From Sphingorhabdus lutea (GTDB lineage Bacteria; Pseudomonadota; Alphaproteobacteria; Sphingomonadales; Sphingomonadaceae): a DNA stretch of 64,000 nucleotides. The stretch is from contig NZ_CP018154.1 in assembly GCF_001889025.1 (NCBI RefSeq), positions 2,284,501 to 2,348,500 of the forward strand, read 5' to 3'. This document shows positions 1-64,000 of the stretch, piece after piece (position 1 is the first letter of the stretch; each line of letters opens with the position of its first letter). Under the pieces are notes generated by a model. That model saw only the letters and a list, made by a program, of their open reading frames with translations. It was not told the DNA's origin and did no database searches. A program made the translations under genes and the position numbers.

Positions 1-1311
1 CGTCATTTGGCTGCCAAAAATACCCTCTATGGTGGATGTCATGCTGGCCACATTGCCATTTTTATCCACCGCAACAAAATGGGTTGTTCCGGCAACTTCC
101 GAAGAAATGGCGGCGGTGCGCGGCGGTGCGCCCTTTGGCGTGCCTGCGGGATAATCGGCCCTGCTTTTTTCTGGATCAATCATCGCGCTACGCTCAGCCA
201 AATATTGCTTATCCAATAATCCCTTAATCGGCACATCAACCATGGCAGGGTCGGCCAAATATTTCTCTCTATCGGCATAGGCAAGGCGCATAGCCTCATG
301 AATAATATGCCATGATTGAGGGTTATCCTTGCCCAATTTGCCCATATCAAAACGCTCTATACTACCCAAAATTTGCAGCACAGTTGACGCGCCGGATGAT
401 GGCGGCCCCATGCCGCAAATGACATAAACCCGATATTGTGAACATATCGCATCCTGCTCTTTTGCCTTATAATTGGCCAAATCGCTCATCGTCATATCGG
501 CAGGGTTAACGGGCGCATTTTGCACCTTGTCCACAATGGACGAAGCGATGCTACCTTGGTAAAAACTATCCGCGCCTTCCTTGGCCATTAAACGCAATGT
601 CGCGGCCATTTCTGGATTTTTAATAATAGACCCAACGGGCGCTGGTTTTCCATCCACATAATAAATTTTTTGCGTTTCGGGAAAATCGACCCAAAATCGC
701 TCCACTGCTAATAATCTAGAATTTAAGGTCGCATTCACCTCAAAACCGTCCTCAGCCAATTTTATGGCGGGTGCAAATAATGTAGCCCATGGCAATTTAC
801 CCCATTTTTGATGCGTCATTTCCATTAAGCGCATATTGCCCGGCACACCGACCGACTTGCCGCCCGGCACGGCCCGATAAAATGATAATGCTTTGCCATC
901 AGCATCCAGAAATCTGTTGCTATTTGCTGCGGCGGGTGCGGTTTCGCGGCCATTTATGCTGCTAATCTGGCCATTTTCACTATTTTGATATAGCAAAAAT
1001 CCGCCGCCGCCTATGCCACTGGATTGCGGTTCAACTACGCTAAGGGCAAGCATCATCGCCATGGCTGCATCGGCCGCGCTGCCGCCCTGACGCAAAATTT
1101 CCATTCCCGCCTCACTTACGCGCGGATCGGCGGAACTTGCCACCATATTGCCAATATTAACCGCATTTTCATCTGCCGTTTTTTCGGCGGTAGAGGCGGC
1201 GGTATTATGCGCAATATTTGGCCCAGCCGATGCGTTTATTGCCGAGGCAGCACAGGCCGTTTGCGCCAAAAATGCCGCGCATAATCCGGTTTTAATAAAG
1301 CCTTTTAACAT
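1..1311 (-). CDS. ggt: Gamma-glutamyltransferase, C-terminus cut by the window edge
   Basis: The first 437 residues of a gamma-glutamyltranspeptidase, which cleaves the gamma-glutamyl bond of glutathione in the periplasm and transfers the glutamyl group to water or amino acids. The N-terminus is a signal peptide (MLKGFIKTGLCAAFLAQTAC, then Ala-rich), followed by the family start VASSADPRVSEAGMEILRQG. The glycine-rich GIGGGGFLL segment and GPPSSGAST are both present. Near the cut, AGTTHFVAVD holds the Thr (about residue 409) that becomes the N-terminal nucleophile of the small subunit after self-cleavage. Roughly 140-150 residues of the small subunit should lie outside the window. The ATG start gives a normal signal peptide. 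Family assignment is firm. Confidence 0.93.
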   Translation of the reverse strand, partial: MLKGFIKTGLCAAFLAQTACAASAINASAGPNIAHNTAASTAEKTADENAVNIGNMVASSADPRVSEAGMEILRQGGSAADAAMAMMLALSVVEPQSSGIGGGGFLLYQNSENGQISSINGRETAPAAANSNRFLDADGKALSFYRAVPGGKSVGVPGNMRLMEMTHQKWGKLPWATLFAPAIKLAEDGFEVNATLNSRLLAVERFWVDFPETQKIYYVDGKPAPVGSIIKNPEMAATLRLMAKEGADSFYQGSIASSIVDKVQNAPVNPADMTMSDLANYKAKEQDAICSQYRVYVICGMGPPSSGASTVLQILGSIERFDMGKLGKDNPQSWHIIHEAMRLAYADREKYLADPAMVDVPIKGLLDKQYLAERSAMIDPEKSRADYPAGTPKGAPPRTAAISSEVAGTTHFVAVDKNGNVASMTSTIEGIFGSQMT

Positions 1312-1393
1312 TGCGTTCCCCAATATAAATTTAAATATATTATGTGGCTAAATCCTAAACCCGCAAAGGGGCTGCTGGCAAGCGATACTATTT

Positions 1394-1429
1394 CTATGTG
1401 ATAATCTATGTGATAATCTATGTGATAAT
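1394..1429. repeat. 12-bp tandem repeat, three copies
   Basis: Three perfect consecutive copies of CTATGTGATAAT lie in the space between the gamma-glutamyltransferase start and the pyrD end. Too short for any known mobile repeat; it looks like a small slippage-type minisatellite. Confidence 0.85.
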
Positions 1430-1467
1430 TTTGCGGTCAAATGCCCACATGATGCGCCAATATAATT

Positions 1468-2523
1468 TTAGGCATCTGTGCCAATAATTTGCGATAAATG
1501 GTCCATTTGATGCGCGTCCATATATGCCAATAAATCATCGGCAATTTTTTTGGCCAGATATGGGCCATGGAAAACCAACGCGCTGTAAATTTGAACCAAA
1601 GATGCGCCCGCGCGCATCCGGTCAATCACATCCTGTGCATTTTCAATGCCGCCCACCCCGATTAAGGGGATACCCCCCTGCGACAGCGCGTAAAAATCGC
1701 GCAGCCTTTGCAGGGCCAATTGCTTTAACGGCGCACCGGAAAGCCCGCCCGCCTCTCCAGAATATTTGGATGATAAATTGGGCCGTGAAATGGTGGTGTT
1801 GGAAATGATAAGCGCATCGACATGATGCGCCAATGCGGCATTATAAATATCCTGTATATCTTCGGCCATTAAATCAGGCGCAATTTTCAAAAATATCGGG
1901 CATTTTTTGCCATTTTCTTCTGCGGATTGACGCGCCTGATGCACCGCCGCCAATAATATATTTAATTGCTCGCTACCCTGTAAATCGCGCAATCCCGGCG
2001 TGTTAGGGGAGCTGATATTCACGGTAAGATAATCGGCATAGGGCGCCATAATCTGCACCCCTTGAACATAATCATTGACGCGGTCGCCGCTATCCTTATT
2101 CGCGCCAATATTTATCCCCAATGGCGCAGAAAGGCCATTTTGGCGCGCTCTTTTAACACGCTCCAAAACCTTTACATGGCCATCATTGTTAAAACCCATG
2201 CGGTTGATAACCGCTCGGTCCTGGGTCAATCTGAACAAACGCGGCTTATCATTTCCCAATTGTGCAAAGGGCGTGACCGTGCCAATTTCAACATAGCCAA
2301 AGCCCATGGCCATTATTTCGCGCGGCACTTCGGCATTTTTGTCAAATCCGGGGGCAAGACCAATGGGCGTGGGAAAGTTTATGCCGCATATATTTTGAGA
2401 TAAACGACTATCCTTGAATGGCTTATTCACAATGGGGCTTAATTTAAGCGCAGAAATGGCCAGCCTATGTGCTTTTTCGGCATCAAGTGCGAAAATAAAT
2501 TTAGTTGCGAGATTATACAGCAT
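1468..2523 (-). CDS. pyrD: Dihydroorotate dehydrogenase (quinone), class 2
   Basis: 351 residues, the normal length for the membrane-associated class 2 enzyme that oxidises dihydroorotate to orotate with ubiquinone in pyrimidine synthesis. The N-terminal helix (MLYNLATKFIFALDAEKAHR) is the quinone/membrane-contact part. The FMN barrel follows with PIGLAPGFDKNAE, the VNISSPNTPGLR loop carrying the class 2 catalytic Ser, IFLKIAPDL, and the phosphate-binding LIGVGGIENAQD near the end. It stands alone on the minus strand, as pyrD often does. No sign of damage. Confidence 0.96.
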   Translation of the reverse strand: MLYNLATKFIFALDAEKAHRLAISALKLSPIVNKPFKDSRLSQNICGINFPTPIGLAPGFDKNAEVPREIMAMGFGYVEIGTVTPFAQLGNDKPRLFRLTQDRAVINRMGFNNDGHVKVLERVKRARQNGLSAPLGINIGANKDSGDRVNDYVQGVQIMAPYADYLTVNISSPNTPGLRDLQGSEQLNILLAAVHQARQSAEENGKKCPIFLKIAPDLMAEDIQDIYNAALAHHVDALIISNTTISRPNLSSKYSGEAGGLSGAPLKQLALQRLRDFYALSQGGIPLIGVGGIENAQDVIDRMRAGASLVQIYSALVFHGPYLAKKIADDLLAYMDAHQMDHLSQIIGTDA

Positions 2524-2636
2524 ATTAATAGCAAAATGTCGTTTCTATCCAATATTTTTGGAATTTTCTACCATATCTAACCGCTTGCGACCCAAAGGGC
2601 TAAACCGTTTTACGGCACATGTCCTTTTCCTTATCA

Positions 2637-2670
2637 CGGCCTGCCATTCATTTGGACAGGCCGTTTTTTT
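2637..2670 (+). terminator. Orphan plus-strand intrinsic terminator
   Basis: CGGCCTG and CAGGCCG form a 7-bp GC stem with a 13-base loop, followed directly by seven T. It points along the plus strand, but no plus-strand gene lies upstream; pyrD starts at 2523 in the other direction. It could end antisense transcription or a small RNA from 2524-2636. Confidence 0.65.
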
Positions 2671-2683
2671 GTCGGTTTTTTTA

Positions 2684-2713
2684 AGAAAAAGGGCCAAACC
2701 ATTGGTTCAGCCC
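2684..2713 (-). terminator. Intrinsic terminator of the cyclophilin gene
   Basis: Read on the minus strand, GGGCTGAACC and GGTTTGGCCC form a continuous 10-bp stem (two G-T pairs) with a 3-base loop, followed by TTTTT. It starts about 10 bases after the cyclophilin stop codon. Confidence 0.85.
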
Positions 2714-2722
2714 CCTTAAACT

Positions 2723-3172
2723 TTATGCCAAAGTGATATTGTTGATAATACCGGGATTTTTTGGTGGCTCACCCTTTGGTAAGGCATCAACATTTTCCAT
2801 ACCTTCAATCACTTCGCCCCATGCGGTATATTGGCGATCAAGGAAGGATGCATCATCAAAACAGATGAAAAATTGGCTGTTCGCGCTGTTCGGGTCCATG
2901 GCACGCGCCATTGAACATACGCCGCGCTGGTGCGACAAATCGTTAAATTCTTGGGTCAAATTTGGTTTTTTCGATCCGCCCATGCCTGTGCCATCGGGGC
3001 AACCGCCCTGCGCCATAAATCCGTCAATAACGCGGTGAAACTTCACCCCGTCATAAAATCCTTCCTGCGCCAATTCGGTGATACGCGCAACATGGCCAGG
3101 GGCCAAATCTGGACGCAATTTAATTTTTACATCGCCGCTTGATGTGTGAAGTGTCAATGTTTCAAATGCCAC
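2723..3172 (-). CDS. Peptidyl-prolyl cis-trans isomerase, cyclophilin type
   Basis: 149-residue cytoplasmic cyclophilin without a signal peptide; it speeds up isomerisation of Xaa-Pro bonds in folding proteins. The conserved order is visible: VKFHRVIDGFMAQGGCP (catalytic Arg in FHRVI), GVCSMARAMDPNSANSQFFI and YTAWGEVIEGM. This is the compact type similar to E. coli PpiB, but I would not fix a symbol between ppiA and ppiB. It is a single-gene unit with its own terminator just downstream. Confidence 0.94.
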   Translation of the reverse strand: MAFETLTLHTSSGDVKIKLRPDLAPGHVARITELAQEGFYDGVKFHRVIDGFMAQGGCPDGTGMGGSKKPNLTQEFNDLSHQRGVCSMARAMDPNSANSQFFICFDDASFLDRQYTAWGEVIEGMENVDALPKGEPPKNPGIINNITLA

Positions 3173-3367
3173 AATTTTTCCAATCTAATATTATTACATT
3201 TATGTGAATTTATAAAATTACCTGCCTTCTCTAATCAAATATAACTGCGTTGCAAATGCCTTAGACAGAAATTTTTGCCTAAATTGCTTTAATATTATCT
3301 CTAAGCTGTTAAATGTGCCAGCTAGAGCGACGATTAACATAGATGATTTATAGAAAAAGGGGGCCAG

Positions 3368-4795
3368 ATGACAGATAATATTCAATCTAATAATCATGGC
3401 TTTACCCCTGACGAGGCCGAAACCTTACCCGTAATTGAGGTGTTGGATGAGGATAACCGCCTGCGTTCACAATATGTGGATCAGGTGCATGACTGCCTTG
3501 ATGAAGATGATAATGAACAAATTTATCGCTTGGTTCAACCACTGCACACTGCCGATATTGCCGATTTATTTGAATTAACCCCGCGCGATGATCGCGGCAA
3601 ATTGGCGCTTGCCCTTGGCGATTTGATGAGCGCGGATGTGCTTGCCGAAATCAATGATTATGTGCGCGAAGATATTATTGACGCCCTGCCCGCTGGACAG
3701 GTGGCCGACCTTGCCGCGCAATTGGAAACCGACGATGCGGTTGCGATTATTGAAGATTTGGAAGAGGATGAACAGCGTGCGGTTTTGGACATTTTGGGTC
3801 CTGAAGACCGCGCCGCAATTGAAAATGCCCTTTCCTATCCCGAAGAATCGGCGGGCCGGATTATGCAACGCGATTTGGTCGCCGCACCGGAAACCATGAC
3901 CGTAGGGCAATTGATTGATTATTTGCGTGTGCGTAGTGATTTAACCACCGAATTTTGGGAAGTTTTCATTGTTGACCCGCATTATAAACCCATTGGCACA
4001 TGCCAATTAAGCTGGATTTTGCGCACGCCGCGCTCCATCCCGCTTGGCGATGTGATGAAACGCGATCAAAGCTTAATTCCTGTTGATTTGGATCAAGAAG
4101 AAGTCGCACTGCGTTTCCAAAAATATTCGTTAATTTCCGCGGCTGTGGTGGATGATGAAGGCCGATTGGTCGGCGTGATTACCGCCGATGATATTGCGCA
4201 TATTATTTCCGAAGAGGCGGGCGAGGATATTTTGCGCCTGTCGGGTGCAGGCGAAGGCGATATTAACGAACCGATTATCGATAGTTATAAGGCGCGGGTT
4301 CGCTGGCTGGTTGCTAATTTGGGCACGGCGATGATCGCGTCATTCATTATTGCGCAATTTGGCGCGGCAATATCCTCTATGGTTGCGCTTGCCGTTTTAA
4401 TGCCCATTGTGGCATCCATTGGCGGCAATGCGGGAACGCAGACATTGGCCGTAACAGTGCGCGCATTGGCCACCAATCAATTGACCCAATCCAACACCAT
4501 ATGGGCCATAAAAAGGGAGCTTTATGTCGCCCTGTCAATGGGGGTTAGCATTGCGATTATCGCGGGTTTGGGTGCGGGTTATTTTTTCACCAATCCGATT
4601 TTGGGCGCGGTGATAGCAGCGGCGATTTTATGTAATATTGTCATTGCGGGCATGTCGGGGGTGATTATTCCGGTTATTTTAGACCGATTGGATCAGGACC
4701 CTGCAGTTTCCAGCTCTATCTTTGTGACCATGATTACCGATTCAATGGGTTTTTTATTATTTCTTGGCCTTGCCGTGGCAAGCAATATTGTGTGA
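3368..4795 (+). CDS. mgtE: Magnesium transporter MgtE
   Basis: 475 residues with the full MgtE layout. An acidic N-terminal superhelical domain (to about residue 140) is followed by two CBS modules that sense cytoplasmic Mg2+ (about 150-270, with VVDDEGRLVGVITADD), then five membrane helices (about 295-475) with the pore signature ASIGGNAGTQTLAV and VRALA. It is a channel-like Mg2+ importer of the inner membrane. A purine-rich GGGGG stretch lies shortly before the ATG. The 195-bp upstream gap shows no Mg2+ riboswitch that I can recognise. Confidence 0.95.
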   Translation: MTDNIQSNNHGFTPDEAETLPVIEVLDEDNRLRSQYVDQVHDCLDEDDNEQIYRLVQPLHTADIADLFELTPRDDRGKLALALGDLMSADVLAEINDYVREDIIDALPAGQVADLAAQLETDDAVAIIEDLEEDEQRAVLDILGPEDRAAIENALSYPEESAGRIMQRDLVAAPETMTVGQLIDYLRVRSDLTTEFWEVFIVDPHYKPIGTCQLSWILRTPRSIPLGDVMKRDQSLIPVDLDQEEVALRFQKYSLISAAVVDDEGRLVGVITADDIAHIISEEAGEDILRLSGAGEGDINEPIIDSYKARVRWLVANLGTAMIASFIIAQFGAAISSMVALAVLMPIVASIGGNAGTQTLAVTVRALATNQLTQSNTIWAIKRELYVALSMGVSIAIIAGLGAGYFFTNPILGAVIAAAILCNIVIAGMSGVIIPVILDRLDQDPAVSSSIFVTMITDSMGFLLFLGLAVASNIV

Positions 4796-4852
4796 ATAAA
4801 TTGACCCAATTTCAGAATAATTTCCAGTTTCAATATAATTTATCATCATAAT

Positions 4853-5275
4853 ATGCCCGTTCATTTAACCAAAATTGCATTTCGCAGCGAAAGCCCGGCT
4901 ACATTAAAAACATGGTTGGAAAGCCATGCCGCCAACAATGGCGGCGCGGGTGAGGCATTATTAACAACCCGATATATGCCCAAAAGAGCAGATGAAATGC
5001 ATGGGGCATCGCTTTATTGGATACATAGCGGTTTAATCGTCGGGCGCAGCCCCATTATCGGGTTTCAAGAAAATGGCGCAGGGCGATATTGGATAAGGTT
5101 AAAGCCAAGATTGATTTTGGTCGAGCCACAGGCAAAGCGCGCGCATCAGGGATGGCGATATTTGGAAGATGATGCCGCGCCAAATGATTTGGCAAATGAT
5201 GATGGCGAGATAATCGACAATGAACCCATGCCACCAAAATTGATGCAACAGCTTTTAAAAATGGGCTTAATTTAG
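4853..5275 (+). CDS. DUF1489 family protein
   Basis: 140-residue soluble protein typical of alphaproteobacteria. It begins MPVHLTKIAFRSES and contains TRYMPKRADEM and SLYWIHSG followed by a hydrophobic IVGRSPIIGF strand, the pattern of the DUF1489 family. The C-terminal half holds RYWIRLKPRLILVEP and a HQGWRYLE motif. No catalytic motif is visible and the function is not known. It follows mgtE by 57 bases and may be co-transcribed. Confidence 0.85.
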   Translation: MPVHLTKIAFRSESPATLKTWLESHAANNGGAGEALLTTRYMPKRADEMHGASLYWIHSGLIVGRSPIIGFQENGAGRYWIRLKPRLILVEPQAKRAHQGWRYLEDDAAPNDLANDDGEIIDNEPMPPKLMQQLLKMGLI

Positions 5276-5369
5276 GATATTGTGCCTTTTGCATTGAATA
5301 ATTGCAAATGGCCCGCTTTTATTGCTATTGTCCCATAATTACTGCACAATGATTTCGGGGGAGAGGGCC

Positions 5370-7604
5370 ATGGGCGGTCAAGAAAAACATAAAATGCGGC
5401 CATTTTTTAAGCCGTTTTTGGCAGCTGCCTTTATGGGCTCTATCTTATTATTACATGGTTGTGGCAAAAATGATGATGATAAAACGCCCATAGCTAAAAA
5501 TATAATCGTCGATAGCGAATATCTTAAAACGGGCGGGGATGGCACCAATTGGGCGATGACCGGCTTTTCCTATGACGAACAAAGATATAGCCCTTTAGAC
5601 CAAATAAATGACAAAAATGTCAAACAATTGGGCATTGCATGGTTTGCTGACCTGCCCGATGCGCGGGGGCAAGAGGCCACCCCCGTCATTGTAAATGGCA
5701 GATTATATGTCACCACAGCATGGTCCAAATTATTTGCTTATGATGCAAAAACGGGCAAAGAGCTGTGGAATTTTGACCCCAAAGTTCCCAAAGAAACGGG
5801 GGCAAAGGCATGTTGCGATGTGGTTAATCGCGGCGTGGCATATTTTAACGGCAAATTATATTTGGGCACATTGGATGGCCGTTTAATCGCCATTGATGCC
5901 GCCACCGGCGTTCAATTATGGAGCGTGGCGACATTGGACCCATTATCCAATGGCACAATTACCGGTGTGCCGCGCGTTGTTAAAAATATGGTCATCATTG
6001 GCAATGGCGGGGCAGAATTTGGCACACGCGGCTATGTTACCGCCTATGACATAAATACCGGACGGCAGCTTTGGCGTTTTTACACCGTGCCCAATCCAAA
6101 GGGAGAGCCAGACGGCGAGATAAGCGATTCCATTTTGAAAACCGCGATAAATAGTTGGAGTAAAGAGGGCGGCAATTGGCGGCAAAGCGGTGGCGGCGGC
6201 ACCGTGTGGGACGCAATTGTTTATGATCATGAATTGGACCAGCTTTATATTGGTGTGGGCAATGGCAGCCCGTGGAATCATGGCATAAGGTCCAATGGAG
6301 AAGGTGATAATTTATTTCTATCCTCCATCGTCGCATTACGGCCCGATACTGGCGAATATATTTGGCATTATCAAGAAACGCCGGGCGAAACATGGGATTT
6401 CACCGCGACCCAGCCCATTATATTGGCCGATAAAAAGGCCGAAGATGGCAGCATAACCAAGGTTTTATATCATGCGCCGAAAAACGGATTTTTCTTTACC
6501 CTTAACCGTAAAAATGGCCAATTATTGGGCGCAGAACCATTTATTAAGGGGATAAATTGGGCCAGCGGATATGATATGAAAACGGGCCGCCCGATTGAAA
6601 ATCCCAAGGCACGTTTTTACAAAACGGGCGAAATGTTCATGTCCATTCCATCGGCGCTTGGCGCACATAATTGGCACCCGATGAGTTATAATCCCAATAC
6701 TGGCATGGTATATATTCCCGCGCAAATCGTTCCTGCGGCATATTTACCCCCCGCAAATGCGGATCAGGCCGCATCAAAGCCAAAGGGATTTAATTTAGGC
6801 ATCAATAGCGCAGGATTTGATTTCCCCGATGATGTTAATATCGTCAAGGCAGCAAAGGCAGCTGCAACCGGCCAATTGGTGGCATTTGATACCAAGGCAA
6901 ATAAGGTCGCATGGACGGTGGATTATCCCGCGCCATGGAATGGTGGCACGATGACGACCGCCGGCAATTTGGTTTTCCAAGGCACATCGACCGGCGAATT
7001 TAACGCATATAGCGCGGATAAGGGCACATTATTATGGAGCTTTCCCGTACAATCGGGCGTCCTTGCCGGGGCCGCCACCTATATGGTTGATGGGGAGCAA
7101 TATATTGCATTTTTAACGGGCAAGGGTGGTGCATTCCCCTTGGTCGCGGGATATGGCGGCGGGGCCAGCATGGCTGTTCCCAATATTGCGCGTTTGGTGG
7201 TCATGAAAATTGGCGGAACGACAAAATTCCCTGCCCTGCCAGCGGTCAGCGAGCATGTGTGGAATCCACCTGCCCAAGAAGGCAAGGCGGCAGACATCGC
7301 CGCCGGGCAAGCACATTTCCAACGTTACTGCATGACATGTCATGGTTCGGGCGCGGTGGGTAATGCGGTGCTTCCCGACCTTCGTAAATCGGGCACTTTG
7401 GCCGATGCCGAGACATGGAAAAGCATTATCATTGATGGCATGTTGGCGCAAAATGGCATGGTCAGTTTTGCCAATGTCCTATCGCCTGCACAGGCTGACC
7501 AAATACGGCAATATGTGATTAGCCGCGCGCATTATGCACAAAAAAATGAGGCAGAAATTACCAAGTCGGATAAGGCCGTAAAAGCAAAAAATACGGCAAA
7601 ATAA
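5370..7604 (+). CDS. PQQ-dependent dehydrogenase with C-terminal cytochrome c (quinohemoprotein)
   Basis: About 744 residues. I chose the ATG at 5370 because GGGGGAG sits at Shine-Dalgarno distance; an in-frame start at 5322 would only add a hydrophilic stretch. The N-terminus is a lipoprotein signal (FMGSILLLHGC), so the enzyme is probably anchored facing the periplasm. The PQQ beta-propeller follows, with the vicinal cysteine pair of the family (GAKACCDVV, about residue 148) and the catalytic Asp region (GETWDFTATQP). Near residue 654 YCMTCHG is a single haem c site. It therefore looks like a quinohemoprotein alcohol-type dehydrogenase passing electrons to the respiratory chain. The substrate cannot be read from sequence. 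No PQQ synthesis genes are in the window. Confidence 0.93.
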   Translation: MGGQEKHKMRPFFKPFLAAAFMGSILLLHGCGKNDDDKTPIAKNIIVDSEYLKTGGDGTNWAMTGFSYDEQRYSPLDQINDKNVKQLGIAWFADLPDARGQEATPVIVNGRLYVTTAWSKLFAYDAKTGKELWNFDPKVPKETGAKACCDVVNRGVAYFNGKLYLGTLDGRLIAIDAATGVQLWSVATLDPLSNGTITGVPRVVKNMVIIGNGGAEFGTRGYVTAYDINTGRQLWRFYTVPNPKGEPDGEISDSILKTAINSWSKEGGNWRQSGGGGTVWDAIVYDHELDQLYIGVGNGSPWNHGIRSNGEGDNLFLSSIVALRPDTGEYIWHYQETPGETWDFTATQPIILADKKAEDGSITKVLYHAPKNGFFFTLNRKNGQLLGAEPFIKGINWASGYDMKTGRPIENPKARFYKTGEMFMSIPSALGAHNWHPMSYNPNTGMVYIPAQIVPAAYLPPANADQAASKPKGFNLGINSAGFDFPDDVNIVKAAKAAATGQLVAFDTKANKVAWTVDYPAPWNGGTMTTAGNLVFQGTSTGEFNAYSADKGTLLWSFPVQSGVLAGAATYMVDGEQYIAFLTGKGGAFPLVAGYGGGASMAVPNIARLVVMKIGGTTKFPALPAVSEHVWNPPAQEGKAADIAAGQAHFQRYCMTCHGSGAVGNAVLPDLRKSGTLADAETWKSIIIDGMLAQNGMVSFANVLSPAQADQIRQYVISRAHYAQKNEAEITKSDKAVKAKNTAK

Positions 7605-7662
7605 TAAATAGGATAATAAACAAGCTGATTATTCAAAAATTTTCCAGCATTGGTAAAAATGT

Positions 7663-7720
7663 AATTTTAGGCGGGACAGGAATGGATATTATTCTTCCAT
7701 TTATGTGCCGCCTAAAAATT
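7663..7720. other. Large two-part inverted repeat (hairpin) 3' of the PQQ dehydrogenase
   Basis: AATTTTAGGCGG (7663-7674) pairs with CCGCCTAAAAATT (7708-7720) over 12 bp with one bulged A. Inside the loop AATGGA (7681-7686) pairs with TCCATT (7696-7701). It lies in the 323-bp gap 7605-7927, whose other content is the glnB promoter region. It may end or stabilise the dehydrogenase mRNA, or be a small structured element; there is no clean U-tract after it. Confidence 0.6.
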
Positions 7721-7806
7721 GGGCATATGATTAAATTTTAAGCATATCGCCATCGCCCTATTTCCTTATATTATCGTCAACGCGCCCATATGGGTAAGAT
7801 TCCAAA

Positions 7807-7823
7807 TTGGCACGCTTAATGCA
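7807..7823 (+). promoter_or_regulatory. Sigma-54 type -24/-12 promoter of glnBA
   Basis: TTGGCAC at 7807-7813 and ATGCA at 7819-7823 give GG-N10-GC, the invariant spacing of RpoN promoters, with TGGCACG matching the -24 consensus. It is about 105 bases before the glnB ATG. Control by NtrC under nitrogen limitation follows from the known biology of glnBA; I did not find a clear NtrC-box pair upstream. Confidence 0.75.
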
Positions 7824-7843
7824 TTATTAGTCATATGATATGA

Positions 7844-8266
<423 letters not shown>

Positions 8267-8279
8267 TCCTGCATCACTG

Positions 8280-8314
8280 CATAATGCGCCTTTGAATATA
8301 AAGGCTGCATTATG
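8280..8314 (+). other. Hairpin between glnB and glnA
   Basis: CATAATGC (8280-8287) pairs with GCATTATG (8307-8314), and CCTTT with AAAGG extends the stem inward, leaving a loop of about 6 bases. It starts 14 bases after the glnB stop and is not followed by a T-run, so it is more likely an mRNA-processing or stabilising hairpin than a strong terminator. Such a structure could set the glnB:glnA ratio. Confidence 0.6.
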
Positions 8315-8434
8315 ACGCGCAAATAAACGCATAAAATTCGAAAAACCAAAATTACCATAGTGTAAAAAATATTATCATTAATGTGAAAATTAAGAGGACG
8401 GCATAAGCCGCCCCAATAGTCGGAAGGAAATATA

Positions 8435-9847
8435 ATGACCAAGAAGCCTGCAGATATCCTTAAAATGATTAAGGATGAAGAAATTGATTGGGTGGACGTG
8501 CGCTTCACCGATCCACGTGGTAAATGGCAACATTTGACCATGTGCGCCAGCGCCATTGACGAAGATGCGTTGGAAGATGGTTTGATGTTTGACGGTTCGT
8601 CCATCGCAGGTTGGAAAGCCATTAACGAATCCGACATGATTTTGAAACCCGATTTGGATGCAGTATATATGGATCCATTTTCCGCCACCCCAATGATGAT
8701 TTTGGTGTGCGATATTTTGGAACCATCCACCGGTGATTTATATTCGCGTGACCCACGTTCCACCGCGAAACGCGCCGAGGCATTTTTGAAAACAACCGGC
8801 ATTGGCGATACAATTTATGTTGGACCAGAAGCCGAATTTTTCATGTTTGACGATGTCCGTTTCGAAGATGGCTATAATGGTTCAGGCTTTAAAATTGACG
8901 ATATTGAATTGCCAACCAATACGGGCCGTGTTTATGAAACCGGCAATATGGGCCATCGTCCCCGTGCAAAGGGCGGATATTTCCCCGTTGCGCCCGTGGA
9001 CAGCGCGGTTGACATTCGCGGCGAAATGGTTGCCACCATGTTGGAAATGGGCCTTCCCTGTGACAAACATCACCATGAAGTTGCCGCAGCCCAGCATGAG
9101 CTTGGCCTAACCTTTGGCACATTGGTGGAAACCGCCGACCGGATGCAGGTTTATAAATATGTGGTGCATCAAGTGGCCCATGCATATGGCAAAACCGCCA
9201 CTTTCATGCCAAAACCCATTAAAGAAGATAATGGTTCGGGCATGCACACCCACATGTCCATTTGGGCCGATGGTAAGCCAAAATTTGCGGGCAATGAATA
9301 TGCCGGCCTGTCCGAGGCATGCCTATATTTCATTGGCGGCGTGATTAAGCACGCAAAGGCGCTGAACGCCTTTACCAATCCCACAACCAACAGCTATAAA
9401 CGTCTTGTCCCTGGCTATGAAGCACCTGTGCTTCTTGCCTATTCAAGCCGTAACCGCTCAGCATCTTGCCGTATTCCATATGGTACGGGTGATAAGGCGA
9501 AACGCGTTGAATTCCGTTTCCCTGATGCGATGGCCAACCCCTATCTTTGCTATTCTGCATTGTTGATGGCTGGCCTTGATGGGATTAAAAATAAAATCCA
9601 CCCTGGCGATGCCATGGACAAAAACCTATATGATTTGCCCCCTGCAGAGTTGGAGCAAGTGCCAACCGTATGCGGCAGCCTGCGTGAAGCATTGGATGCC
9701 TTGCAAGCGGATCATGAATTCCTATGCGTGGGTGATGTGTTTACCAAGGACCAAATCGACGCCTATAGCGAATTATTGTGGGAAGATGTGGCGCGTTGGG
9801 AAACCACCCCAAGCCCAGTTGAATTTGACATGTATTATAGCAGCTAA
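8435..9847 (+). CDS. glnA: Glutamine synthetase type I
   Basis: 470 residues, the usual GSI-beta length; the dodecameric enzyme makes glutamine from glutamate, ammonia and ATP. Visible motifs are DGSSIAGW, the metal-binding [19 protein letters not shown], the ATP-site [16 protein letters not shown], and NRSASCRIP. Tyr399 in NLYDLPPAE is the adenylylation site, so activity should be controlled by GlnE with GlnB. GGAAGG sits before the ATG. It forms a unit with glnB from the sigma-54 promoter and ends in a strong terminator. Confidence 0.97.
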
Positions 9848-9875
9848 TTGCTTTAGCAGCTTAGCAAAAATAAAG

Positions 9876-9907
9876 GGGCGTCTGGAGCAATTCAGACGTC
9901 CTTTTTT
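9876..9907 (+). terminator. Intrinsic terminator of glnBA
   Basis: GGGCGTCTG and CAGACGTCC form a 9-bp stem (one G-T pair) with an 8-base loop, followed by six T, 29 bases after the glnA stop. Confidence 0.9.
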
Positions 9908-10005
9908 ATGGGGCGGAAATGATAATATACAAGCTACCCCTTGCAATCATGCGGTCGTCATGGTCAATTAAACGCCACGATAATATTCCCTTTGGAGACG
10001 CCGTC

Positions 10006-11394
10006 ATGAAATCTGCTTTTGCTTTATCATTATATGCATCAATTTGTGCGGCGGCATTGGCTTCACCTGCGCCATTATTGGCCCGTGAAGCCGCGCAACA
10101 AAGTCACGGCGCAGCACAAAAAAATGCTGTTAACGATACAGAAAAGGCCTGCCCCGATTTATTAAAGGCAAAGGTTGAAAAATTGGTCAGTTTTGGCACG
10201 CGCCATACCCTATCCAGTGCGGATCATCCCACGCGCGGCATTGGCGCGGCGCGGCGTTGGGGCGCGGGTGAATTTGCCAAAATTGCCGCCAATTGCGGGG
10301 GATGCATGACGGTGGACAATGTGGAGCGCGTGATGAGCGGCAACCGCGTGCCCAATGGGGTGAATATCGTCAATGTCCTTGGCATCCAAATGGGCAGCGA
10401 CGGGTGGGACCATGTCATCATTATATCAGGCCATATTGACAGCAGGGTCAGCGATGTGATGGACGCGGACAGCGACGCGCCGGGCGCAAATGATGATGGG
10501 TCGGGCACGGCGCTGGTCATGGAGGCAGCGCGGATAATGAGCCAGCATAAATATCGCGCCACCATCATCTATGCCCTGTTGTCGGGGGAGGAACAGGGTT
10601 TATTTGGCGGGCGTTTAATCGCCGAAACCGCAAAGGAACGCGGATGGAACATTTCCGCCATGTTGAACAATGATATTGTCGGCGGCACTTTGGGCACGGA
10701 TGGGCGCGTGGTGGATAATCGCGTTCGGGTATTTAGCGAGGGGATTCGCGCATCGGAGGATTTGGAACAGCAAATGGCGCGAAGGAATAGCGGGGGGGAA
10801 GATGATGGCCCATCGCGTGCGTTGATGCGCGCGGCGCAGCATGTTGGTGCAAAAAAAGATGATATTGGGCTGGAGGTATTTGGCGTGCGGCGACCCGACC
10901 GTTTCAGCCGTGGCGGCGATCATTTACCCGCGCTGGAGCTTGGCTATCCTGCGATAAGATTTACCGTGGGTGTGGAAAATTATCATCATCAACATCAGGA
11001 TTTACGCACCGAAAATGGTATAGAATATGGCGACACGGTGGATAAAATGGATTTTGACTATCTGGCCAAGGTGACCGATTTGAACATTGCCTTGGCACAG
11101 GATTTGGCCAATGCGCCGCCCGCGCCCACATCCGCCATTTTATCCGGCGCGGTATCGTCCGACACCGATGTAAAATGGAGCGCGGTCGAAAATGCACATG
11201 GTTATAAAATTTATTACCGCCGATCGGACAGCCCCGAATGGCAGGGATCGGAAATTGCCCCCGCCGACGCGACCAGCATTAAATTGACCGGCATGATTGT
11301 CGATGATCATTTTTTTGCGGTGGCCGCCCTTGGCCCAAATGGGGAGGAAAGCATCGCCACATTTGCCGGATTACCGCCCAGAAATAATAAATAA
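10006..11394 (+). CDS. Secreted M28-family metallopeptidase
   Basis: 462 residues from the ATG at 10006, which has GGAG 8 bases upstream and opens a clean signal peptide (MKSAFALSLYASICAAALAS). The upstream in-frame start at 9919 would spoil it. The mature part is a zinc aminopeptidase of family M28. Ligand motifs are SGHIDSR (His), GANDDGSG (bridging Asp) and SGEEQGL (catalytic Glu plus ligand Glu), with VENYHHQHQD near the end. The last 90 residues resemble a fibronectin type III fold (WSAVENAHGYKIYYR). It probably trims peptides in the periplasm or outside. Monocistronic, converging on ctrA. Confidence 0.9.
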   Translation: MKSAFALSLYASICAAALASPAPLLAREAAQQSHGAAQKNAVNDTEKACPDLLKAKVEKLVSFGTRHTLSSADHPTRGIGAARRWGAGEFAKIAANCGGCMTVDNVERVMSGNRVPNGVNIVNVLGIQMGSDGWDHVIIISGHIDSRVSDVMDADSDAPGANDDGSGTALVMEAARIMSQHKYRATIIYALLSGEEQGLFGGRLIAETAKERGWNISAMLNNDIVGGTLGTDGRVVDNRVRVFSEGIRASEDLEQQMARRNSGGEDDGPSRALMRAAQHVGAKKDDIGLEVFGVRRPDRFSRGGDHLPALELGYPAIRFTVGVENYHHQHQDLRTENGIEYGDTVDKMDFDYLAKVTDLNIALAQDLANAPPAPTSAILSGAVSSDTDVKWSAVENAHGYKIYYRRSDSPEWQGSEIAPADATSIKLTGMIVDDHFFAVAALGPNGEESIATFAGLPPRNNK

Positions 11395-11418
11395 CTTTTT
11401 AATAATATAGGCTGATGC

Positions 11419-11452
11419 AAAAAAAGACGGCCCTGTAACAACAGAGCCGTCT
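11419..11452 (-). terminator. Intrinsic terminator of ctrA
   Basis: On the minus strand AGACGGC-CTGT and ACAG-GCCGTCT pair with one mismatch around a 4-base loop, then six to seven T follow. It lies about 25 bases past the ctrA stop and may act on the converging peptidase transcript as well. Confidence 0.8.
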
Positions 11453-11476
11453 TAATATTGCTGCGGTGTTAATTAT

Positions 11477-12184
11477 TTAAGCAACCTGCATATCAACTTC
11501 TTCGTCGGTGGCCATGTCGCGCAGAACATATCCGCGCCCCCATACGGTTTCGATATAATTTTCGCCGCCACATGCCAGCACCAATTTTTTGCGTAATTTA
11601 CAAATAAACACGTCAATAATTTTCAATTCTGGTTCGTCCATTCCGCCATAAAGATGGTTTAGGAACATTTCCTTGGTCAATGTTGTCCCCTTACGCAAAG
11701 AAAGCAATTCCAACATCGCATATTCTTTGCCGGTCAAGTGAACGCGTGCGCCGTCAACCTCAACCGTTTTGGCGTCCAAATTAACCGATAATTTGCCCGT
11801 GCGGATAACCGATTGAGAATGCCCCTTGGAACGACGAACAACCGCGTGGATGCGGGCGACCAATTCTTCGCGGTGGAAAGGTTTGGTCACATAATCATCA
11901 GCGCCAAAACCAAAAGATCGGACCTTGCTGTCCATCTCACTTATCCCCGAAAGGATTAAAACAGGCGTTTGTACCTTGGCAACACGTAATTTTTTCAGGA
12001 CGTCATATCCGTGCATATCGGGCAAATTAAGGTCAAGTAAGATGATGTCATAATCATATAATTTACCTAAATCGAGGCCTTCTTCGCCCAAATCTGTATT
12101 GTAAACATTAAACCCTTCGGTCGACAGCATCATTTCAATTGCTTTTGCGGTCGTCGGTTCGTCTTCAATTAGCAGCACGCGCAT
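11477..12184 (-). CDS. ctrA: Cell-cycle response regulator CtrA
   Basis: 235 residues from the ATG at 12184 (an in-frame start 39 bases upstream is not needed, since MRVLLIEDE is the true CtrA start). The receiver domain has Asp51 in [12 protein letters not shown] as phospho-acceptor. The winged-helix domain has [12 protein letters not shown] and [10 protein letters not shown], close to Caulobacter CtrA. It is the master regulator of the alphaproteobacterial cell cycle and in several groups also controls motility and gene transfer agents. Upstream DNA holds a CtrA box and two GANTC sites, so autoregulation and methylation-dependent timing are likely. Confidence 0.96.
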
Positions 12185-12298
12185 TTGGCAGCCCCTTTTC
12201 CCAAAAAAATTTACATCCCCCAAAAATCAAAAATGCGTTTTATCTGCACATTTCGAAATTTGGATTTAATTAACCATAAAATATATGAAGTGAAAAGG

Positions 12299-12314
12299 TT
12301 AATTTCTGGTTAAC
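12299..12314. promoter_or_regulatory. CtrA binding box upstream of ctrA
   Basis: TTAA-N7-TTAAC (TTAA 12299-12302, TTAAC 12310-12314) is a perfect match to the CtrA consensus, 115 bases upstream of the ctrA start. Two CcrM-type GANTC sites follow (GAGTC 12329-12333, GATTC 12360-12364), as at the Caulobacter ctrA promoter. A TTAATTAAC variant lies nearby at about 12266. Confidence 0.75.
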
Positions 12315-12528
12315 CCATAAAAATCGGCGAGTCGCGGCGGATATATTTTTTGATTTAATGATTCATTTTGGGGGCTTAACGCCATATTTGCGCATAATAT
12401 GGTTAATAAAATAATATTTTGGGGCCATATTATTTTACATGAATTGACATGATATGGCGCAATTTTATTATAAAATTTATCAAATTTGCCCCCTATCTTG
12501 CGATAAAATATTAACTATCATCTTAATC

Positions 12529-13179
12529 ATGGCCCCAAATAAAATCGAAAATTTGAAAAATGACATTAAACAATGTGATATTTGCAAGGAAGCATTGTCG
12601 GCTGGGCCGCGCCCCATTGTGCAATTTAGCGCAAAATCCAAAATATTGATTATTGGCCAAGCCCCGGGCAGCCGCGTTCATGAAAGCGGCATCGCATGGG
12701 ATGATAATAGCGGGGACAGGATACGCCAATGGATGAATGTGGATAAGCATATTTTTTATGATGAGGATAAAATTGCGCTTATCCCCATGGGTTTTTGCTA
12801 TCCCGGCAAAGGAAAAGGCGGCGATTTACCGCCGCGCAGGGAATGCGCACCGGCATGGCATGACCAAATAATGCGCCATTTACCGGCGGATAAATTAATC
12901 CTGCTGGTCGGCAGTTATGCCCAGATATATTATATGCCGCAGGATAAAAAATTATCGATGACACAGCGGGTGCGAAATTTTGGCATCAATAATTTTGAAG
13001 ACGATAAGGGCGTTAATATCAATAAGGGCGGTAATAATAATGGCGATAATAACAAAGTCATCGCCCTGCCCCATCCATCATGGCGCAGCACAAATTGGAT
13101 GCGGCAAAATCCGTGGTTTGAGGATGAAATTTTACCCAAATTGCGATTGGCGATAAAACAGCAATTGTGCCAAAGTTAA
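12529..13179 (+). CDS. Uracil-DNA glycosylase family protein
   Basis: About 216 residues from the ATG at 12529 (an in-frame ATG at 12454 would add a hydrophobic, atypical stretch; no clear Shine-Dalgarno decides). Superfamily motif 1 is GQAPGSRVHESG (from residue 43) and motif 2 is PHPSWRS (about 181). Four cysteines (CDIC, GFCYP, RECAP) fit an iron-sulfur cluster as in the COG1573 type. The family removes uracil or related bases from DNA, but this one lacks the acidic residue usual after GQAPG in family 4, so substrate is unsure. A low-complexity Asn/Gly stretch (NKGGNNNGDNN) precedes motif 2. Confidence 0.8.
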   Translation: MAPNKIENLKNDIKQCDICKEALSAGPRPIVQFSAKSKILIIGQAPGSRVHESGIAWDDNSGDRIRQWMNVDKHIFYDEDKIALIPMGFCYPGKGKGGDLPPRRECAPAWHDQIMRHLPADKLILLVGSYAQIYYMPQDKKLSMTQRVRNFGINNFEDDKGVNINKGGNNNGDNNKVIALPHPSWRSTNWMRQNPWFEDEILPKLRLAIKQQLCQS

Positions 13180-13260
13180 ATTATCACCGTCCAATATATA
13201 AACATCATTACCGCCAATTTGCGTGGTCAATCATATGTTGATTATGATATAGACCGCATT

Positions 13261-13662
13261 ATGACCTTTGTTATTCCCGAAAAATATATTCAAGAAAGCT
13301 TCCTTGCCTCCACTGGTCCGGGCGGGCAAAATGTTAATAAAGTTGCCACCGCATGTCAGCTTCGCGTGAATATATTTGCGCTGCGCCTTGCGCCCGATGT
13401 GTATCGCCGCCTGCGCATTATGGCGGGCAGCAAAATAACCGATCAGGGCGAATTGATAATCACTGCGCGAAAATATCGATCGCAACAGGCCAATCGCGAT
13501 GATGCACGGATGCGTGCACAACAAATTATTGCAGAGGCCCATATCCGCCCCGTGCGCCGTGTGGCCACAAAGCCCAGCCGGGCTGCCAAGGCAAAAAGGG
13601 TTGATGGCAAAAAAAGTCGTGCCACGATAAAGAAAAACCGTGGTAAAGTTAGAATGGAATGA
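13261..13662 (+). CDS. arfB: Alternative ribosome-rescue factor ArfB (peptidyl-tRNA hydrolase)
   Basis: 133 residues from the ATG at 13261; a TTG at 13219 in frame is less likely. The GGQ motif (residues 21-23, STGPGGQNVNKV) is the catalytic loop shared with release factors. The C-terminal tail is very basic (KKSRATIKKNRGKVR), which in ArfB threads into the empty mRNA channel. It frees ribosomes stalled without a stop codon. It is followed after 13 bases by the fRMsr gene, probably in one transcript. Confidence 0.9.
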   Translation: MTFVIPEKYIQESFLASTGPGGQNVNKVATACQLRVNIFALRLAPDVYRRLRIMAGSKITDQGELIITARKYRSQQANRDDARMRAQQIIAEAHIRPVRRVATKPSRAAKAKRVDGKKSRATIKKNRGKVRME

Positions 13663-13675
13663 CTATTCACATATT

Positions 13676-14158
13676 ATGTTTAATATAACCGACACCAAAA
13701 ATTTACCCCTTTCCAAGCTGTTGAGCGAGCTGCACCAAACATGTGATGCGATTACGATGGGAGAGGATGATTCCATTGCCAATATGGCGAATATCAGCGC
13801 AATTATCTGGCAAATGCTGCCTGATCTAAATTGGGCTGGATTTTACCGTATGGTGGGGGATGAGCTTGTCCTTGGGCCATTTCAGGGCAAGGCCGCCTGT
13901 ATTCGCATTCCCCTGCACAAGGGCGTCTGCGGCAAGGCTGCGCGCGACATGCAAACCCAAATTGTGGACGATGTTCATGCCTTTGACGGGCATATTGCAT
14001 GTGATGCAGACAGCAGGTCGGAACTGGTCGTCCCCATCATCAAAAATGGCAAAATTGTAGGCGTGTTGGATTTGGATAGCCCGCTGCCATCACGATTTAA
14101 TGCCGAAATTGCCGATGCGATGGAAAAACTTATCACCCATATTTCAGACCGATTATAA
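13676..14158 (+). CDS. msrC: Free methionine-(R)-sulfoxide reductase (GAF domain)
   Basis: 160 residues from the ATG at 13676; an in-frame GTG at 13640 overlaps arfB. A single GAF domain has the family signature GPFQGKAACIRIP, GVCGKA and GHIACDADSRSE. Cys75, Cys85 and Cys109 are spaced 10 and 24 apart, the same spacing as the three functional cysteines of E. coli fRMsr (YebR), so catalysis is expected to be intact. It reduces the R-form of free methionine sulfoxide with thioredoxin. msrA at 40.6 kb covers the S-form. Confidence 0.92.
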   Translation: MFNITDTKNLPLSKLLSELHQTCDAITMGEDDSIANMANISAIIWQMLPDLNWAGFYRMVGDELVLGPFQGKAACIRIPLHKGVCGKAARDMQTQIVDDVHAFDGHIACDADSRSELVVPIIKNGKIVGVLDLDSPLPSRFNAEIADAMEKLITHISDRL

Positions 14159-14261
14159 AAATGGCTATATATTCAGATATTAAACCATATTCCATAATTG
14201 CGCCATTTTGAGACAAAATATTATTTTACAAAATATTAACCATGTCAGCGTGGTTATATAG

Positions 14262-14276
14262 TTAAAAAAATGTTAA
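14262..14276. promoter_or_regulatory. Possible CtrA box upstream of the RcnB/glycine-zipper gene
   Basis: TTAA-N7-TTAA (14262-14265 and 14273-14276), 64 bases before the ATG at 14340. The second half-site is followed by T rather than C. Just upstream TAACCA and TGGTTA (14237-14256) form an inverted repeat. The region is AT-rich, so chance is possible. Confidence 0.4.
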
Positions 14277-14339
14277 TATTTCCCAAATTTAGAACGACTC
14301 TGCCTTAATAAGGTGGAAATTAACTCTTTTGGGAGCTTT

Positions 14340-15764
14340 ATGATGAAATTATTCCTTGCAATTGGCACCGCTGCTATCGCGATTGCTATGCCGTCAAATG
14401 CCGCTGAAATAGCCGCGCCTTCATCAAAAATGGCGATGAAATTTGATACGGCTTATGGCGCAAAGGGTAAGAAAATGGGCAATATGGGCCAGCCCCATAT
14501 AAACGCCCCCAAAATGAGACATGATTGGGGCAAGAAAGTAAATGGCCGTTGGTTTGCAGGATATAATGCGCCGGGCGGTTGGAATGCATATTCGCGCCCT
14601 ACCTATGGTTTTATCATGCCGCGCTATTGGGTAAATCCCAGCTTTTATATTGTTAATTACAGCCGCTATGGCCTGACCCAACCGACAAATGGTTATTATT
14701 GGTCACGTTATTATGATGACGCCGTTTTGGCCGATAATCAGGGCCGCGTTTATGATTATCGTTCCAATATTGCATGGGACAAATATGATGATGGTTATGA
14801 AGATGGCTATCAAAATGGCTATGGCGCAGGATATCAGGATAATGCCCCTGTTTATCAACCACAATATAATCCCAATATTGCCGCCGATCCGCGCGTATAT
14901 GGCCAAGTGCCTGCTGGTTCATCGACCGAGGCCGGTGTCTATGAAGGAAGCTGGACCGGGCGTTATGTTGATCCAGAAAATCAGGTATATCGCGGCCAAT
15001 GGGACGGCACATATACCAATGAAGACGGCCAAGTTTATGAGGGCACATATTCTGGAACAATGGTCGGCGATCCATATTATCAGGCGGGAACAGGCCAATC
15101 ATCGCCCCCACAATATGGGTATAGCGGGCAGCAACAGGGCCAATATCAGGGCCAATATGGCGCACCATATCAAAATAATGCACGTCCCGCCCCCGTAAAT
15201 TATGACCGCAGCTTTGATGGTTATGAACGGTGCAAGCGTGATAATGGCATTGGCGGTGCGGTGATTGGCGGCGTCATTGGCGGCGTGGCCGGCAACCGCA
15301 TTGCGGGTAAGGGCAAAAGATTAGGCGGCACCTTAATTGGTGGTGGTTTGGGCGCGATTGCAGGTTCGGCCATTGATAAGGCCAGCCAAAAATGCGAGCA
15401 ATATCGCCCCGCACCTCAGCCGCAATATCAACCAGCACCGCAATATTATCCTGCGCCGCAACCCCAATATCCGCAGCAATCAGCCTATCCTGCACAAACG
15501 GGTCAGACGCCTGCGGGCTATGGATGGAGCCAAGGGCAAATTGTCGGCGGATATGTGGCCAATGGATATTATTATCCTGGCGTTTATTACCCGCCGCAAC
15601 AAAATGGCGGCACAACCACCATCATCATTGATGGCGGGCAAAGCACCACCACCACCGTGACCGAGGAATATGTTTATGAAACGGTCCGCGCCGCGCCAAA
15701 GAAACGCTATGTCGCGCCGAAAAGAAAATATACACCAAAGCCAAAGCCGAAATGCAGCTGTTAA
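14340..15764 (+). CDS. Exported RcnB-like / MORN-like / glycine-zipper envelope protein
   Basis: 474 residues from ATG 14340, with GGGAG upstream and a signal peptide (MMKLFLAIGTAAIAIAMPSN). A region about residues 75-140 resembles the RcnB fold (PRYWVNPSFYIVNYSRYGL ... YYWSRYYDDAVLADNQGRVY). Residues about 200-245 contain three VY-x-G-x-W/Y-x-G repeats like MORN motifs. At about 302-345 lies a glycine-zipper membrane segment (GGAVIGGVIGGVAGNRIAGKG). Then come Pro/Gln/Tyr-rich repeats and a basic tail ending KPKCSC. It is likely an outer-membrane or periplasmic structural protein; no precise function can be given. The number of joined modules is unusual. Confidence 0.75.
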   Translation: MMKLFLAIGTAAIAIAMPSNAAEIAAPSSKMAMKFDTAYGAKGKKMGNMGQPHINAPKMRHDWGKKVNGRWFAGYNAPGGWNAYSRPTYGFIMPRYWVNPSFYIVNYSRYGLTQPTNGYYWSRYYDDAVLADNQGRVYDYRSNIAWDKYDDGYEDGYQNGYGAGYQDNAPVYQPQYNPNIAADPRVYGQVPAGSSTEAGVYEGSWTGRYVDPENQVYRGQWDGTYTNEDGQVYEGTYSGTMVGDPYYQAGTGQSSPPQYGYSGQQQGQYQGQYGAPYQNNARPAPVNYDRSFDGYERCKRDNGIGGAVIGGVIGGVAGNRIAGKGKRLGGTLIGGGLGAIAGSAIDKASQKCEQYRPAPQPQYQPAPQYYPAPQPQYPQQSAYPAQTGQTPAGYGWSQGQIVGGYVANGYYYPGVYYPPQQNGGTTTIIIDGGQSTTTTVTEEYVYETVRAAPKKRYVAPKRKYTPKPKPKCSC

Positions 15765-15799
15765 GGCGGTAAATATTTTAATATTATGGTGAAATTTCA

Positions 15800-15829
15800 G
15801 GGCTCGTTTATTTTAAGCGGGCCCTTTTT
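15800..15829 (+). terminator. Intrinsic terminator of the RcnB/glycine-zipper gene
   Basis: GGGCTCG and CGGGCCC form a 7-bp stem (one T-G pair) with an 11-base loop and are followed by TTTTT, 36 bases after the stop. Confidence 0.85.
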
Positions 15830-15867
15830 CGTTGATGTGCATTATTTATAAATTATGGGAAGCAGGT

Positions 15868-15900
15868 CATATACATGCCTCGCATATACATGCCTGCCAT
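15868..15900. repeat. 15-bp tandem repeat, just over two copies
   Basis: CATATACATGCCTCG and CATATACATGCCTGC lie head to tail, then CAT begins a third copy. Located between the RcnB gene and bpt. Confidence 0.75.
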
Positions 15901-15963
15901 GCATATAATCCCTAAATGCGGGTTCTGTTTTTTAAATATGTCCAGATTATCAAAACCGCCAAA

Positions 15964-16713
15964 TTATTCGGCGCGATACCATCCATCAGGGCCAAGCATT
16001 TCCATCGGCTTATATCTGGTTTTATATTGCATCCTTGGCGAACCTTTGACCCAATAACCAAGATATACATAATCAAGCCCCGCCTTTGCCGCGCGGTCAA
16101 TATGGTCCAAAATAATATAGCTGCCCAAGCTGCTGCGATCGGTTAATAATGGATTATAAAAACTATATATCATTGACAGGCCATCACCCTGTTGATCGGT
16201 CAAGCAGGCCCCGATTAATTCGCCGCCGTGCGGTAAAGCATTGCCATCCGCATCATGACTGGGCAGGCGATATTCAATGACATAGCTGGTCACCGTGGTT
16301 TGTTCAATCATATCAGCAAAATCGACATCATCCATATCATTCATGCCGCCATCGGGGTGGCGTTGTTCCAAATATAGCCGCATTAAATTATATTGTTCGG
16401 ATGTTGACCATGGTTTGCACGCGGTTGCCACCACATCATCATTGCGGCGCATAATTTTACGCTGCGTAGCATTTGGCCGAAATTCATTCGCCAAAACGCG
16501 AACGGAAATACACGCCTTGCACCCTTCGCAGCTTGGCCGATAGGCAACATTTTGACTGCGCCGAAATCCAATCCGCCCCAATGCATCATTTAATTCATTG
16601 GCATGATCGCCCGATAAATCGGTGAACATTTTGCGTTCCGTGCGATCCGGCAAATAAGGACATGCCGCCGGACTGGTCAGGAAAAAACGCGGAAATTTTA
16701 CCGGAGCGGTCAT
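15964..16713 (-). CDS. bpt: Aspartate/glutamate leucyl/arginyl-tRNA-protein transferase
   Basis: 249 residues. The enzyme adds an amino acid from tRNA to N-terminal Asp or Glu and so marks proteins for ClpS/ClpAP under the N-degron rule. Family motifs are [16 protein letters not shown] near residue 18, [16 protein letters not shown] (the cysteine-rich N-terminal part), LYLEQRH, and [17 protein letters not shown] near the end. Bacterial members of this length with this N-terminus are usually Bpt (leucyl) rather than Ate1 (arginyl). No coupled neighbour. Confidence 0.93.
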
Positions 16714-16813
16714 AAAAACAATAAAATCCTGTCAGCTGTAATTTATAAAAATAACAGATGAACAATGCCGAAATTTATCGTCAATTAAAAGCATATTTAC
16801 CATATATATGCGC

Positions 16814-18031
16814 TTAATTTAACTCAACCCGCTCCACAATATATTCCGCATCCTTTAACCCATCGATAAGTGCCTGTAATTGCTTGCCATCGCGGGCCTC
16901 ACATTCAATATCGGTTATCAACCCCTTTGCGGGTAAGGTGGTAAAAATGCGCTGATGGTAAATTTCAATGATGTTGACATTATGCTCATTAAATAAACGC
17001 ATCACCTTAAACAATGCGCCTGGGCGGTCCTGTAATGTTATACGCAGCCGCGCCAAACGGCCTGAACGCGCCAAATCACGCAGCAATACATTGGCCAATA
17101 ATCGGGTGTCAATATTTCCTCCGCATAGAACAATGCCGATATTTTTGCCTGCAAATCGCTCTGGGTTGGCCATAACGGCGGCAAGGCCGGCCGCACCTGC
17201 CCCCTCCACCACGGTTTTTTCAATTTGTAATAACAGGCTGACCGCGCTTTCCAATTGTGGCTCGCTGACCAATAAAATTTCCTTGGTCAATTCGGCAATG
17301 ATTTGCGAGGTAAAGGCACCGGGCTGTTTCACTGCAATGCCTTCGGCCAAAGTGTCCCCTTCACATGGCAGATCAAGCCCGTTTAACAAACCATACATGG
17401 AGGGATATAATTCCGCCTGCACCCCGACCAATTCAATATCTGCCTTAATCCCGCGCGCGGCTGTTCCCATCCCCGAAAGCAAGCCGCCACCGCCAATAGG
17501 CACAACCAATGTATCAATGCTGGGCACATCTTCCAACATCTCAATCGCCACTGTGCCCTGTCCGGCCGCAACATTTGGTTCATCAAATGGGTGAACAAAG
17601 GTCAGGCCCATTTCCTTTTCCAATTGGCGCGCATGTAAATAGGCATCGTCAAATTTCTCACCAAATAAAACAACTTTACCGCCCACAGCCTCTGTCTGCA
17701 TCACCTTTACCGTGGGGGTGGAAAGCGGCATGACGATAGTAACGGGCATCCCCAAACGCGTCCCATGATAGGAAAGCCCCTGTGCATGATTGCCCGCCGA
17801 TGCGGCAATAACGCCCTTTGCGCGTTGTTCATCATTTAATAGGGTAAGCGCATTTAACGCGCCGCGTTCCTTATATGCCGCCGTAAATTGAAGATTTTCA
17901 AATTTTAAATAAATATTTGCGCCGGTAATGTCGGATAATGTCTTACTATGCAATGTTGGGGTACGCACAATTGCCCCCTTTATACGTTCATGGGCGTTTT
18001 GCACATCTTGCAGGGTCAATTTATCGGACAT
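16814..18031 (-). CDS. ilvA: Threonine ammonia-lyase with ACT domain
   Basis: 405 residues. This PLP enzyme converts threonine to 2-oxobutanoate and ammonia, the entry to isoleucine synthesis. Lys54 (AAYKERGALN) binds PLP; SAGNHAQGL and VVPIGGGGLLSGM are the substrate- and phosphate-binding loops. The C-terminal part (about 330-405, ITLQDRPGALFKVMRLFNEH) is one ACT domain, which implies allosteric control. One ACT domain and this length match the form often annotated ilvA or tdcB in alphaproteobacteria; I cannot separate biosynthetic from catabolic use. Confidence 0.92.
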   Translation of the reverse strand: MSDKLTLQDVQNAHERIKGAIVRTPTLHSKTLSDITGANIYLKFENLQFTAAYKERGALNALTLLNDEQRAKGVIAASAGNHAQGLSYHGTRLGMPVTIVMPLSTPTVKVMQTEAVGGKVVLFGEKFDDAYLHARQLEKEMGLTFVHPFDEPNVAAGQGTVAIEMLEDVPSIDTLVVPIGGGGLLSGMGTAARGIKADIELVGVQAELYPSMYGLLNGLDLPCEGDTLAEGIAVKQPGAFTSQIIAELTKEILLVSEPQLESAVSLLLQIEKTVVEGAGAAGLAAVMANPERFAGKNIGIVLCGGNIDTRLLANVLLRDLARSGRLARLRITLQDRPGALFKVMRLFNEHNVNIIEIYHQRIFTTLPAKGLITDIECEARDGKQLQALIDGLKDAEYIVERVELN

Positions 18032-18148
18032 TATCTTGGTTCTTTCCTTTACGGATTCTTATTTAAAAATGGCTTGTCTTAAAAAAAGCAACAAAATGCC
18101 TCTAACCCATCTGGAAGTTAATGCAAACAACGTTTAGGATATGGACAT

Positions 18149-19018
18149 ATGAAACAAATAGCATTTATCGGCTTAGGCGTCATGGGCGGCCCGATGGCGC
18201 GGCATTTAACCGCAGCGGGTCATCAATTGACCGTTTATAATCGCACCTTGTCCAAGGCAGAGCATTGGGCGGCGCAACATGGCGGCAAAGTGGCGCAAAG
18301 CCCCGCAGAGGCGGCAAAAGGCGCAGATTTTGTTATCAGCTGCGTTGGCAATGATGATGATGTAACCAATGTTATTTTGGGCAATGAGGGCGCATTTTCC
18401 TCTATGCAAAAGCAGGCGGTATATATTGACCATAGCACCATTTCGGCGCGGCTTGCCCGTCAATTAGCGGTGGAGGCAAAGTCAAAGGACATATTTTGCA
18501 TTGATGCCCCTGTATCGGGCGGGCAAGCAGGCGCGGAGGCCGGAAAATTATCCATTATGTGCGGCGGCAATGTGGATGCGCTGAACCTTGCCACCCCCAT
18601 TATGAACGCCTATGCCAGCCGGATTGTCCATGTGGGCAAGGCAGGCGCCGGGCAGACCGCCAAAATGGTGAACCAAATTTGTATCGCTGGCACTTTGCAG
18701 GGCCTTTCTGAAGGATTAAGATTCGCCCAAAAAAGCGATTTGGATTTAGATAAGGTTTTTGACGCAATTTCGGGCGGCGCGGCGCAAAGCTGGCAAATGG
18801 ATAATCGCTGGAAAAGCATGGCAAGGGATGAATTTGATTTCGGTTTTGCGGTGGATTGGATGCGAAAGGATTTGGGCCTTGCCCTTGATGAGGCGCGGGC
18901 CAATGGCGCGACCATCCCCTTGGCCGCGATGGTCGATCAATTTTATGCAGAGGTTCAGGCAATGGGCGGCAATCGCCAAGATACCAGCGCGTTGGTGCGA
19001 AGGATATTAAAGAAATGA
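18149..19018 (+). CDS. NAD(P)-dependent beta-hydroxyacid dehydrogenase (3-hydroxyisobutyrate dehydrogenase family)
   Basis: 289 residues. The Rossmann start IGLGVMGGPMARHL binds NAD(P). DAPVSGGQAGAEAGKLSIM is the substrate-binding signature and Lys172 (GAGQTAKMVNQ) the catalytic lysine. The family oxidises 3-hydroxyisobutyrate, tartronate semialdehyde and similar compounds, and also includes succinic-semialdehyde/glyoxylate reductases; the substrate cannot be chosen here. Its stop overlaps the amidohydrolase start by ATGA, so both are translated together. Confidence 0.88.
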   Translation: MKQIAFIGLGVMGGPMARHLTAAGHQLTVYNRTLSKAEHWAAQHGGKVAQSPAEAAKGADFVISCVGNDDDVTNVILGNEGAFSSMQKQAVYIDHSTISARLARQLAVEAKSKDIFCIDAPVSGGQAGAEAGKLSIMCGGNVDALNLATPIMNAYASRIVHVGKAGAGQTAKMVNQICIAGTLQGLSEGLRFAQKSDLDLDKVFDAISGGAAQSWQMDNRWKSMARDEFDFGFAVDWMRKDLGLALDEARANGATIPLAAMVDQFYAEVQAMGGNRQDTSALVRRILKK

Positions 19019-20688
19019 AACGTAAAATATTACCCCTTTTGACCGCTTTATTATGCGGCCTATCCTCCAACGCGGCCTATGCCGATGGTTTAATTTCCAA
19101 TGTCAATGGCATTACATTGGATGAAGAGGGCAAGGTCATCCGGTTCGAAGCCATGTTAATCGACGCCAATGGCAATGTGTCACAATTATTGACCAGCAAG
19201 GATAAAGCACCAAAGCAGCTGGATTATAATCATGATGGCAAGGGGCAGATTATGCTGCCGGGCATGATTGATGCGCATGGCCATGTCATGGGGCTTGGCT
19301 TTCAGCTGTTAACATTGGATTTGTCGGGCACAAATTCATTGGAGGAGGCTTTGGCCGCAATTAAAAAATATGCCGCCGATAATCCAGACCGCAAATGGAT
19401 AATCGGGCGCGGATGGAATCAGGAAAAATGGGGTCTTGGCCGATTTCCCACGGCAAAGGAATTGGACAGCGCCGTTGCCGACATGCCAGTATGGTTGGAA
19501 CGGGTGGATGGCCATGCCGGATGGGCGAACAGCATGGCAATGCAAATTGCCAAAATAGATGAAAAGAGCGTTTCTCCCAATGGCGGACGGATTGAAAAAA
19601 TTGATGGAAAGCCCATTGGCATTTTTATTGATGCCGCCAGCGAATTGGTTCAAAAACATGTCCCCGTCCCCTTACCCCGTGACCGCGACCTTGCCTTGGC
19701 AAAGGCGCAGGAAAAATTATTATCATTGGGCATAACATCCATTGCCGATATGGGGACCAGCATTGATGATTGGCAGGCATATCGCCGCGCAGGTGATGCG
19801 GGATGGCTGTCGTTTCGCATTTTTGGCTATGCTGCGGGCACGGAGGAAATGGTCAAAATTGCAGGACCTGGCCCTACCCCATGGTTATATGATGATAAAT
19901 TGCGCCTTGGCGGGGTGAAATTATATCTTGATGGCGCATTGGGCAGCAGGGGCGCATGGCTGAAAAAACCATATGCCGATGCGCCGACGCAAACGGGTTT
20001 GCAATTTTTATCATTTAGCGACCTGCGCAATTATATGGCCCGCGCGGCAATGGATGGGTTTCAACCCGCCGTCCATGCCATTGGTGATGCGGCAAATGCC
20101 GATGTTATCGATGCGATAGAGGATTTGTCCCAAACCTATGGCGGGGACAGACGTTGGCGCATTGAACATGTGCAAATTGTTGATCCGGCCGATTTACCAA
20201 AATTGGGACAACATGGTATAATTTCATCGATGCAGCCCGTGCATCAAACATCCGACCGTTTAATGGCAGAGGTTCGTTTGGGCCAAGAAAGATTAAACGG
20301 CGCCTATGCATGGCAATCCATTATAAAGGCCGGTGGGCGATTGGCGCTGGGTTCGGATGTGCCGGTGGAATCGGCTGATCCCTTTGCCGGATTGGCCGCC
20401 GCCATTTCGCGCGAAGATGCAGATGGCCAGCCATTTGGTGGGTGGCTGCCCGCTGAACGCGTGACCCGTGAACAGGCATTGGCCGGATTTACCATAGATG
20501 GGGCATATGCCGCCTTTGCTGAGAAAAAATTGGGCAGCCTGACCCCCGGTCATCGCGCCGATTTTATTTTGGTGGATACCGATCCCCTATTGGCCAGTCC
20601 ATCGCAAATCCGAAAGACAAAGGTTCTGGAAACATGGGTTGGTGGGCGTCCTGTTTATAATCATATAAAGAAAATGGACGAAAAATAA
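19015..20688 (+). CDS. Exported amidohydrolase (YtcJ-type)
   Basis: 557 residues with a signal peptide (MKRKILPLLTALLCGLSSNA). It is a metal-dependent amidohydrolase: the first metal motif is MIDAHGHVMG, the long YtcJ-like insert contains WIIGRGWNQEKWG, later His/Asp positions are AVHAIGDAAN and WRIEHVQI, and the final ALGSDVPVESADPF carries the conserved Asp. It would hydrolyse an amide or related bond in the periplasm; the substrate is unknown. The ATGA overlap with the upstream dehydrogenase suggests a two-gene operon. Confidence 0.88.
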   Translation: MKRKILPLLTALLCGLSSNAAYADGLISNVNGITLDEEGKVIRFEAMLIDANGNVSQLLTSKDKAPKQLDYNHDGKGQIMLPGMIDAHGHVMGLGFQLLTLDLSGTNSLEEALAAIKKYAADNPDRKWIIGRGWNQEKWGLGRFPTAKELDSAVADMPVWLERVDGHAGWANSMAMQIAKIDEKSVSPNGGRIEKIDGKPIGIFIDAASELVQKHVPVPLPRDRDLALAKAQEKLLSLGITSIADMGTSIDDWQAYRRAGDAGWLSFRIFGYAAGTEEMVKIAGPGPTPWLYDDKLRLGGVKLYLDGALGSRGAWLKKPYADAPTQTGLQFLSFSDLRNYMARAAMDGFQPAVHAIGDAANADVIDAIEDLSQTYGGDRRWRIEHVQIVDPADLPKLGQHGIISSMQPVHQTSDRLMAEVRLGQERLNGAYAWQSIIKAGGRLALGSDVPVESADPFAGLAAAISREDADGQPFGGWLPAERVTREQALAGFTIDGAYAAFAEKKLGSLTPGHRADFILVDTDPLLASPSQIRKTKVLETWVGGRPVYNHIKKMDEK

Positions 20689-20802
20689 TTAAACGGCGCA
20701 AAATTTATATTAGAGTATTTTTTAGCGGCCAATATTGAAAATATGTTCCAAGGACATGATATCATAATATAACTAAGCAATTAAATAATTAGGAGGAACA
20801 TA

Positions 20803-21822
20803 ATGAACAGAAATTGGCAAATGAAAAGCCGCCCCAATGGCCTGCCCACCCATGATAATTTTGAGCTGGCCGAGGCAAGCCCCGTCACATTAGGCGAAGG
20901 GCAGTTTTTGGTCAAAAATCTGTGGTTATCGGTTGATCCCTATATGCGCGGACGAATGAATGATGCCAAAAGCTATGCTGAACCCTATGCATTGGGTGAG
21001 GCAATGACAGGCGGCGCAGTTGGCGTGGTTGAACAATCCAATAATGCCGATTATCCCGTGGGCGCAAAGGTGCTGCATATGGGTGGTTGGCGTGAAGCAT
21101 GTGTCTTTGGCGGCGGGTTAACTCCTCCTGCGGGGATGCCGCCTGTAAAATTGCCCGAATTGGGCGTGCCAGACCAACATTGGCTGTCCATATTGGGAAT
21201 GCCCGGCGGCACGGCATGGTTTGGTTTGTTAAAAGTGGCCGAAGCAAAAGAAGGTGAAACCGTTTTCGTGTCGGCTGCCGCCGGTGCAGTTGGCTCTACC
21301 ATCGTGCAAGTGGCTAAGGCCAAGGGCATGAAAGTCATTGGTTCAGCAGGCGGTAAAGAAAAATGCGATTGGGTGCGCGAATTGGGTGCAGATGCGGTTA
21401 TTGATTATAAGGCAGGGCCTGTTCTACCTCAATTAACCGACGCGCTGAAATCAATTGGTGAAAATGGCATTGATGTATATTTTGACAATGTCGGCGGCGA
21501 ACATTTGGACGCGGCCTTTGCCACCGCACGTGAATGGGCACGCTTTGCCATTTGCGGCATGATTGATGTGTATAATGATTTTAAGGCACAGCCAATGCAA
21601 TATTTGCCGCGCATTATCGCCTGTCGGATTAGCATAAAGGGATTTTTATACCCCGATTTCATGGGGCAACTTCCCGAATTTAATGCCGATATGGCGGCGT
21701 TAATACAATCGGGCAAGGTTGTTGGCCGTGAAACCGTGCATGATGGCATTGAAAGCGCCGTTGACGCGTTTTTGGGACTATTTGACGGCAGCAATATGGG
21801 CAAGATGCTGGTTAAATTATAA
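20803..21822 (+). CDS. Zinc-independent NADP-dependent oxidoreductase (MDR superfamily)
   Basis: 339 residues of the leukotriene B4 dehydrogenase/CurA-like branch. Motifs are LSVDPYMRGRMN near residue 45, the nucleotide fold AAAGAVGSTIVQVAKAKG, and GIDVYFDNVGGEHLDAA. Zinc-binding cysteines are absent. The branch reduces the double bond of alpha,beta-unsaturated carbonyls with NADPH. An AGGAGG ribosome site sits 6 bases before the ATG. Monocistronic. Confidence 0.9.
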   Translation: MNRNWQMKSRPNGLPTHDNFELAEASPVTLGEGQFLVKNLWLSVDPYMRGRMNDAKSYAEPYALGEAMTGGAVGVVEQSNNADYPVGAKVLHMGGWREACVFGGGLTPPAGMPPVKLPELGVPDQHWLSILGMPGGTAWFGLLKVAEAKEGETVFVSAAAGAVGSTIVQVAKAKGMKVIGSAGGKEKCDWVRELGADAVIDYKAGPVLPQLTDALKSIGENGIDVYFDNVGGEHLDAAFATAREWARFAICGMIDVYNDFKAQPMQYLPRIIACRISIKGFLYPDFMGQLPEFNADMAALIQSGKVVGRETVHDGIESAVDAFLGLFDGSNMGKMLVKL

Positions 21823-21848
21823 TATAATTTTGGTTTAATGATGCATTG

Positions 21849-21880
21849 AGGGCCGTTTTTTTACTTGCAAAAATGGCCCT
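21849..21880. terminator. Hairpin after the MDR oxidoreductase, probable transcript end
   Basis: AGGGCCGTTTTT pairs over 12 bases (one G-T) with AAAAATGGCCCT. The T-run is inside the stem and TAAAAG follows it, so it is not a textbook terminator, but it separates the MDR gene from the secE leader. Confidence 0.5.
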
Positions 21881-21923
21881 TAAAAGTTATTGGGCTTGCT
21901 ATTCCCAAATTTGGAACCATATT

Positions 21924-21952
21924 GCTCCCGACTTTTATATAATGGTCGGAGC
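21924..21952 (+). promoter_or_regulatory. Hairpin in the secE-nusG leader
   Basis: GCTCC-GAC (one extra C) pairs with GTCGGAGC around a 12-base AT-rich loop, 92 bases before the secE start. No tRNA is present here although tRNA-Trp often precedes secE. Its role is unknown. Confidence 0.4.
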
Positions 21953-22043
21953 GATGATCTCTACCCAAAAGAGATGTTTCTAAATCAGGATATTGACAAT
22001 ATAATGCGGTTTACCCACCGTTTAATGTTTGAGGAAAATGAAG

Positions 22044-22238
22044 ATGGCAAAACCAAATCCGGGGAAATTTATCCGCGAAGTTCGCAGCGAAGTTGCGAAG
22101 GTCGTTTGGCCCACCCGTCAGGAAACCATACAAACCGCAATCATGGTTCTTATCATGACCATTATTTTGGCGACATTTTTCTTGGGCGTTGATGCGATGT
22201 TCGCGGGCATTGTAAAATGGCTATTGTCACTAGCTTAA
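22044..22238 (+). CDS. secE: Preprotein translocase subunit SecE
   Basis: 64 residues from the ATG at 22044 (MAKPNPGKF), with GAGG upstream; the in-frame start at 22029 would add five residues. It has the single-helix form: an amphipathic stretch with the signature EVRSEVAKVVWPTRQET and one membrane helix (about 30-50). It is a core part of SecYEG in the inner membrane. First gene of the nusG/ribosomal block. Confidence 0.95.
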   Translation: MAKPNPGKFIREVRSEVAKVVWPTRQETIQTAIMVLIMTIILATFFLGVDAMFAGIVKWLLSLA

Positions 22239-22355
22239 TTTAATCAAATAATATTCAGGGGAAATATCCTGATATTTTTTGGTATTATACAAATATATTA
22301 TACTTAAAGATTGCCAATATATTTGGCGCAAATAAAATAAGGGATTCATTTGATC

Positions 22356-22892
22356 ATGGCACGCTGGTACATCATCCACGCTTATTCGGGTTTCGAAAAT
22401 AAGGTTCGGGATCAAATCCTATCTGAAGCAGAACGTCTTGATCTGTCCCAATTGGTTGAGGCGGTTGAAGTGCCCACCGAAACCATTACAGAGATTAAGC
22501 GCGGCAAAAAGGTTCAGGTTGAACGTAAATTTATGCCCGGCTATGTTTTGGCAAAATTATCATTAAATGATGATGTTTATCACCTTATCCGCAACACACC
22601 CAAAGTATCGGGATTTTTGGGTGCAAATGGCAAACCCCAACCGATTAGCGATAAAGAAGCGATGCGCTATTTCGGCACACGCGAAGAAATTGCCAACCAA
22701 CCGCGCGAACAAGTTAGCGTTGATTATGAAATTGGCGATCAGGTCAAGGTGCTTGACGGCCCATTTGCAAGCTTTAGCGGGCTGGTCGAGGAGCTGGACT
22801 TTGAAAAAAATCGGGTCAAGGTTTCTGTTTCCATTTTTGGGCGTGCTACCCCGGTTGAGCTTGATTTTGAACAAGTTGAATTATTAAAATAA
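22356..22892 (+). CDS. nusG: Transcription termination/antitermination factor NusG
   Basis: 178 residues from ATG 22356 ([20 protein letters not shown] is the universal start); a TTG two codons earlier is not needed. The NGN domain spans about residues 1-110 and has [10 protein letters not shown]. The KOW domain is at the end ([20 protein letters not shown]). It binds RNA polymerase, suppresses pausing and couples to Rho or ribosomal protein S10. It sits 117 bases after secE, but unlike the common order the next gene is a GNAT enzyme rather than rplK. Confidence 0.96.
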
Positions 22893-22913
22893 TTAAATAT
22901 TGGCGGGCGTAAT

Positions 22914-23447
22914 ATGTCAGATAATATTATATTTCGCCCGCCCGTTGCAAATGATGCCGCAATGCTTGCCCAATTTGGCAGAGATAGTTTTTGTGAAGCC
23001 TTTGCCCATTTATATTCAGCCGAAAATTTAACCACTTTTTTAAATGATGTTCACAATATAGAGAATATCAACGCCCAAATTGAGGCCAATAATGTGCATT
23101 ATATGTTGGCCGAGGATGCCGCAGATAATGGCAAGCTTATCGGATATTGTAAGATTAGCGAGAAATCCAAATTGGATTATGACCAAAATGGGCCGCACAC
23201 ATGTGAATTTTCACAATTATATGTGTTGGCCAGCCATCATGGCAGCGGTGTTGCCCAAAAATTGATGGATTGGGCAATACAAAGCGCAAAGTCGCGCGGT
23301 TTTAAGGAATTGGTGCTGAGTGTTTATAGCGACAATCCACGCGCACAGTCATTTTACCAAAAATATGGCTTTACCTATTATTGCGATACTATTTTCATGG
23401 TCGGCACGCACCGCGATGATGAATATATTTACAGGCTTATTTTATAG
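22914..23447 (+). CDS. GNAT family N-acetyltransferase
   Basis: 177 residues with a full GNAT fold. The acetyl-CoA loop is [15 protein letters not shown] (about residues 103-117) and the end of the fold is [19 protein letters not shown]. It lies 21 bases after nusG and 174 bases before rplK on the same strand, so it is likely transcribed with nusG. Its place inside the ribosomal block suggests, but does not show, a protein or small-molecule target connected with translation; it is not close enough to RimI, RimJ or RimL to use those names. Confidence 0.85.
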
Positions 23448-23621
23448 GCCATTTCGCGCTTGCAAAAAAAACCATATTCCTATAGCTGGAGCGCTTCCAT
23501 CGGCTTTGGCCGGCGGGATTCGCGCGGGAGGGTGGTTTATCCCATCTGTTTGACCGCTTAATTTGAAGGTATAGCAAAGCTTAAAAGCAGCTATTCCTGA
23601 CAGAATGAAAGGACGCCGATT

Positions 23622-24050
23622 ATGGCAAAGAAGATTTCTGGCTATATTAACTTGCAGGTTCCTGCAGGTGCAGCCACTCCATCACCTCCAATTGGTCCAG
23701 CTTTGGGTCAACGCGGTGTTAACATCATGGAATTTTGTAAAGCATTTAATGCTGCGACACAGGATTTCGACAAAAACACCCCAATCCCAACAAAGATTAC
23801 CGTATATGCTGACCGCAGCTTTACCTTTGTAACCAAAACACCGCCTGCAAGCTTTTTGATTAAAAAGGCATTGAACCTAAAATCTGGTTCAAAAGAGCCT
23901 GGTAAAGTTGTTGCTGGTAAAATTACCCGTAAGCAATTGGAAGAAATCGCCACCGTTAAAATGGCCGATTTGAACGCCAATGACATGGATGCAGCCGTTT
24001 CCATTATCGCTGGCTCTGCCCGCGCAATGGGCCTTGAGGTAGAAGGATAA
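23622..24050 (+). CDS. rplK: Large ribosomal subunit protein L11
   Basis: 142 residues, normal length. Typical features are [40 protein letters not shown] and [20 protein letters not shown]. It forms the GTPase-associated centre with 23S rRNA and is needed for RelA sensing. AAAGGA lies before the ATG. The 174-base leader between the GNAT gene and rplK may hold a promoter and the L1 target region, but I could not identify either with certainty. Confidence 0.98.
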
Positions 24051-24055
24051 TCGAC

Positions 24056-24754
24056 ATGGCAAAATTGACAAAAAAAGCAAAAGTCTGGGCTGAAAAACTT
24101 GACGGTGATAAATTATACACCATCGATGAAGCGTTGAAGACCATTAAAGAATTTGCGACATCAAAATTTGACGAAACCATCGAAATCGCCATGAATTTGG
24201 GTGTTGACCCACGTCATGCCGACCAAATGGTTCGCGGCATGGTTTCATTGCCTGCTGGCACCGGTAAAGACATGAAAGTCGCCGTGTTCGCACGTGGTGA
24301 TAAAGCCGAAGCTGCTTTGGCTGCTGGTGCAGATAAGGTTGGCGCAGAAGATTTGATGGACGATATGCAAGCGGGCAATCTTAATTATGACCGCGTTATC
24401 GCAACCCCTGATATGATGGGCGTTGTTGGCCGTTTGGGTAAAGTTTTGGGTCCAAAGGGCCTGATGCCAAATCCAAAATTGGGCACAGTCACCATGGACG
24501 TTGCCGAAGCTGTTAAAGTGGCAAAGGCTGGCCAAGTTGAATTTCGCGTTGAAAAAATGGGCATCATCCACAGCGGCGTTGGCAAACAAAGCTTTTCTGA
24601 TGCGGATTTGCGCAAAAATATCGACGCATTTATTGATGCGGTTATCAAATCAAAACCTGCAGGTTCAAAGGGCAAATATGTTCGCCGCGTGGCGATCAGC
24701 TCTTCAATGGGCCCTGGTTTGAAAATTGATTTGGCCGATGTTGCCGGCGCTTAA
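24056..24754 (+). CDS. rplA: Large ribosomal subunit protein L1
   Basis: 232 residues. It starts [19 protein letters not shown] and contains the L1 motifs [29 protein letters not shown] and the C-terminal [11 protein letters not shown]. It forms the mobile L1 stalk at the E-site and in many bacteria represses its own operon by binding the mRNA leader. Five bases separate it from rplK. A strong terminator follows, so rplJL is a separate unit here. Confidence 0.98.
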
Positions 24755-24780
24755 TCGCTAAACATCTGCTTCATTAAAAG

Positions 24781-24811
24781 GGCTGGTCCAGAAATGGACC
24801 GGCCTTTTTTT
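24781..24811 (+). terminator. Intrinsic terminator of rplKA
   Basis: GGCTGGTCC and GGACCGGCC form a 9-bp stem (one T-G pair) with a 6-base loop, followed by seven T. Minus-strand read-through from the GGDEF/EAL gene would meet TTTTAAT, so it may work both ways. Confidence 0.92.
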
Positions 24812-24850
24812 ATGCGCGAATTTTATACCATAATTACAATGTGCGTTATT

Positions 24851-27190
24851 TTATGCACGATATTTTTTATGGGACCTGCGCGTATGTGCCCCTTTTGTAA
24901 CGGGTAATTTTTTATATGAATTCAGCGCCGTTTCCAAAATATTTTCCGAAATAATCGGCCGCAGGGCTGTATCACGCAAAGGAACGGCGCGGCCATATAA
25001 GAAACCCTGTGCATGGTCACAGCCATGGGCCAATAAACGTTCCGCCTGCAGGTCATTTTCCACACCCTCAGCCGTTGTGGTCATGCCCAATTGATTGGCC
25101 AAATTCACAACCGATTGCACAATGGCACGGCAATCCTCTCTTTCATTTATTTCATCAACAAAGCATCGATCAATTTTGATTTTATCAAAAGGGAATGTGC
25201 GTAAATAATTAAGCGAGCTATAACCTGTTCCAAAATCATCAAGCGCAATTTTCAAGCCAAGTTCACGTATTTTATGCAAAATCTCTAAATTGGCTTCGCT
25301 TTCCTGCATCAAAACATTTTCGGTTATTTCCATTGATATACGCGCCGGATTAACAGCATTGGTCGCCAAAGCATTGATGATCGTCGGAATTAAATTACTG
25401 CTGCGCAATTGGATGGGCGATAAATTTATCGCCATTTGAATATCTTCGTCCCAATGGCTCATATCCTCCATTGCTTGACGAATTATCCATTCGCCAATCG
25501 GCACGATAAGGCCGGTTTCCTCGGCAATGCTGATAAAATCATTGGGCATGATGATGCCGCGGGTGGGATGTTGCCACCGCAGCAACGCCTCATAGCCAAC
25601 AACCTTGCCCAATTTCATGTCCAAAAATGATTGGTAATGCAGCTCCAACTCATTATTTGCCAGCGCATTATGCAAATCCTGTTCCAATATTTGGCGGTTT
25701 TTGGCGATATCGCTCATATCTGCTTGATAAAATTTAAGCTGATTTCGACCATTAGCCTTTGCGGAATATAGCGCCAAATCGGCATTTATCATAATCTCAT
25801 CACTATTTTCCCCATTATCGGGGCATAGCGCCGCGCCGATACTGGCACCGATAACAATGGATTGCTCATCGCATAAAATCGGTTGTTTAAAGGCGGCCAG
25901 AATTTTGTCTGCCACATTTTGGACATCCTGCTTGCCGCCATCTGGAATGATGATGGCAAATTCATCACCGCCAAGCCGCGCGACAAATTGATCCGCCGTC
26001 AAACAATTTTGCAGCGATCTGGCGACGCCTTTTAATAATTTATCCCCCGCGCTGTGGCCCAATGAATCATTTACCGATTTAAATTGGTCCAAATCAATCA
26101 ATATAAGGGCGAGTTTATTTTGTTCTGAATTCAACAAAGCGTTTAACCGCTGGTTAAATTGAAATCGATTGGCAAGTCCGGTTAAGGAATCAAAATGCGC
26201 CATATAGCTGACCTTCATTTCAGCTGCGCGTTGTGTGGTAATGTCGCTGGCCACGCCGCGAAAGGCAATATTCGCATCGCGCACCGGCCGCGCGCTAACC
26301 GCCAGACAATGTTCATTTGCGCCATTATCAAACATTAAATATCGATTGCGAAAGGCAAGATTGCTTTTAATATTGTCGGCAACGCGTAATTTATCCCCGC
26401 CAGATTTAAATAAATTTAGGAAATTTGCCCCCGATAATTCGGCAATTGTCATGTTCATCGCATGGGCAAAGCGCGCGCTGGGATCAACCACATTTCCATC
26501 ATTATCAATTTCAATCAACCAATCGGAACCTTGCTCCTTAAAATCATGCAACAACATATTGATGGTTTCATTATTATTTTTAATATCCTGCGATTTACGA
26601 TATTCCTCCAATATATTTTGATAATTTCCCCGCACATTATGCATTAAAATCAACATGAAAATGGCCAATAAAAACGCGCCCGCCATGGTGGAGGAGCTGC
26701 CAAATATTGCCAAAGCAACGCCGCAGCCTATGCCGCTTGATGCAATAAAATAATATGCGGCGCGTGATATGGCGCGATAAGATATTGCCCCGGTGGCCAT
26801 TTTACCCGCCCCCACAATCACCAATAATATCGCCTGCCCCGGCCCAGCATTTATCATTAACACACTTATCGTTGCGCCCCACCACCCGCCAAGGGCAAGC
26901 GCATTAACCTCTATAGACCGTTTAATCTTAACCAAATCATCATCGGCCACATCACCAGATTTAATTTGTTTCGCCAACATATATCGGCGAGAGACAATCA
27001 GGATGAAAATTGCCGCGCCGGCAAGCACAATATTCTTATTCCCATCCAACCAGAAAAAATAAGATATGATTAAGGCATTGAATAAATTCGCAAAGATAGA
27101 AGCCATGCTATTTTGCGCATGCTCGGTCAATAATCGGCGCAATAGGGGTAATTCCAGCGCAATATCTTTATTTTGTTCCACCTGCATCAC
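24851..27190 (-). CDS. Membrane-bound GGDEF/EAL cyclic-di-GMP protein with PAS-like sensor
   Basis: 779 residues. An N-terminal membrane region has about six hydrophobic segments (about residues 30-195), followed by a PAS-like sensor part (GSDWLIEIDNDGNVVDPS, about 220-335). The GGDEF domain has the intact active site RLGGDEFAII near residue 402, and the EAL domain has YEALLRWQHP near 532. Both catalytic motifs look complete, so synthesis and breakdown of c-di-GMP are both possible. It sits on the opposite strand between rplA and rplJ and reaches nearly to the rplKA terminator. The signal it senses is unknown. Confidence 0.9.
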   Translation of the reverse strand: MMQVEQNKDIALELPLLRRLLTEHAQNSMASIFANLFNALIISYFFWLDGNKNIVLAGAAIFILIVSRRYMLAKQIKSGDVADDDLVKIKRSIEVNALALGGWWGATISVLMINAGPGQAILLVIVGAGKMATGAISYRAISRAAYYFIASSGIGCGVALAIFGSSSTMAGAFLLAIFMLILMHNVRGNYQNILEEYRKSQDIKNNNETINMLLHDFKEQGSDWLIEIDNDGNVVDPSARFAHAMNMTIAELSGANFLNLFKSGGDKLRVADNIKSNLAFRNRYLMFDNGANEHCLAVSARPVRDANIAFRGVASDITTQRAAEMKVSYMAHFDSLTGLANRFQFNQRLNALLNSEQNKLALILIDLDQFKSVNDSLGHSAGDKLLKGVARSLQNCLTADQFVARLGGDEFAIIIPDGGKQDVQNVADKILAAFKQPILCDEQSIVIGASIGAALCPDNGENSDEIMINADLALYSAKANGRNQLKFYQADMSDIAKNRQILEQDLHNALANNELELHYQSFLDMKLGKVVGYEALLRWQHPTRGIIMPNDFISIAEETGLIVPIGEWIIRQAMEDMSHWDEDIQMAINLSPIQLRSSNLIPTIINALATNAVNPARISMEITENVLMQESEANLEILHKIRELGLKIALDDFGTGYSSLNYLRTFPFDKIKIDRCFVDEINEREDCRAIVQSVVNLANQLGMTTTAEGVENDLQAERLLAHGCDHAQGFLYGRAVPLRDTALRPIISENILETALNSYKKLPVTKGAHTRRSHKKYRA

Positions 27191-27367
27191 GCAAATTTTC
27201 CCATTAATTATTATTGCAAATAACTGATAAAGTTAATTGGTTAATAAATTGCTGATTTTAGTGTGTAAAATTTATGTAATGGCGGTTTACCAAATATTGG
27301 CCGTGCATATTAAATCTTATCTGAAATAAGCAATAACGGCCATTTCATCCTAAAATTGATATTTTGT

Positions 27368-27395
27368 TTGACAAATTACTGCCTTGCTTTAGAGA
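27368..27395 (+). promoter_or_regulatory. Probable rplJL promoter and long leader
   Basis: A perfect -35 box TTGACA (27368-27373) is followed after 16 bases by the weak -10 TAGAGA (27390-27395). The transcript would carry a leader of about 270 bases before rplJ. L10 leaders in other bacteria bind the L10-(L12)4 complex to repress translation; a structured leader fits that, but I did not identify the motif. The rest of the 479-base gap (27191-27367) is the upstream region of the GGDEF/EAL gene. Confidence 0.55.
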
Positions 27396-27669
27396 CGCCA
27401 ATGACGTTTATAGCTATTGCTATGAACGATCACCGTCCGAGACAGTTGGTGGTGGGAATTTGCCCATCTTAATTGCCAGCCTAGACGGGGATAGATATTT
27501 AAGATGGTCATTCCATCTTCGTCATAATTTAGACCAGTTTTAATTGGTTGGTCAAAATGCGGCGATACCCTTCCCCACGGACTATTAATCGCAAATGGGC
27601 AATTGCCTATTTGTATCGTCGTGTTGGATGTTGGCGTTTCGGCGGCATCATCCAAAAAAGGAGTAAAGC

Positions 27670-28185
27670 ATGAATCGTTCTGAAAAGACCGAAGCGGTTG
27701 CTGCGCTAAACGCAACTTTTTCTGAAGCGGCTGTTGTCGTTGTCACCCGTAATAACGGTTTGACAGTGGCTCAATCAACCGAATTGCGGAACAAAATGCG
27801 CGAAGCAGATGCGTCGTACAAGGTTTCCAAGAACCGCCTTGCCAAAATTGCCCTTGACGGAACGTCATATGGCCCGATCAGCGATTTGTTGACCGGACCT
27901 GTGGCGCTTGCCACCTCGACTGACCCTGTTGCAGCTGCTAAAATCGCAGTTGAATTCGCCAAAACAAATCCTGCATTGGAAATTGTTGGCGGTGCAATGG
28001 GCGATACCGTGTTGGACGTTGCTGGCGTTACGGCACTGGCTTCTATGCCTTCATTGGACGAATTGCGCGGCAAATTGGTTGGTCTGGTCAATGCACCAGC
28101 GACCAAAATCGCACAATTGGCCAATGCACCGGCTGCGAAGTTGGCACGCGTGTTTGGGGCCTATGGCGCCAAGGAAGCCGCATAA
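27670..28185 (+). CDS. rplJ: Large ribosomal subunit protein L10
   Basis: 171 residues. It starts [20 protein letters not shown] and has [19 protein letters not shown] and [12 protein letters not shown] typical of L10. The C-terminal helix ([20 protein letters not shown]) is where L7/L12 dimers bind to build the ribosomal stalk. AAAGGAG lies 6 bases before the ATG. It is followed by rplL after 72 bases. Confidence 0.97.
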
Positions 28186-28257
28186 TATATATAAACCATA
28201 CCAGACCGGCATTTTGCTGGTCCTAAATTGCGAATAGAATTTTGGAGTGAATTGAAA

Positions 28258-28629
28258 ATGGCTGATATTGCTAAATTAGTTGAAGAACTGTCTAAATTGA
28301 CTGTTATGGAAGCCGCTGAATTGGCGACCGCATTGGAAGAAACTTGGGGCGTTAGTGCCGCTGCTGCTGTTGCAGTTGCTGCACCTGCTGCTGGCGGCGG
28401 TGCTGCTGCAGAAGAAAAAGACGAATTTGACGTAATTCTTACCGGCGACGGCGGCAAGAAAATCAACGTGATTAAAGAAGTTCGTGCCATCACCGGTCTT
28501 GGCCTTTCAGAAGCCAAAGCATTGGTAGAAGGCGCACCTAAGCCTCTTAAAGAAGGTGCAAATAAAGCAGAAGCTGAAGAAATCAAAGCTAAGATTGAAG
28601 CAGCTGGCGGCACCGTAGAGTTGAAGTAA
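28258..28629 (+). CDS. rplL: Large ribosomal subunit protein L7/L12
   Basis: 123 residues from ATG 28258 ([20 protein letters not shown]), with GGAG upstream; an in-frame start at 28228 would add ten residues not seen in the family. The N-terminal dimer domain is followed by an Ala/Gly-rich hinge ([13 protein letters not shown]) and the C-terminal factor-binding domain ([20 protein letters not shown]). It recruits elongation factors to the ribosome. Confidence 0.98.
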
Positions 28630-28679
28630 TTTTAAATTAATTTGCTGCATTTATGGGGCAAATTATTTAACGAAAAAGA

Positions 28680-28708
28680 GGCTGGCCCTTTGGGGCCAGT
28701 CTTTTTTT
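28680..28708 (+). terminator. Intrinsic terminator of rplJL
   Basis: GGCTGGCCC and GGGCCAGTC form a 9-bp stem (one G-T pair) with a 4-base loop and are followed by seven T. Confidence 0.92.
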
Positions 28709-28719
28709 ATGCGCCATGC

Positions 28720-28784
28720 CATAAAATGGCAAAAACTTGCGACCTCATAAAATGGCAAAGACGTGCGGCCTCATAAAATGGCCA
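28720..28784. repeat. 26-bp tandem repeat, about two and a half copies
   Basis: Two full 26-bp units beginning CATAAAATGGCAAA and a partial third unit, differing at three positions. They follow directly behind the rplJL terminator. The rest of 28785-28904 shows nothing I can name. Confidence 0.8.
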
Positions 28785-28904
28785 AATCACCCGAAATCGA
28801 CTTTTATTCCGACATAGGTCATCATATTTTGGCCGTAGCCATCAAATAGGGGCCGCAGCAAAATGGCCCTAGCCACGCATATATATTAACAAAATTTTAT
28901 ATGA

Positions 28905-29036
28905 TTAAGCGAGAGGAAATGGGCTAATCTCTGATGGAGATTTATCTTTCCTATCATCCTGCGCACTGCATCCAGAAAGCGCAAAGCCGCCCATGACCAA
29001 AGAGGCAATCATAAAATATTTAATCAAAATTTTCAT
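28905..29036 (-). CDS. Very small lipoprotein (43 residues)
   Basis: A 43-residue reading frame with a strong AGGAGGGG ribosome site 4-11 bases before its ATG. The start MKILIKYFMIASLVMGGFAL is followed by the lipobox LSGC, so a mature lipoprotein of about 21 residues (CSAQDDRKDKSPSEISPFPL then A) is predicted. The residues after Cys are Ser-Ala rather than Asp, so outer-membrane sorting is likely. Entericidin-like lipoproteins have similar size, but similarity is only in the signal part. It has its own AT-rich upstream region (29037-29269), shared with divergent apt. Confidence 0.75.
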   Translation of the reverse strand: MKILIKYFMIASLVMGGFALSGCSAQDDRKDKSPSEISPFPLA

Positions 29037-29269
29037 CAACCCCTCCTCTTTCTGAGCATTTTATCTGTGCATTTATATAAATATTTTCATTGGATATATA
29101 AATATCATTTCTGACATTTTTATGAACATAGACGATTTTTATATAATTGCCAAATTATTATATTTGGCTGTATTTTTAACAAAATCATCATTTGACCAAA
29201 GAATATTTTGTGATTTCTCCGTCCCATTCTATATGCAGACAGTCTATAATTTTAACCGGATAAGCATAT

Positions 29270-29815
29270 ATGAACCATCATCACGATAATGACGATTTAC
29301 GTTCGTTAATTCGCACCGTTCCCGATTATCCAAAACCGGGCATTATGTTTCGTGATGTTTCCACATTATTATTGGACGGAGCAGGGTTTCGCACCATGAT
29401 TGACCGCATGGCCGCCATGGTGGACAGCGATACAAAATTTATTGCGGGCATAGAAGCGCGCGGATTCATAGTCGCGGCGGGGCTTTCCTATGCGCTTGGC
29501 CTGGGCAAGGTGATGCTTCGTAAGCCGGGGAAATTGCCGGGCGCGAAAATCGGCGTGGATTATGAATTGGAATATGGCTCAGACCGTTTGGAGATGCATA
29601 TTGGTCATGTTGGCGCAGGCGACAAAATATTATTGGTCGATGATTTAATCGCCACGGGCGGCACCGCCTTGGCCGGGCTGGACCTTATCCATCAGGCCGG
29701 CGGCATTGTTGAACAAAGCCTGTTCATCGTTGACTTGCCCGATTTGGGCGGCGCCGATAAATTGCGCCATTCAGGAATAAAGGCCGATTCCTTAATTTGT
29801 TTTGACGGGGATTAA
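29270..29815 (+). CDS. apt: Adenine phosphoribosyltransferase
   Basis: 181 residues. It joins adenine and PRPP to AMP in purine salvage. The start has TVPDYPKPGIMFRDVSTLL, the adenine-pocket part is AGIEARGFIVAAGLSYALG, and the PRPP loop is ILLVDDLIATGGTALAG. It ends five bases before the MTA/SAH nucleosidase start. That pairing is sensible, since the nucleosidase releases adenine for Apt. Confidence 0.96.
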   Translation: MNHHHDNDDLRSLIRTVPDYPKPGIMFRDVSTLLLDGAGFRTMIDRMAAMVDSDTKFIAGIEARGFIVAAGLSYALGLGKVMLRKPGKLPGAKIGVDYELEYGSDRLEMHIGHVGAGDKILLVDDLIATGGTALAGLDLIHQAGGIVEQSLFIVDLPDLGGADKLRHSGIKADSLICFDGD

Positions 29816-29820
29816 GCAAG

Positions 29821-30483
29821 ATGCAAAATATTGCCATTATCGCGGCCCTGCCCGAAGAAGCAGACGCCATTTTTGAAAATCAAGGCAGCATCGTCGATAC
29901 CGCCCCCCTCCCCATTCGCTTGGTAAAGATAAATGATATAAATATTCACATCGCCACATGTGGCATTGGCAAAGTTCATGCGTCCATTGCCGCCACTTTT
30001 ATGATTGGCGCATATTTACCGGGCCTCATCATCATGACCGGCACATGCGGCAATATCGCCGCCCTGCCCGACGGCGCATATTGGATTTCCGGCGCACAGC
30101 AACATGATTATGGCACATTGCGCAGCAGCGGCATGACACGCTATCGCGGGGGCACTTGGCCGATGGGTGAACCGAAAAATGTGGCCTTTACCCCCATGGA
30201 CAAACCTAAATCCCTTAATATTGCAGACGCCGTTATAGGTACAGGGGACATGTTTGTCAGCTGCCCAGACCATGCCCAAATTTTGCGTGATGCAGGGATA
30301 GAGTTGGTCGATATGGAGGTTGCAGCAATGGCACAGGTCGCCCATGCATTTAACATCCCATGGGCGGCGGTAAAGGCGATAAGCGATAATGCAAATGATG
30401 ACAGCCCATCTGCATTTCGCGCCAATTTGCACCGCGCGGCAAAGGCGGCGGCAATTGAGGTTGAAAAAGTGGTGATTTTATAA
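29821..30483 (+). CDS. mtnN: 5'-methylthioadenosine/S-adenosylhomocysteine nucleosidase
   Basis: 220 residues of the PNP/MTAN fold. It starts IAIIAALPEEADAIFE with the catalytic Glu region, has IIMTGTCGNIA for ribose/base contact, VDMEVAAMAQVA with the Glu that holds the ribose, and AISDNAND with the catalytic Asp. It splits MTA and SAH (and in some species related nucleosides) into adenine and a thio-ribose. Together with apt it forms a two-gene adenine-recycling operon placed between rplL and rpoB. The product annotation is secure at the family level; exact substrate range is not. Confidence 0.87.
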   Translation: MQNIAIIAALPEEADAIFENQGSIVDTAPLPIRLVKINDINIHIATCGIGKVHASIAATFMIGAYLPGLIIMTGTCGNIAALPDGAYWISGAQQHDYGTLRSSGMTRYRGGTWPMGEPKNVAFTPMDKPKSLNIADAVIGTGDMFVSCPDHAQILRDAGIELVDMEVAAMAQVAHAFNIPWAAVKAISDNANDDSPSAFRANLHRAAKAAAIEVEKVVIL

Positions 30484-30502
30484 GCTATGCCTCCCTTCCC
30501 CC

Positions 30503-30531
30503 TTGACCAAATGATATACTTCGCCTATGCA
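30503..30531 (+). promoter_or_regulatory. Probable rpoBC promoter
   Basis: TTGACC (30503-30508) and TATGCA (30526-30531) are 17 bases apart, followed by a leader of about 190 bases before rpoB. The leader carries short T-rich runs that could pause polymerase. It lies 20 bases behind the nucleosidase stop, so rpoBC need not depend on the upstream operon. Confidence 0.5.
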
Positions 30532-30724
30532 GATGCCATAGTTATTATCTTCGGGAAAGGGCCGCCGTCGCGCAGTGGTTTCTTAAGAATTTGAAGTGAC
30601 ATAACAATGTTGACGCGTCAAAGCTGCTGATCTGGTTCAAAATGGGCCTTGGTCGTGCGGCTTTTTTGTCGTTCAGCATTTTCGGTTTTTTTCGCGCACA
30701 ACTTATGACGAGGCCCAATTTACC

Positions 30725-33700
30725 ATGGCAACAAAGACAGCTCCCCTGTCGCGCAAAAAGCGCATTCGTAAAATTTTCGGTGATATTCACGAAGTCATCG
30801 AAATGCCCAATTTGATTGAGGTGCAACGTGAAAGCTATGAACAGTTTTTACGCTCTGACCCGTCAATTGGCTATGTTTCGGGTTTGGAAAAAACTCTACG
30901 TTCGGTATTTCCTGTGCGCGATTTTGCAGGTACCAGCGAATTGGATTTTGTCCATTATGAATTGGAAGAACCGAAATATGATGTTGAGGAATGCCGTCAA
31001 CGCGGCATAACCTATGCTGCGCCAATGAAGGTGACATTGCGTCTTATTGTTTTTGAAGTTGATCCTGACACTGAAACACGTTCGGTTTTGGACATTAAAG
31101 AACAAGATGTTTATATGGGCGACATGCCATTAATGACCGAAAATGGCACTTTCTTCGTCAATGGGACAGAGCGCGTTATCGTTTCCCAAATGCACCGTTC
31201 GCCCGGCGTATTATTTGACCATGATCGCGGCAAAACACATAGCAGCGGCAAGTTTTTGTTCGCAGCGCGCGTTATTCCATATCGTGGTTCATGGCTTGAT
31301 TTTGAATTTGATGCCAAAGACATCGTCAATGTGCGGATTGACCGTAAGCGTAAATTGCCCGTCACCACCTTGCTATATGGTCTTGGTTTGGATGATGAAG
31401 CGATTTTGGATCATTTTTATGACCGCGTAACATTTGAACGTAAAAAAGATGGCTGGAAAATTCCATTTAACGCCGATCAATGGCGCGCGACAAAACCTGC
31501 ATTTGATTTGGTTGACGCAGATAGCGGCGAAGTTGTTTTCCCATTGGGTGAGAAAATCACCCCGCGCGCTGCGAATAAAGCGGTGAAAGACGGCCTGACA
31601 TCATTGTTAATCCCGACCGAGGAAATTTTCGGCCGTTATTCAGCATTTGATTTAATCAATGAAAAAACCGGTGAGATTTATATTGAAGCGGGTGATGAAA
31701 TTACCGCCGAAAATCTTGAAAAATTGGACAAGGCCGGATTGGATGTTCTGGAATTATTGGACATTGACCATGTGATTACCGGCGCGTGGATCCGCAACAC
31801 ATTAAAAGCGGACAAGGCGGAAAATCGCGACATGGGTCTGGACGCAATTTACCGTGTCATGCGTCCTGGTGAACCACCAACGCGCGAAACCGCAGAGGCT
31901 TTATTTGCTGGTTTATTCTTTGATCCAGAGCGTTATGATCTTTCTGCGGTTGGCCGCGTGAAATTGAACATGCGTCTTGATTTGGATGCCGCCGATGATG
32001 TTGTCACCCTGCGCAACGAAGATATTTTGGCGGTTGTAAAAGAATTGGTCAATTTGAAAGACGGCAAAGGCGAGGTTGACGATATTGACAATCTTGGCAA
32101 CCGCCGTGTTCGTTCGGTTGGCGAATTGTTGGAAAATCAATATCGTGTTGGCTTGCTGCGCATGGAACGTGCGGTAAAGGAGCGGATGAGCAGCGTGGAC
32201 GTGTCCACCGTGATGCCAAATGATCTTATCAACGCGAAGCCAGCGGTTGCTGCGGTTCGTGAATTTTTCGGCTCATCACAGCTTTCACAATTTATGGATC
32301 AAACCAATCCCCTATCCGAAGTGACGCATAAGCGCCGCGTATCGGCACTTGGGCCTGGTGGTTTGACCCGTGAACGTGCCGGTTTTGAGGTTCGTGACGT
32401 TCACCCAACCCATTATGGCCGGATTTGCCCAATTGAAACGCCAGAGGGTCCGAATATTGGTTTGATTAACTCGCTTGCTTCATTTAGCCGCGTGAACAAA
32501 TATGGCTTTATTGAAACGCCATATCGCAAAATCATCGACGGCAAAGTCACCGACGAGGTGGTATATCTTTCCGCGATGGAAGAACAAAAGCACACCGTAG
32601 CGCAGGCAAATGCGGAGTTGAACGAAGATGGCAGCTTTAAAGAGGAATTGGTTTCTTCGCGTGAAGGCGGCGAATTTTTAATCGCCCCGCGTGAACAAAT
32701 CACCCTGATGGACGTTAGTCCGAAACAGCTTGTTTCGGTGGCGGCATCGTTAATCCCCTTCCTTGAAAATGATGACGCGAACCGCGCTCTCATGGGATCA
32801 AACATGCAACGTCAGGCTGTGCCATTGGTAAAGGCAGAGGCGCCTTTGGTTGGCACAGGGATGGAAGAAACCGTGGCCCGCGATTCTGGCGCGGCCATTG
32901 GCGCACGCCGCACCGGTATTGTTGACCAAGTGGACGCAACACGTATTGTTGTTCGCGTGACCGGAGAGGTTGAACCTGGAAAATCAGGCGTAGATATTTA
33001 CACATTGCAAAAATTCCAACGTTCCAACCAAAATACCTGCATCAACCAACGCCCGTTGGTAAATGTTGGTGATGAGGTTATCGAAGGTGATATTATTGCT
33101 GATGGTCCATCAACCGAACTTGGCGAATTGGCATTGGGCAAAAACAGCCTTGTCGCCTTTATGCCATGGAATGGGTATAATTATGAAGATAGTATCCTGA
33201 TTTCAGAGCGTATCGTGAAGGATGATGTGTTCACATCCATCCATATCGAAGAATTTGAAGTCATGGCCCGCGATACCAAATTAGGGCCAGAGGATATTAC
33301 CCGCGACATTCCAAATGTGGGTGAAGAAGCGCTTCGTAATCTTGACGAAGCGGGCATTGTTTATATTGGTGCAGAGGTTCACCCTGGTGATATTTTGGTG
33401 GGTAAAATCACACCGAAGGGCGAAAGCCCCATGACGCCAGAGGAAAAATTGCTGCGTGCGATTTTTGGTGAAAAGGCATCTGATGTTCGCGATACATCCA
33501 TGCGCTTGCCCCCTGGTGTGGCCGGTACAGTGGTTGAAGTTCGCGTGTTTAACCGCCACGGCATTGATAAAGATGAACGTGCAATGGCGATTGAGCGCGA
33601 AGAAATTAGCCGTCTTGCCAAAGACCGTGAGGATGAACGTTCGATTTTGAACCGTGCGACCTATAACCGCCTTCGTGACATGTTAATTGGCCAAACAGCA

Positions 33701-34867
33701 ATTGCTGCGCCAAAGGGCATTAAGAAAGGCAGCCAGCTTGACGAAGAAATGCTGGAAGAAGTCGAAAAGCATGAATGGTGGAAAATCGCCGTTGCTGATG
33801 ACAAGGTTCAGGCCGATTTAGAAGCCGTTAAGGGCCAATATGATGATGCGGTAAAGTTAATCGTCGAGAAATTCGAAGATCGCCGTGAAAAATTGGAACG
33901 TGGTGACGAAATGGCACCGGGCGTTTTGAAAATGGTTAAAGTATTTGTCGCGGTGAAGCGTAAGCTGCAACCGGGTGATAAAATGGCCGGACGTCACGGT
34001 AATAAAGGTGTTATTTCGCGCATCTTGCCACAAGAGGATATGCCATTCCTTGAGGATGGGACCCCTGTTGATATCGTGTTGAACCCATTGGGTGTGCCTT
34101 CGCGGATGAATGTTGGACAAATTTTTGAAACCCACCTTGGTTGGGCGTCACGTGGTTTGGGTCAACAAATTCAAAAGGCATTGACCGATTGGCGTCATGC
34201 CAACCCGAATCCAGAAACCGCTGCCCCGCCTGAGGCAGTGCGAGAGCGTTTGTTAAATGCCTATGGTGAAACCTACGCAGCCGAACTGAACCGCCGCAGC
34301 GATACAGAGGTGGTTGAGCTTGCCAAATTATTGGCCCAAGGTGTTCCTATGGGCACACCAGTATTTGACGGCGCACGTGAAGCTGATGTGTCGCACATGC
34401 TGAAATTGGCCGATTTGGATACATCTGGTCAGGTTGATTTGTTCGATGGCCGCACGGGTGATAAATTCGACCGCAAGGTGACAGTAGGCTATATTTACAT
34501 GCTGAAACTGCATCACTTGGTTGATGATAAAATCCACGCCCGTTCAATCGGACCATATTCACTCGTCACGCAGCAACCACTTGGCGGTAAAGCGCAATTT
34601 GGTGGCCAACGCTTTGGTGAGATGGAGGTCTGGGCGCTGCAAGCATATGGCGCAGCATATACATTGCAGGAAATGTTGACCGTGAAATCGGATGACGTGA
34701 TTGGCCGTACCAAAGTATATGAAGCAATTGTAAAGGGCGACGACGCATTTGATGCGGGTATCCCAGAAAGCTTTAATGTTTTGGTCAAGGAAATGCGTTC
34801 GCTTGGTTTGAATGTTGAGTTAAAATCACATGATGATGACGACGACATTGCCGAGGCGGCGGAATAA
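30725..34867 (+). CDS. rpoB: RNA polymerase beta subunit
   Basis: 1380 residues, full length. It starts [20 protein letters not shown]. The rifampicin region [20 protein letters not shown] followed by [19 protein letters not shown] keeps all main sensitive positions (Asp, His, Ser); Thr replaces E. coli Asn518 within MDQTNP. Other core parts are [22 protein letters not shown] and the C-terminal [18 protein letters not shown]. An acidic tail ends the protein. rpoC follows after 92 bases. Confidence 0.98.
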
Positions 34868-34959
34868 GCGAGTTTGGGCGGGGGAAACCCTGCCCATATC
34901 GCACCGCACTATATAATTCTATCGGGTCAAATATGGATGACCCCATCAAGGAATAAAAA
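34868..34959 (+). other. rpoB-rpoC spacer with two hairpins
   Basis: GGGCGGGG/CCCTGCCC (about 34876-34895) and GGGTC/GACCC (about 34924-34945) can each fold. Neither has a T-tail, so transcription should continue into rpoC; they may be RNase sites. AAGGA precedes the rpoC ATG. Confidence 0.45.
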
Positions 34960-37900
34960 ATGAACGAACTAAGCAAATTTAACAACCCAATGGCAAAGCC
35001 CGAAACATTTGATGAAATTCAAATCGGCCTCGCCTCGCCTGAGCGCATTCGCAGCTGGTCATTTGGTGAAATTAAAAAGCCTGAAACCATTAACTATCGG
35101 ACGTTTAAGCCCGAACGTGACGGTCTTTTCTGCGCCCGTATTTTTGGCCCTGTAAAGGATTATGAATGCCTATGCGGTAAATATAAGCGCATGAAATATA
35201 AAGGCGTTGTATGCGAAAAATGCGGCGTTGAGGTTACCGTTACCAAGGTTCGCCGTGAACGTATGGGCCATATTGAGCTTGCCGCGCCGGTTGCCCATAT
35301 TTGGTTCTTAAAATCATTGCCATCGCGTATTGGTTTGCTGCTTGATATGCAGTTAAAACAGTTGGAGCGCGTGCTTTATTTTGAACATTATATTGTTACA
35401 GAACCCGGTCTGACCGCATTGGAAAAATTCCAATTATTGACCGAAGATGAGCTATTGGAAGCTCAAGATGAATATGGTGAAGATGCCTTCACCGCCGGAA
35501 TCGGCGCTGAAGCAGTTAAAGTCATGTTGATGGATCTTGATCTGGAGCGTGAACGTGATGATTTGTTAGAAGAATTGGCAACCACCAAATCTGAACTAAA
35601 ACCAAAGAAAATCATTAAACGTTTAAAGGTCGTGGAAAGCTTTATCGATTCAGGAAACCGTCCTGAATGGATGATTTTGGATATTGTTCCGGTTATTCCA
35701 CCCGAACTGCGCCCGCTTGTTCCATTGGATGGTGGTCGCTTTGCGACATCTGACCTTAACGATTTATATCGCCGTGTTATCAACCGTAATAACCGTTTGA
35801 AGCGTTTGATTGAGCTTCGTGCGCCCGACATTATCGTGCGTAACGAAAAACGTATGTTGCAGGAATCGGTTGATGCATTGTTCGACAATGGCCGCCGTGG
35901 CCGCACCATTACCGGCGCGAATAAACGTCCATTAAAATCGCTTTCCGACATGTTAAAGGGTAAGCAAGGCCGTTTCCGTCAAAATCTTCTTGGTAAGCGT
36001 GTTGACTATTCGGGTCGTTCTGTGATTGTTACCGGTCCTGAATTGAAATTGCATCAATGCGGTCTGCCCAAGAAAATGGCGTTGGAATTGTTCAAACCAT
36101 TTATTTACTCCCGTTTGGACGCAAAGGGTCTTTCCATGACCTTGAAACAAGCGAAAAAATGGGTGGAAAAAGAACGTAAAGAAGTTTGGGATATTTTGGA
36201 AGAAGTCATCCGCGAACATCCCGTGCTTTTAAACCGTGCGCCAACGCTTCACCGCTTGGGGATTCAGGCATTTGAACCTGTGCTAATCGAAGGGAAAGCA
36301 ATTCAGCTTCACCCGCTGGTCTGCTCTGCATTTAATGCTGACTTTGACGGTGACCAAATGGCGGTCCACGTTCCATTGAGCCTAGAGGCGCAATTGGAAG
36401 CACGTGTTTTGATGATGTCCACTAACAACATCTTGTCACCTGCAAATGGTAAACCGATTATTGTTCCGTCACAGGATATGGTTCTGGGTCTTTATTATCT
36501 ATCCATGGACCGTGAAGGTGAACCGGGCGAAGGCATGTTGTTGACCGACATGGCCGAAGTGCATCAGGCATTGGAAGTAGGCGCGGTGACGCTCCACTCC
36601 AAAATTATTAGCCGCGTTCCACAAACCGATGAAGATGGCAAAACCTATTTGAAACGGTTTAACACGACCCCTGGCCGTATGCTTTTGGGTGAATGCTTGC
36701 CAAAATCACATAAAGTGCCCTTCGATATCGTCAACACATTGCTGACCAAGAAAGAAATTGGTGATGTGATTGACCAAGTTTATCGTCATACTGGCCAAAA
36801 AGACACGGTGCTATTTGCCGATGCGATTATGGGCCTTGGCTTTAGACATGCGTTTAAGGCGGGTATTTCCTTTGGTAAGGATGATATGATCATTCCAGAG
36901 GAAAAAGACGGCATGGTAGAGGATACACGCGCCGTTGTTGCTGATTTTGAACAACAATATCAGGACGGCCTTATTACCCAGCAAGAAAAATATAATAAGG
37001 TGATTGACGCGTGGAGCCGTTGTGGTGACCTTGTCGCCGGCGCCATGATGGAAAAATTAAAAGCCACGCCAAAGGATGAAAATGGCCGTGAAGCACCGAT
37101 TAACGCCATTTACATGATGGCCCACTCCGGTGCGCGTGGTTCGCCAGCTCAGATGAAACAGCTTGGCGGTATGCGTGGTTTGATGGCCAAGCCATCGGGT
37201 GAAATTATTGAAACACCGATTATTTCAAACTTTAAAGAAGGTTTGACGGTTCTTGAATATTTTAACTCAACCCACGGTGCACGTAAAGGCTTGGCCGATA
37301 CCGCGCTGAAAACCGCTAACTCGGGTTATTTGACCCGCCGTTTGGTTGACGTGTCACAAGATTGCACCATTGTTGAAAATGATTGCGGCACCGAAAGAGC
37401 GCTTGAAATGCGGGCAATTGTTCAAGGTGGTTCAACCATCGCATCATTGGGCGACCGCGTACTTGGCCGCACCACCGCCGAAGATATTGTCGGCAGCGAT
37501 GGCAAAATTGCCATTAAAGCAGGTACATTGCTCGATGAAAAAGCCATTAGTTTGATGGAAGAAATCGGCCTACAATCGCTTAAAATTCGCTCACCTTTGG
37601 TCTGCGAATCTAAAGTCGGCGTTTGCGGCACATGTTATGGCCGTGACCTTGCCCGCGGGACACCGGTAAATATTGGTGAAGCCGTTGGCGTTATTGCGGC
37701 GCAATCAATTGGTGAACCAGGAACGCAGCTAACCATGCGTACTTTCCACATTGGTGGTGCGGCTCAGTTGAATGAGAAATCAAATATTGAGGCATCATCG
37801 GCTGGTACAATTGAACTTCGCGAATTGCCAACAATCGTTGACAAACGTGGCCGCCGTTTGGCAATGGCGCGTTCTGGCGAAGTGGTTGTTTTGGATAAAG

Positions 37901-39198
37901 AAGGCCGTGAAATGGAAATGCACCGTATTCCTTATGGTGCGCACATCCTGCATGATCATGGTGAAAAGGTAAATGTTGGCGATCGCTTGGTTGAATGGGA
38001 TCCATTCACCATGCCGCTTATCACCGAAAAACCAGGCATTGTGAAATATCAAGATTTGGCCGACGGTAAAACATTGGCCGAACAAACCGACGAAGCGACC
38101 GGTATCGCGCAGCGCGTTGTTACCGAATATCGTGAGGCGGGCCGTTCTGTTAAGGAAGATTTGCGTCCTCGCTTGACCTTGCTTGACGATGAAAGCGGCG
38201 AAGCGGCGCGTTATTTGCTGGCCGTTGGCACGATGTTGTCGGTTGAGGATGGCCAACGGGTTGAGGCAGGTGATGTTCTTGCCCGTGTGACCCGCGAATC
38301 TGCGAAAACACGTGATATTACCGGTGGTTTGCCACGTGTTGCTGAATTGTTCGAAGCACGTAAGCCAAAGGATAATGCGGTTATTGCCAAAATCTCTGGA
38401 CGGATTGAGTTTGTCCGCGATTATAAAGCAAAACGTAAAATCGCAATTGTTCCTGAGGAAGGTGAAACAGTTGAATATTTGATTCCAAAAATCAAAGTAT
38501 TGGACGTGCAAGAAGGCGATATGGTCCGCAAGGGCGATAATCTGGTCTCTGGTTCACCCGATCCACATGATATTCTTGAAGTATTGGGCGTGGAGGCTTT
38601 AGCCGAATATCTATGCGCCGAAATTCAAGAGGTTTATCGTCTGCAAGGCGTGAAAATCAACGATAAGCATATTGAGGTCATCGTGCGTCAAATGTTGCAA
38701 AAAGTTGAAATCACCGAAGGTGGCGACACTGTTTTGCTTGCCGGTGAGCAAGTGGACCGTGAAGAAATGGAAGAAGTGAACGCCAAATTGGCAAAGGGTA
38801 AAAAACCTGCCGAAGGTCACCCCATCCTATTGGGTATTACCAAGGCAAGCCTACAAACCCGCAGCTTCATCTCCGCCGCCTCTTTCCAAGAAACCACCCG
38901 CGTATTGACGCAGGCTGCGGTTGAAGGGAAAAAGGATATATTGACCGGATTGAAAGAGAATGTGATTGTTGGCCGCTTAATCCCCGCAGGGACAGGTGCC
39001 GCCATGAACCGCATCCGCGTTACGGCAAATAGCCGCGATGCCGCGCTTCGTGCTCAATATAAAAAGTTGCAAGACGCAATTGTTGCTGAGGAAGAAAGCA
39101 AGGCTGCTGCCAAGGCAGATAATAGCCCAGCACAAGAAGAAGTTGCTGTCGCAGAAGCTGTTATTGTTGAAACAGCAGCCGATGAAACAGAAGGCTGA
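34960..39198 (+). CDS. rpoC: RNA polymerase beta' subunit
   Basis: 1412 residues. The first zinc site has four cysteines ([13 protein letters not shown], then [11 protein letters not shown]). The catalytic triad is [14 protein letters not shown], binding the active-site magnesium. A trigger-loop region and the second zinc site ([19 protein letters not shown]) are complete. The tail beyond residue 1380 is acidic and Ala-rich. It ends the rpoBC operon with a strong terminator. Confidence 0.98.
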
Positions 39199-39225
39199 TT
39201 TTCTTAATCTACCTCGATAATCGTA

Positions 39226-39263
39226 ATAAAAAGCCCCTCGGAATATCATTCCGGGGGGCTTTT
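39226..39263. terminator. Bidirectional terminator of rpoBC and the galU-lipoprotein unit
   Basis: AGCCCCTCGGAA and TTCCGGGGGGCT form a 12-bp stem (one T-G pair). The plus strand is followed by TTTT, the minus strand by TTTTTATT, so it can end transcripts from both sides. Confidence 0.92.
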
Positions 39264-39318
39264 GTATCGCATGGACCAATTATTAAAAAGGCACTTTAAC
39301 GCCCCTAATCCAGATAAA

Positions 39319-39633
39319 TTATGCGCGTTTAACCTTGTCAATTTTACGCTCGACTTTGCGTAAATCTTTACATGCATCTTGATCGCCCTTGTCGCATTTA
39401 CGCGTCAATTTATGCTGCTGTTTCGATAATTTTTTCAGCTCTTCTTCCTGCTCACGCATTTTACGTCCGCGATTTTCGTCGGCCTCTGACTGGCTGGTGG
39501 TTAATAAATCAACGGTTTTGGAAGTAATTTTAATTGGCGCAGTCACAACATCACCGACGATGCGTCCAACACAGGCGTTCAAACTAACATTCAGGCTAAT
39601 TGCGATTATCAATGTCATGGATTTACGCATCAT
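39319..39633 (-). CDS. Small lipoprotein, possibly DUF6726
   Basis: 104 residues. The signal MMRKSMTLIIAISLNVSLNA ends in a lipobox (LNAC), so it is a lipoprotein. The mature part begins CVGRIVGDVVTAPIKITSKT, has a short hydrophobic stretch, then TSQSEADENRGR and a charged helix of about 50 residues with possible coiled coil, two cysteines and a lysine-rich end. It looks like a conserved sphingomonad family that I believe is DUF6726; function unknown. The second ATG (39630) has the better distance to AAAGG. It follows galU by 14 bases. Confidence 0.8.
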   Translation of the reverse strand: MMRKSMTLIIAISLNVSLNACVGRIVGDVVTAPIKITSKTVDLLTTSQSEADENRGRKMREQEEELKKLSKQQHKLTRKCDKGDQDACKDLRKVERKIDKVKRA

Positions 39634-39647
39634 ATGCCTTTATATTT

Positions 39648-40520
39648 TTATAAATTAAGCAGTGCCGCCGCCTTGGCGCGGACCTCATCGCGAATATCTG
39701 GCCGTTCAAGCGCAAGCGCCAAATTGGCCTCCACATATCCCGCGACCGAACCGCAATCATATCTTTTTCCATCAAAAGTTAATGCGTGGAAAGCCTGTGA
39801 CCCAATCATCTGCGCCATGGCATCGGTTAATTGAATTTCACCGCCTGCGCCCTTTTCCTGATTTTCCAATATCCGCATTACCTCTGGCTGTAATATATAA
39901 CGGCCCGATACAATTAAATTGGATGGCGCTTCCTCCATTTTGGGTTTTTCAACCAAGCCCTTTACCTCGGTCAAGCTACCGTCGCGCTCGCCCGGGTTAA
40001 TCACGCCATAGCTTGAAACCTTTTCATGGGGCACTTCCAACACGCTGATAATATTACCGCCAATATTATTATATGCATCCACCATTTGCGCCATGCATCC
40101 AGGACTGCCATGCATAAATTCATCGGGCAGGAACACCGCAAATGGTTCATCCCCAATAATATCACGTGCGCACCATATGGCATGGCCAAGACCCATTGGC
40201 TCTTGCTGACGAACATAGGCGCAGGCGCCGGCCTTTAACCTTGTCGCTTCTAATATGCTTAAATCCTTGCCGCGCTCCTTCATGGTGCGTTCAAGTTCAA
40301 ATGCGATATCGAAATGATCCTCAATCGCGCTTTTGCCCCTGCCGGTCACGAAAATCATTTGTTCAATACCGGCTTCTATCGCCTCATCAACAGCATATTG
40401 AATTAACGGCCTGTCAACAACGGGCAGCATTTCCTTTGGTATCGCCTTTGTTGCTGGCAGGAATCTTGTTCCCATGCCTGCTACTGGAAAAACTGCCTTT
40501 TTTATCTTCTTATGGTCCAT
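39648..40520 (-). CDS. galU: UTP-glucose-1-phosphate uridylyltransferase
   Basis: 290 residues. It makes UDP-glucose for polysaccharides and envelope sugars. The nucleotide loop is VFPVAGMGTRFLPATKAIPK with KEMLPVVDRPLIQY, the substrate part is GLGHAIWCA, FAVFLPDEF and EKPKMEEAPSNLIVSGRY, and the end has YDCGSVAGYVEANLAL. The following lipoprotein gene is probably co-transcribed. Confidence 0.96.
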   Translation of the reverse strand: MDHKKIKKAVFPVAGMGTRFLPATKAIPKEMLPVVDRPLIQYAVDEAIEAGIEQMIFVTGRGKSAIEDHFDIAFELERTMKERGKDLSILEATRLKAGACAYVRQQEPMGLGHAIWCARDIIGDEPFAVFLPDEFMHGSPGCMAQMVDAYNNIGGNIISVLEVPHEKVSSYGVINPGERDGSLTEVKGLVEKPKMEEAPSNLIVSGRYILQPEVMRILENQEKGAGGEIQLTDAMAQMIGSQAFHALTFDGKRYDCGSVAGYVEANLALALERPDIRDEVRAKAAALLNL

Positions 40521-40609
40521 GAACCGCCCTTTAAATAATGATGACTATAAAGCCTATGACGGCAAAACATCAAATTTCTTTTACTATAAAGCGATTAATT
40601 ATTGGTTGT

Positions 40610-41137
40610 TTATGATAGTTTTTCTTCGAATTTTTTGCGCAATTTTTGTAATTTAGGCGGAATGACGGCCATGCAATATGCATTATTCTGACCCTCTACA
40701 TCCCAATATTTTTGATGATAATCCTCTGCATCATACCAATTATCGGCATGTTCTACCGTGGTCACAATTGGCGCAGGCCAATCGGCCGCGGCCCTGTCCA
40801 TAGCGGGCTTTATTTCGGCCAATTGCGCATCATTTTGCGGGAAAATGGCGCTGCGATATTGGGTGCCAATGTCATTGCCCTGACGGTTTAATTGCGTGGG
40901 ATCATGAATTGCAAAAAATATATCGAGCAAGTCAGAATAGCTAATAACATTTGGGTCAAACCCAATTTTAATCGCCTCTGCATGTCCGGTATCGCCGCCA
41001 CAAACCTGTTTATAATTGGGGTTTTCAACATGCCCACCAATATATCCACTCGTCACCGATGAAACACCGTTTAATTGATTAAAAACTGCTTCTGTGCACC
41101 AAAAACAACCACCCGCGAAAATTGCAACATCCTGCAT
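40610..41137 (-). CDS. msrA: Peptide-methionine (S)-S-oxide reductase
   Basis: 175 residues from the ATG at 41137; GGAG lies 6 bases before it, inside a 12-base in-frame extension that would start at 41149. GGCFWCTEAVFNQL holds catalytic Cys11. The rest has GYIGGHVENPNYKQVC, GHAEAIKIGFDP and FFAIHDPTQLNRQGNDIGTQ, all typical. It repairs the S-form of oxidised methionine in proteins and free methionine. Complements the free-R-sulfoxide reductase at 13.7 kb. Confidence 0.96.
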   Translation of the reverse strand: MQDVAIFAGGCFWCTEAVFNQLNGVSSVTSGYIGGHVENPNYKQVCGGDTGHAEAIKIGFDPNVISYSDLLDIFFAIHDPTQLNRQGNDIGTQYRSAIFPQNDAQLAEIKPAMDRAAADWPAPIVTTVEHADNWYDAEDYHQKYWDVEGQNNAYCMAVIPPKLQKLRKKFEEKLS

Positions 41138-41218
41138 AATATACTCCATTTCTATCGGCTAAAATGGGGGGTAAATATTATAAATCAAGTGGCCCTTGCC
41201 CGCGCATCTCATCATAAA

Positions 41219-44200
41219 TTACTGCAGCTTGGCTGTTTTGTGCATTTTGCGGCTATCCCTTTTTTGTCCCGCCCTTAATACCAATAAATACATGGCGGGC
41301 GTGACCACCCGTGACAATATTGTCGATGTAATCAACCCACCAATTATAACAGTGGCCAAGGGGGAAAATAAAGCCCCGCCCAATAAGGCAAGGGGCAGTA
41401 AACCGCCCACCGCCGTCACAGAGGTAAGCAAAACCGGCATGAAGCGTATCTCGCCTGCTTTTTCAATCGCCTCGCGAAGCTCCATCCCCTGTTCACGAAG
41501 CTGGGTCGTGAAATCAACCAACAAAATGGAATTTTTAATTTCAATGCCGATTAAGGCGATAAAGCCAATAACAGCCATGAAACTTATCGGATTGCCGGTA
41601 AGGAATAATAAAATAATCCCGCCAAATAATCCAAGCGGAATAACACCCGCAACCACAATGGTTTCGCGGAAACGGCCAAATTCGGCAACTAAAATGGCAA
41701 AAATGCCAAATAATGCAATCATCACCGCAGGACCAAATCCCGACAAGGTTTCATCAATTTTCGACGCCTCACCGCCCACCACAATCTTATATCCAGGAGG
41801 TAATTTTAACTTACTCACCTCTTCCAACACTGCATTATTGGCAAGGGTAATGACCGCACCGGGCCGTAATTGAGCGGTAACCGAAACATTTCTTTCCAAT
41901 TGATGCCTTTTTATTTCCGGCGGCACAGATGATAATCGCGGATTTGAAATTTGATCCAACATAATGGGCTGTCCATCGCGTGAAGAGACATAAATTTTCT
42001 TCAACGCCGAAATCGGCAATTCCTTATCATATGCCAAACGAACCGTAACCGGATAAACATCCCCCTCATTATCCCGAAAACGCGATGCCTGTTCACCATT
42101 TAGGGCAAGCCGAATTGCGCGGCGCGGCGCACCATCGGCAATGTTCAATAAAGCCGCCTTTTGCACATCAATATTTGCGTCCAAATCAATACGGTCGGTC
42201 GCAACCGGATTTTCCACATCGCGCAGCCCCGGCGTCCTTCGCATTATCGCCTCAACCTGACTGGCCAATTTTTTTAATATGCCCAAATCCTGCCCTTGAA
42301 CAAACATCACAATGGGTGCTTCAATTGGGGCGCCATTTTGGAACATTTTTACCTTTATCTGTGCGCCGGATATATCATCTAATTTACTGCGCAGCCGCGC
42401 CACCATCTCTCGGCTTTCTCTGCCCTTCCATTCATCCATAATCACCAAAATATCGCCATAATTGGTGGCCTGCATATTGGAAAATACATTGTAAAATATT
42501 TGCGGATTACCTGCGCCCACATTTTCAGCGACAATTTTAACATCGGGTTCTGCGCGAACAATTTCTGCGACTTGTTTTATAATCCGGTCCGTATTGGCAA
42601 TGCTGCTGCCCTTTTCTGCCTCCACCTCTATGCGGAAATATGATGTATCGGCATCAGGGAATAATGAAAACCCCATAATCGGAACCAATAAAAATGCCGA
42701 AAAGGTAAGCAACATCGATCCGTAAAATGTCTTACGCGGATTATCCAATGCGCGGTGCAAAATGGGGCGATAGAACTTGTTGATACCGCCATTTAATATT
42801 TGGAAAATCCGATTGCCCTCTGGATCTTCATCACGTTTCAAAACGCGGCTTGCCAAAAATGGAATAACGGTCAGGGAAATGACCAATGATGCGCTGACCG
42901 TGAAAATCACCGCAACAAATGATCCTCTGGTGTATTTCCCCGCCCCTTCTGGCAGGAATAATAAAGGAAAAAAGGCAAATAATAACACGCCTGTTGACCC
43001 CAATATGGCCGGCGTAATTTCCTTTGTCGCATCAATTGCCGCAACAACCCTATCCTTGCCCATGCGTAAATGGCGGGCAATATTTTCCGTTACCACGATG
43101 GAATCATCAACCAATAAACCAAGCGATAGGATGAAGCCCAAAACAACCAATTGGTTAAAATTATACCCCACCATATTTATGCCCAAAAGCCCCGAAGCCA
43201 GCGACAACGGGATGGATATCATCACAATAAGCGATGAACGAAAACCCAGCGGCAATAGGGTGATAAGAACCAATGACAGCGCGATAATAAAGTCGCGGGC
43301 CAATTCCCTTAACCGAAAGCTAATATCCTTTGACTGGTCAAATTGCAGCTCCATTTTAATGTCGGGAGGCAAGTGATCGGCAAAGTCATGCATTTGCTGA
43401 ACAACCAAATCCTTAACCTTTGTGGCGTCCGTTCCGGGTTTTTGCGTAACCGACATCAATAATGCGCGCTTTCCATTATGCCGCGTTATGTGCAGATTTT
43501 CTTCCTGTCCCCACGAAACCTGCGCAACATCGCCAAGCGTCAATAATGTGCCTTCATTTGTTCTAATTGGTAAATTTTTTATTCGGTCCAAATCGCGATA
43601 TGCGCCCCCCGCATCGACATTAAACCGCCGCGCCCCACTTTGCACCGCGCCGCCCGGCAAATCTACCCCGCCCTGTGCCAAAATATCGGCAACCATGGTG
43701 GCGGGCAAACGAAGCTCGGCCAATTTATCATTATCGATTAAAACGGATATTTCCGGCTGCGGGATGCCAAATTTCTTCACCTGCCGGACCGATTTATTGC
43801 GATTTAAAATATCGGACAGATCATCAGAATATTTGTCCAAACGCCGCCAGCTTGCTGTCTCGCTTATCATCGCCAATTGAACAACGGCGGCCTCTGTGGT
43901 TCGCGTGCGGCGAAAATCCAATCTTTGCAGGCCAGATGGCAGCTGCGACCTTATCGCGCCAATTTCCCTAATCACATCATTATAATATTCATCGGGATCG
44001 CCCGCCCAATCAAATTCAATGGTAATTACCGCGCTGCCATCGCGGCTGGTGGAAGAAATTCGCTTTACATCATCCAACCCTTGCAACACTTCTTCAATTG
44101 GTTTGGCAACGGTTTCTTCCATTTCGCTGGCATCTGCGCCGGGTTGAATGGCGACAATATTTGTCACCGGAATGGGAAAATGCGGGTCAACGGCGCGCGG

Positions 44201-44296
44201 AATGGACATAAATGCATTGATGCCCAATGCACTAAGCAACAGGAAAAGCACAGCAGTTAGCTGCCATCTTTTAATGGCAAATTCGGCTAAATGCAC
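41219..44296 (-). CDS. RND-type efflux permease
   Basis: 1025 residues, normal length for a proton-driven RND transporter of the inner membrane. Twelve hydrophobic segments in two halves are expected from the layout, with two large periplasmic loops. The proton-relay pair is in LGLLVDDSIVVTENIARH, and the second-half region is IALIGIEIKNSILLVDF. The IEIKNSILL form and the adaptor type suggest the HAE1-like/multidrug group rather than metal efflux. It follows the adaptor gene by 39 bases. No outer-membrane channel gene is next to it, so a shared TolC-like protein is probably used. Confidence 0.92.
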   Translation of the reverse strand: MHLAEFAIKRWQLTAVLFLLLSALGINAFMSIPRAVDPHFPIPVTNIVAIQPGADASEMEETVAKPIEEVLQGLDDVKRISSTSRDGSAVITIEFDWAGDPDEYYNDVIREIGAIRSQLPSGLQRLDFRRTRTTEAAVVQLAMISETASWRRLDKYSDDLSDILNRNKSVRQVKKFGIPQPEISVLIDNDKLAELRLPATMVADILAQGGVDLPGGAVQSGARRFNVDAGGAYRDLDRIKNLPIRTNEGTLLTLGDVAQVSWGQEENLHITRHNGKRALLMSVTQKPGTDATKVKDLVVQQMHDFADHLPPDIKMELQFDQSKDISFRLRELARDFIIALSLVLITLLPLGFRSSLIVMISIPLSLASGLLGINMVGYNFNQLVVLGFILSLGLLVDDSIVVTENIARHLRMGKDRVVAAIDATKEITPAILGSTGVLLFAFFPLLFLPEGAGKYTRGSFVAVIFTVSASLVISLTVIPFLASRVLKRDEDPEGNRIFQILNGGINKFYRPILHRALDNPRKTFYGSMLLTFSAFLLVPIMGFSLFPDADTSYFRIEVEAEKGSSIANTDRIIKQVAEIVRAEPDVKIVAENVGAGNPQIFYNVFSNMQATNYGDILVIMDEWKGRESREMVARLRSKLDDISGAQIKVKMFQNGAPIEAPIVMFVQGQDLGILKKLASQVEAIMRRTPGLRDVENPVATDRIDLDANIDVQKAALLNIADGAPRRAIRLALNGEQASRFRDNEGDVYPVTVRLAYDKELPISALKKIYVSSRDGQPIMLDQISNPRLSSVPPEIKRHQLERNVSVTAQLRPGAVITLANNAVLEEVSKLKLPPGYKIVVGGEASKIDETLSGFGPAVMIALFGIFAILVAEFGRFRETIVVAGVIPLGLFGGIILLFLTGNPISFMAVIGFIALIGIEIKNSILLVDFTTQLREQGMELREAIEKAGEIRFMPVLLTSVTAVGGLLPLALLGGALFSPLATVIIGGLITSTILSRVVTPAMYLLVLRAGQKRDSRKMHKTAKLQ

Positions 44297-44335
44297 CTTT
44301 GCTTTTCCTTATATTTCATGTGTATTTTGGCCATT

Positions 44336-45403
44336 TTATTTTGCAATTTTCGATTGATTGCCAAGCCGGACCTTCTGCCCATCACTTACCTTTTCATGGC
44401 CAGATGCGATGATTTTTTCACCCATTTTCAAACCATTTTCAATAATTATCCATTTATCAGTCAATTGGCCCAGCTGCACATTGCGTATCGATGCCACATG
44501 GCTTTGCGGGTCGTAAATATAAACCAGTGCTTCATTATTCCGCACCCCGAAAATCGCAGATGCAGGAATGGCCACCAACTTCTCACTATCTGAATATAGG
44601 GGGATTTTGGCCTTGGCAATTTGGCCGGATTTCAAATTGGCGATTGCAGGCAACTGGGCATAGGCAAAAAAACTTCCCGTTGCAGGGTTTGCGCGCCCGT
44701 CAACTTCGCTAATCACTGCGTCAAATGGCCTATCCTCTGCGCCAGACAGGGCGACAGAAATTTTCTTTCCTGGCACGATTTGAGATAAATATTTATCAAT
44801 GATAGAAATTTTAAGGACAAAGCCTTTATCCGCCCGCCCAATGATTAACGCAGGCGTGCCAGCGGCAATTACTTGTCCAGCATCGGCGCTGCGCGAGATA
44901 ATCACCCCATTGCTAGGTGCATATAGGGCCGAGGTGCTGGCCGCAAATTGGGCCTGTGACATGCGGGCCTTTGCCGCCAGCATCGCAGCCTGTGCCTGTT
45001 CAACGCGGGGCTTGGTAATCCATCCTTGCTTAAATAAGGTGGAGGACCGCGTAAATTCCGCATTGGCGCGGTCATATTCGGCCCGCGCTGCCTTTACATC
45101 GGCGGCCACATTGGTGCTGTCCAATGTGGCAAGCAACGCGCCCGCCTTTACAAAATCACCTTCGCGATATTTGACTGACGCAATTTTTCCTGATGTTGTG
45201 AAACCAAGCGGGGTTTCTTCTCTATAACTAATTGTGCCAACCGCCTGAACGTCAAATGCTTCATCAATTTTGCCAATGGTGATTATATCCACCACCGGTT
45301 GCACATTGCGCGCGGGCTGCCCGCCTTCATCGCCATTTTTACAAGATGTTAAGGCGAGCGCCAATAAAGCCGCAATATAATATTTTTTATGATGAAATGC
45401 CAT
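44336..45403 (-). CDS. RND efflux periplasmic adaptor (membrane fusion protein)
   Basis: 355 residues. A lipoprotein signal ends LALTSCKNGD, which anchors it in the inner membrane. After it come the half-lipoyl domain (TISYREETPLGFTTSGKIAS), a helical hairpin (ARAEYDRANAEFTRSSTLFK), the second half-lipoyl part (ALYAPSNGVIISRSADAGQ) and a beta-barrel/membrane-proximal domain. It links the permease to an outer-membrane channel. Upstream of the permease in the same operon. Confidence 0.92.
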   Translation of the reverse strand: MAFHHKKYYIAALLALALTSCKNGDEGGQPARNVQPVVDIITIGKIDEAFDVQAVGTISYREETPLGFTTSGKIASVKYREGDFVKAGALLATLDSTNVAADVKAARAEYDRANAEFTRSSTLFKQGWITKPRVEQAQAAMLAAKARMSQAQFAASTSALYAPSNGVIISRSADAGQVIAAGTPALIIGRADKGFVLKISIIDKYLSQIVPGKKISVALSGAEDRPFDAVISEVDGRANPATGSFFAYAQLPAIANLKSGQIAKAKIPLYSDSEKLVAIPASAIFGVRNNEALVYIYDPQSHVASIRNVQLGQLTDKWIIIENGLKMGEKIIASGHEKVSDGQKVRLGNQSKIAK

Positions 45404-45523
45404 GCCTGCTCCCCCAAATCGGCCTGTGCATAATTTAGGAATTATGCCCCAAAGGCAAGAATATAATCATCATAAAATCATAAATTTTATAGATATAATG
45501 CACATTAAAAATTTTTTATGCAC

Positions 45524-45551
45524 AAAAAAAGAGGGCGGATAAACCGCCCTC
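45524..45551 (-). terminator. Intrinsic terminator of the OmpA-type gene
   Basis: On the minus strand GAGGGCGG and CCGCCCTC form an 8-bp stem with a 5-base loop, followed by seven T, 26 bases after the stop. It isolates the porin gene from the efflux operon. Confidence 0.92.
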
Positions 45552-45576
45552 AATTCATTAACTTAATTAAAAGCTA

Positions 45577-46710
45577 TTACATTCCTGAACCAGGACCGTA
45601 GGTTACTTCAACGCGGCGGTTTTTAACTTCGCGCACGCCGTCGCCGCTGTTCAAAGCAGGACGTGTTTCACCAAATGCTTGGGTGCTGATTGCGCCGGCT
45701 GAAACGCCTTTGCTTTCCAAATAACCACGAACAGTCGCGTTACGACGTTGTGACAAACCTACGTTATAAGTAGGTGCGCCTGAGGTATCAGCGTGACCAG
45801 CAAGCATTACTTTCGCGCTACCGCAATTTGCATATTGCGATACAGCGTTGTTCAATGTGTCTGCGCCAGCAGGTGTCAAGTTTGATTGATCCCAATCAAA
45901 ATACACAACATATGGACCAACATTACATACTGGTTTTTGAGCAACCGGTGGTGGTGGTGGTGGTGGCGGTGGCGGTGCTGGTGGTGCAGCAACAGGAACA
46001 ACCACTGGTGGTGGAGCAGGCTCTTCACCGCCAAAGTTGTAAACCAAGCTACCCATTAATGAATGTGAACGGAAACGTGTTGAAACGTCACGGCCCAAAC
46101 GGTCAACCAAGTCAACGCCAGGTGCGTTAAAGAAGCGATATTTCAAACCAACATCCCAGCTATCGCTCAAAGGAGCGCGAACGCCGGCAAGAACTTGCCA
46201 TGCAAAGCCAGTGTCAGAATCATTCAACCAAGGGGTTGAAGTGATAACATTTTCAATATCTACGCGAGCAACGCCAACGCCGCCGCCAACAAAACCTTGA
46301 ATGCCGTCATCATCACCAAAATCAAGCATACCATTGACCATGAAGCTCAATGCGCTTGCATCGCCGGTTGATGCGATATTTGAAGTTAATGCAGTGCCAA
46401 CTGTGCTGCCGCTGTTTGTAACAGGAAATGCACGGTCATTGCTGCGTGATTGAGTAATATCAGCTTTGCGATAGGAAACTTCTGATTCCAAACGGAAACC
46501 GCCGAAGTCATATCCTACAACGCCGCCAAAGTCATAACCAGTGTCGGTATCCAATGTTGCAGGTGTGCCTACATTGGCGATGTCCAATTGCAGGTCTTCT
46601 AATAGCATTGCACCGCCGTCAACGCCCACATACCATTGGCCGTCACGGGCCAAAGCAGGTGAAGCGATTGCAGTTGATGCAAGAGCCAAACCGATGGCAA
46701 ACTTACGCAT
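45577..46710 (-). CDS. OmpA family outer membrane protein
   Basis: 377 residues with a signal peptide (MRKFAIGLALASTAIASPAL ending in ALA). The N-terminal half (about 22-225) is an 8-stranded barrel like other OmpA-type porins (GQWYVGVDGGAMLLED, LKYRFFNAPG). A proline-rich linker (PPPPPPPPPP) separates it from a peptidoglycan-binding OmpA domain with VYFDWDQSNLTPAGADTLN and GHADTSGAPTYNVGLSQRR. It ties the outer membrane to the wall. Codon choice in this gene is more GC-rich and regular than in its neighbours, which fits high expression. Confidence 0.95.
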   Translation of the reverse strand: MRKFAIGLALASTAIASPALARDGQWYVGVDGGAMLLEDLQLDIANVGTPATLDTDTGYDFGGVVGYDFGGFRLESEVSYRKADITQSRSNDRAFPVTNSGSTVGTALTSNIASTGDASALSFMVNGMLDFGDDDGIQGFVGGGVGVARVDIENVITSTPWLNDSDTGFAWQVLAGVRAPLSDSWDVGLKYRFFNAPGVDLVDRLGRDVSTRFRSHSLMGSLVYNFGGEEPAPPPVVVPVAAPPAPPPPPPPPPPVAQKPVCNVGPYVVYFDWDQSNLTPAGADTLNNAVSQYANCGSAKVMLAGHADTSGAPTYNVGLSQRRNATVRGYLESKGVSAGAISTQAFGETRPALNSGDGVREVKNRRVEVTYGPGSGM

Positions 46711-46995
46711 ATACTTTCCCCTTTTCTTTAATTTAGGAATAAAATTCGATAGGCAGTTGTTACATCCTCAATTCGCATGATGCAAGCATAGTTTCGCATA
46801 ATATGTTGCTAAAATGTCGCCATTTGCCTTTTCAACATATAAAAAACTGTAAAATTCACGCATTTTTACGGGTATTTACTTTATAGGACCCTGATTAAAC
46901 AATGACCGCGTTAATATACCTCAATATAAATGCATGACGCTTCATGATTCGATGAATTTTATAATTTTTGATTTTTATGCTGTTTTCATTTGCCT

Positions 46996-47445
46996 CTAAG
47001 CGCTCAAACCCTGTGCTTGTAATAATGACAAAATCTGAGCCAAAGTTGATCTGGCCTCTACATCTATTGTCGTGCCGCCATTTGGCGCAGTGACAATATT
47101 GCCCCCACCCCAAATATTGCCATCATAGCGCAGCATTTTATTTTGATGTTTTGACCAAATGCGTAAATTTATCTTTGGTGCGATATACCGCCAGCCATTT
47201 TCAAAATATACCGCCAAATAATTGGCATAGTTCGCCCAAATTCCCGTGGGGGTTTCCCCAATTAAATAGCAGTTGCCAAATATAGGTGCCTGTTCGCCGA
47301 TCAATAATGCTGGATTATCCAATTTCTTTTCCACCACGGGATTTAATAAAATATCGATTAATAATAATGCCTCATTATGGCTTATTTCCTTTTGTGCCTG
47401 CCCCTGAACCAATAAAGGCAGCCTAAAATTATATGTCTGTGTCAT
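46996..47445 (-). CDS. DUF2793 protein at the end of the GTA cluster
   Basis: 149 residues. The N-terminus (MTQTYNFRLPLLVQGQAQKE, then ISHNEALLLIDILLNPVVE) is the DUF2793 signature, followed by a beta-rich part (GNCYLIGETPTGIWANYANY, WRYIAPKINLRIW). The family is found at the tail end of alphaproteobacterial GTA and phage clusters and may be a fibre or receptor-binding component. It lies 34 bases after gp15. Function inferred only from position. Confidence 0.82.
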   Translation of the reverse strand: MTQTYNFRLPLLVQGQAQKEISHNEALLLIDILLNPVVEKKLDNPALLIGEQAPIFGNCYLIGETPTGIWANYANYLAVYFENGWRYIAPKINLRIWSKHQNKMLRYDGNIWGGGNIVTAPNGGTTIDVEARSTLAQILSLLQAQGLSA

Positions 47446-47479
47446 TCACGCCTCTTTAATATGTTAAGAAAATTTATGG

Positions 47480-49789
47480 TTAAATAAGAAATATAAGCGG
47501 CGCAGATGGCGCATTTTCACCCATTTGCCGAACCTCCAATCCCAATAATTCATCCGGCGGGATATTTAAGCTGGCCTTTATTGCCTGTTTTTCAGAATCC
47601 AAAAGCCAGAAATTATTCTTATCGGTAAAGGAAAGCTCGATTTTTTGAGCATTATTTGGGGCATTTACCCCGCCATTCACAAATGCCGAAATTTGATATT
47701 TCTCGCTTGGTTCATCCAAAATAATATCCACATAATCGCGCCACCCATTGTCAATCCGCGATCGCCTTTGCCATGAAATTTGGGTGCCGTCCGTTGGATG
47801 ATGATATATTGCGGGATGCACGGGCCGCAGGGGGCGTGTAAATTTATCCCAATTGGCAATTTGCGCCTCCACTGGCATTTCATCGCCAAGCCCCTGTGCC
47901 TCAATATGCAACATGCCATCCAATCTGGACAAATTTTCCTCACCCGACACGGCTGAGTCTGAGGATGAGGATGTCGGCATGCCTGCGGGTAATAATGCTT
48001 CTATATCAATAATATTCATCCTATTTTGCTCAATCAGCAAAAATTGTTCATTTGCCATATGATTGAAAATCGCTTCATCGCTGGCAAATCGACCTCTTAA
48101 AAAACTGCTAAGTTCAAATCGTCCATCACCGCGCGGCTGGCATGTGGCAAATTGCACAAATTCTTCCCCAATTCGGGCAAGGTTTAGATATTTATTTGAT
48201 AAAATATCGGCATTTGATGCGCCGACCAATATGTCATCCTTGCGGTCAAGCTGGACAATGATCCTGCTTTTTAAATCCCAAAATTCGGCCTTTGCTGGCG
48301 CCAATACGGCCTGCACCACATCTCCGGTAATTGAATTTTGCGCAATGCTTTCTGCCTGAACAAGCGCATCACCAGCCGCATTTTCAACAAATATGGCGGC
48401 CCTGCGCCATCCATGTTGCGCACCATTAGCCGCAATAGCAACCATTGGCCGATGGCTATATTGCGCATCAAAAATGGGCGCGGCAAATGCCCGCAATATT
48501 GTCGGTCCATGCACATCATCAAATTGGGCAATATGCCCCGCGACCTGCATATCGGGCATATTGGACAAATTATCCATCATCGCGGCCATATCGCTATATC
48601 GTCTGGCCTTTATTAAATTTCCGGCCAAATTTTGCTGTGTTTCGGTAATCAGCCATGAAAATGGATCGCCATGAACCGAAATAATAGAACCCACCGCCAT
48701 TTTTTTATAATGTCGCGGCAACATGGCTGTCCATATATGGCGTGCATCATAATGACCGTTTAACATTGCCATCGCTGCACATTGCGCCTGCTGCATATTT
48801 AATGTGGCGGGAAAATCAATGTTCAAATGCCGATCATATTGGCCGGGGCGCTGCACCTCCACCTGATGGGGCAGATAATCCCGCTCTGGCGCATAATATC
48901 GTATCAACAAATGGCTGGGCGCATCGCCCACCGCGCCTATATTATGCTCTGGCTTTGATATTTTTTTATTATCAACCGAAATTATATATTCTTTGCCAAT
49001 GGCATAATCGGTAATTTTTCGGCCATTTGAATAATATAATTTGCCGTTTTTCTCAGTAAAAAACCCTGAATAAAAGGATGCTAAATCCGCCAACGCATCT
49101 CGGGCATTTTCCTGTATAATTTGATAACCGATTAACTGTTCATCGCTTGTCGATCCGGCCATATTGGGGGCAATGTCATTTAATATCCGGTTTAATGACA
49201 CATGCTGCTCATCCTCAAACAGCTCGAAACTAAGCGACGGGATGCGATTGCCAAAATCCGCTAGCTGCAGCCCCTCAAACACCACATAGCAGATCCCGCG
49301 AAATGCCGGACATTTATCCATTCCCTGTGCGGCCAATAATAACGGGTCGGCTTGTTGCTGTTCATCGCCAGGGTAAAAACGCATCATCCCGCCTGTTTTC
49401 AAATCACCCGCCGCGCCGCGTAATAATTTACCATCGGCCCAAATTCGGCCAATTGATTTGATGTGATTAGAGGCAATAGCCACGGCAAAATTTGCCGAAT
49501 AGCTGTAATTGACACTGTTTGCCTGCCCCTTGCCCCCTGATTTCACCTTATTTTCAATTAAATCACTGGCCCATATAACCGATCCAGCGACCCGCATTGT
49601 GCCGTAAATTTTGGGGATGGCCGCGCCATAGGTGGATGTTTGAACATCCAATTCCTTTAACCGGCCAGCCCCAATTTTCGGTTTGCCAAAAATGGCATTA
49701 TCCACTTGCCCGCCCAAAATTGATCCAATGGCGCCGCCAATTGGCCCGCCAATTGCCGTTCCGGCCAATGTTAACGCGATGGTTGCCAT
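47480..49789 (-). CDS. GTA tail-tip protein, short megatron-like (gp15)
   Basis: 769 residues. It starts MATIALTLAGTAIGGPIGGA (a glycine-zipper-like stretch) and then matches the tip-attachment region KIYGTMRVAGSVIWASDLIE and VNYSYSANFAVAIA seen in phage host-specificity and GTA gp15 proteins. Rhodobacter gp15 is about 1300 residues with a glycosidase-like TIM domain; that part is missing here. The protein probably closes the tail tip and contacts the recipient surface. AAGGA precedes the ATG. Confidence 0.82.
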   Translation of the reverse strand: MATIALTLAGTAIGGPIGGAIGSILGGQVDNAIFGKPKIGAGRLKELDVQTSTYGAAIPKIYGTMRVAGSVIWASDLIENKVKSGGKGQANSVNYSYSANFAVAIASNHIKSIGRIWADGKLLRGAAGDLKTGGMMRFYPGDEQQQADPLLLAAQGMDKCPAFRGICYVVFEGLQLADFGNRIPSLSFELFEDEQHVSLNRILNDIAPNMAGSTSDEQLIGYQIIQENARDALADLASFYSGFFTEKNGKLYYSNGRKITDYAIGKEYIISVDNKKISKPEHNIGAVGDAPSHLLIRYYAPERDYLPHQVEVQRPGQYDRHLNIDFPATLNMQQAQCAAMAMLNGHYDARHIWTAMLPRHYKKMAVGSIISVHGDPFSWLITETQQNLAGNLIKARRYSDMAAMMDNLSNMPDMQVAGHIAQFDDVHGPTILRAFAAPIFDAQYSHRPMVAIAANGAQHGWRRAAIFVENAAGDALVQAESIAQNSITGDVVQAVLAPAKAEFWDLKSRIIVQLDRKDDILVGASNADILSNKYLNLARIGEEFVQFATCQPRGDGRFELSSFLRGRFASDEAIFNHMANEQFLLIEQNRMNIIDIEALLPAGMPTSSSSDSAVSGEENLSRLDGMLHIEAQGLGDEMPVEAQIANWDKFTRPLRPVHPAIYHHPTDGTQISWQRRSRIDNGWRDYVDIILDEPSEKYQISAFVNGGVNAPNNAQKIELSFTDKNNFWLLDSEKQAIKASLNIPPDELLGLEVRQMGENAPSAPLIFLI

Positions 49790-49827
49790 GATAAATCCTT
49801 TTTCAATATATGATGATTTTTTGGCCC

Positions 49828-49853
49828 GCCCCTTTGGCCAGCCCCTTTGGCCT
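49828..49853. repeat. 13-bp tandem repeat next to gp15
   Basis: GCCCCTTTGGCCA and GCCCCTTTGGCCT lie head to tail between the gp14 stop and the gp15 start. Confidence 0.7.
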
Positions 49854-49865
49854 ACCCCTGTTTAA

Positions 49866-49914
49866 CGGATGATGCCTGTTGACCGGATGATGCCTATTGA
49901 CCGGATGATGTTGG
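49866..49914. repeat. 18-bp tandem repeat at the gp14 3' end
   Basis: CGGATGATGCCTGTTGAC, then the same with one change, then CGGATGATG of a third copy. The repeat spans the gp14 stop codon (49894-49896), so the last residues of gp14 (CPTSSGQ) come from it. In another frame it reads as repeated HHPVNR. Confidence 0.8.
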
Positions 49915-50355
49915 ACAGGCGCAATATTTCCATGCCCCTGATATGGGCCAATTATCCGGCATGGGCGCACAGACCACCGATTGAACAGCATGATATGCGT
50001 GGATAGCGGATAAACCCCGCCCCGCCGTAATGGCAAAATGCACCTGACGCGCATCGGGCCGAACCATAATGATATTTCCCGCCACATGATATGCGCTATC
50101 AATGTTAATTGGACAAAATTCCGGCCGCGTGAAAAAATCGCTTATCCGTTTATTGCTGCGTTGCCGCAGGCTATATCCAATGGGAATATCGCCCACAAAT
50201 CCAATATTTTGTAAAGATAAGGACAATGTCCCAACACAATCCAACCCCGTATCGGCGCTTCGCCCCCATAATTTAAACGATGTGCCAATATATTTCTGTG
50301 CTGCGCTAAACAGCTTTGCCCGACAGAGGCAATTTTGCATAATGTGATGCGCCAT
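49894..50355 (-). CDS. GTA NlpC/P60-type cell-wall peptidase (gp14)
   Basis: 153 residues. The fold has the catalytic Cys40 in SADTGLDCVGTL and His106 in QVHFAIT, as in the peptidase carried at the GTA tail tip that opens the recipient's peptidoglycan. Usual family length is about 150. The C-terminus runs into a tandem repeat. It starts 6 bases after the gp13 stop without a clear ribosome site, so coupling to gp13 is probable; Met6 is another possible start. Confidence 0.85.
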   Translation of the reverse strand: MAHHIMQNCLCRAKLFSAAQKYIGTSFKLWGRSADTGLDCVGTLSLSLQNIGFVGDIPIGYSLRQRSNKRISDFFTRPEFCPINIDSAYHVAGNIIMVRPDARQVHFAITAGRGLSAIHAYHAVQSVVCAPMPDNWPISGAWKYCACPTSSGQ

Positions 50356-50361
50356 TATTGG

Positions 50362-51201
50362 TTAAATGGCATTGGGATATCGGGTCAATAAATCATTGCC
50401 CGGCAAAAATGGTTCGCCTCGAAAATTTTGGGCATTTTCGAAACGATCGCCACATGCCGAAATGCTTTTGGGGCAGCCTTGGGTCAATAAAATCATATCA
50501 CCCACTTGCGCTGAGGCATAAGGCATATCGACAATTTTCACACTATTTACATCATTATCCCAAATGGCCGATTTATGTCCGCATGATCGCCCGCTTAAAA
50601 ATTTAATGCTGCCATGTGCCAGATAATGGGGGGTTAATTGCACCGCCGGGGTGATAAAAATTCGTTCCCCCTCAATTTTTTCAATATGCGCCCTGCACCG
50701 ATATTTATTCAAATTTATACCGCATTTTGCATCGCCCAATCGCGCACGGCATGTTGGCGATGTTTTGGGAATGATGGGGTATAATAACGCCGCCGATATT
50801 CCCTCCAACTCTGCGGTGAAATGATGCCCATCATGGCGGATCGCCCCCATATGATAAATGGACATTTCATCATCAATAATGGTTTTTTTGTCCCAATCGG
50901 CAATGGCCAATTTTATTTGCGCATAATCCCATTTTCCCGCCCGTATATCCGCATCGGTAATGGCATTATTGGACAAAATGCCATCCACATCCGGCCCATT
51001 ATTTTCAAGTCCCAATGCCGCATCGATGCTGGTGGGGATTAACCCGCTACTGGCATGATAATCTATCCCATTTATTGCCACATTTCGGTCATGTGATGTA
51101 AAGGCCAACATGATCCCATCATGGCGCAAAATTTGCCAAATATAACAAAAACTGGTCAATGGCGGCGCAGATGATAAATTTTCATCATGTTGATTATCCA
51201 T
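50362..51201 (-). CDS. GTA tail hub protein, DUF2163 (gp13)
   Basis: About 279 residues from ATG 51201 (the Met at 51207 or 51219 are alternatives; GGGGC lies 8 bases before 51201). The N-terminal DUF2163 part has FCYIWQILRHDGIMLAFTSH, and the C-terminal part ends with SACGDRFENAQNFRGEPFLP, a conserved phage end with cysteines that in Rhodobacter binds an iron-sulfur cluster. Other cysteines are in TCRARLGDAKCGINLNKYRC. It forms part of the baseplate hub. Its start overlaps the gp12 stop by 8 bases. Confidence 0.87.
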   Translation of the reverse strand: MDNQHDENLSSAPPLTSFCYIWQILRHDGIMLAFTSHDRNVAINGIDYHASSGLIPTSIDAALGLENNGPDVDGILSNNAITDADIRAGKWDYAQIKLAIADWDKKTIIDDEMSIYHMGAIRHDGHHFTAELEGISAALLYPIIPKTSPTCRARLGDAKCGINLNKYRCRAHIEKIEGERIFITPAVQLTPHYLAHGSIKFLSGRSCGHKSAIWDNDVNSVKIVDMPYASAQVGDMILLTQGCPKSISACGDRFENAQNFRGEPFLPGNDLLTRYPNAI

Positions 51202-53557
51202 TGCCATTTGCCCCGTCAAAAATCGGTGCTTCTTTTAATTCTATCAAATCTATATTGGGGATTTCCCCTGCACCAAATTGTGAAATGGAACAATCAATTT
51301 GATCGTTCATAAACCGCACCGGCACTTCAAATAAATAACCCGCCCTTATCACCGCGCCATTTGGTGGGGGATTGTTAAAAATAATCATGCCATTATCGCC
51401 CAATGTCCAATTTTGCACAATGGCTGCGTCTAGAGATATTGTAACCGTATCGGCAATGGGACAAAATATTGGCCGCACATCATGCCCATCTTCGCCTATA
51501 TTTTTCACCAATTGAAACGAAGTTTGCACATCATCCCCAATGCCAATTTTTTGGTCAAATGCGCTCGGCGTGCCGGTCATATTATGTGAACTATTGTCCA
51601 ATGGATCAAAAAAGCGAAACCCCTTGGCCGGCCCTTTCATCCTTTTAAAAAATTGCAAAACGCTTTCCACATCCTGTTGTGAACGAAGCCCGCTGCCCAC
51701 ATCATAAATATTACGCGCATTGGCCCATTGGGCATTGCGATATTCATTGCCATTTTGCGTGGTGGAAATAATGGTGGAAAATTGCGGGCTGATGGTCGCG
51801 CCCATGCCAATATTGATGGGGAAAGATATTTGTTCAAAATTGTTCAATGCGCCCTCCTGTTCTTTATTCAAATTAAAATAGACAAAACCGTCGCGTAAAA
51901 TTTGTGGCAAGGCCCAAATAAAAATATCGCCTATGCCGCGTGTTGATGCAGATAAAATCGCCTGATGAATATGTGTCCATTGATGATCATCCTGCGCTCG
52001 CAGGACAAAACCGGCAAAATAATGTTGATGCATTGGGGGATAGTTAAGCCGCGCATTGGCCGCCCTTATCGCGCGGTCAGATGCACCAAAATTACCCTCC
52101 ACTATCCAATCATAATCTTCCAACTGTAATATATCAAAGGCGGGATATGCCCAATTTGAAGGCAAATTTGCGCGGGCCATTTCGGGGGATTCTTCGTTTA
52201 ATATGCTTGGTAAAAATGCCAATAATGCTATTTTCGCATTGGCGCCAAATGTTGCCGCTTGCCCCCTTACCGCATCGCGCAGGGCAAGGGTTGACTGCCC
52301 CAAAATATCACCTGCTTTGTCCAACATCGCGTTTTGTACGGCGGTTTTTGGCCCGCGAATATCGGCAATGCTGGTCAATAAATTGTCAAATTTTATAATC
52401 GCCGCCTCGTCATACAAACAGGGCCTATGGTCATTTGTCACCCACCACCATGGCTCGCCAATTTGGAAAATAACCGGTAAATTGGCCGCCAATAAAATAC
52501 GGGTAAATGCCCGCGCAACATGTTGTAAATATCCCATTGCCGCATCATTTGCGGGCGATAATAAAGTTGATGGCGGCCTCCATCCGGTAAGGGCGGGATC
52601 GCCATTGGCCGCGCGCTGTTTCCAATCATCTGGGCAATGCGCATCAAATAATTCATAAGAAAGCGAGAATATCAGCTCAAATCCATAAATTTTGGCAAAG
52701 TCCGCAAAATTCTCATGCCATTTTTGGCAAGGCAAATTTAACGCGTCATTCACGCTGTCGATCATATGCCCGCCATTATGGGGGTTAAGGTTGAAATAAT
52801 GGCTCATCCCCACATAATGGTTGATGCTTTTTCGGTAACCAAGGGCGTGGATTTGCGACATTAACCGTTCTGGGGTGACATGATAATGATCATCATAACC
52901 GCTGGCCATACGCACATGATGTTCGGGTAAGGACACATCGCCAATATCCAAAATTGCGCCCTCACCGATGCAGCTTATTTCCGAAATTTCCGCCCAAGCA
53001 TGTTGGCCACCGGCAAAGGGGGTATTTGTGCCGTCATATCCGGCGGGCGCCATGGAAATGAACATGCGGTCAATATCGGCGGCATGCACCTTTACGCCTT
53101 CATTGGGGAGGAGAAAACCGCCATATAAATCAGCAAAATTAAGGGTGATTTGCGCGTCATACGGGCTGCCCTGTGCATAATTCCACAACCGCACATAATA
53201 TGACATGGCGTTGCCAGCTGCATCGCGCCCTTCAATGGTTAAAACAGGACCATTTACTGCGTTTAATGCGACTATGCCATGTGATTTCCAATGAAATTTC
53301 AATGTCACATGACGATAATCGCGATTTGTTGTATAGGATAAAAGCGAGTGGTCCCACTCATCCTCACTATTCCATATCAGACCGCAAATCTCATTTTTAT
53401 GATAAAAAATATGCTCCACCCGCATGGCATCGGGCGCGGTGGTCACCACGCTGGCCATCATCGGCCTTGGGAAATTCACACTCCAATATTTTGGGTCAAA
53501 GCGCATCAGAACATTTTTGTCCTGCACACTTCTTTCTTTACAAAGCCAATAGCTCAT
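51194..53557 (-). CDS. Long GTA gp12: glycosidase-like region plus DUF2460 tail protein
   Basis: 787 residues from ATG 53557 (AAGGGG 9 bases upstream; an in-frame ATG at 53578 is alternative). Only the C-terminal 220 residues or so (INIGMGATISPQFSTIISTT, DVGSGLRSQQDVESVLQFFK, GFRFFDPLDNS, VPVRFMNDQID) are the DUF2460 distal-tail protein, which is about 210 residues in Rhodobacter GTA. The preceding 560 residues have a beta-sandwich-like start and then an alpha/beta region resembling a glycosidase TIM barrel, with acidic residues after strands (FSLSYELFDAHCPDDW, IFQIGEPWWWV, ILQLEDYDW). It may bind or cut surface sugar. Whether it is an active enzyme is unknown. Confidence 0.78.
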   Translation of the reverse strand: MSYWLCKERSVQDKNVLMRFDPKYWSVNFPRPMMASVVTTAPDAMRVEHIFYHKNEICGLIWNSEDEWDHSLLSYTTNRDYRHVTLKFHWKSHGIVALNAVNGPVLTIEGRDAAGNAMSYYVRLWNYAQGSPYDAQITLNFADLYGGFLLPNEGVKVHAADIDRMFISMAPAGYDGTNTPFAGGQHAWAEISEISCIGEGAILDIGDVSLPEHHVRMASGYDDHYHVTPERLMSQIHALGYRKSINHYVGMSHYFNLNPHNGGHMIDSVNDALNLPCQKWHENFADFAKIYGFELIFSLSYELFDAHCPDDWKQRAANGDPALTGWRPPSTLLSPANDAAMGYLQHVARAFTRILLAANLPVIFQIGEPWWWVTNDHRPCLYDEAAIIKFDNLLTSIADIRGPKTAVQNAMLDKAGDILGQSTLALRDAVRGQAATFGANAKIALLAFLPSILNEESPEMARANLPSNWAYPAFDILQLEDYDWIVEGNFGASDRAIRAANARLNYPPMHQHYFAGFVLRAQDDHQWTHIHQAILSASTRGIGDIFIWALPQILRDGFVYFNLNKEQEGALNNFEQISFPINIGMGATISPQFSTIISTTQNGNEYRNAQWANARNIYDVGSGLRSQQDVESVLQFFKRMKGPAKGFRFFDPLDNSSHNMTGTPSAFDQKIGIGDDVQTSFQLVKNIGEDGHDVRPIFCPIADTVTISLDAAIVQNWTLGDNGMIIFNNPPPNGAVIRAGYLFEVPVRFMNDQIDCSISQFGAGEIPNIDLIELKEAPIFDGANGNG

Positions 53558-53640
53558 CAAAATATGCCCCTTCATCATTATTTATTCGCCGCAAATGCGC
53601 CAATTTATTGGGAAAAATGCTTGCTTTTGAGACAGCCGCT

Positions 53641-54225
53641 TTATGAGGAAAGTGCTTGGCGGACCTGTCTTGCAATTTGCCTGCTGGATTTACGCAGGCT
53701 GTCTGGTGCGCTGCCCCGGCCATTATCAGACACATTGATGTTAATGTTCACATTTGCGCCGCGTCCTGAAATTTGCGGCACAATATTTCCCCCGCTACTT
53801 GGCACAAATAATTCAGGGCCATTTTCCCCCACCATATATGCCCGGCCCGATGATACTGGCCCACCTGTGGCCCGCCCCGGTGCGCCCAATGCCGCCGCGG
53901 CAACTTGGCCCAAACTGCCCAAAATCCCGCTTATCCCGACGCTTTGCCCCCCTGCACTGGCGCCAAATATTGTCCCAATACCCGATTTAATCGCAGAGGA
54001 TGCAATATCGGACAAAACCGATAATGCAATTTTACGCAAATCCTCAAAACCAAATTTGCCCCGCTCTATCGCGCTTAATAACCCGCGTTCAAGCCCGCGG
54101 CCCGCCCGTTCCAACCCATCGGCAAATGGCCCGTCAAGCTGGGTCTTCATGCTTTGTAAATCGCGGGCAAAGCCGCCCGTGTCGGCGCGTATGGCGATGA
54201 CAAGTTCATCAATATCCCTATTCAT
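53641..54225 (-). CDS. GTA tail tape measure protein (gp11)
   Basis: 194 residues. An N-terminal helical region (DELVIAIRADTGGFARDLQS), a Gly/Ala-rich hydrophobic centre (GIGTIFGASAGGQSVGISGI) and a conserved phage end (ATGGPVSSGRAYMVGENGPE, LFVPSSGGNIVPQ) identify it. The length of a tape measure sets tail length; 194 residues implies a tail of GTA size. It overlaps the preceding chaperone gene by 8 bases. Confidence 0.87.
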   Translation of the reverse strand: MNRDIDELVIAIRADTGGFARDLQSMKTQLDGPFADGLERAGRGLERGLLSAIERGKFGFEDLRKIALSVLSDIASSAIKSGIGTIFGASAGGQSVGISGILGSLGQVAAAALGAPGRATGGPVSSGRAYMVGENGPELFVPSSGGNIVPQISGRGANVNININVSDNGRGSAPDSLRKSSRQIARQVRQALSS

Positions 54226-54427
54226 CTGGAAAATCTTTCGTTAATTTATCAATTATGTCGCGATATTTTTCGGGTGATGATGGCGCCGACAAACCGGCAA
54301 AAATATGGGCGATTTCTGATGGTGTGGCCTGCCAACATTGATCCAGCGTCCACCCAAAATTTATAATCAACTGAGCATGTAATTTCATGATAAAGCCGGC
54401 AAAATAATCATCCGACTGCATCATCAT
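54218..54427 (-). CDS. GTA tail assembly chaperone, small form (gp10.1)
   Basis: 69 residues with LHAQLIINFGWTLDQCWQAT, the pattern of the small phage/GTA protein family TIGR02216 that follows the tail chaperone. It overlaps gp10 by ATGA and gp11 by 8 bases. It is predicted to guide tape-measure folding together with gp10; several Met codons at the start leave the first residues open. Confidence 0.8.
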   Translation of the reverse strand: MMMQSDDYFAGFIMKLHAQLIINFGWTLDQCWQATPSEIAHIFAGLSAPSSPEKYRDIIDKLTKDFPDE

Positions 54428-54732
54428 CGACCCATTAAAATTTGTTGTAATAATATTTTTAATGGCGGGGTTGCGTTGGCCAACCCGCCAGCCACCAATT
54501 TGGCCGAGAATATTTTTCTATCCACCGGTTTATCACACAAACAATGCCAATAAAGGGCGGATAAATGCGACAATTTTAATTGTCCTGCCGCTGCTTGTTC
54601 GACCATTTCAAATAAAGGGCCAATTTCTTCCTCTGCCGCGATTAAATTTTCAAAACTGGGCCGCAATATATAAATTTCGCCGTCCAAATTTAACGCGGCC
54701 TCTCCGCGATGGGGGTTTGCAATATTGTTCAT
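54424..54732 (-). CDS. GTA family tail assembly chaperone (gp10)
   Basis: 102 residues. NPHRGEAALNLDGEIYILRP and SFENLIAAEEEIGPLFEMVE match the gene-transfer-agent gp10 family (DUF3356-like). A chaperone role for tail assembly is inferred from the position between tail tube and tape measure. It overlaps gp9 and gp10.1 by four bases each. Confidence 0.83.
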   Translation of the reverse strand: MNNIANPHRGEAALNLDGEIYILRPSFENLIAAEEEIGPLFEMVEQAAAGQLKLSHLSALYWHCLCDKPVDRKIFSAKLVAGGLANATPPLKILLQQILMGR

Positions 54733-55136
54733 GCGCTTATCACCGGACCGCTGCTTTCCAACGACAGGGTATAATTGCGCTCTCCATTATAATCGCCGGA
54801 ATAATCAAGCCGCGTGACCAGAAATTTGCCCGACAATTTTTCACCGCTCTCAAAACATAATTGATAATCATCAATCAACCCTGACATCGCCATTTGCCGC
54901 AATCTTTGTTCCGCCTGTGATCCGGTAAAAATACCCGCCGCCGACACCGATACGGAACGCACGCCAGCGCCGGATAATAATTCGCGCCACCCATTTGACC
55001 CCTTATGGGTAATGTTGACGCTATCGCCGTTCACGCTCATCTGTGTGGTGCGTAATCCCGCCATTATTTGATAAGCTATGGGGGTGTTGCCATCGCCATT
55101 TTTTAATAAAAAGGCACTGCCCTTTTCTGCTGCCAT
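54729..55136 (-). CDS. GTA major tail tube protein (gp9, TP901-1 type)
   Basis: 135 residues of the TP901-1 major tail family: KGSAFLLKNGDGNTPIAYQI, GLRTTQMSVNGDSVNITHKG, WRELLSGAGVRSVSVSAAG and the end NYTLSLESSGPVI. Six copies form each ring of the tail tube. It starts 26 bases after the DUF3168 gene. Confidence 0.9.
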   Translation of the reverse strand: MAAEKGSAFLLKNGDGNTPIAYQIMAGLRTTQMSVNGDSVNITHKGSNGWRELLSGAGVRSVSVSAAGIFTGSQAEQRLRQMAMSGLIDDYQLCFESGEKLSGKFLVTRLDYSGDYNGERNYTLSLESSGPVISA

Positions 55137-55162
55137 AATATGTCTCCGACTATTGTTAAAAT

Positions 55163-55564
55163 TTATTGATTGTGGATTGAAATGCGGGCCATGACACCCA
55201 AATCAAATGTCCATTTGCCGTCCGCAGTGCGTGAAGTTTCCTGCCGCAAAATTTGCATATTGATAATGTCATAACCGTCTTGAGCGCGGGGCATATTTTC
55301 AATCATTTTTGGTAATAATTGATGGATTTCTTCGCCGCCCACCTCCTCGCTTCGCGGCGCAATATATCGCAATGCCATACGTATTTCCTGCCCCTGAAAC
55401 TCTGTTCCTGACCATGGCAATGCCATGCTGTTTTGAATGTTGATATAAGGCGGCGTGGCCTTATCCGGCCGCGCGAGATATACCGCATTTACATGCGCCA
55501 TAATTTTTGCATTTTCGCGCAGCAATTGGCATATCGCACCGCATAATTTATATTCATAACTCAT
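55163..55564 (-). CDS. GTA tail terminator, DUF3168 (gp8)
   Basis: 133 residues, DUF3168 pattern: LCGAICQLLRENAKI near the start, PYINIQNSMALPWSG, and MRALRYIAP-like region (IRMALRYIAPRSEEVGGEEI). In Rhodobacter GTA this protein caps the upper end of the tail. It follows the small gp7-like gene by 20 bases. Confidence 0.83.
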   Translation of the reverse strand: MSYEYKLCGAICQLLRENAKIMAHVNAVYLARPDKATPPYINIQNSMALPWSGTEFQGQEIRMALRYIAPRSEEVGGEEIHQLLPKMIENMPRAQDGYDIINMQILRQETSRTADGKWTFDLGVMARISIHNQ

Positions 55565-55584
55565 CGGCCATATTCCTTTTTGCT

Positions 55585-55803
55585 TTATTTTTTAATGGTC
55601 CATCGCATCAGGGGATTTTCATCCAATTTGGCCGATAATGATGGCGCGGAAATGATGATGCTGTCCGTTTCTGCCTTTGCATTTACGCCATTAAATTGCC
55701 CCAAATCAGATGCGATATATTGCCCCTTTTCATGGCATATTTGCTGCGCTTTTTTCTTTGCATATTGGTGTAATTTACTGCTTATCTCTTGGCCCATTTT
55801 CAT
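55585..55803 (-). CDS. Small GTA protein at the gp7 position
   Basis: 72 residues from ATG 55803, whose first bases overlap the gp6 stop as ATGA; a longer in-frame start at 55830 lies inside gp6. It is helical and basic at the start (MKMGQEISSKLHQYAKKKAQ), then has IASDLGQFNGVNAKAETDSI. It occupies the slot of the head-closure (stopper) protein gp7 in Rhodobacter, which is longer, so I cannot claim homology. Confidence 0.6.
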   Translation of the reverse strand: MKMGQEISSKLHQYAKKKAQQICHEKGQYIASDLGQFNGVNAKAETDSIIISAPSLSAKLDENPLMRWTIKK

Positions 55804-56291
55804 AAACGCATCGCCCGATATGGCCGCCATAAAGCGGCAATTACAGGCGGAATTTCACCCATATTTTCATTGGCTATATCGCCATTATTTTGCCGGTATA
55901 AAAATGCCGCCAATCGCAAAATTCCCATGCGCAACGGCGCATCAATATCATCCCAATGGGCATGACATCCCACGTCAAAATATGCCCTTATTCGGCCCGC
56001 CGCTCCTGCTGTCATGACCAGGATTTTACCCTCCACATCATAAATTGAAATAATCGGGCGCTGTTTTATCATCTGCCATCCTGAACATATTGGCATTTCC
56101 ACCCTGCCCCGCCGCAATAATAAACGGGCAGAGATAAATTTCTCGCAAATGTCCATCGCGGTGCGGATATGACCCATTAAAAGGGCGTCTTCATCGGATA
56201 TGCTGATCCGCAAATCGCCCTTTAATTCATGCAGTGCGGAGGCCGAAATAACCGGACGGTCCAATTTTATATTTGTCATCGCGCCTGTCAT
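55800..56291 (-). CDS. GTA head-tail connector protein (gp6)
   Basis: 163 residues of the gp6-like connector family: ISDEDALLMGHIRTAMDICE, KFISARLLLRRGRVEMPI, and RMGILRLAAFLYRQNNG near the end, matching GTA gp6 (adaptor between portal and tail). It overlaps the upstream gene by ATGA and the downstream gene likewise. Confidence 0.85.
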   Translation of the reverse strand: MTGAMTNIKLDRPVISASALHELKGDLRISISDEDALLMGHIRTAMDICEKFISARLLLRRGRVEMPICSGWQMIKQRPIISIYDVEGKILVMTAGAAGRIRAYFDVGCHAHWDDIDAPLRMGILRLAAFLYRQNNGDIANENMGEIPPVIAALWRPYRAMRL

Positions 56292-56569
56292 AAATTTTCC
56301 ACCCGCACGGAAATGCTGCGTTCATCCCATGTCCCATTGGTGAAAATAATTTTGTTGGATAGGCTGTATGTCGCGCCTATTTTGCCGCCTTCAATGGACA
56401 CAAAACTATGCGTGCCGTCATGGCCATCGCCGACAATGGCCACCCCATTTTCATGCACGGGTATAATTGTCCAACTGCTTTGTTCAATCAATTCATTGGC
56501 GGCATATTGCGCGTGCCAATCAAAACGATAATCAACCCGCGATTGCGGGTCTTTTAATAATAATGTCAT
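56288..56569 (-). CDS. Small phage protein of unknown function
   Basis: 93 residues: MTLLLKDPQSRVDYRFDWHA, then a beta-rich part (WTIIPVHENGVAIVGDGHDG, GKIGATYSLSNKIIFTNGTW). Proteins with a similar LKDP...DYxxDW start are common next to capsid genes of tailed phages; their job is not known. It overlaps gp6 by ATGA, so it belongs to the operon. Confidence 0.7.
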   Translation of the reverse strand: MTLLLKDPQSRVDYRFDWHAQYAANELIEQSSWTIIPVHENGVAIVGDGHDGTHSFVSIEGGKIGATYSLSNKIIFTNGTWDERSISVRVENL

Positions 56570-56627
56570 ATGAAATCCTTTAATTTTTTAAGGAAATAGG
56601 GGGCTATGCCGTCTGTAATGGCAAATT

Positions 56628-56813
56628 TCAAAATTGCGGCGGGGCATTTTTTTTGCGTGCGGAAATTACGCCATCACCAGCTATAGACGGGGTGATACCG
56701 CGTGCCTTATTGCCCCAATATTTTGCCTGTCTGATGGCCAATTGCATGTCAGATGTGCGGGTTAAATTGGCATGGCAAATGGCGTATCGACCAAGTGAAT
56801 ATGCGCCCGTCAT
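56628..56813 (-). CDS. Very small protein following the S74 fibre
   Basis: 61 residues. Its ATG overlaps the fibre stop as ATGA, which argues that it is real. It has SLGRYAICHANLTRTSDMQL, AIRQAKYWGNKARG and SIAGDGVISARKK, no membrane segment and no motif I can name. Perhaps a fibre-associated or chaperone protein, purely from position. Confidence 0.6.
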   Translation of the reverse strand: MTGAYSLGRYAICHANLTRTSDMQLAIRQAKYWGNKARGITPSIAGDGVISARKKNAPPQF

Positions 56814-58069
56814 TTTTTTGCCAGTTTTTGATTTGGTAGCCTTTGTTTTGCCAGCCTTTGTTTTGCCAGCCTATTTTCTATCGCCGCCAATTTTTCCGAT
56901 AATCGCCTAAATTCGCGTCTTTGCCATACAGCCTCCATCGCGAAACATTCGTCATAGCGAAGCCCCCAACGATAGTGCGTCTCGCCATCCTTATCCACAT
57001 CGCCAATTTCATCACGGCAGCAAAGGCCCGTGGAAAATGCGTCCAACCCACGTGCGGCAAATGCGTCAAAAACGCGCTGTGCGATTAAGCCTGCATGCCA
57101 TCTTTTCCCGCCGCGAAAACGATATCTTTGCCATTGAACATCACCCCATGCGTCAATCCAGCAATCGGGAATTTTGCCAATATGTTTTTTGGCATTTTCA
57201 TCCGATGTGTTTATCGCGCCGCTGCCTGCAAAAATGCTGGCCCATCTGGCCCCGGCATGGCCCAAATTTTGTTGATTATCCCGCGCGGCATATACCCCGC
57301 CATTGGCATCTATGGTCATTTGATCCATGCCATTGGTGTTAAAATTTATCCGCCCGCCCCAATTGGCATAGCCAGCGGTTAATTTTAATTCCCCAACCAG
57401 GGCAAGGAAATCCACACTGCCACGTTCGACCCCGCCCGCCTTAAATTTCATCCCGCCGCGATTGTTTAAAACATTGCTGTTGGTGACGATATAGGGGGAT
57501 GTGCCATGCACCTCCAATAATTCGGCGGGGCTATCCGTGCCTATGCCCACTTTACCCGTGGATGTAATGTTAAAACCTGTGCCGCTGCTATATTTTCCGT
57601 TGGCATCTTTGGTCAGGCAATTGGCCAGCTGCGCTGATAATCCGCTGATGGAGGATATGGGGTGAATATGGCTTGATAAGCTATAGCTGCCCGCCGCCTG
57701 TTTACCGTCCAACGCGCTTTGTAATCCGGTGATGGAGGATATGTCATGGCCATGCTGCATAAACCATGTGGCCGATGGGGTTAAAACAACCATTTTTAAT
57801 CCGGCGGTAAAATCCACCTTTGCCCCATTTGCGGATGATGAAAAAATGACGACGCGGTTTAATGCGCCATTTTGGGTTAATTGCCCCTCACCCACTTCCC
57901 ATTCACCGACCTTTGTAATGCCCGAAATGGCATAATGGAATTTTTGTCCCGCCGGTACATTATCGGTAAAGCGGCGATGGCCGGCAATTGCGCCATCTAA
58001 GCTAATCTCACCCAAACCCTCGCTATTTGTGCGCTCACCGATTAGGTCAGCAAAAAATAAATTACTCAT
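56810..58069 (-). CDS. Tail fibre with C-terminal S74 intramolecular chaperone
   Basis: 419 residues from the second Met (AGAGG distance is best for 58069; 58072 is alternative). The beta-structured N-terminal part and collagen-like HIHPISSISGL are followed by a fibre shaft (TGKVGIGTDSPAELLEVHG). From about 285 the S74 chaperone begins: INTSDENAKKHIG carries Ser289 and Lys294, the Ser-(5)-Lys dyad that self-cleaves in phage endosialidases, followed by GKRWHAGLIAQRV. The last 35 residues form a coiled coil of LAKQR repeats. It trimerises the fibre and is then cut off. Its place between capsid and connector is unusual for a GTA. Confidence 0.87.
   Translation of the reverse strand: MSNLFFADLIGERTNSEGLGEISLDGAIAGHRRFTDNVPAGQKFHYAISGITKVGEWEVGEGQLTQNGALNRVVIFSSSANGAKVDFTAGLKMVVLTPSATWFMQHGHDISSITGLQSALDGKQAAGSYSLSSHIHPISSISGLSAQLANCLTKDANGKYSSGTGFNITSTGKVGIGTDSPAELLEVHGTSPYIVTNSNVLNNRGGMKFKAGGVERGSVDFLALVGELKLTAGYANWGGRINFNTNGMDQMTIDANGGVYAARDNQQNLGHAGARWASIFAGSGAINTSDENAKKHIGKIPDCWIDAWGDVQWQRYRFRGGKRWHAGLIAQRVFDAFAARGLDAFSTGLCCRDEIGDVDKDGETHYRWGLRYDECFAMEAVWQRREFRRLSEKLAAIENRLAKQRLAKQRLPNQKLAKK
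56838..56872. repeat. 15-bp tandem repeat inside the fibre gene
   Basis: AGCCTTTGTTTTGCC twice, then a partial copy, coding for repeated LAKQR at the C-terminal end of the S74 protein. Confidence 0.75.
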
Positions 58070-58088
58070 CATCGCCTCTATCTTTAAT

Positions 58089-58121
58089 AAAAAACCGCCC
58101 CAACATGCTGTGCTGGGGCGG
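58089..58121 (-). terminator. Intrinsic terminator after the capsid gene
   Basis: On the minus strand CCGCCCCA and TGGGGCGG form an 8-bp GC stem with an 11-base loop, followed by TTTTTTA. It stands between capsid and fibre in the middle of the GTA cluster. Confidence 0.85.
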
Positions 58122-58177
58122 CGTAGTTTGCTGTTAAAAATTAACAGCAGGGGGAGCTTCGTCCTATTAACGGGGGT

Positions 58178-59401
58178 TTATGACGCTGCGAATTTCATTA
58201 CTTTAATCGCATCGCTATTCATCAACTGGCCGCCCACGCGCTTTGTCGCGTAAAAATGCACAAAGGGTTTATTGCTATATGGGTCACGCAAAATGCTGGT
58301 CGAGCTTCGCTCTGCAATTAAATATCCCGCATTAAAATTGCCAAATGCAATGGACAGGCTGTTCGCCGCCACATCGGGCATATCCTCCGCCTCTATCACG
58401 GGATACCCTAATAAAGTCGCAGGCTGTCCCACTGCCATAGATGGTTGCCACAAAAATGCGCCATCACTGGTTTTCATTTTGCGGATACGCGCCACGGTCG
58501 CGCTGTTCATCACAAAAACCGCCCCTTGGCGATAGGCGGGTTTTAACGCGTGGATAAGGTCAACAATCTTATCCTGTGGGTTGGCGGCGGCAAATGCACC
58601 CGCCGCGCCCGATGGAATATATTGCAATGTGCCAAATGCGCGAACATTATCATTTTCCAAGGTGGTCGGGCCGGTTAAAAAACCCTTTGGCTGGTTCACG
58701 CCCGTGCCGTTGATAAAGGCGGCGGCCTCCGCCCGGGCAAATTCGGCAGCAATTTCACCCGACAACCAATTTTCAACATCAAATGCCGCATCGTCCAACA
58801 TGGCTTGGCTGGCCGCAGGATTGGCATATAAATCGCCAGTTGGCGGCGCAATTTCAACAAAATTGGGGGTTGCCGTCATCGGGCGCGGCGCACTGTCCGA
58901 TGCCCAGCCAGAGGGCGTGCCGCCGGTGGTCACCAATTTGCGATATCCCGCGCTGCCCGTTTGGACCACATTGGCAATGGCGCGAATGGGGGAGATATTG
59001 GTTAACATGCGCCCAATCATTGTGTCAATTTCGCGCGGCACGGCAAATCCGCCATCTGCGCCCGAACCAATGGACAGCGACTTTAACTCAGTTTCCCGTC
59101 CGCTGCGTAAATATCCATCGACAAAGCTGCGCGATGCAGCGGATGAATAAAGCGATTTTTTACCCTCAACATTGCCGCCATTTTGCGGATTGGACAATGC
59201 GGGGCGTGCGGCGGCCGATGCCACCTTGTCCAAACGGGTCTTCACCGACTCCACATCGGATTTCACGCCGTCCACACTCTCGCTCAATTGTGAAATGACG
59301 CTTTCCTGCGCCTCAATTTTATCCACCAAATCAAATGATGCCTCCAATGGATCAATGTGATTATTTGATGTTGCTTCTGCCTTAATTTCAATATTTTTCA
59401 T
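58178..59401 (-). CDS. GTA major capsid protein, HK97 fold (gp5)
   Basis: 407 residues from ATG 59401 (AAGGAAAG upstream; an in-frame start at 59425 is poorer). The N-terminal delta domain with coiled coil (DLVDKIEAQESVISQLSESV) is removed by the protease. The mature capsid begins near GNVEGKKSLYSSAASRSFV and contains GGFAVPREIDTMIGRMLTNI, ANPAASQAMLDDAAFDVENW, FINGTGVNQPKGFL and LLGYPVIEAEDMPDVAANSL. It forms the head shell. Terminators lie on both sides, so it is likely an independent, strongly expressed unit. Confidence 0.93.
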   Translation of the reverse strand: MKNIEIKAEATSNNHIDPLEASFDLVDKIEAQESVISQLSESVDGVKSDVESVKTRLDKVASAAARPALSNPQNGGNVEGKKSLYSSAASRSFVDGYLRSGRETELKSLSIGSGADGGFAVPREIDTMIGRMLTNISPIRAIANVVQTGSAGYRKLVTTGGTPSGWASDSAPRPMTATPNFVEIAPPTGDLYANPAASQAMLDDAAFDVENWLSGEIAAEFARAEAAAFINGTGVNQPKGFLTGPTTLENDNVRAFGTLQYIPSGAAGAFAAANPQDKIVDLIHALKPAYRQGAVFVMNSATVARIRKMKTSDGAFLWQPSMAVGQPATLLGYPVIEAEDMPDVAANSLSIAFGNFNAGYLIAERSSTSILRDPYSNKPFVHFYATKRVGGQLMNSDAIKVMKFAAS

Positions 59402-59558
59402 ATAATATCTTTCCTTGTTGCACAATAATTCGCCCGCAAAGCCGCATGAAATTCATGAAAGCCGCAGGTGAAATTTTATATATTTTTTGGTATTTATGGG
59501 CTATTTAGACTTGCCTATTGCTGGCTGGCCTATTGCTGGCTGGCCTAATTTTGGGCGT
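59402..59558 (-). promoter_or_regulatory. Capsid gene leader with repeats and probable promoter
   Basis: This 157-base stretch between the DUF4760 terminator and the capsid ATG contains an AT-rich segment with TATAAAAT, then a palindrome CATGAAATTCATG between two GCGGCTTT copies, then the ribosome site. At its far end CCTATTGCTGGCTGG is duplicated in tandem (59514-59543). It must hold the capsid promoter if the terminator upstream works; no clear -35 was found. Confidence 0.45.
59514..59546. repeat. 15-bp tandem repeat upstream of the capsid gene
   Basis: Two perfect copies of CCTATTGCTGGCTGG and the first bases of a third. Confidence 0.8.
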
Positions 59559-59583
59559 AAAAAAACCGCCCAAAAGGACGGTT
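59559..59583 (-). terminator. Intrinsic terminator of the DUF4760 gene
   Basis: On the minus strand AACCGTCC and GGGCGGTT form an 8-bp stem (one T-G pair) with a 4-base loop, followed by TTTTT. It starts 27 bases after the stop codon of the inserted gene. Confidence 0.88.
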
Positions 59584-59609
59584 GCTATTTTTTTGAAATA
59601 TTCTAACGC

Positions 59610-60161
59610 TTAAGCGGCAAAAATATTACATATTGCCTTCCATTTACGGGTCATCCAATTGGGCTTGCCGTCCCAATCCTTATCATCCTGCCATTTTTTG
59701 GCCAATGCCTCAAACTCACAAAATATTTTTGGATTATTTTTATAGTTTCTAACTTCATTTAAATAACCTGTCATGGTTTGATAATCATCAATATAGGCGC
59801 CATTAAACCAGCGGCGAAACACCATTTCATCAATGACGCCTTCTTTTATCGAAACCGCGACCAATTCGTTTACATTTAATGTTGTCCTAATATTATTGGC
59901 TTCTTCCGAATCCTTTTCATCTTCTTTTCCCCATTTCGCGGAGTTAAACTCGCCTTTTTTCAATTTGATAAACTCTTTACGCGCCGCAATTAAATCACCA
60001 TCCGATTCAATATGCATTATTAAATCTAATGTACCGCGCCGCTTCGCCATTTTACGGTTTGAATATATTGTGACAAAAGCCAATATAGCAGATATAATAA
60101 CGGCTCCCCCAGTTATGAGAGAGCCGTAAACCGTCCAAAATTCATGTATAGATTCTATCAA
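59610..60161 (-). CDS. DUF4760 membrane protein inserted in the GTA cluster
   Basis: 183 residues from a TTG start with GGAGG 9 bases upstream; no in-frame ATG exists earlier, and the next Met would remove the membrane helix. One N-terminal helix (YGSLITGGAVIISAILAFVT) is followed by a cytoplasmic helical part: RRGTLDLIMHIESDGDLIAA, LNVNELVAVSIKEGVIDE and FRRWFNGAYIDDY, the DUF4760 pattern. The function is not known. It has its own terminator, an AT-rich leader and no GTA homologue, so it looks like a cargo gene (moron) between protease and capsid. Confidence 0.75.
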   Translation of the reverse strand: MIESIHEFWTVYGSLITGGAVIISAILAFVTIYSNRKMAKRRGTLDLIMHIESDGDLIAARKEFIKLKKGEFNSAKWGKEDEKDSEEANNIRTTLNVNELVAVSIKEGVIDEMVFRRWFNGAYIDDYQTMTGYLNEVRNYKNNPKIFCEFEALAKKWQDDKDWDGKPNWMTRKWKAICNIFAA

Positions 60162-60408
60162 ATCTATTAGCCTCCATGACCTTCATATAATCTCATGATA
60201 CGCTCCTTTTTTAAGCCTTTCAGTAGCCTTTACGTTACCGAGTATTTATTTGATATATTATCTGTTAACGCATTATACAATATTTTTATACCATTATGGC
60301 ATATTAAATTTACGCCATTATTGGTTAATCCCAATATATAGCAAAACGCGATTAACAATAAATTAAATAGCCATTAAGTTCATATCAATATTAAAAAAAA
60401 CAGCAAAC
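60162..60408 (-). promoter_or_regulatory. AT-rich leader of the DUF4760 gene with short upstream reading frame
   Basis: This 247-base gap is very AT-rich. On the minus strand it has a TATAAT box (about 60274-60279, preceded by no good -35), then AAGGAG and a 9-codon frame (ATG 60196, MRLYEGHGG, TAA 60167-60169) whose end overlaps the GGAGG site of the DUF4760 gene. TTAA-N7-TTAA (60352-60366), a CtrA-type box, lies 191 bases upstream of the gene. Confidence 0.5.
60352..60366. promoter_or_regulatory. Possible CtrA box inside the GTA cluster
   Basis: TTAAC at 60352-60356 and TTAA at 60363-60366, the TTAA-N7-TTAA spacing with the consensus C after the first half. It is in an AT-rich gap, so a chance match cannot be excluded. 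Confidence 0.35.
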
Positions 60409-60846
60409 TCACCCATCCACCAAATGTACATGGACGCGCGGTTGCATGGGGTGGGTGACGATGCTGACCTCCACCAATTCCAATTTTTGTAAATGGCGCG
60501 GATTTTGTCCGCTACTTTCCTGCACTCTATATCCAAAGGAAAGCCCGCGCACCGCGCCGCTTTGCACATAATCGGCAATTTGGACATCTTCATTATACGA
60601 TAATTTCGCAATCACGCGCAGCCCGCGTCTATCCTCCCCCGCCATATCCAAAACGCCAATTTGCCGCCCCGGATCATGCTGCCATAAAAGGGGGATGCTC
60701 CGCCCATTTACCATAAAATCACGCAGGCTATCGGTAAATGCACCTTGGCTGATAATATCCCCGCCCTTGTCCATATGGTCAAAAATCGCGGCATAGCCCG
60801 CAAAGCGCAGCATTTTTTTTGGCAATAAATTCTCACGCCCCCTCAT
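60409..60846 (-). CDS. GTA prohead protease, HK97 type (gp4)
   Basis: 145 residues from ATG 60846, which overlaps the upstream stop as ATGA; a longer in-frame start exists at 60921 but lies within that gene. Family motifs: RFAGYAAIFDHMDKGGDIIS, His57 in IPLLWQHDPGRQIG, Ser103 in GAVRGLSFGYRV and the end LELVEVSIVTHPMQP. It matures the capsid by removing the delta domain. Confidence 0.92.
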   Translation of the reverse strand: MRGRENLLPKKMLRFAGYAAIFDHMDKGGDIISQGAFTDSLRDFMVNGRSIPLLWQHDPGRQIGVLDMAGEDRRGLRVIAKLSYNEDVQIADYVQSGAVRGLSFGYRVQESSGQNPRHLQKLELVEVSIVTHPMQPRVHVHLVDG

Positions 60847-61151
60847 TTTAGATATTCCGTCAGGCCAAATCGAACCGCAAGGCCGATTAAAAATATGGCC
60901 AACACCCCCTTTACCATCCAATCAATTGCCGCCTTCCACGCGCCCTTTTTCGCATCGCGCCATGCGGCCAATAATAAACGAAGTTCGGTCAAATCCTTTT
61001 GCGCATGGTCATCGGACAATCCCAATTTGGCCAATGCCCGCCTTGCGCCTGCCTCGCTTGATTGGTCGATAATGGCGTAAATAGTGGCCAAATCCGCGCC
61101 CGATTGTTCCGCCTGACGGGTTAAATGGCCCAACATTTTGGTCTCATTCAT
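60843..61151 (-). CDS. Small GTA protein at the g3.5 position (DUF6127-like)
   Basis: 102 residues. A helical N-terminal part (GHLTRQAEQSGADLATIYAI, ARRALAKLGLSDDHAQKDL) is followed by a single membrane helix near the C-terminus (MVKGVLAIFLIGLAVRFGLT). A small membrane protein stands here in GTA clusters (rcc01685 position), and the pattern resembles DUF6127. It overlaps the portal gene by 8 bases and the protease by 4. Confidence 0.75.
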   Translation of the reverse strand: MNETKMLGHLTRQAEQSGADLATIYAIIDQSSEAGARRALAKLGLSDDHAQKDLTELRLLLAAWRDAKKGAWKAAIDWMVKGVLAIFLIGLAVRFGLTEYLK

Positions 61152-62355
61152 CGCCTGCCTCCACGCATAAATGGGTCAATCCCAACATGGCGCGTTTTTC
61201 CTCTTTGGACAGGAAATCGGCGCTGCTGACCTGCGCCCATAATTTTTCTCTATCCTCTGCCAATGCGGTAATCATATCCAAATCAAGTTCAATTTTCGCG
61301 CCCTTCACCCATGGGTTTAACCCTGCCGATATTGCGCCGAAAATCTTATTACACATGGGGATGAGGGTAAGCCGCCATAATGCGCGATTTGCCTCTTTAT
61401 AATTGGCATAGCTATTATCCCCTGGCAGGCCCATCAACATGGGCGGCACACCAAAGGCAAGCGAGATTTCACGCGCCGATGCCGCCTTTAACGCCACAAA
61501 ATCCATATCGGCGGGCGACATGCTTAATGATTGCCATTTTAACCCGCCTTCCAATAATAAAGGCCTGCCCGCATTATATGCGCCGGAAAATCCCGCCTCC
61601 ATTTCCGATTTTAAACGATCAAATTGTTCACTGGTCAGGGTGGCCGTGGGATCGCCAGGGTCATAAATTAACGCGCCCGATGGCCGCGCCGCATTGTCCA
61701 AAAATGCCTCATTCCATTTGGTCGCGGCATTATGCACCGCCACTGCGCGCATCGACGCGGCTAAACATCCTGTGCCATAATGGTCATCATGGGGGCTAAA
61801 CCCACGTAAATGGATGATTTGCGGACGCCCCGCCTCATCATAGGCGGCAATTTCGCTCACATTCTGCCCGATCTGATATTGATAAGCCACCGGCCATCCA
61901 TCATCACCTGCAATAATTTTGACGCGGTCGGGACGCAGCGCATATAAAGCAGAAATGCGTCCCAAATAATCGCACTGCACATGAATAAACGCATTGCCGT
62001 GAAGCAGGAAATGTGCGCTCACATCTTCTAAAATAGTAAATCCGCCATCATTTTTGTCAATCAATGCGGCAATTTCTGGCGAGCTGATTTTCAACACCGC
62101 GCCGGAAATGGCATCGGTAATCATTCGCACCGCGCGTTGTGCCACCGGATTTTCGCAATATGCCTGCTGTGCATGGGCAATATAATTTGCCCCATTGCCA
62201 AATTGAACCGCCATATCATTTTTGATATTTTGAGCCCATGGCGGGGCAGTCATGCCATATATATGGCCCATATTTGCAGCGGATGATTTTTTTCCAATAT
62301 CATCGCCGCCCTGCCCCGTCCGAATAAGGGCACGGAATTTTTCCATCATCTTCAT
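61144..62355 (-). CDS. GTA portal protein (gp3)
   Basis: 403 residues of the HK97-type portal family. Visible parts are QAYCENPVAQRAVRMITDAI, FLLHGNAFIHVQCDYLGRIS, LYALRPDRVKI, IIHLRGFSPHDDHYGTGCLA, and SLAFGVPPMLMGLPGDNSYA. Twelve copies form the DNA channel at the head vertex. AAGGA precedes the ATG. It follows the large terminase by 25 bases. Confidence 0.93.
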   Translation of the reverse strand: MKMMEKFRALIRTGQGGDDIGKKSSAANMGHIYGMTAPPWAQNIKNDMAVQFGNGANYIAHAQQAYCENPVAQRAVRMITDAISGAVLKISSPEIAALIDKNDGGFTILEDVSAHFLLHGNAFIHVQCDYLGRISALYALRPDRVKIIAGDDGWPVAYQYQIGQNVSEIAAYDEAGRPQIIHLRGFSPHDDHYGTGCLAASMRAVAVHNAATKWNEAFLDNAARPSGALIYDPGDPTATLTSEQFDRLKSEMEAGFSGAYNAGRPLLLEGGLKWQSLSMSPADMDFVALKAASAREISLAFGVPPMLMGLPGDNSYANYKEANRALWRLTLIPMCNKIFGAISAGLNPWVKGAKIELDLDMITALAEDREKLWAQVSSADFLSKEEKRAMLGLTHLCVEAGDE

Positions 62356-62380
62356 AAAGATAATCCTTTATCAATTTTTC

Positions 62381-63703
62381 TTAAAAACGAATTTTGGGCA
62401 TGGCCCGCCTGCCCAGCATCAACTCCGTCATCGCCCAAACCAGCGCATCGGCGCGGTCGGGCGAACGGCCCGGTCCTTCATAATTTCCGCCAATCATCAT
62501 GCCGCATAATTGATCTTCCAATGCGTCAAATCGTCCGGCATGCACAACGCGCCCCGCCTCATATAATGCCGCGACCGGTTCGGCCCGCGCCATTTTGCCA
62601 CGGCTGGCATGGACCAGTTTGATGGGCAGGTTGATATTCGCCGCGCGAAGTACGCTGCCCACCATATCACCGCCCTGATTTGCCTCGGCCACCACATGGT
62701 CCGCACCCCAGTTTTCGGCCAAATTGGCCACTTGCCGCGCCCATTTTTCGGGCGAAGCCTTGGCAATGCTGCCATCATATAACAGCGCGCCGCGCCCATC
62801 GGTTAACCCCGCCGCGACAATGATGCCGCATTCATCGCCTCTATCACTTGCGGGTGGATCAACCGATATGATGATGCGCGATATTTGCTCTGGCTCAATT
62901 GGCGTTGCAATTCGGCATTTCTGCAATATTGGCCTCGTCCATAATGCGCCGTCAATTTCGCAAAGCAATTCGCCGGACAATTCCTGACGCCCCAAATTGC
63001 TTTGCCCATATTGCGCCTCCATCGCGGCGATAAAATCGGGGGGAAGAGCCGCGCGATTATCCTGTGTTGTGCCCTTGGTAATGACCACATCGTCCCGCGC
63101 CATGATATTTTGCAATAATATGTTTCGGCGCGGCGTGGTGGTTACCAAAATTTGCGGTTTTTTACCCAAACGAAGGCCCATGGCCAAATTATCCCATGCG
63201 TCAATATTTTTTCCGCCGCTATGTTCCCATTTGGTTAATTCATCACACCATGCATGGCTATGTTGCGGGCCGCGCAATGCCTCTGGCGATTGGGCGGAAT
63301 AACAATATGCCGCCGCCCCATTGGCCCATATTATTTGGCGCAGGCTGGATTCCCATTTTACTGGTAAATGGCGGCGCTGCGTTGATAATATGCCGCTATC
63401 CCCTTCCACCATCGTGGCGCGAACATCATATAAATTATCCCCCAATAATGCAATTTTTACATGTGGATTTGCGGCGGCAATGTCATGCACCCATTCCGCG
63501 CCCGCACGGGTTTTTCCAAAACCGCGCCCCGCCATTATTAACCAAATACGCCAATTTCCCTTTGGCGGTAACTGTGATGGCCGCGCCAATATGCGCCATT
63601 CATATTTTAATTTACCCAATTGAGTTGGCGACAGGGAATTTATGAATTTGTGCAGTTCATCCGGCGGCAACATGCTGATTTGCTGCCAAATGCTATATTC
63701 CAC
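62381..63703 (-). CDS. GTA large terminase / DNA packaging protein (gp2)
   Basis: 440 residues from a GTG start that overlaps the small terminase stop by 11 bases. The ATPase has Walker A at residues 58-65 (AGRGFGKTRAGAEW) and Walker B-like SHAWCDELTKWE. The C-terminal nuclease has ISVDPPASDRGDECGIIVAA and VAEANQGGDMVG with its acidic residues in place. It packages chromosomal pieces into GTA heads; in known GTAs the motor has lost specificity for its own DNA. Confidence 0.94.
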   Translation of the reverse strand: MEYSIWQQISMLPPDELHKFINSLSPTQLGKLKYEWRILARPSQLPPKGNWRIWLIMAGRGFGKTRAGAEWVHDIAAANPHVKIALLGDNLYDVRATMVEGDSGILSTQRRHLPVKWESSLRQIIWANGAAAYCYSAQSPEALRGPQHSHAWCDELTKWEHSGGKNIDAWDNLAMGLRLGKKPQILVTTTPRRNILLQNIMARDDVVITKGTTQDNRAALPPDFIAAMEAQYGQSNLGRQELSGELLCEIDGALWTRPILQKCRIATPIEPEQISRIIISVDPPASDRGDECGIIVAAGLTDGRGALLYDGSIAKASPEKWARQVANLAENWGADHVVAEANQGGDMVGSVLRAANINLPIKLVHASRGKMARAEPVAALYEAGRVVHAGRFDALEDQLCGMMIGGNYEGPGRSPDRADALVWAMTELMLGRRAMPKIRF

Positions 63704-64000
63704 CGATATTATCGGCTTTTAACCGCTCTCTGGTTTCTTCCAATTTATCCAATATATCATTTAATAAATTATCATGCATTACGGCATCGCTGCTATTATC
63801 CTTTTGATTTTCATTCGCCATTTGCGATTGATATTGCGCCACCGTGGACGCATGAAGTTGTAATAATTTCAATCCCATGGCATCATCATAATGTTTGAAA
63901 TGCCCCTTTATCTCACCGCCATGGATAATGGGTTTTTCCACGCCAAAACGCGCGCGTTGCAACATTTCCAGTAACAAATTCTCAAAGGCGATTTTTAACG
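63693..64000 (-). CDS. GTA small terminase-like protein (gp1), N-terminus outside the window
   Basis: An open frame from the window edge of at least 101 residues (LKIAFENLLLEMLQRARFGV reading in from the edge); a TTG at 63977 is not needed as a start. It has HGGEIKGHFKHYDDAMGLKL, then a polar stretch with Gln/Asn and a helical end (LDKLEETRERLKADN). Its position directly before the large terminase and the overlap fit gp1, which binds the terminase in Rhodobacter GTA. Similarity itself is weak, so the name rests mainly on position. Confidence 0.7.
   Translation of the reverse strand, partial: LKIAFENLLLEMLQRARFGVEKPIIHGGEIKGHFKHYDDAMGLKLLQLHASTVAQYQSQMANENQKDNSSDAVMHDNLLNDILDKLEETRERLKADNIGGI

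Follow-up and report, generated by a model that had tools for sequence, protein, structure and literature searches.

The DUF4760 gene in the Sphingorhabdus lutea DNA analysed here (one 64-kb stretch, called the window below) is very probably a moron, and the place that it occupies a recurrent cargo slot within a domesticated phage, namely a sphingomonad RcGTA-like cluster. Insulation of this slot by a terminator is fairly probable, and so are the two statements taken jointly. As a rule, GTAs are portrayed as invariant sets of structural genes. If a slot amid the head genes varies and is tied to internal terminators, this would account for the carriage of foreign genes without loss of particle production, would mark a new site at which toxin-antitoxin and defence genes can be sought, and would allow the anti-termination model to be tested for GTA control beyond Caulobacter.

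A gene with a TTG start between protease and capsid had been proposed in an earlier note on this DNA, and several lines of evidence bore it out. The ORF (59610-60161, minus strand) encodes 183 aa and matches PF15956 (DUF4760) with 110.6 bits (cut-off 25) over positions 4-141 of the 141 of the profile; its second family match was phrog_2284 (104 bits). The motif GGAGG (60175-60171) lies 9 nt ahead of the TTG. W9, G13, G19, A20 and S24 are conserved across an alignment of 19 sequences and support the TTG start; conservation among homologues sets in at W9. The protein-database entry from the same genome has 157 aa; its annotator therefore picked a start further in, which counts against the TTG start. 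A single hydrophobic stretch at about residues 14-32, with a basic stretch behind it, likely forms one N-terminal membrane helix; the remainder of the protein would then presumably lie in the cytosol. Comparison of the DUF4760 sequence profile with solved structures gave nothing credible (best E 0.56), and the protein had no PADLOC match. GC content was 37.5% in the gene and 28.3% in its leader, compared with 46.7% in the window, so that both show the deviating base composition of a moron. A transposon around the gene was also considered, and the flanking repeats were unconvincing (AT-rich and imperfect, the longest 34 nt at 71%). A 12-bp hairpin with an AT-rich tail, scored as terminator-like, was observed within the first DUF4760 codons (60100-60127, minus strand).

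The leader (60162-60408, minus strand; 247 nt) includes a TATAAT hexamer, a short ORF and the GGAGG motif. It proved to be as AT-rich as the earlier note had claimed, its GC content falling in the lowest 0.2% of all 247-nt windows across the 64 kb. The TATAAT-like box fared less well: the exact hexamer is present at 60277-60272 (minus strand), but by eye it lacks a good -35 element, and the number of promoter-like sites in the region was not significantly above that of shuffled sequences (9 vs. 5.4 ± 2.4, both strands). A 9-codon ORF (60196-60167, minus strand; MRLYEGHGG) with its own ribosome-binding site contains the GGAGG and stops just ahead of the TTG; a leader peptide or translational coupling is possible. 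Between the DUF4760 gene and the capsid gene, just beyond the range 59610-60408 considered earlier, there is a terminator-like hairpin (59564-59583, minus strand; AACCGTCC-TTTT-GGGCGGTT plus a T-run) with an 8-bp stem, a TTTT loop and a folding z of -2.7. The pattern CCGYCCN{3,6}GGRCGGNTTTTT was found once in the 2.53-Mb genome.

The surrounding genes are all on the minus strand. Pfam matches identified the large terminase (62381-63703), the portal (61144-62355), a DUF6127 gene in the gp3.5 position (60843-61151) and the Peptidase_S78 prohead protease (60409-60921), which forms the upstream border of the slot. The downstream border is the major capsid protein (58178-59425, likely ATG at 59401; ORF, Pfam and phrog). 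Between capsid and gp6 there is a tail-fibre-like protein with an S74 chaperone domain (56810-58072), and a protein resembling the Gp77 fibre-tail adaptor (Pfam) lies at 56288-56569. The remaining tail cluster, gp6 to gp15, occupies 47480-56291 in open frames, with a tail tube domain in gp9 and Rcc01698_C (53.6 bits) in gp15. The head and tail genes are collinear from terminase to gp15, and gp15 is of the GTA type. Judged from its genes, this is an RcGTA-like and apparently complete cluster. In a tree of 164 clusters it forms a long branch, the nearest cluster being at a distance of 0.868. The gp12 protein (51194-53578, minus strand; 794 aa) carries an NCTSP (non-contractile tail sheath) N-terminal and a TIM-barrel part fused ahead of DUF2460. 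The relatives L005-L007 likewise have a related fibre behind the capsid gene, and 24 clusters contain Gp77.

Loci for comparison were picked by the likeness of their capsid to that of the window: the best 80 genome-contig matches, 100 places of the family, the window itself and 19 places of its genus. When compared over the final 900 nt of their capsid frames, these 200 loci reduced to 171 unique ones, and to 168 after removal of three without a protease match (L132, L167 and L262). From IMG/VR 80 loci were fetched; 67 were new by capsid, and 61 were retained once 6 without protease had been dropped. Forty loci of other orders were fetched and 3 dropped, leaving 37. Gap lengths depend on gene starts extrapolated from profiles, and slots of at least 400 bp were counted as occupied.

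The protease-capsid gap reached 400 bp or more in 17 of the 168 unique sphingomonad clusters and stayed below this in 151 (median distance 106 bp). In the IMG/VR collection, 8 of 61 slots had this size, two of them (L322 and L345) holding no convincing gene. The slot content differs between clusters, as expected from the hot spot that the earlier note had predicted. That note would have taken the gene for a normal structural component if all close relatives carried it in the same slot and it were expressed only with the GTA; of 19 further clusters measured in the genus, two carried a cargo unlike DUF4760 and 17 were empty. The scan covered 320 loci with a capsid gene, duplicates included, and found DUF4760 in a single one, that of the window, so that, as expected of a moron, it is absent from this place in most relatives. 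This also agrees with the claim that the gene has no counterpart in the reference GTA, although R. capsulatus itself was not among the loci compared. In the tree of 164 clusters (support values unchecked), at least 12 changes between occupied and empty were counted, and 15 when kinds of cargo were distinguished. The neighbours L073 and L075, 0.116 apart, hold unlike cargo (DUF5694 and a Panacea pair respectively).

The occupied slots held DUF5694 (L073 and L077), a SocA/Panacea antitoxin with a two-helix membrane partner (L075:8865-9820), a TPR-like secreted protein below the Pfam cut-off (L082, L084 and L088), an SdiA-regulated/PEP-CTERM protein (L135), an NYN nuclease matching the candidate defence family HEC-09 (L161, 186 bits), PhyH with DUF805 (L232, L240 and L261), PPK2 with GIY-YIG (L250), a pectate-lyase-like spike (L251), proteins without family (L115, L142 and L165) and, in the window, DUF4760. 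A TacA antitoxin with a GNAT partner was found in the IMG/VR set (L350). Cargo was named by eye, from its likeness to scanned relatives, in L077, L082, L088, L240, L261, L294, L297, L298, L309 and L327. Toxin-antitoxin-like content of the slots amounts to three pairs, with DUF4258 and MqsA matched once each. Of 44 hand-picked cargo ORFs, at most 3 matched PADLOC (HEC-09, CARF3 and RmrA, one member each, tallied by family). The slot thus resembles an antiviral hotspot in its variable content between conserved genes, and is not rich in recognised defence genes.

Other junctions of the clusters were measured in the same way. Gaps of at least 400 bp were present in 55 of 154 terminase-portal junctions; four contain a terminase fragment, and some others no convincing gene. 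Here, 52 of 65 ORFs were scanned, with matches to Panacea, DUF4258, MqsA, GIY-YIG, DUF559, a LuxR regulator and a transposase. The combination of Panacea antitoxin and membrane partner was observed both in the terminase-portal slot of L108 (486-1497) and in the protease-capsid slot of L075. In L166, L213, L256 and L261 a second piece of terminase follows the terminase match within this gap, so that the gene is possibly split there. At capsid-gp6, 40 of 160 gaps were of this length; the breakdown by Gp77 gave 19 of 138, plus 19 of the 22 with a Gp77 gene. Where inspected, they largely held tail fibres; portal-gp3.5 and gp8-gp9 had 10 each (of 160 and 161 respectively). At the portal-gp3.5 junction, proteins of 149-205 aa that by eye look related recur in several clusters (L153-L164) from the genus of the window. 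No such gap was found at gp3.5-protease (0/159), gp9-gp10, gp10-gp10.1 or gp10.1-gp11 (0/162 each); gp6-gp8 was unusable as a test because gp7 sits inside.

Terminator-like hairpins were scanned in the 150 nt ahead of the downstream gene, using thresholds set by us and expectations from single-base (not dinucleotide) shuffles. They were commonest at protease-capsid (80/167) and terminase-portal (44/153), with 2.2 expected at each. The insertion-free junctions had 4/158 (gp3.5-protease), 2/162 (gp9-gp10), 5/162 (gp10-gp10.1) and 7/162 (gp10.1-gp11). Hairpins and insertions were mismatched at capsid-gp6 (15/160, with 40 long gaps), gp8-gp9 (11/161, with 10) and portal-gp3.5 (3/159, with 10). Empty protease-capsid slots of 20-400 bp carried a hairpin in 64 of 132 cases (1.0 expected, 1 on the other strand), and the consensus of 117 empty slots, chosen regardless of hairpins, read GGCCGCCCTCGGGGCGGCC-TTTTT. 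The pre-capsid hairpin was present in 15 of the 17 occupied slots, close ahead of the capsid gene, and in none of the 19 clusters whose protease and capsid genes touch; that of L075 was missed by the scan and is visible by eye. Empty terminase-portal slots had a hairpin in 21 of 98 cases (0.6 expected, 8 on the reverse strand). RNAalifold consensus folding of the pre-capsid regions returned no structure (energy 0).

These counts bear on the claim that the DUF4760 gene has its own terminator. A hairpin does follow the gene, and in its genus the hairpin was found in all three occupied slots and in none of the 17 empty ones. This partly restores the idea that the terminator is simply that of the cargo, an idea weakened by the hairpin-bearing empty slots elsewhere; the hairpin of the window may belong to the capsid leader of the GTA instead. 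Two histories are conceivable: the hairpin arrives with the cargo and at times persists as a remnant of it, or it has long belonged to the capsid leader and was lost in this genus. Several cargoes (PhyH, TPR-like, SdiA-regulated and that of L115) lie on the opposite strand and would have no need for this terminator.

Under the reading that we prefer, a moron in a cargo slot, the cargo is placed between the protease stop and, usually, the hairpin ahead of the capsid gene. When the GTA is off, the hairpin would bar cargo transcription from the capsid gene; when it is on, an anti-terminated polymerase would pass both cargo and hairpin, by analogy with GafZ in Caulobacter, and because of this read-through an insertion would cost the particle little. 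According to PMC11150451, the Caulobacter GTA has a terminator downstream of gtaT (large terminase), and an elongation complex that contains GafZ reads past it. Were sphingomonad GTAs transcribed likewise, neither the genes inserted at these junctions nor their terminators would halt particle production. The content of the slot would be exchanged, probably via recombination in the conserved flanking genes. A wider proposal is speculative, and we consider it rather doubtful: sphingomonad GTA clusters might carry exchangeable accessory genes in terminator-bounded slots (terminase-portal and protease-capsid), made harmless through anti-termination, and the cargo (toxin-antitoxin, nuclease and membrane defence genes) might be swapped between strains by flanking recombination, possibly on GTA-delivered DNA. 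If true, this would make the domesticated virus a small station at which its host exchanges defence genes.

Relatives of DUF4760 were matched in 11 phage and 12 plasmid records, and contexts were obtained from four of the former and two of the latter. The gene adjoins the integrase in Alteromonas phage P24, is one small ORF away from it in Acinetobacter phage BUCTT20, and adjoins cI in a Pseudomonas phage. In a P2-like coliphage it lies between the portal and the replication endonuclease, an interval described as an antiviral hotspot in PMC9122126. On a Kingella plasmid it sits amid phage head genes, a context taken for a Mu-like prophage, while no annotated phage gene was present within 6 kb of it on a Bradyrhizobium plasmid. 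A single-protein search of IMG/VR returned no relative. A defence island around DUF4760 was rejected, as the neighbours of 16 other, chromosomal copies in the order were nearly all housekeeping genes (among the best-represented 25 of 120 Pfam families). PADLOC matches near these copies were mainly one or a few methyltransferases and two caspases (among 25 of 70 families listed), and 2 of 110 neighbours matched Mg_chelatase. In the sphingomonad locus L269 (5900-11033), a Mg-chelatase (ComM-type) gene is present as two pieces, which flank an IS1595 transposase, DUF4760 and two more ORFs.

The earlier note had seen an independently expressed cargo gene. The variable slot and the moron-like places in all four phage records inspected support the cargo part; separate expression is inferred from the leader and the terminator-like hairpin. 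As to function, we favour a single-pass inner-membrane protein whose cytosolic domain acts against other phages; this is the likeliest single role, though proposed tentatively and with less than even confidence. Its mode might be superinfection exclusion or of an abortive type, suggested with the same reserve.

Three other explanations were weighed. That the locus is an ordinary prophage with a moron, and not a GTA, is very improbable: an S74-chaperone tail fibre with a Gp77 adaptor is found in phages too, but the gene order is that of a GTA from terminase to gp15, with Rcc01698_C, DUF2460, hub and tail tube, capsid relatives are present in 256 of the 397 genomes of the family, and reading the list of ORFs from 46 to 64 kb revealed no recognisable integrase, repressor or replication gene. 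A function linked to the GTA, in which DUF4760 would aid or limit particle release or shield the producer or its siblings from particles as a lineage-specific component, is improbable. The gene does lie on the GTA strand within the GTA cluster, and a CARD-NLR-like immune system controls GTA release in Caulobacter, according to the part of PMC13236601 available. Against this, DUF4760 is confined to one of the 320 loci, occurs in ordinary phages, and had no GTA capsid or portal around it in the stretches fetched for the 16 other copies.

A neutral passenger, landing by chance in a permissive intergenic gap, with a DUF4760 that has no role tied to the GTA, is the more serious of these explanations, and we regard it as somewhat unlikely. 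Both junctions are indeed wider than most (medians of 206 bp at terminase-portal and 106 bp at protease-capsid, compared with -8 to 11 bp at the four insertion-free junctions), and the cargo is heterogeneous, including the metabolic-looking PhyH, PPK2 and SdiA-regulated proteins. However, a gap of at least 20 bp is insufficient, since 62 of 158 gp3.5-protease gaps have it and none reaches 400 bp. Moreover, toxin-antitoxin-like cargo is repeated (Panacea with its membrane partner in two slots, TacA/GNAT, and the single DUF4258 and MqsA matches), and together with the unlike cargo in neighbouring clusters it speaks for the turnover of selected genes.

The reading as a moron in a cargo slot was compared with known systems. 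Like phage morons and lysogenic conversion genes, DUF4760 is a single gene between fixed structural genes, with deviant composition and a hairpin behind it, and is absent from relatives. Unlike them, its carrier is a GTA, whose heads are too small for the complete cluster (PMC13236601), so that the particle cannot spread the gene as a phage normally would. The small variable locus between two conserved genes resembles the antiviral hotspots of P2 and P4 (Rousset et al. 2022, PMC9122126, available text), and a DUF4760 relative itself lies in the portal-replication interval of the P2-like coliphage. By contrast, the present slot is surrounded by the late structural genes of a GTA, and most of its cargo has no recognised defence function. 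A terminator inside the cluster, between terminase and portal, is shared with terGTA/GafZ of the Caulobacter GTA. In the available text of PMC11150451, however, terGTA consists of three 150-bp repeats, whereas the sphingomonads have simple hairpins, a second site ahead of the capsid gene, and inserted genes. Extra genes in GTA clusters are already known: the available part of PMC11409702 describes a lysozyme between terminase and portal in Agrobacterium and a cytosine methylase within the Rhodopseudomonas cluster. There, unlike here, the extras are read as phage ancestry and not as a variable slot, and section 10 of that text does not mention protease-capsid. Neither a cargo hot spot nor a pre-capsid terminator was described for GTAs in the literature covered by our search, which left out most subscription journals, and within this reach the hot spot is apparently new. 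The name DUF4760 turned up there in one paper.

Outside the order, the pre-capsid hairpin was found in none of 37 clusters, and 3 of the 37 slots exceeded 400 bp; L408 had no ORF of 80 aa, L387 was doubtful, and L403 contained a clear gene pair. L403 comes from a low-GC alphaproteobacterium, and the pair in its protease-capsid slot (L403:4405-6176) consists of a DUF5131 gene and a gene for a second protein (no Pfam match), which presumably resembles TcmP.
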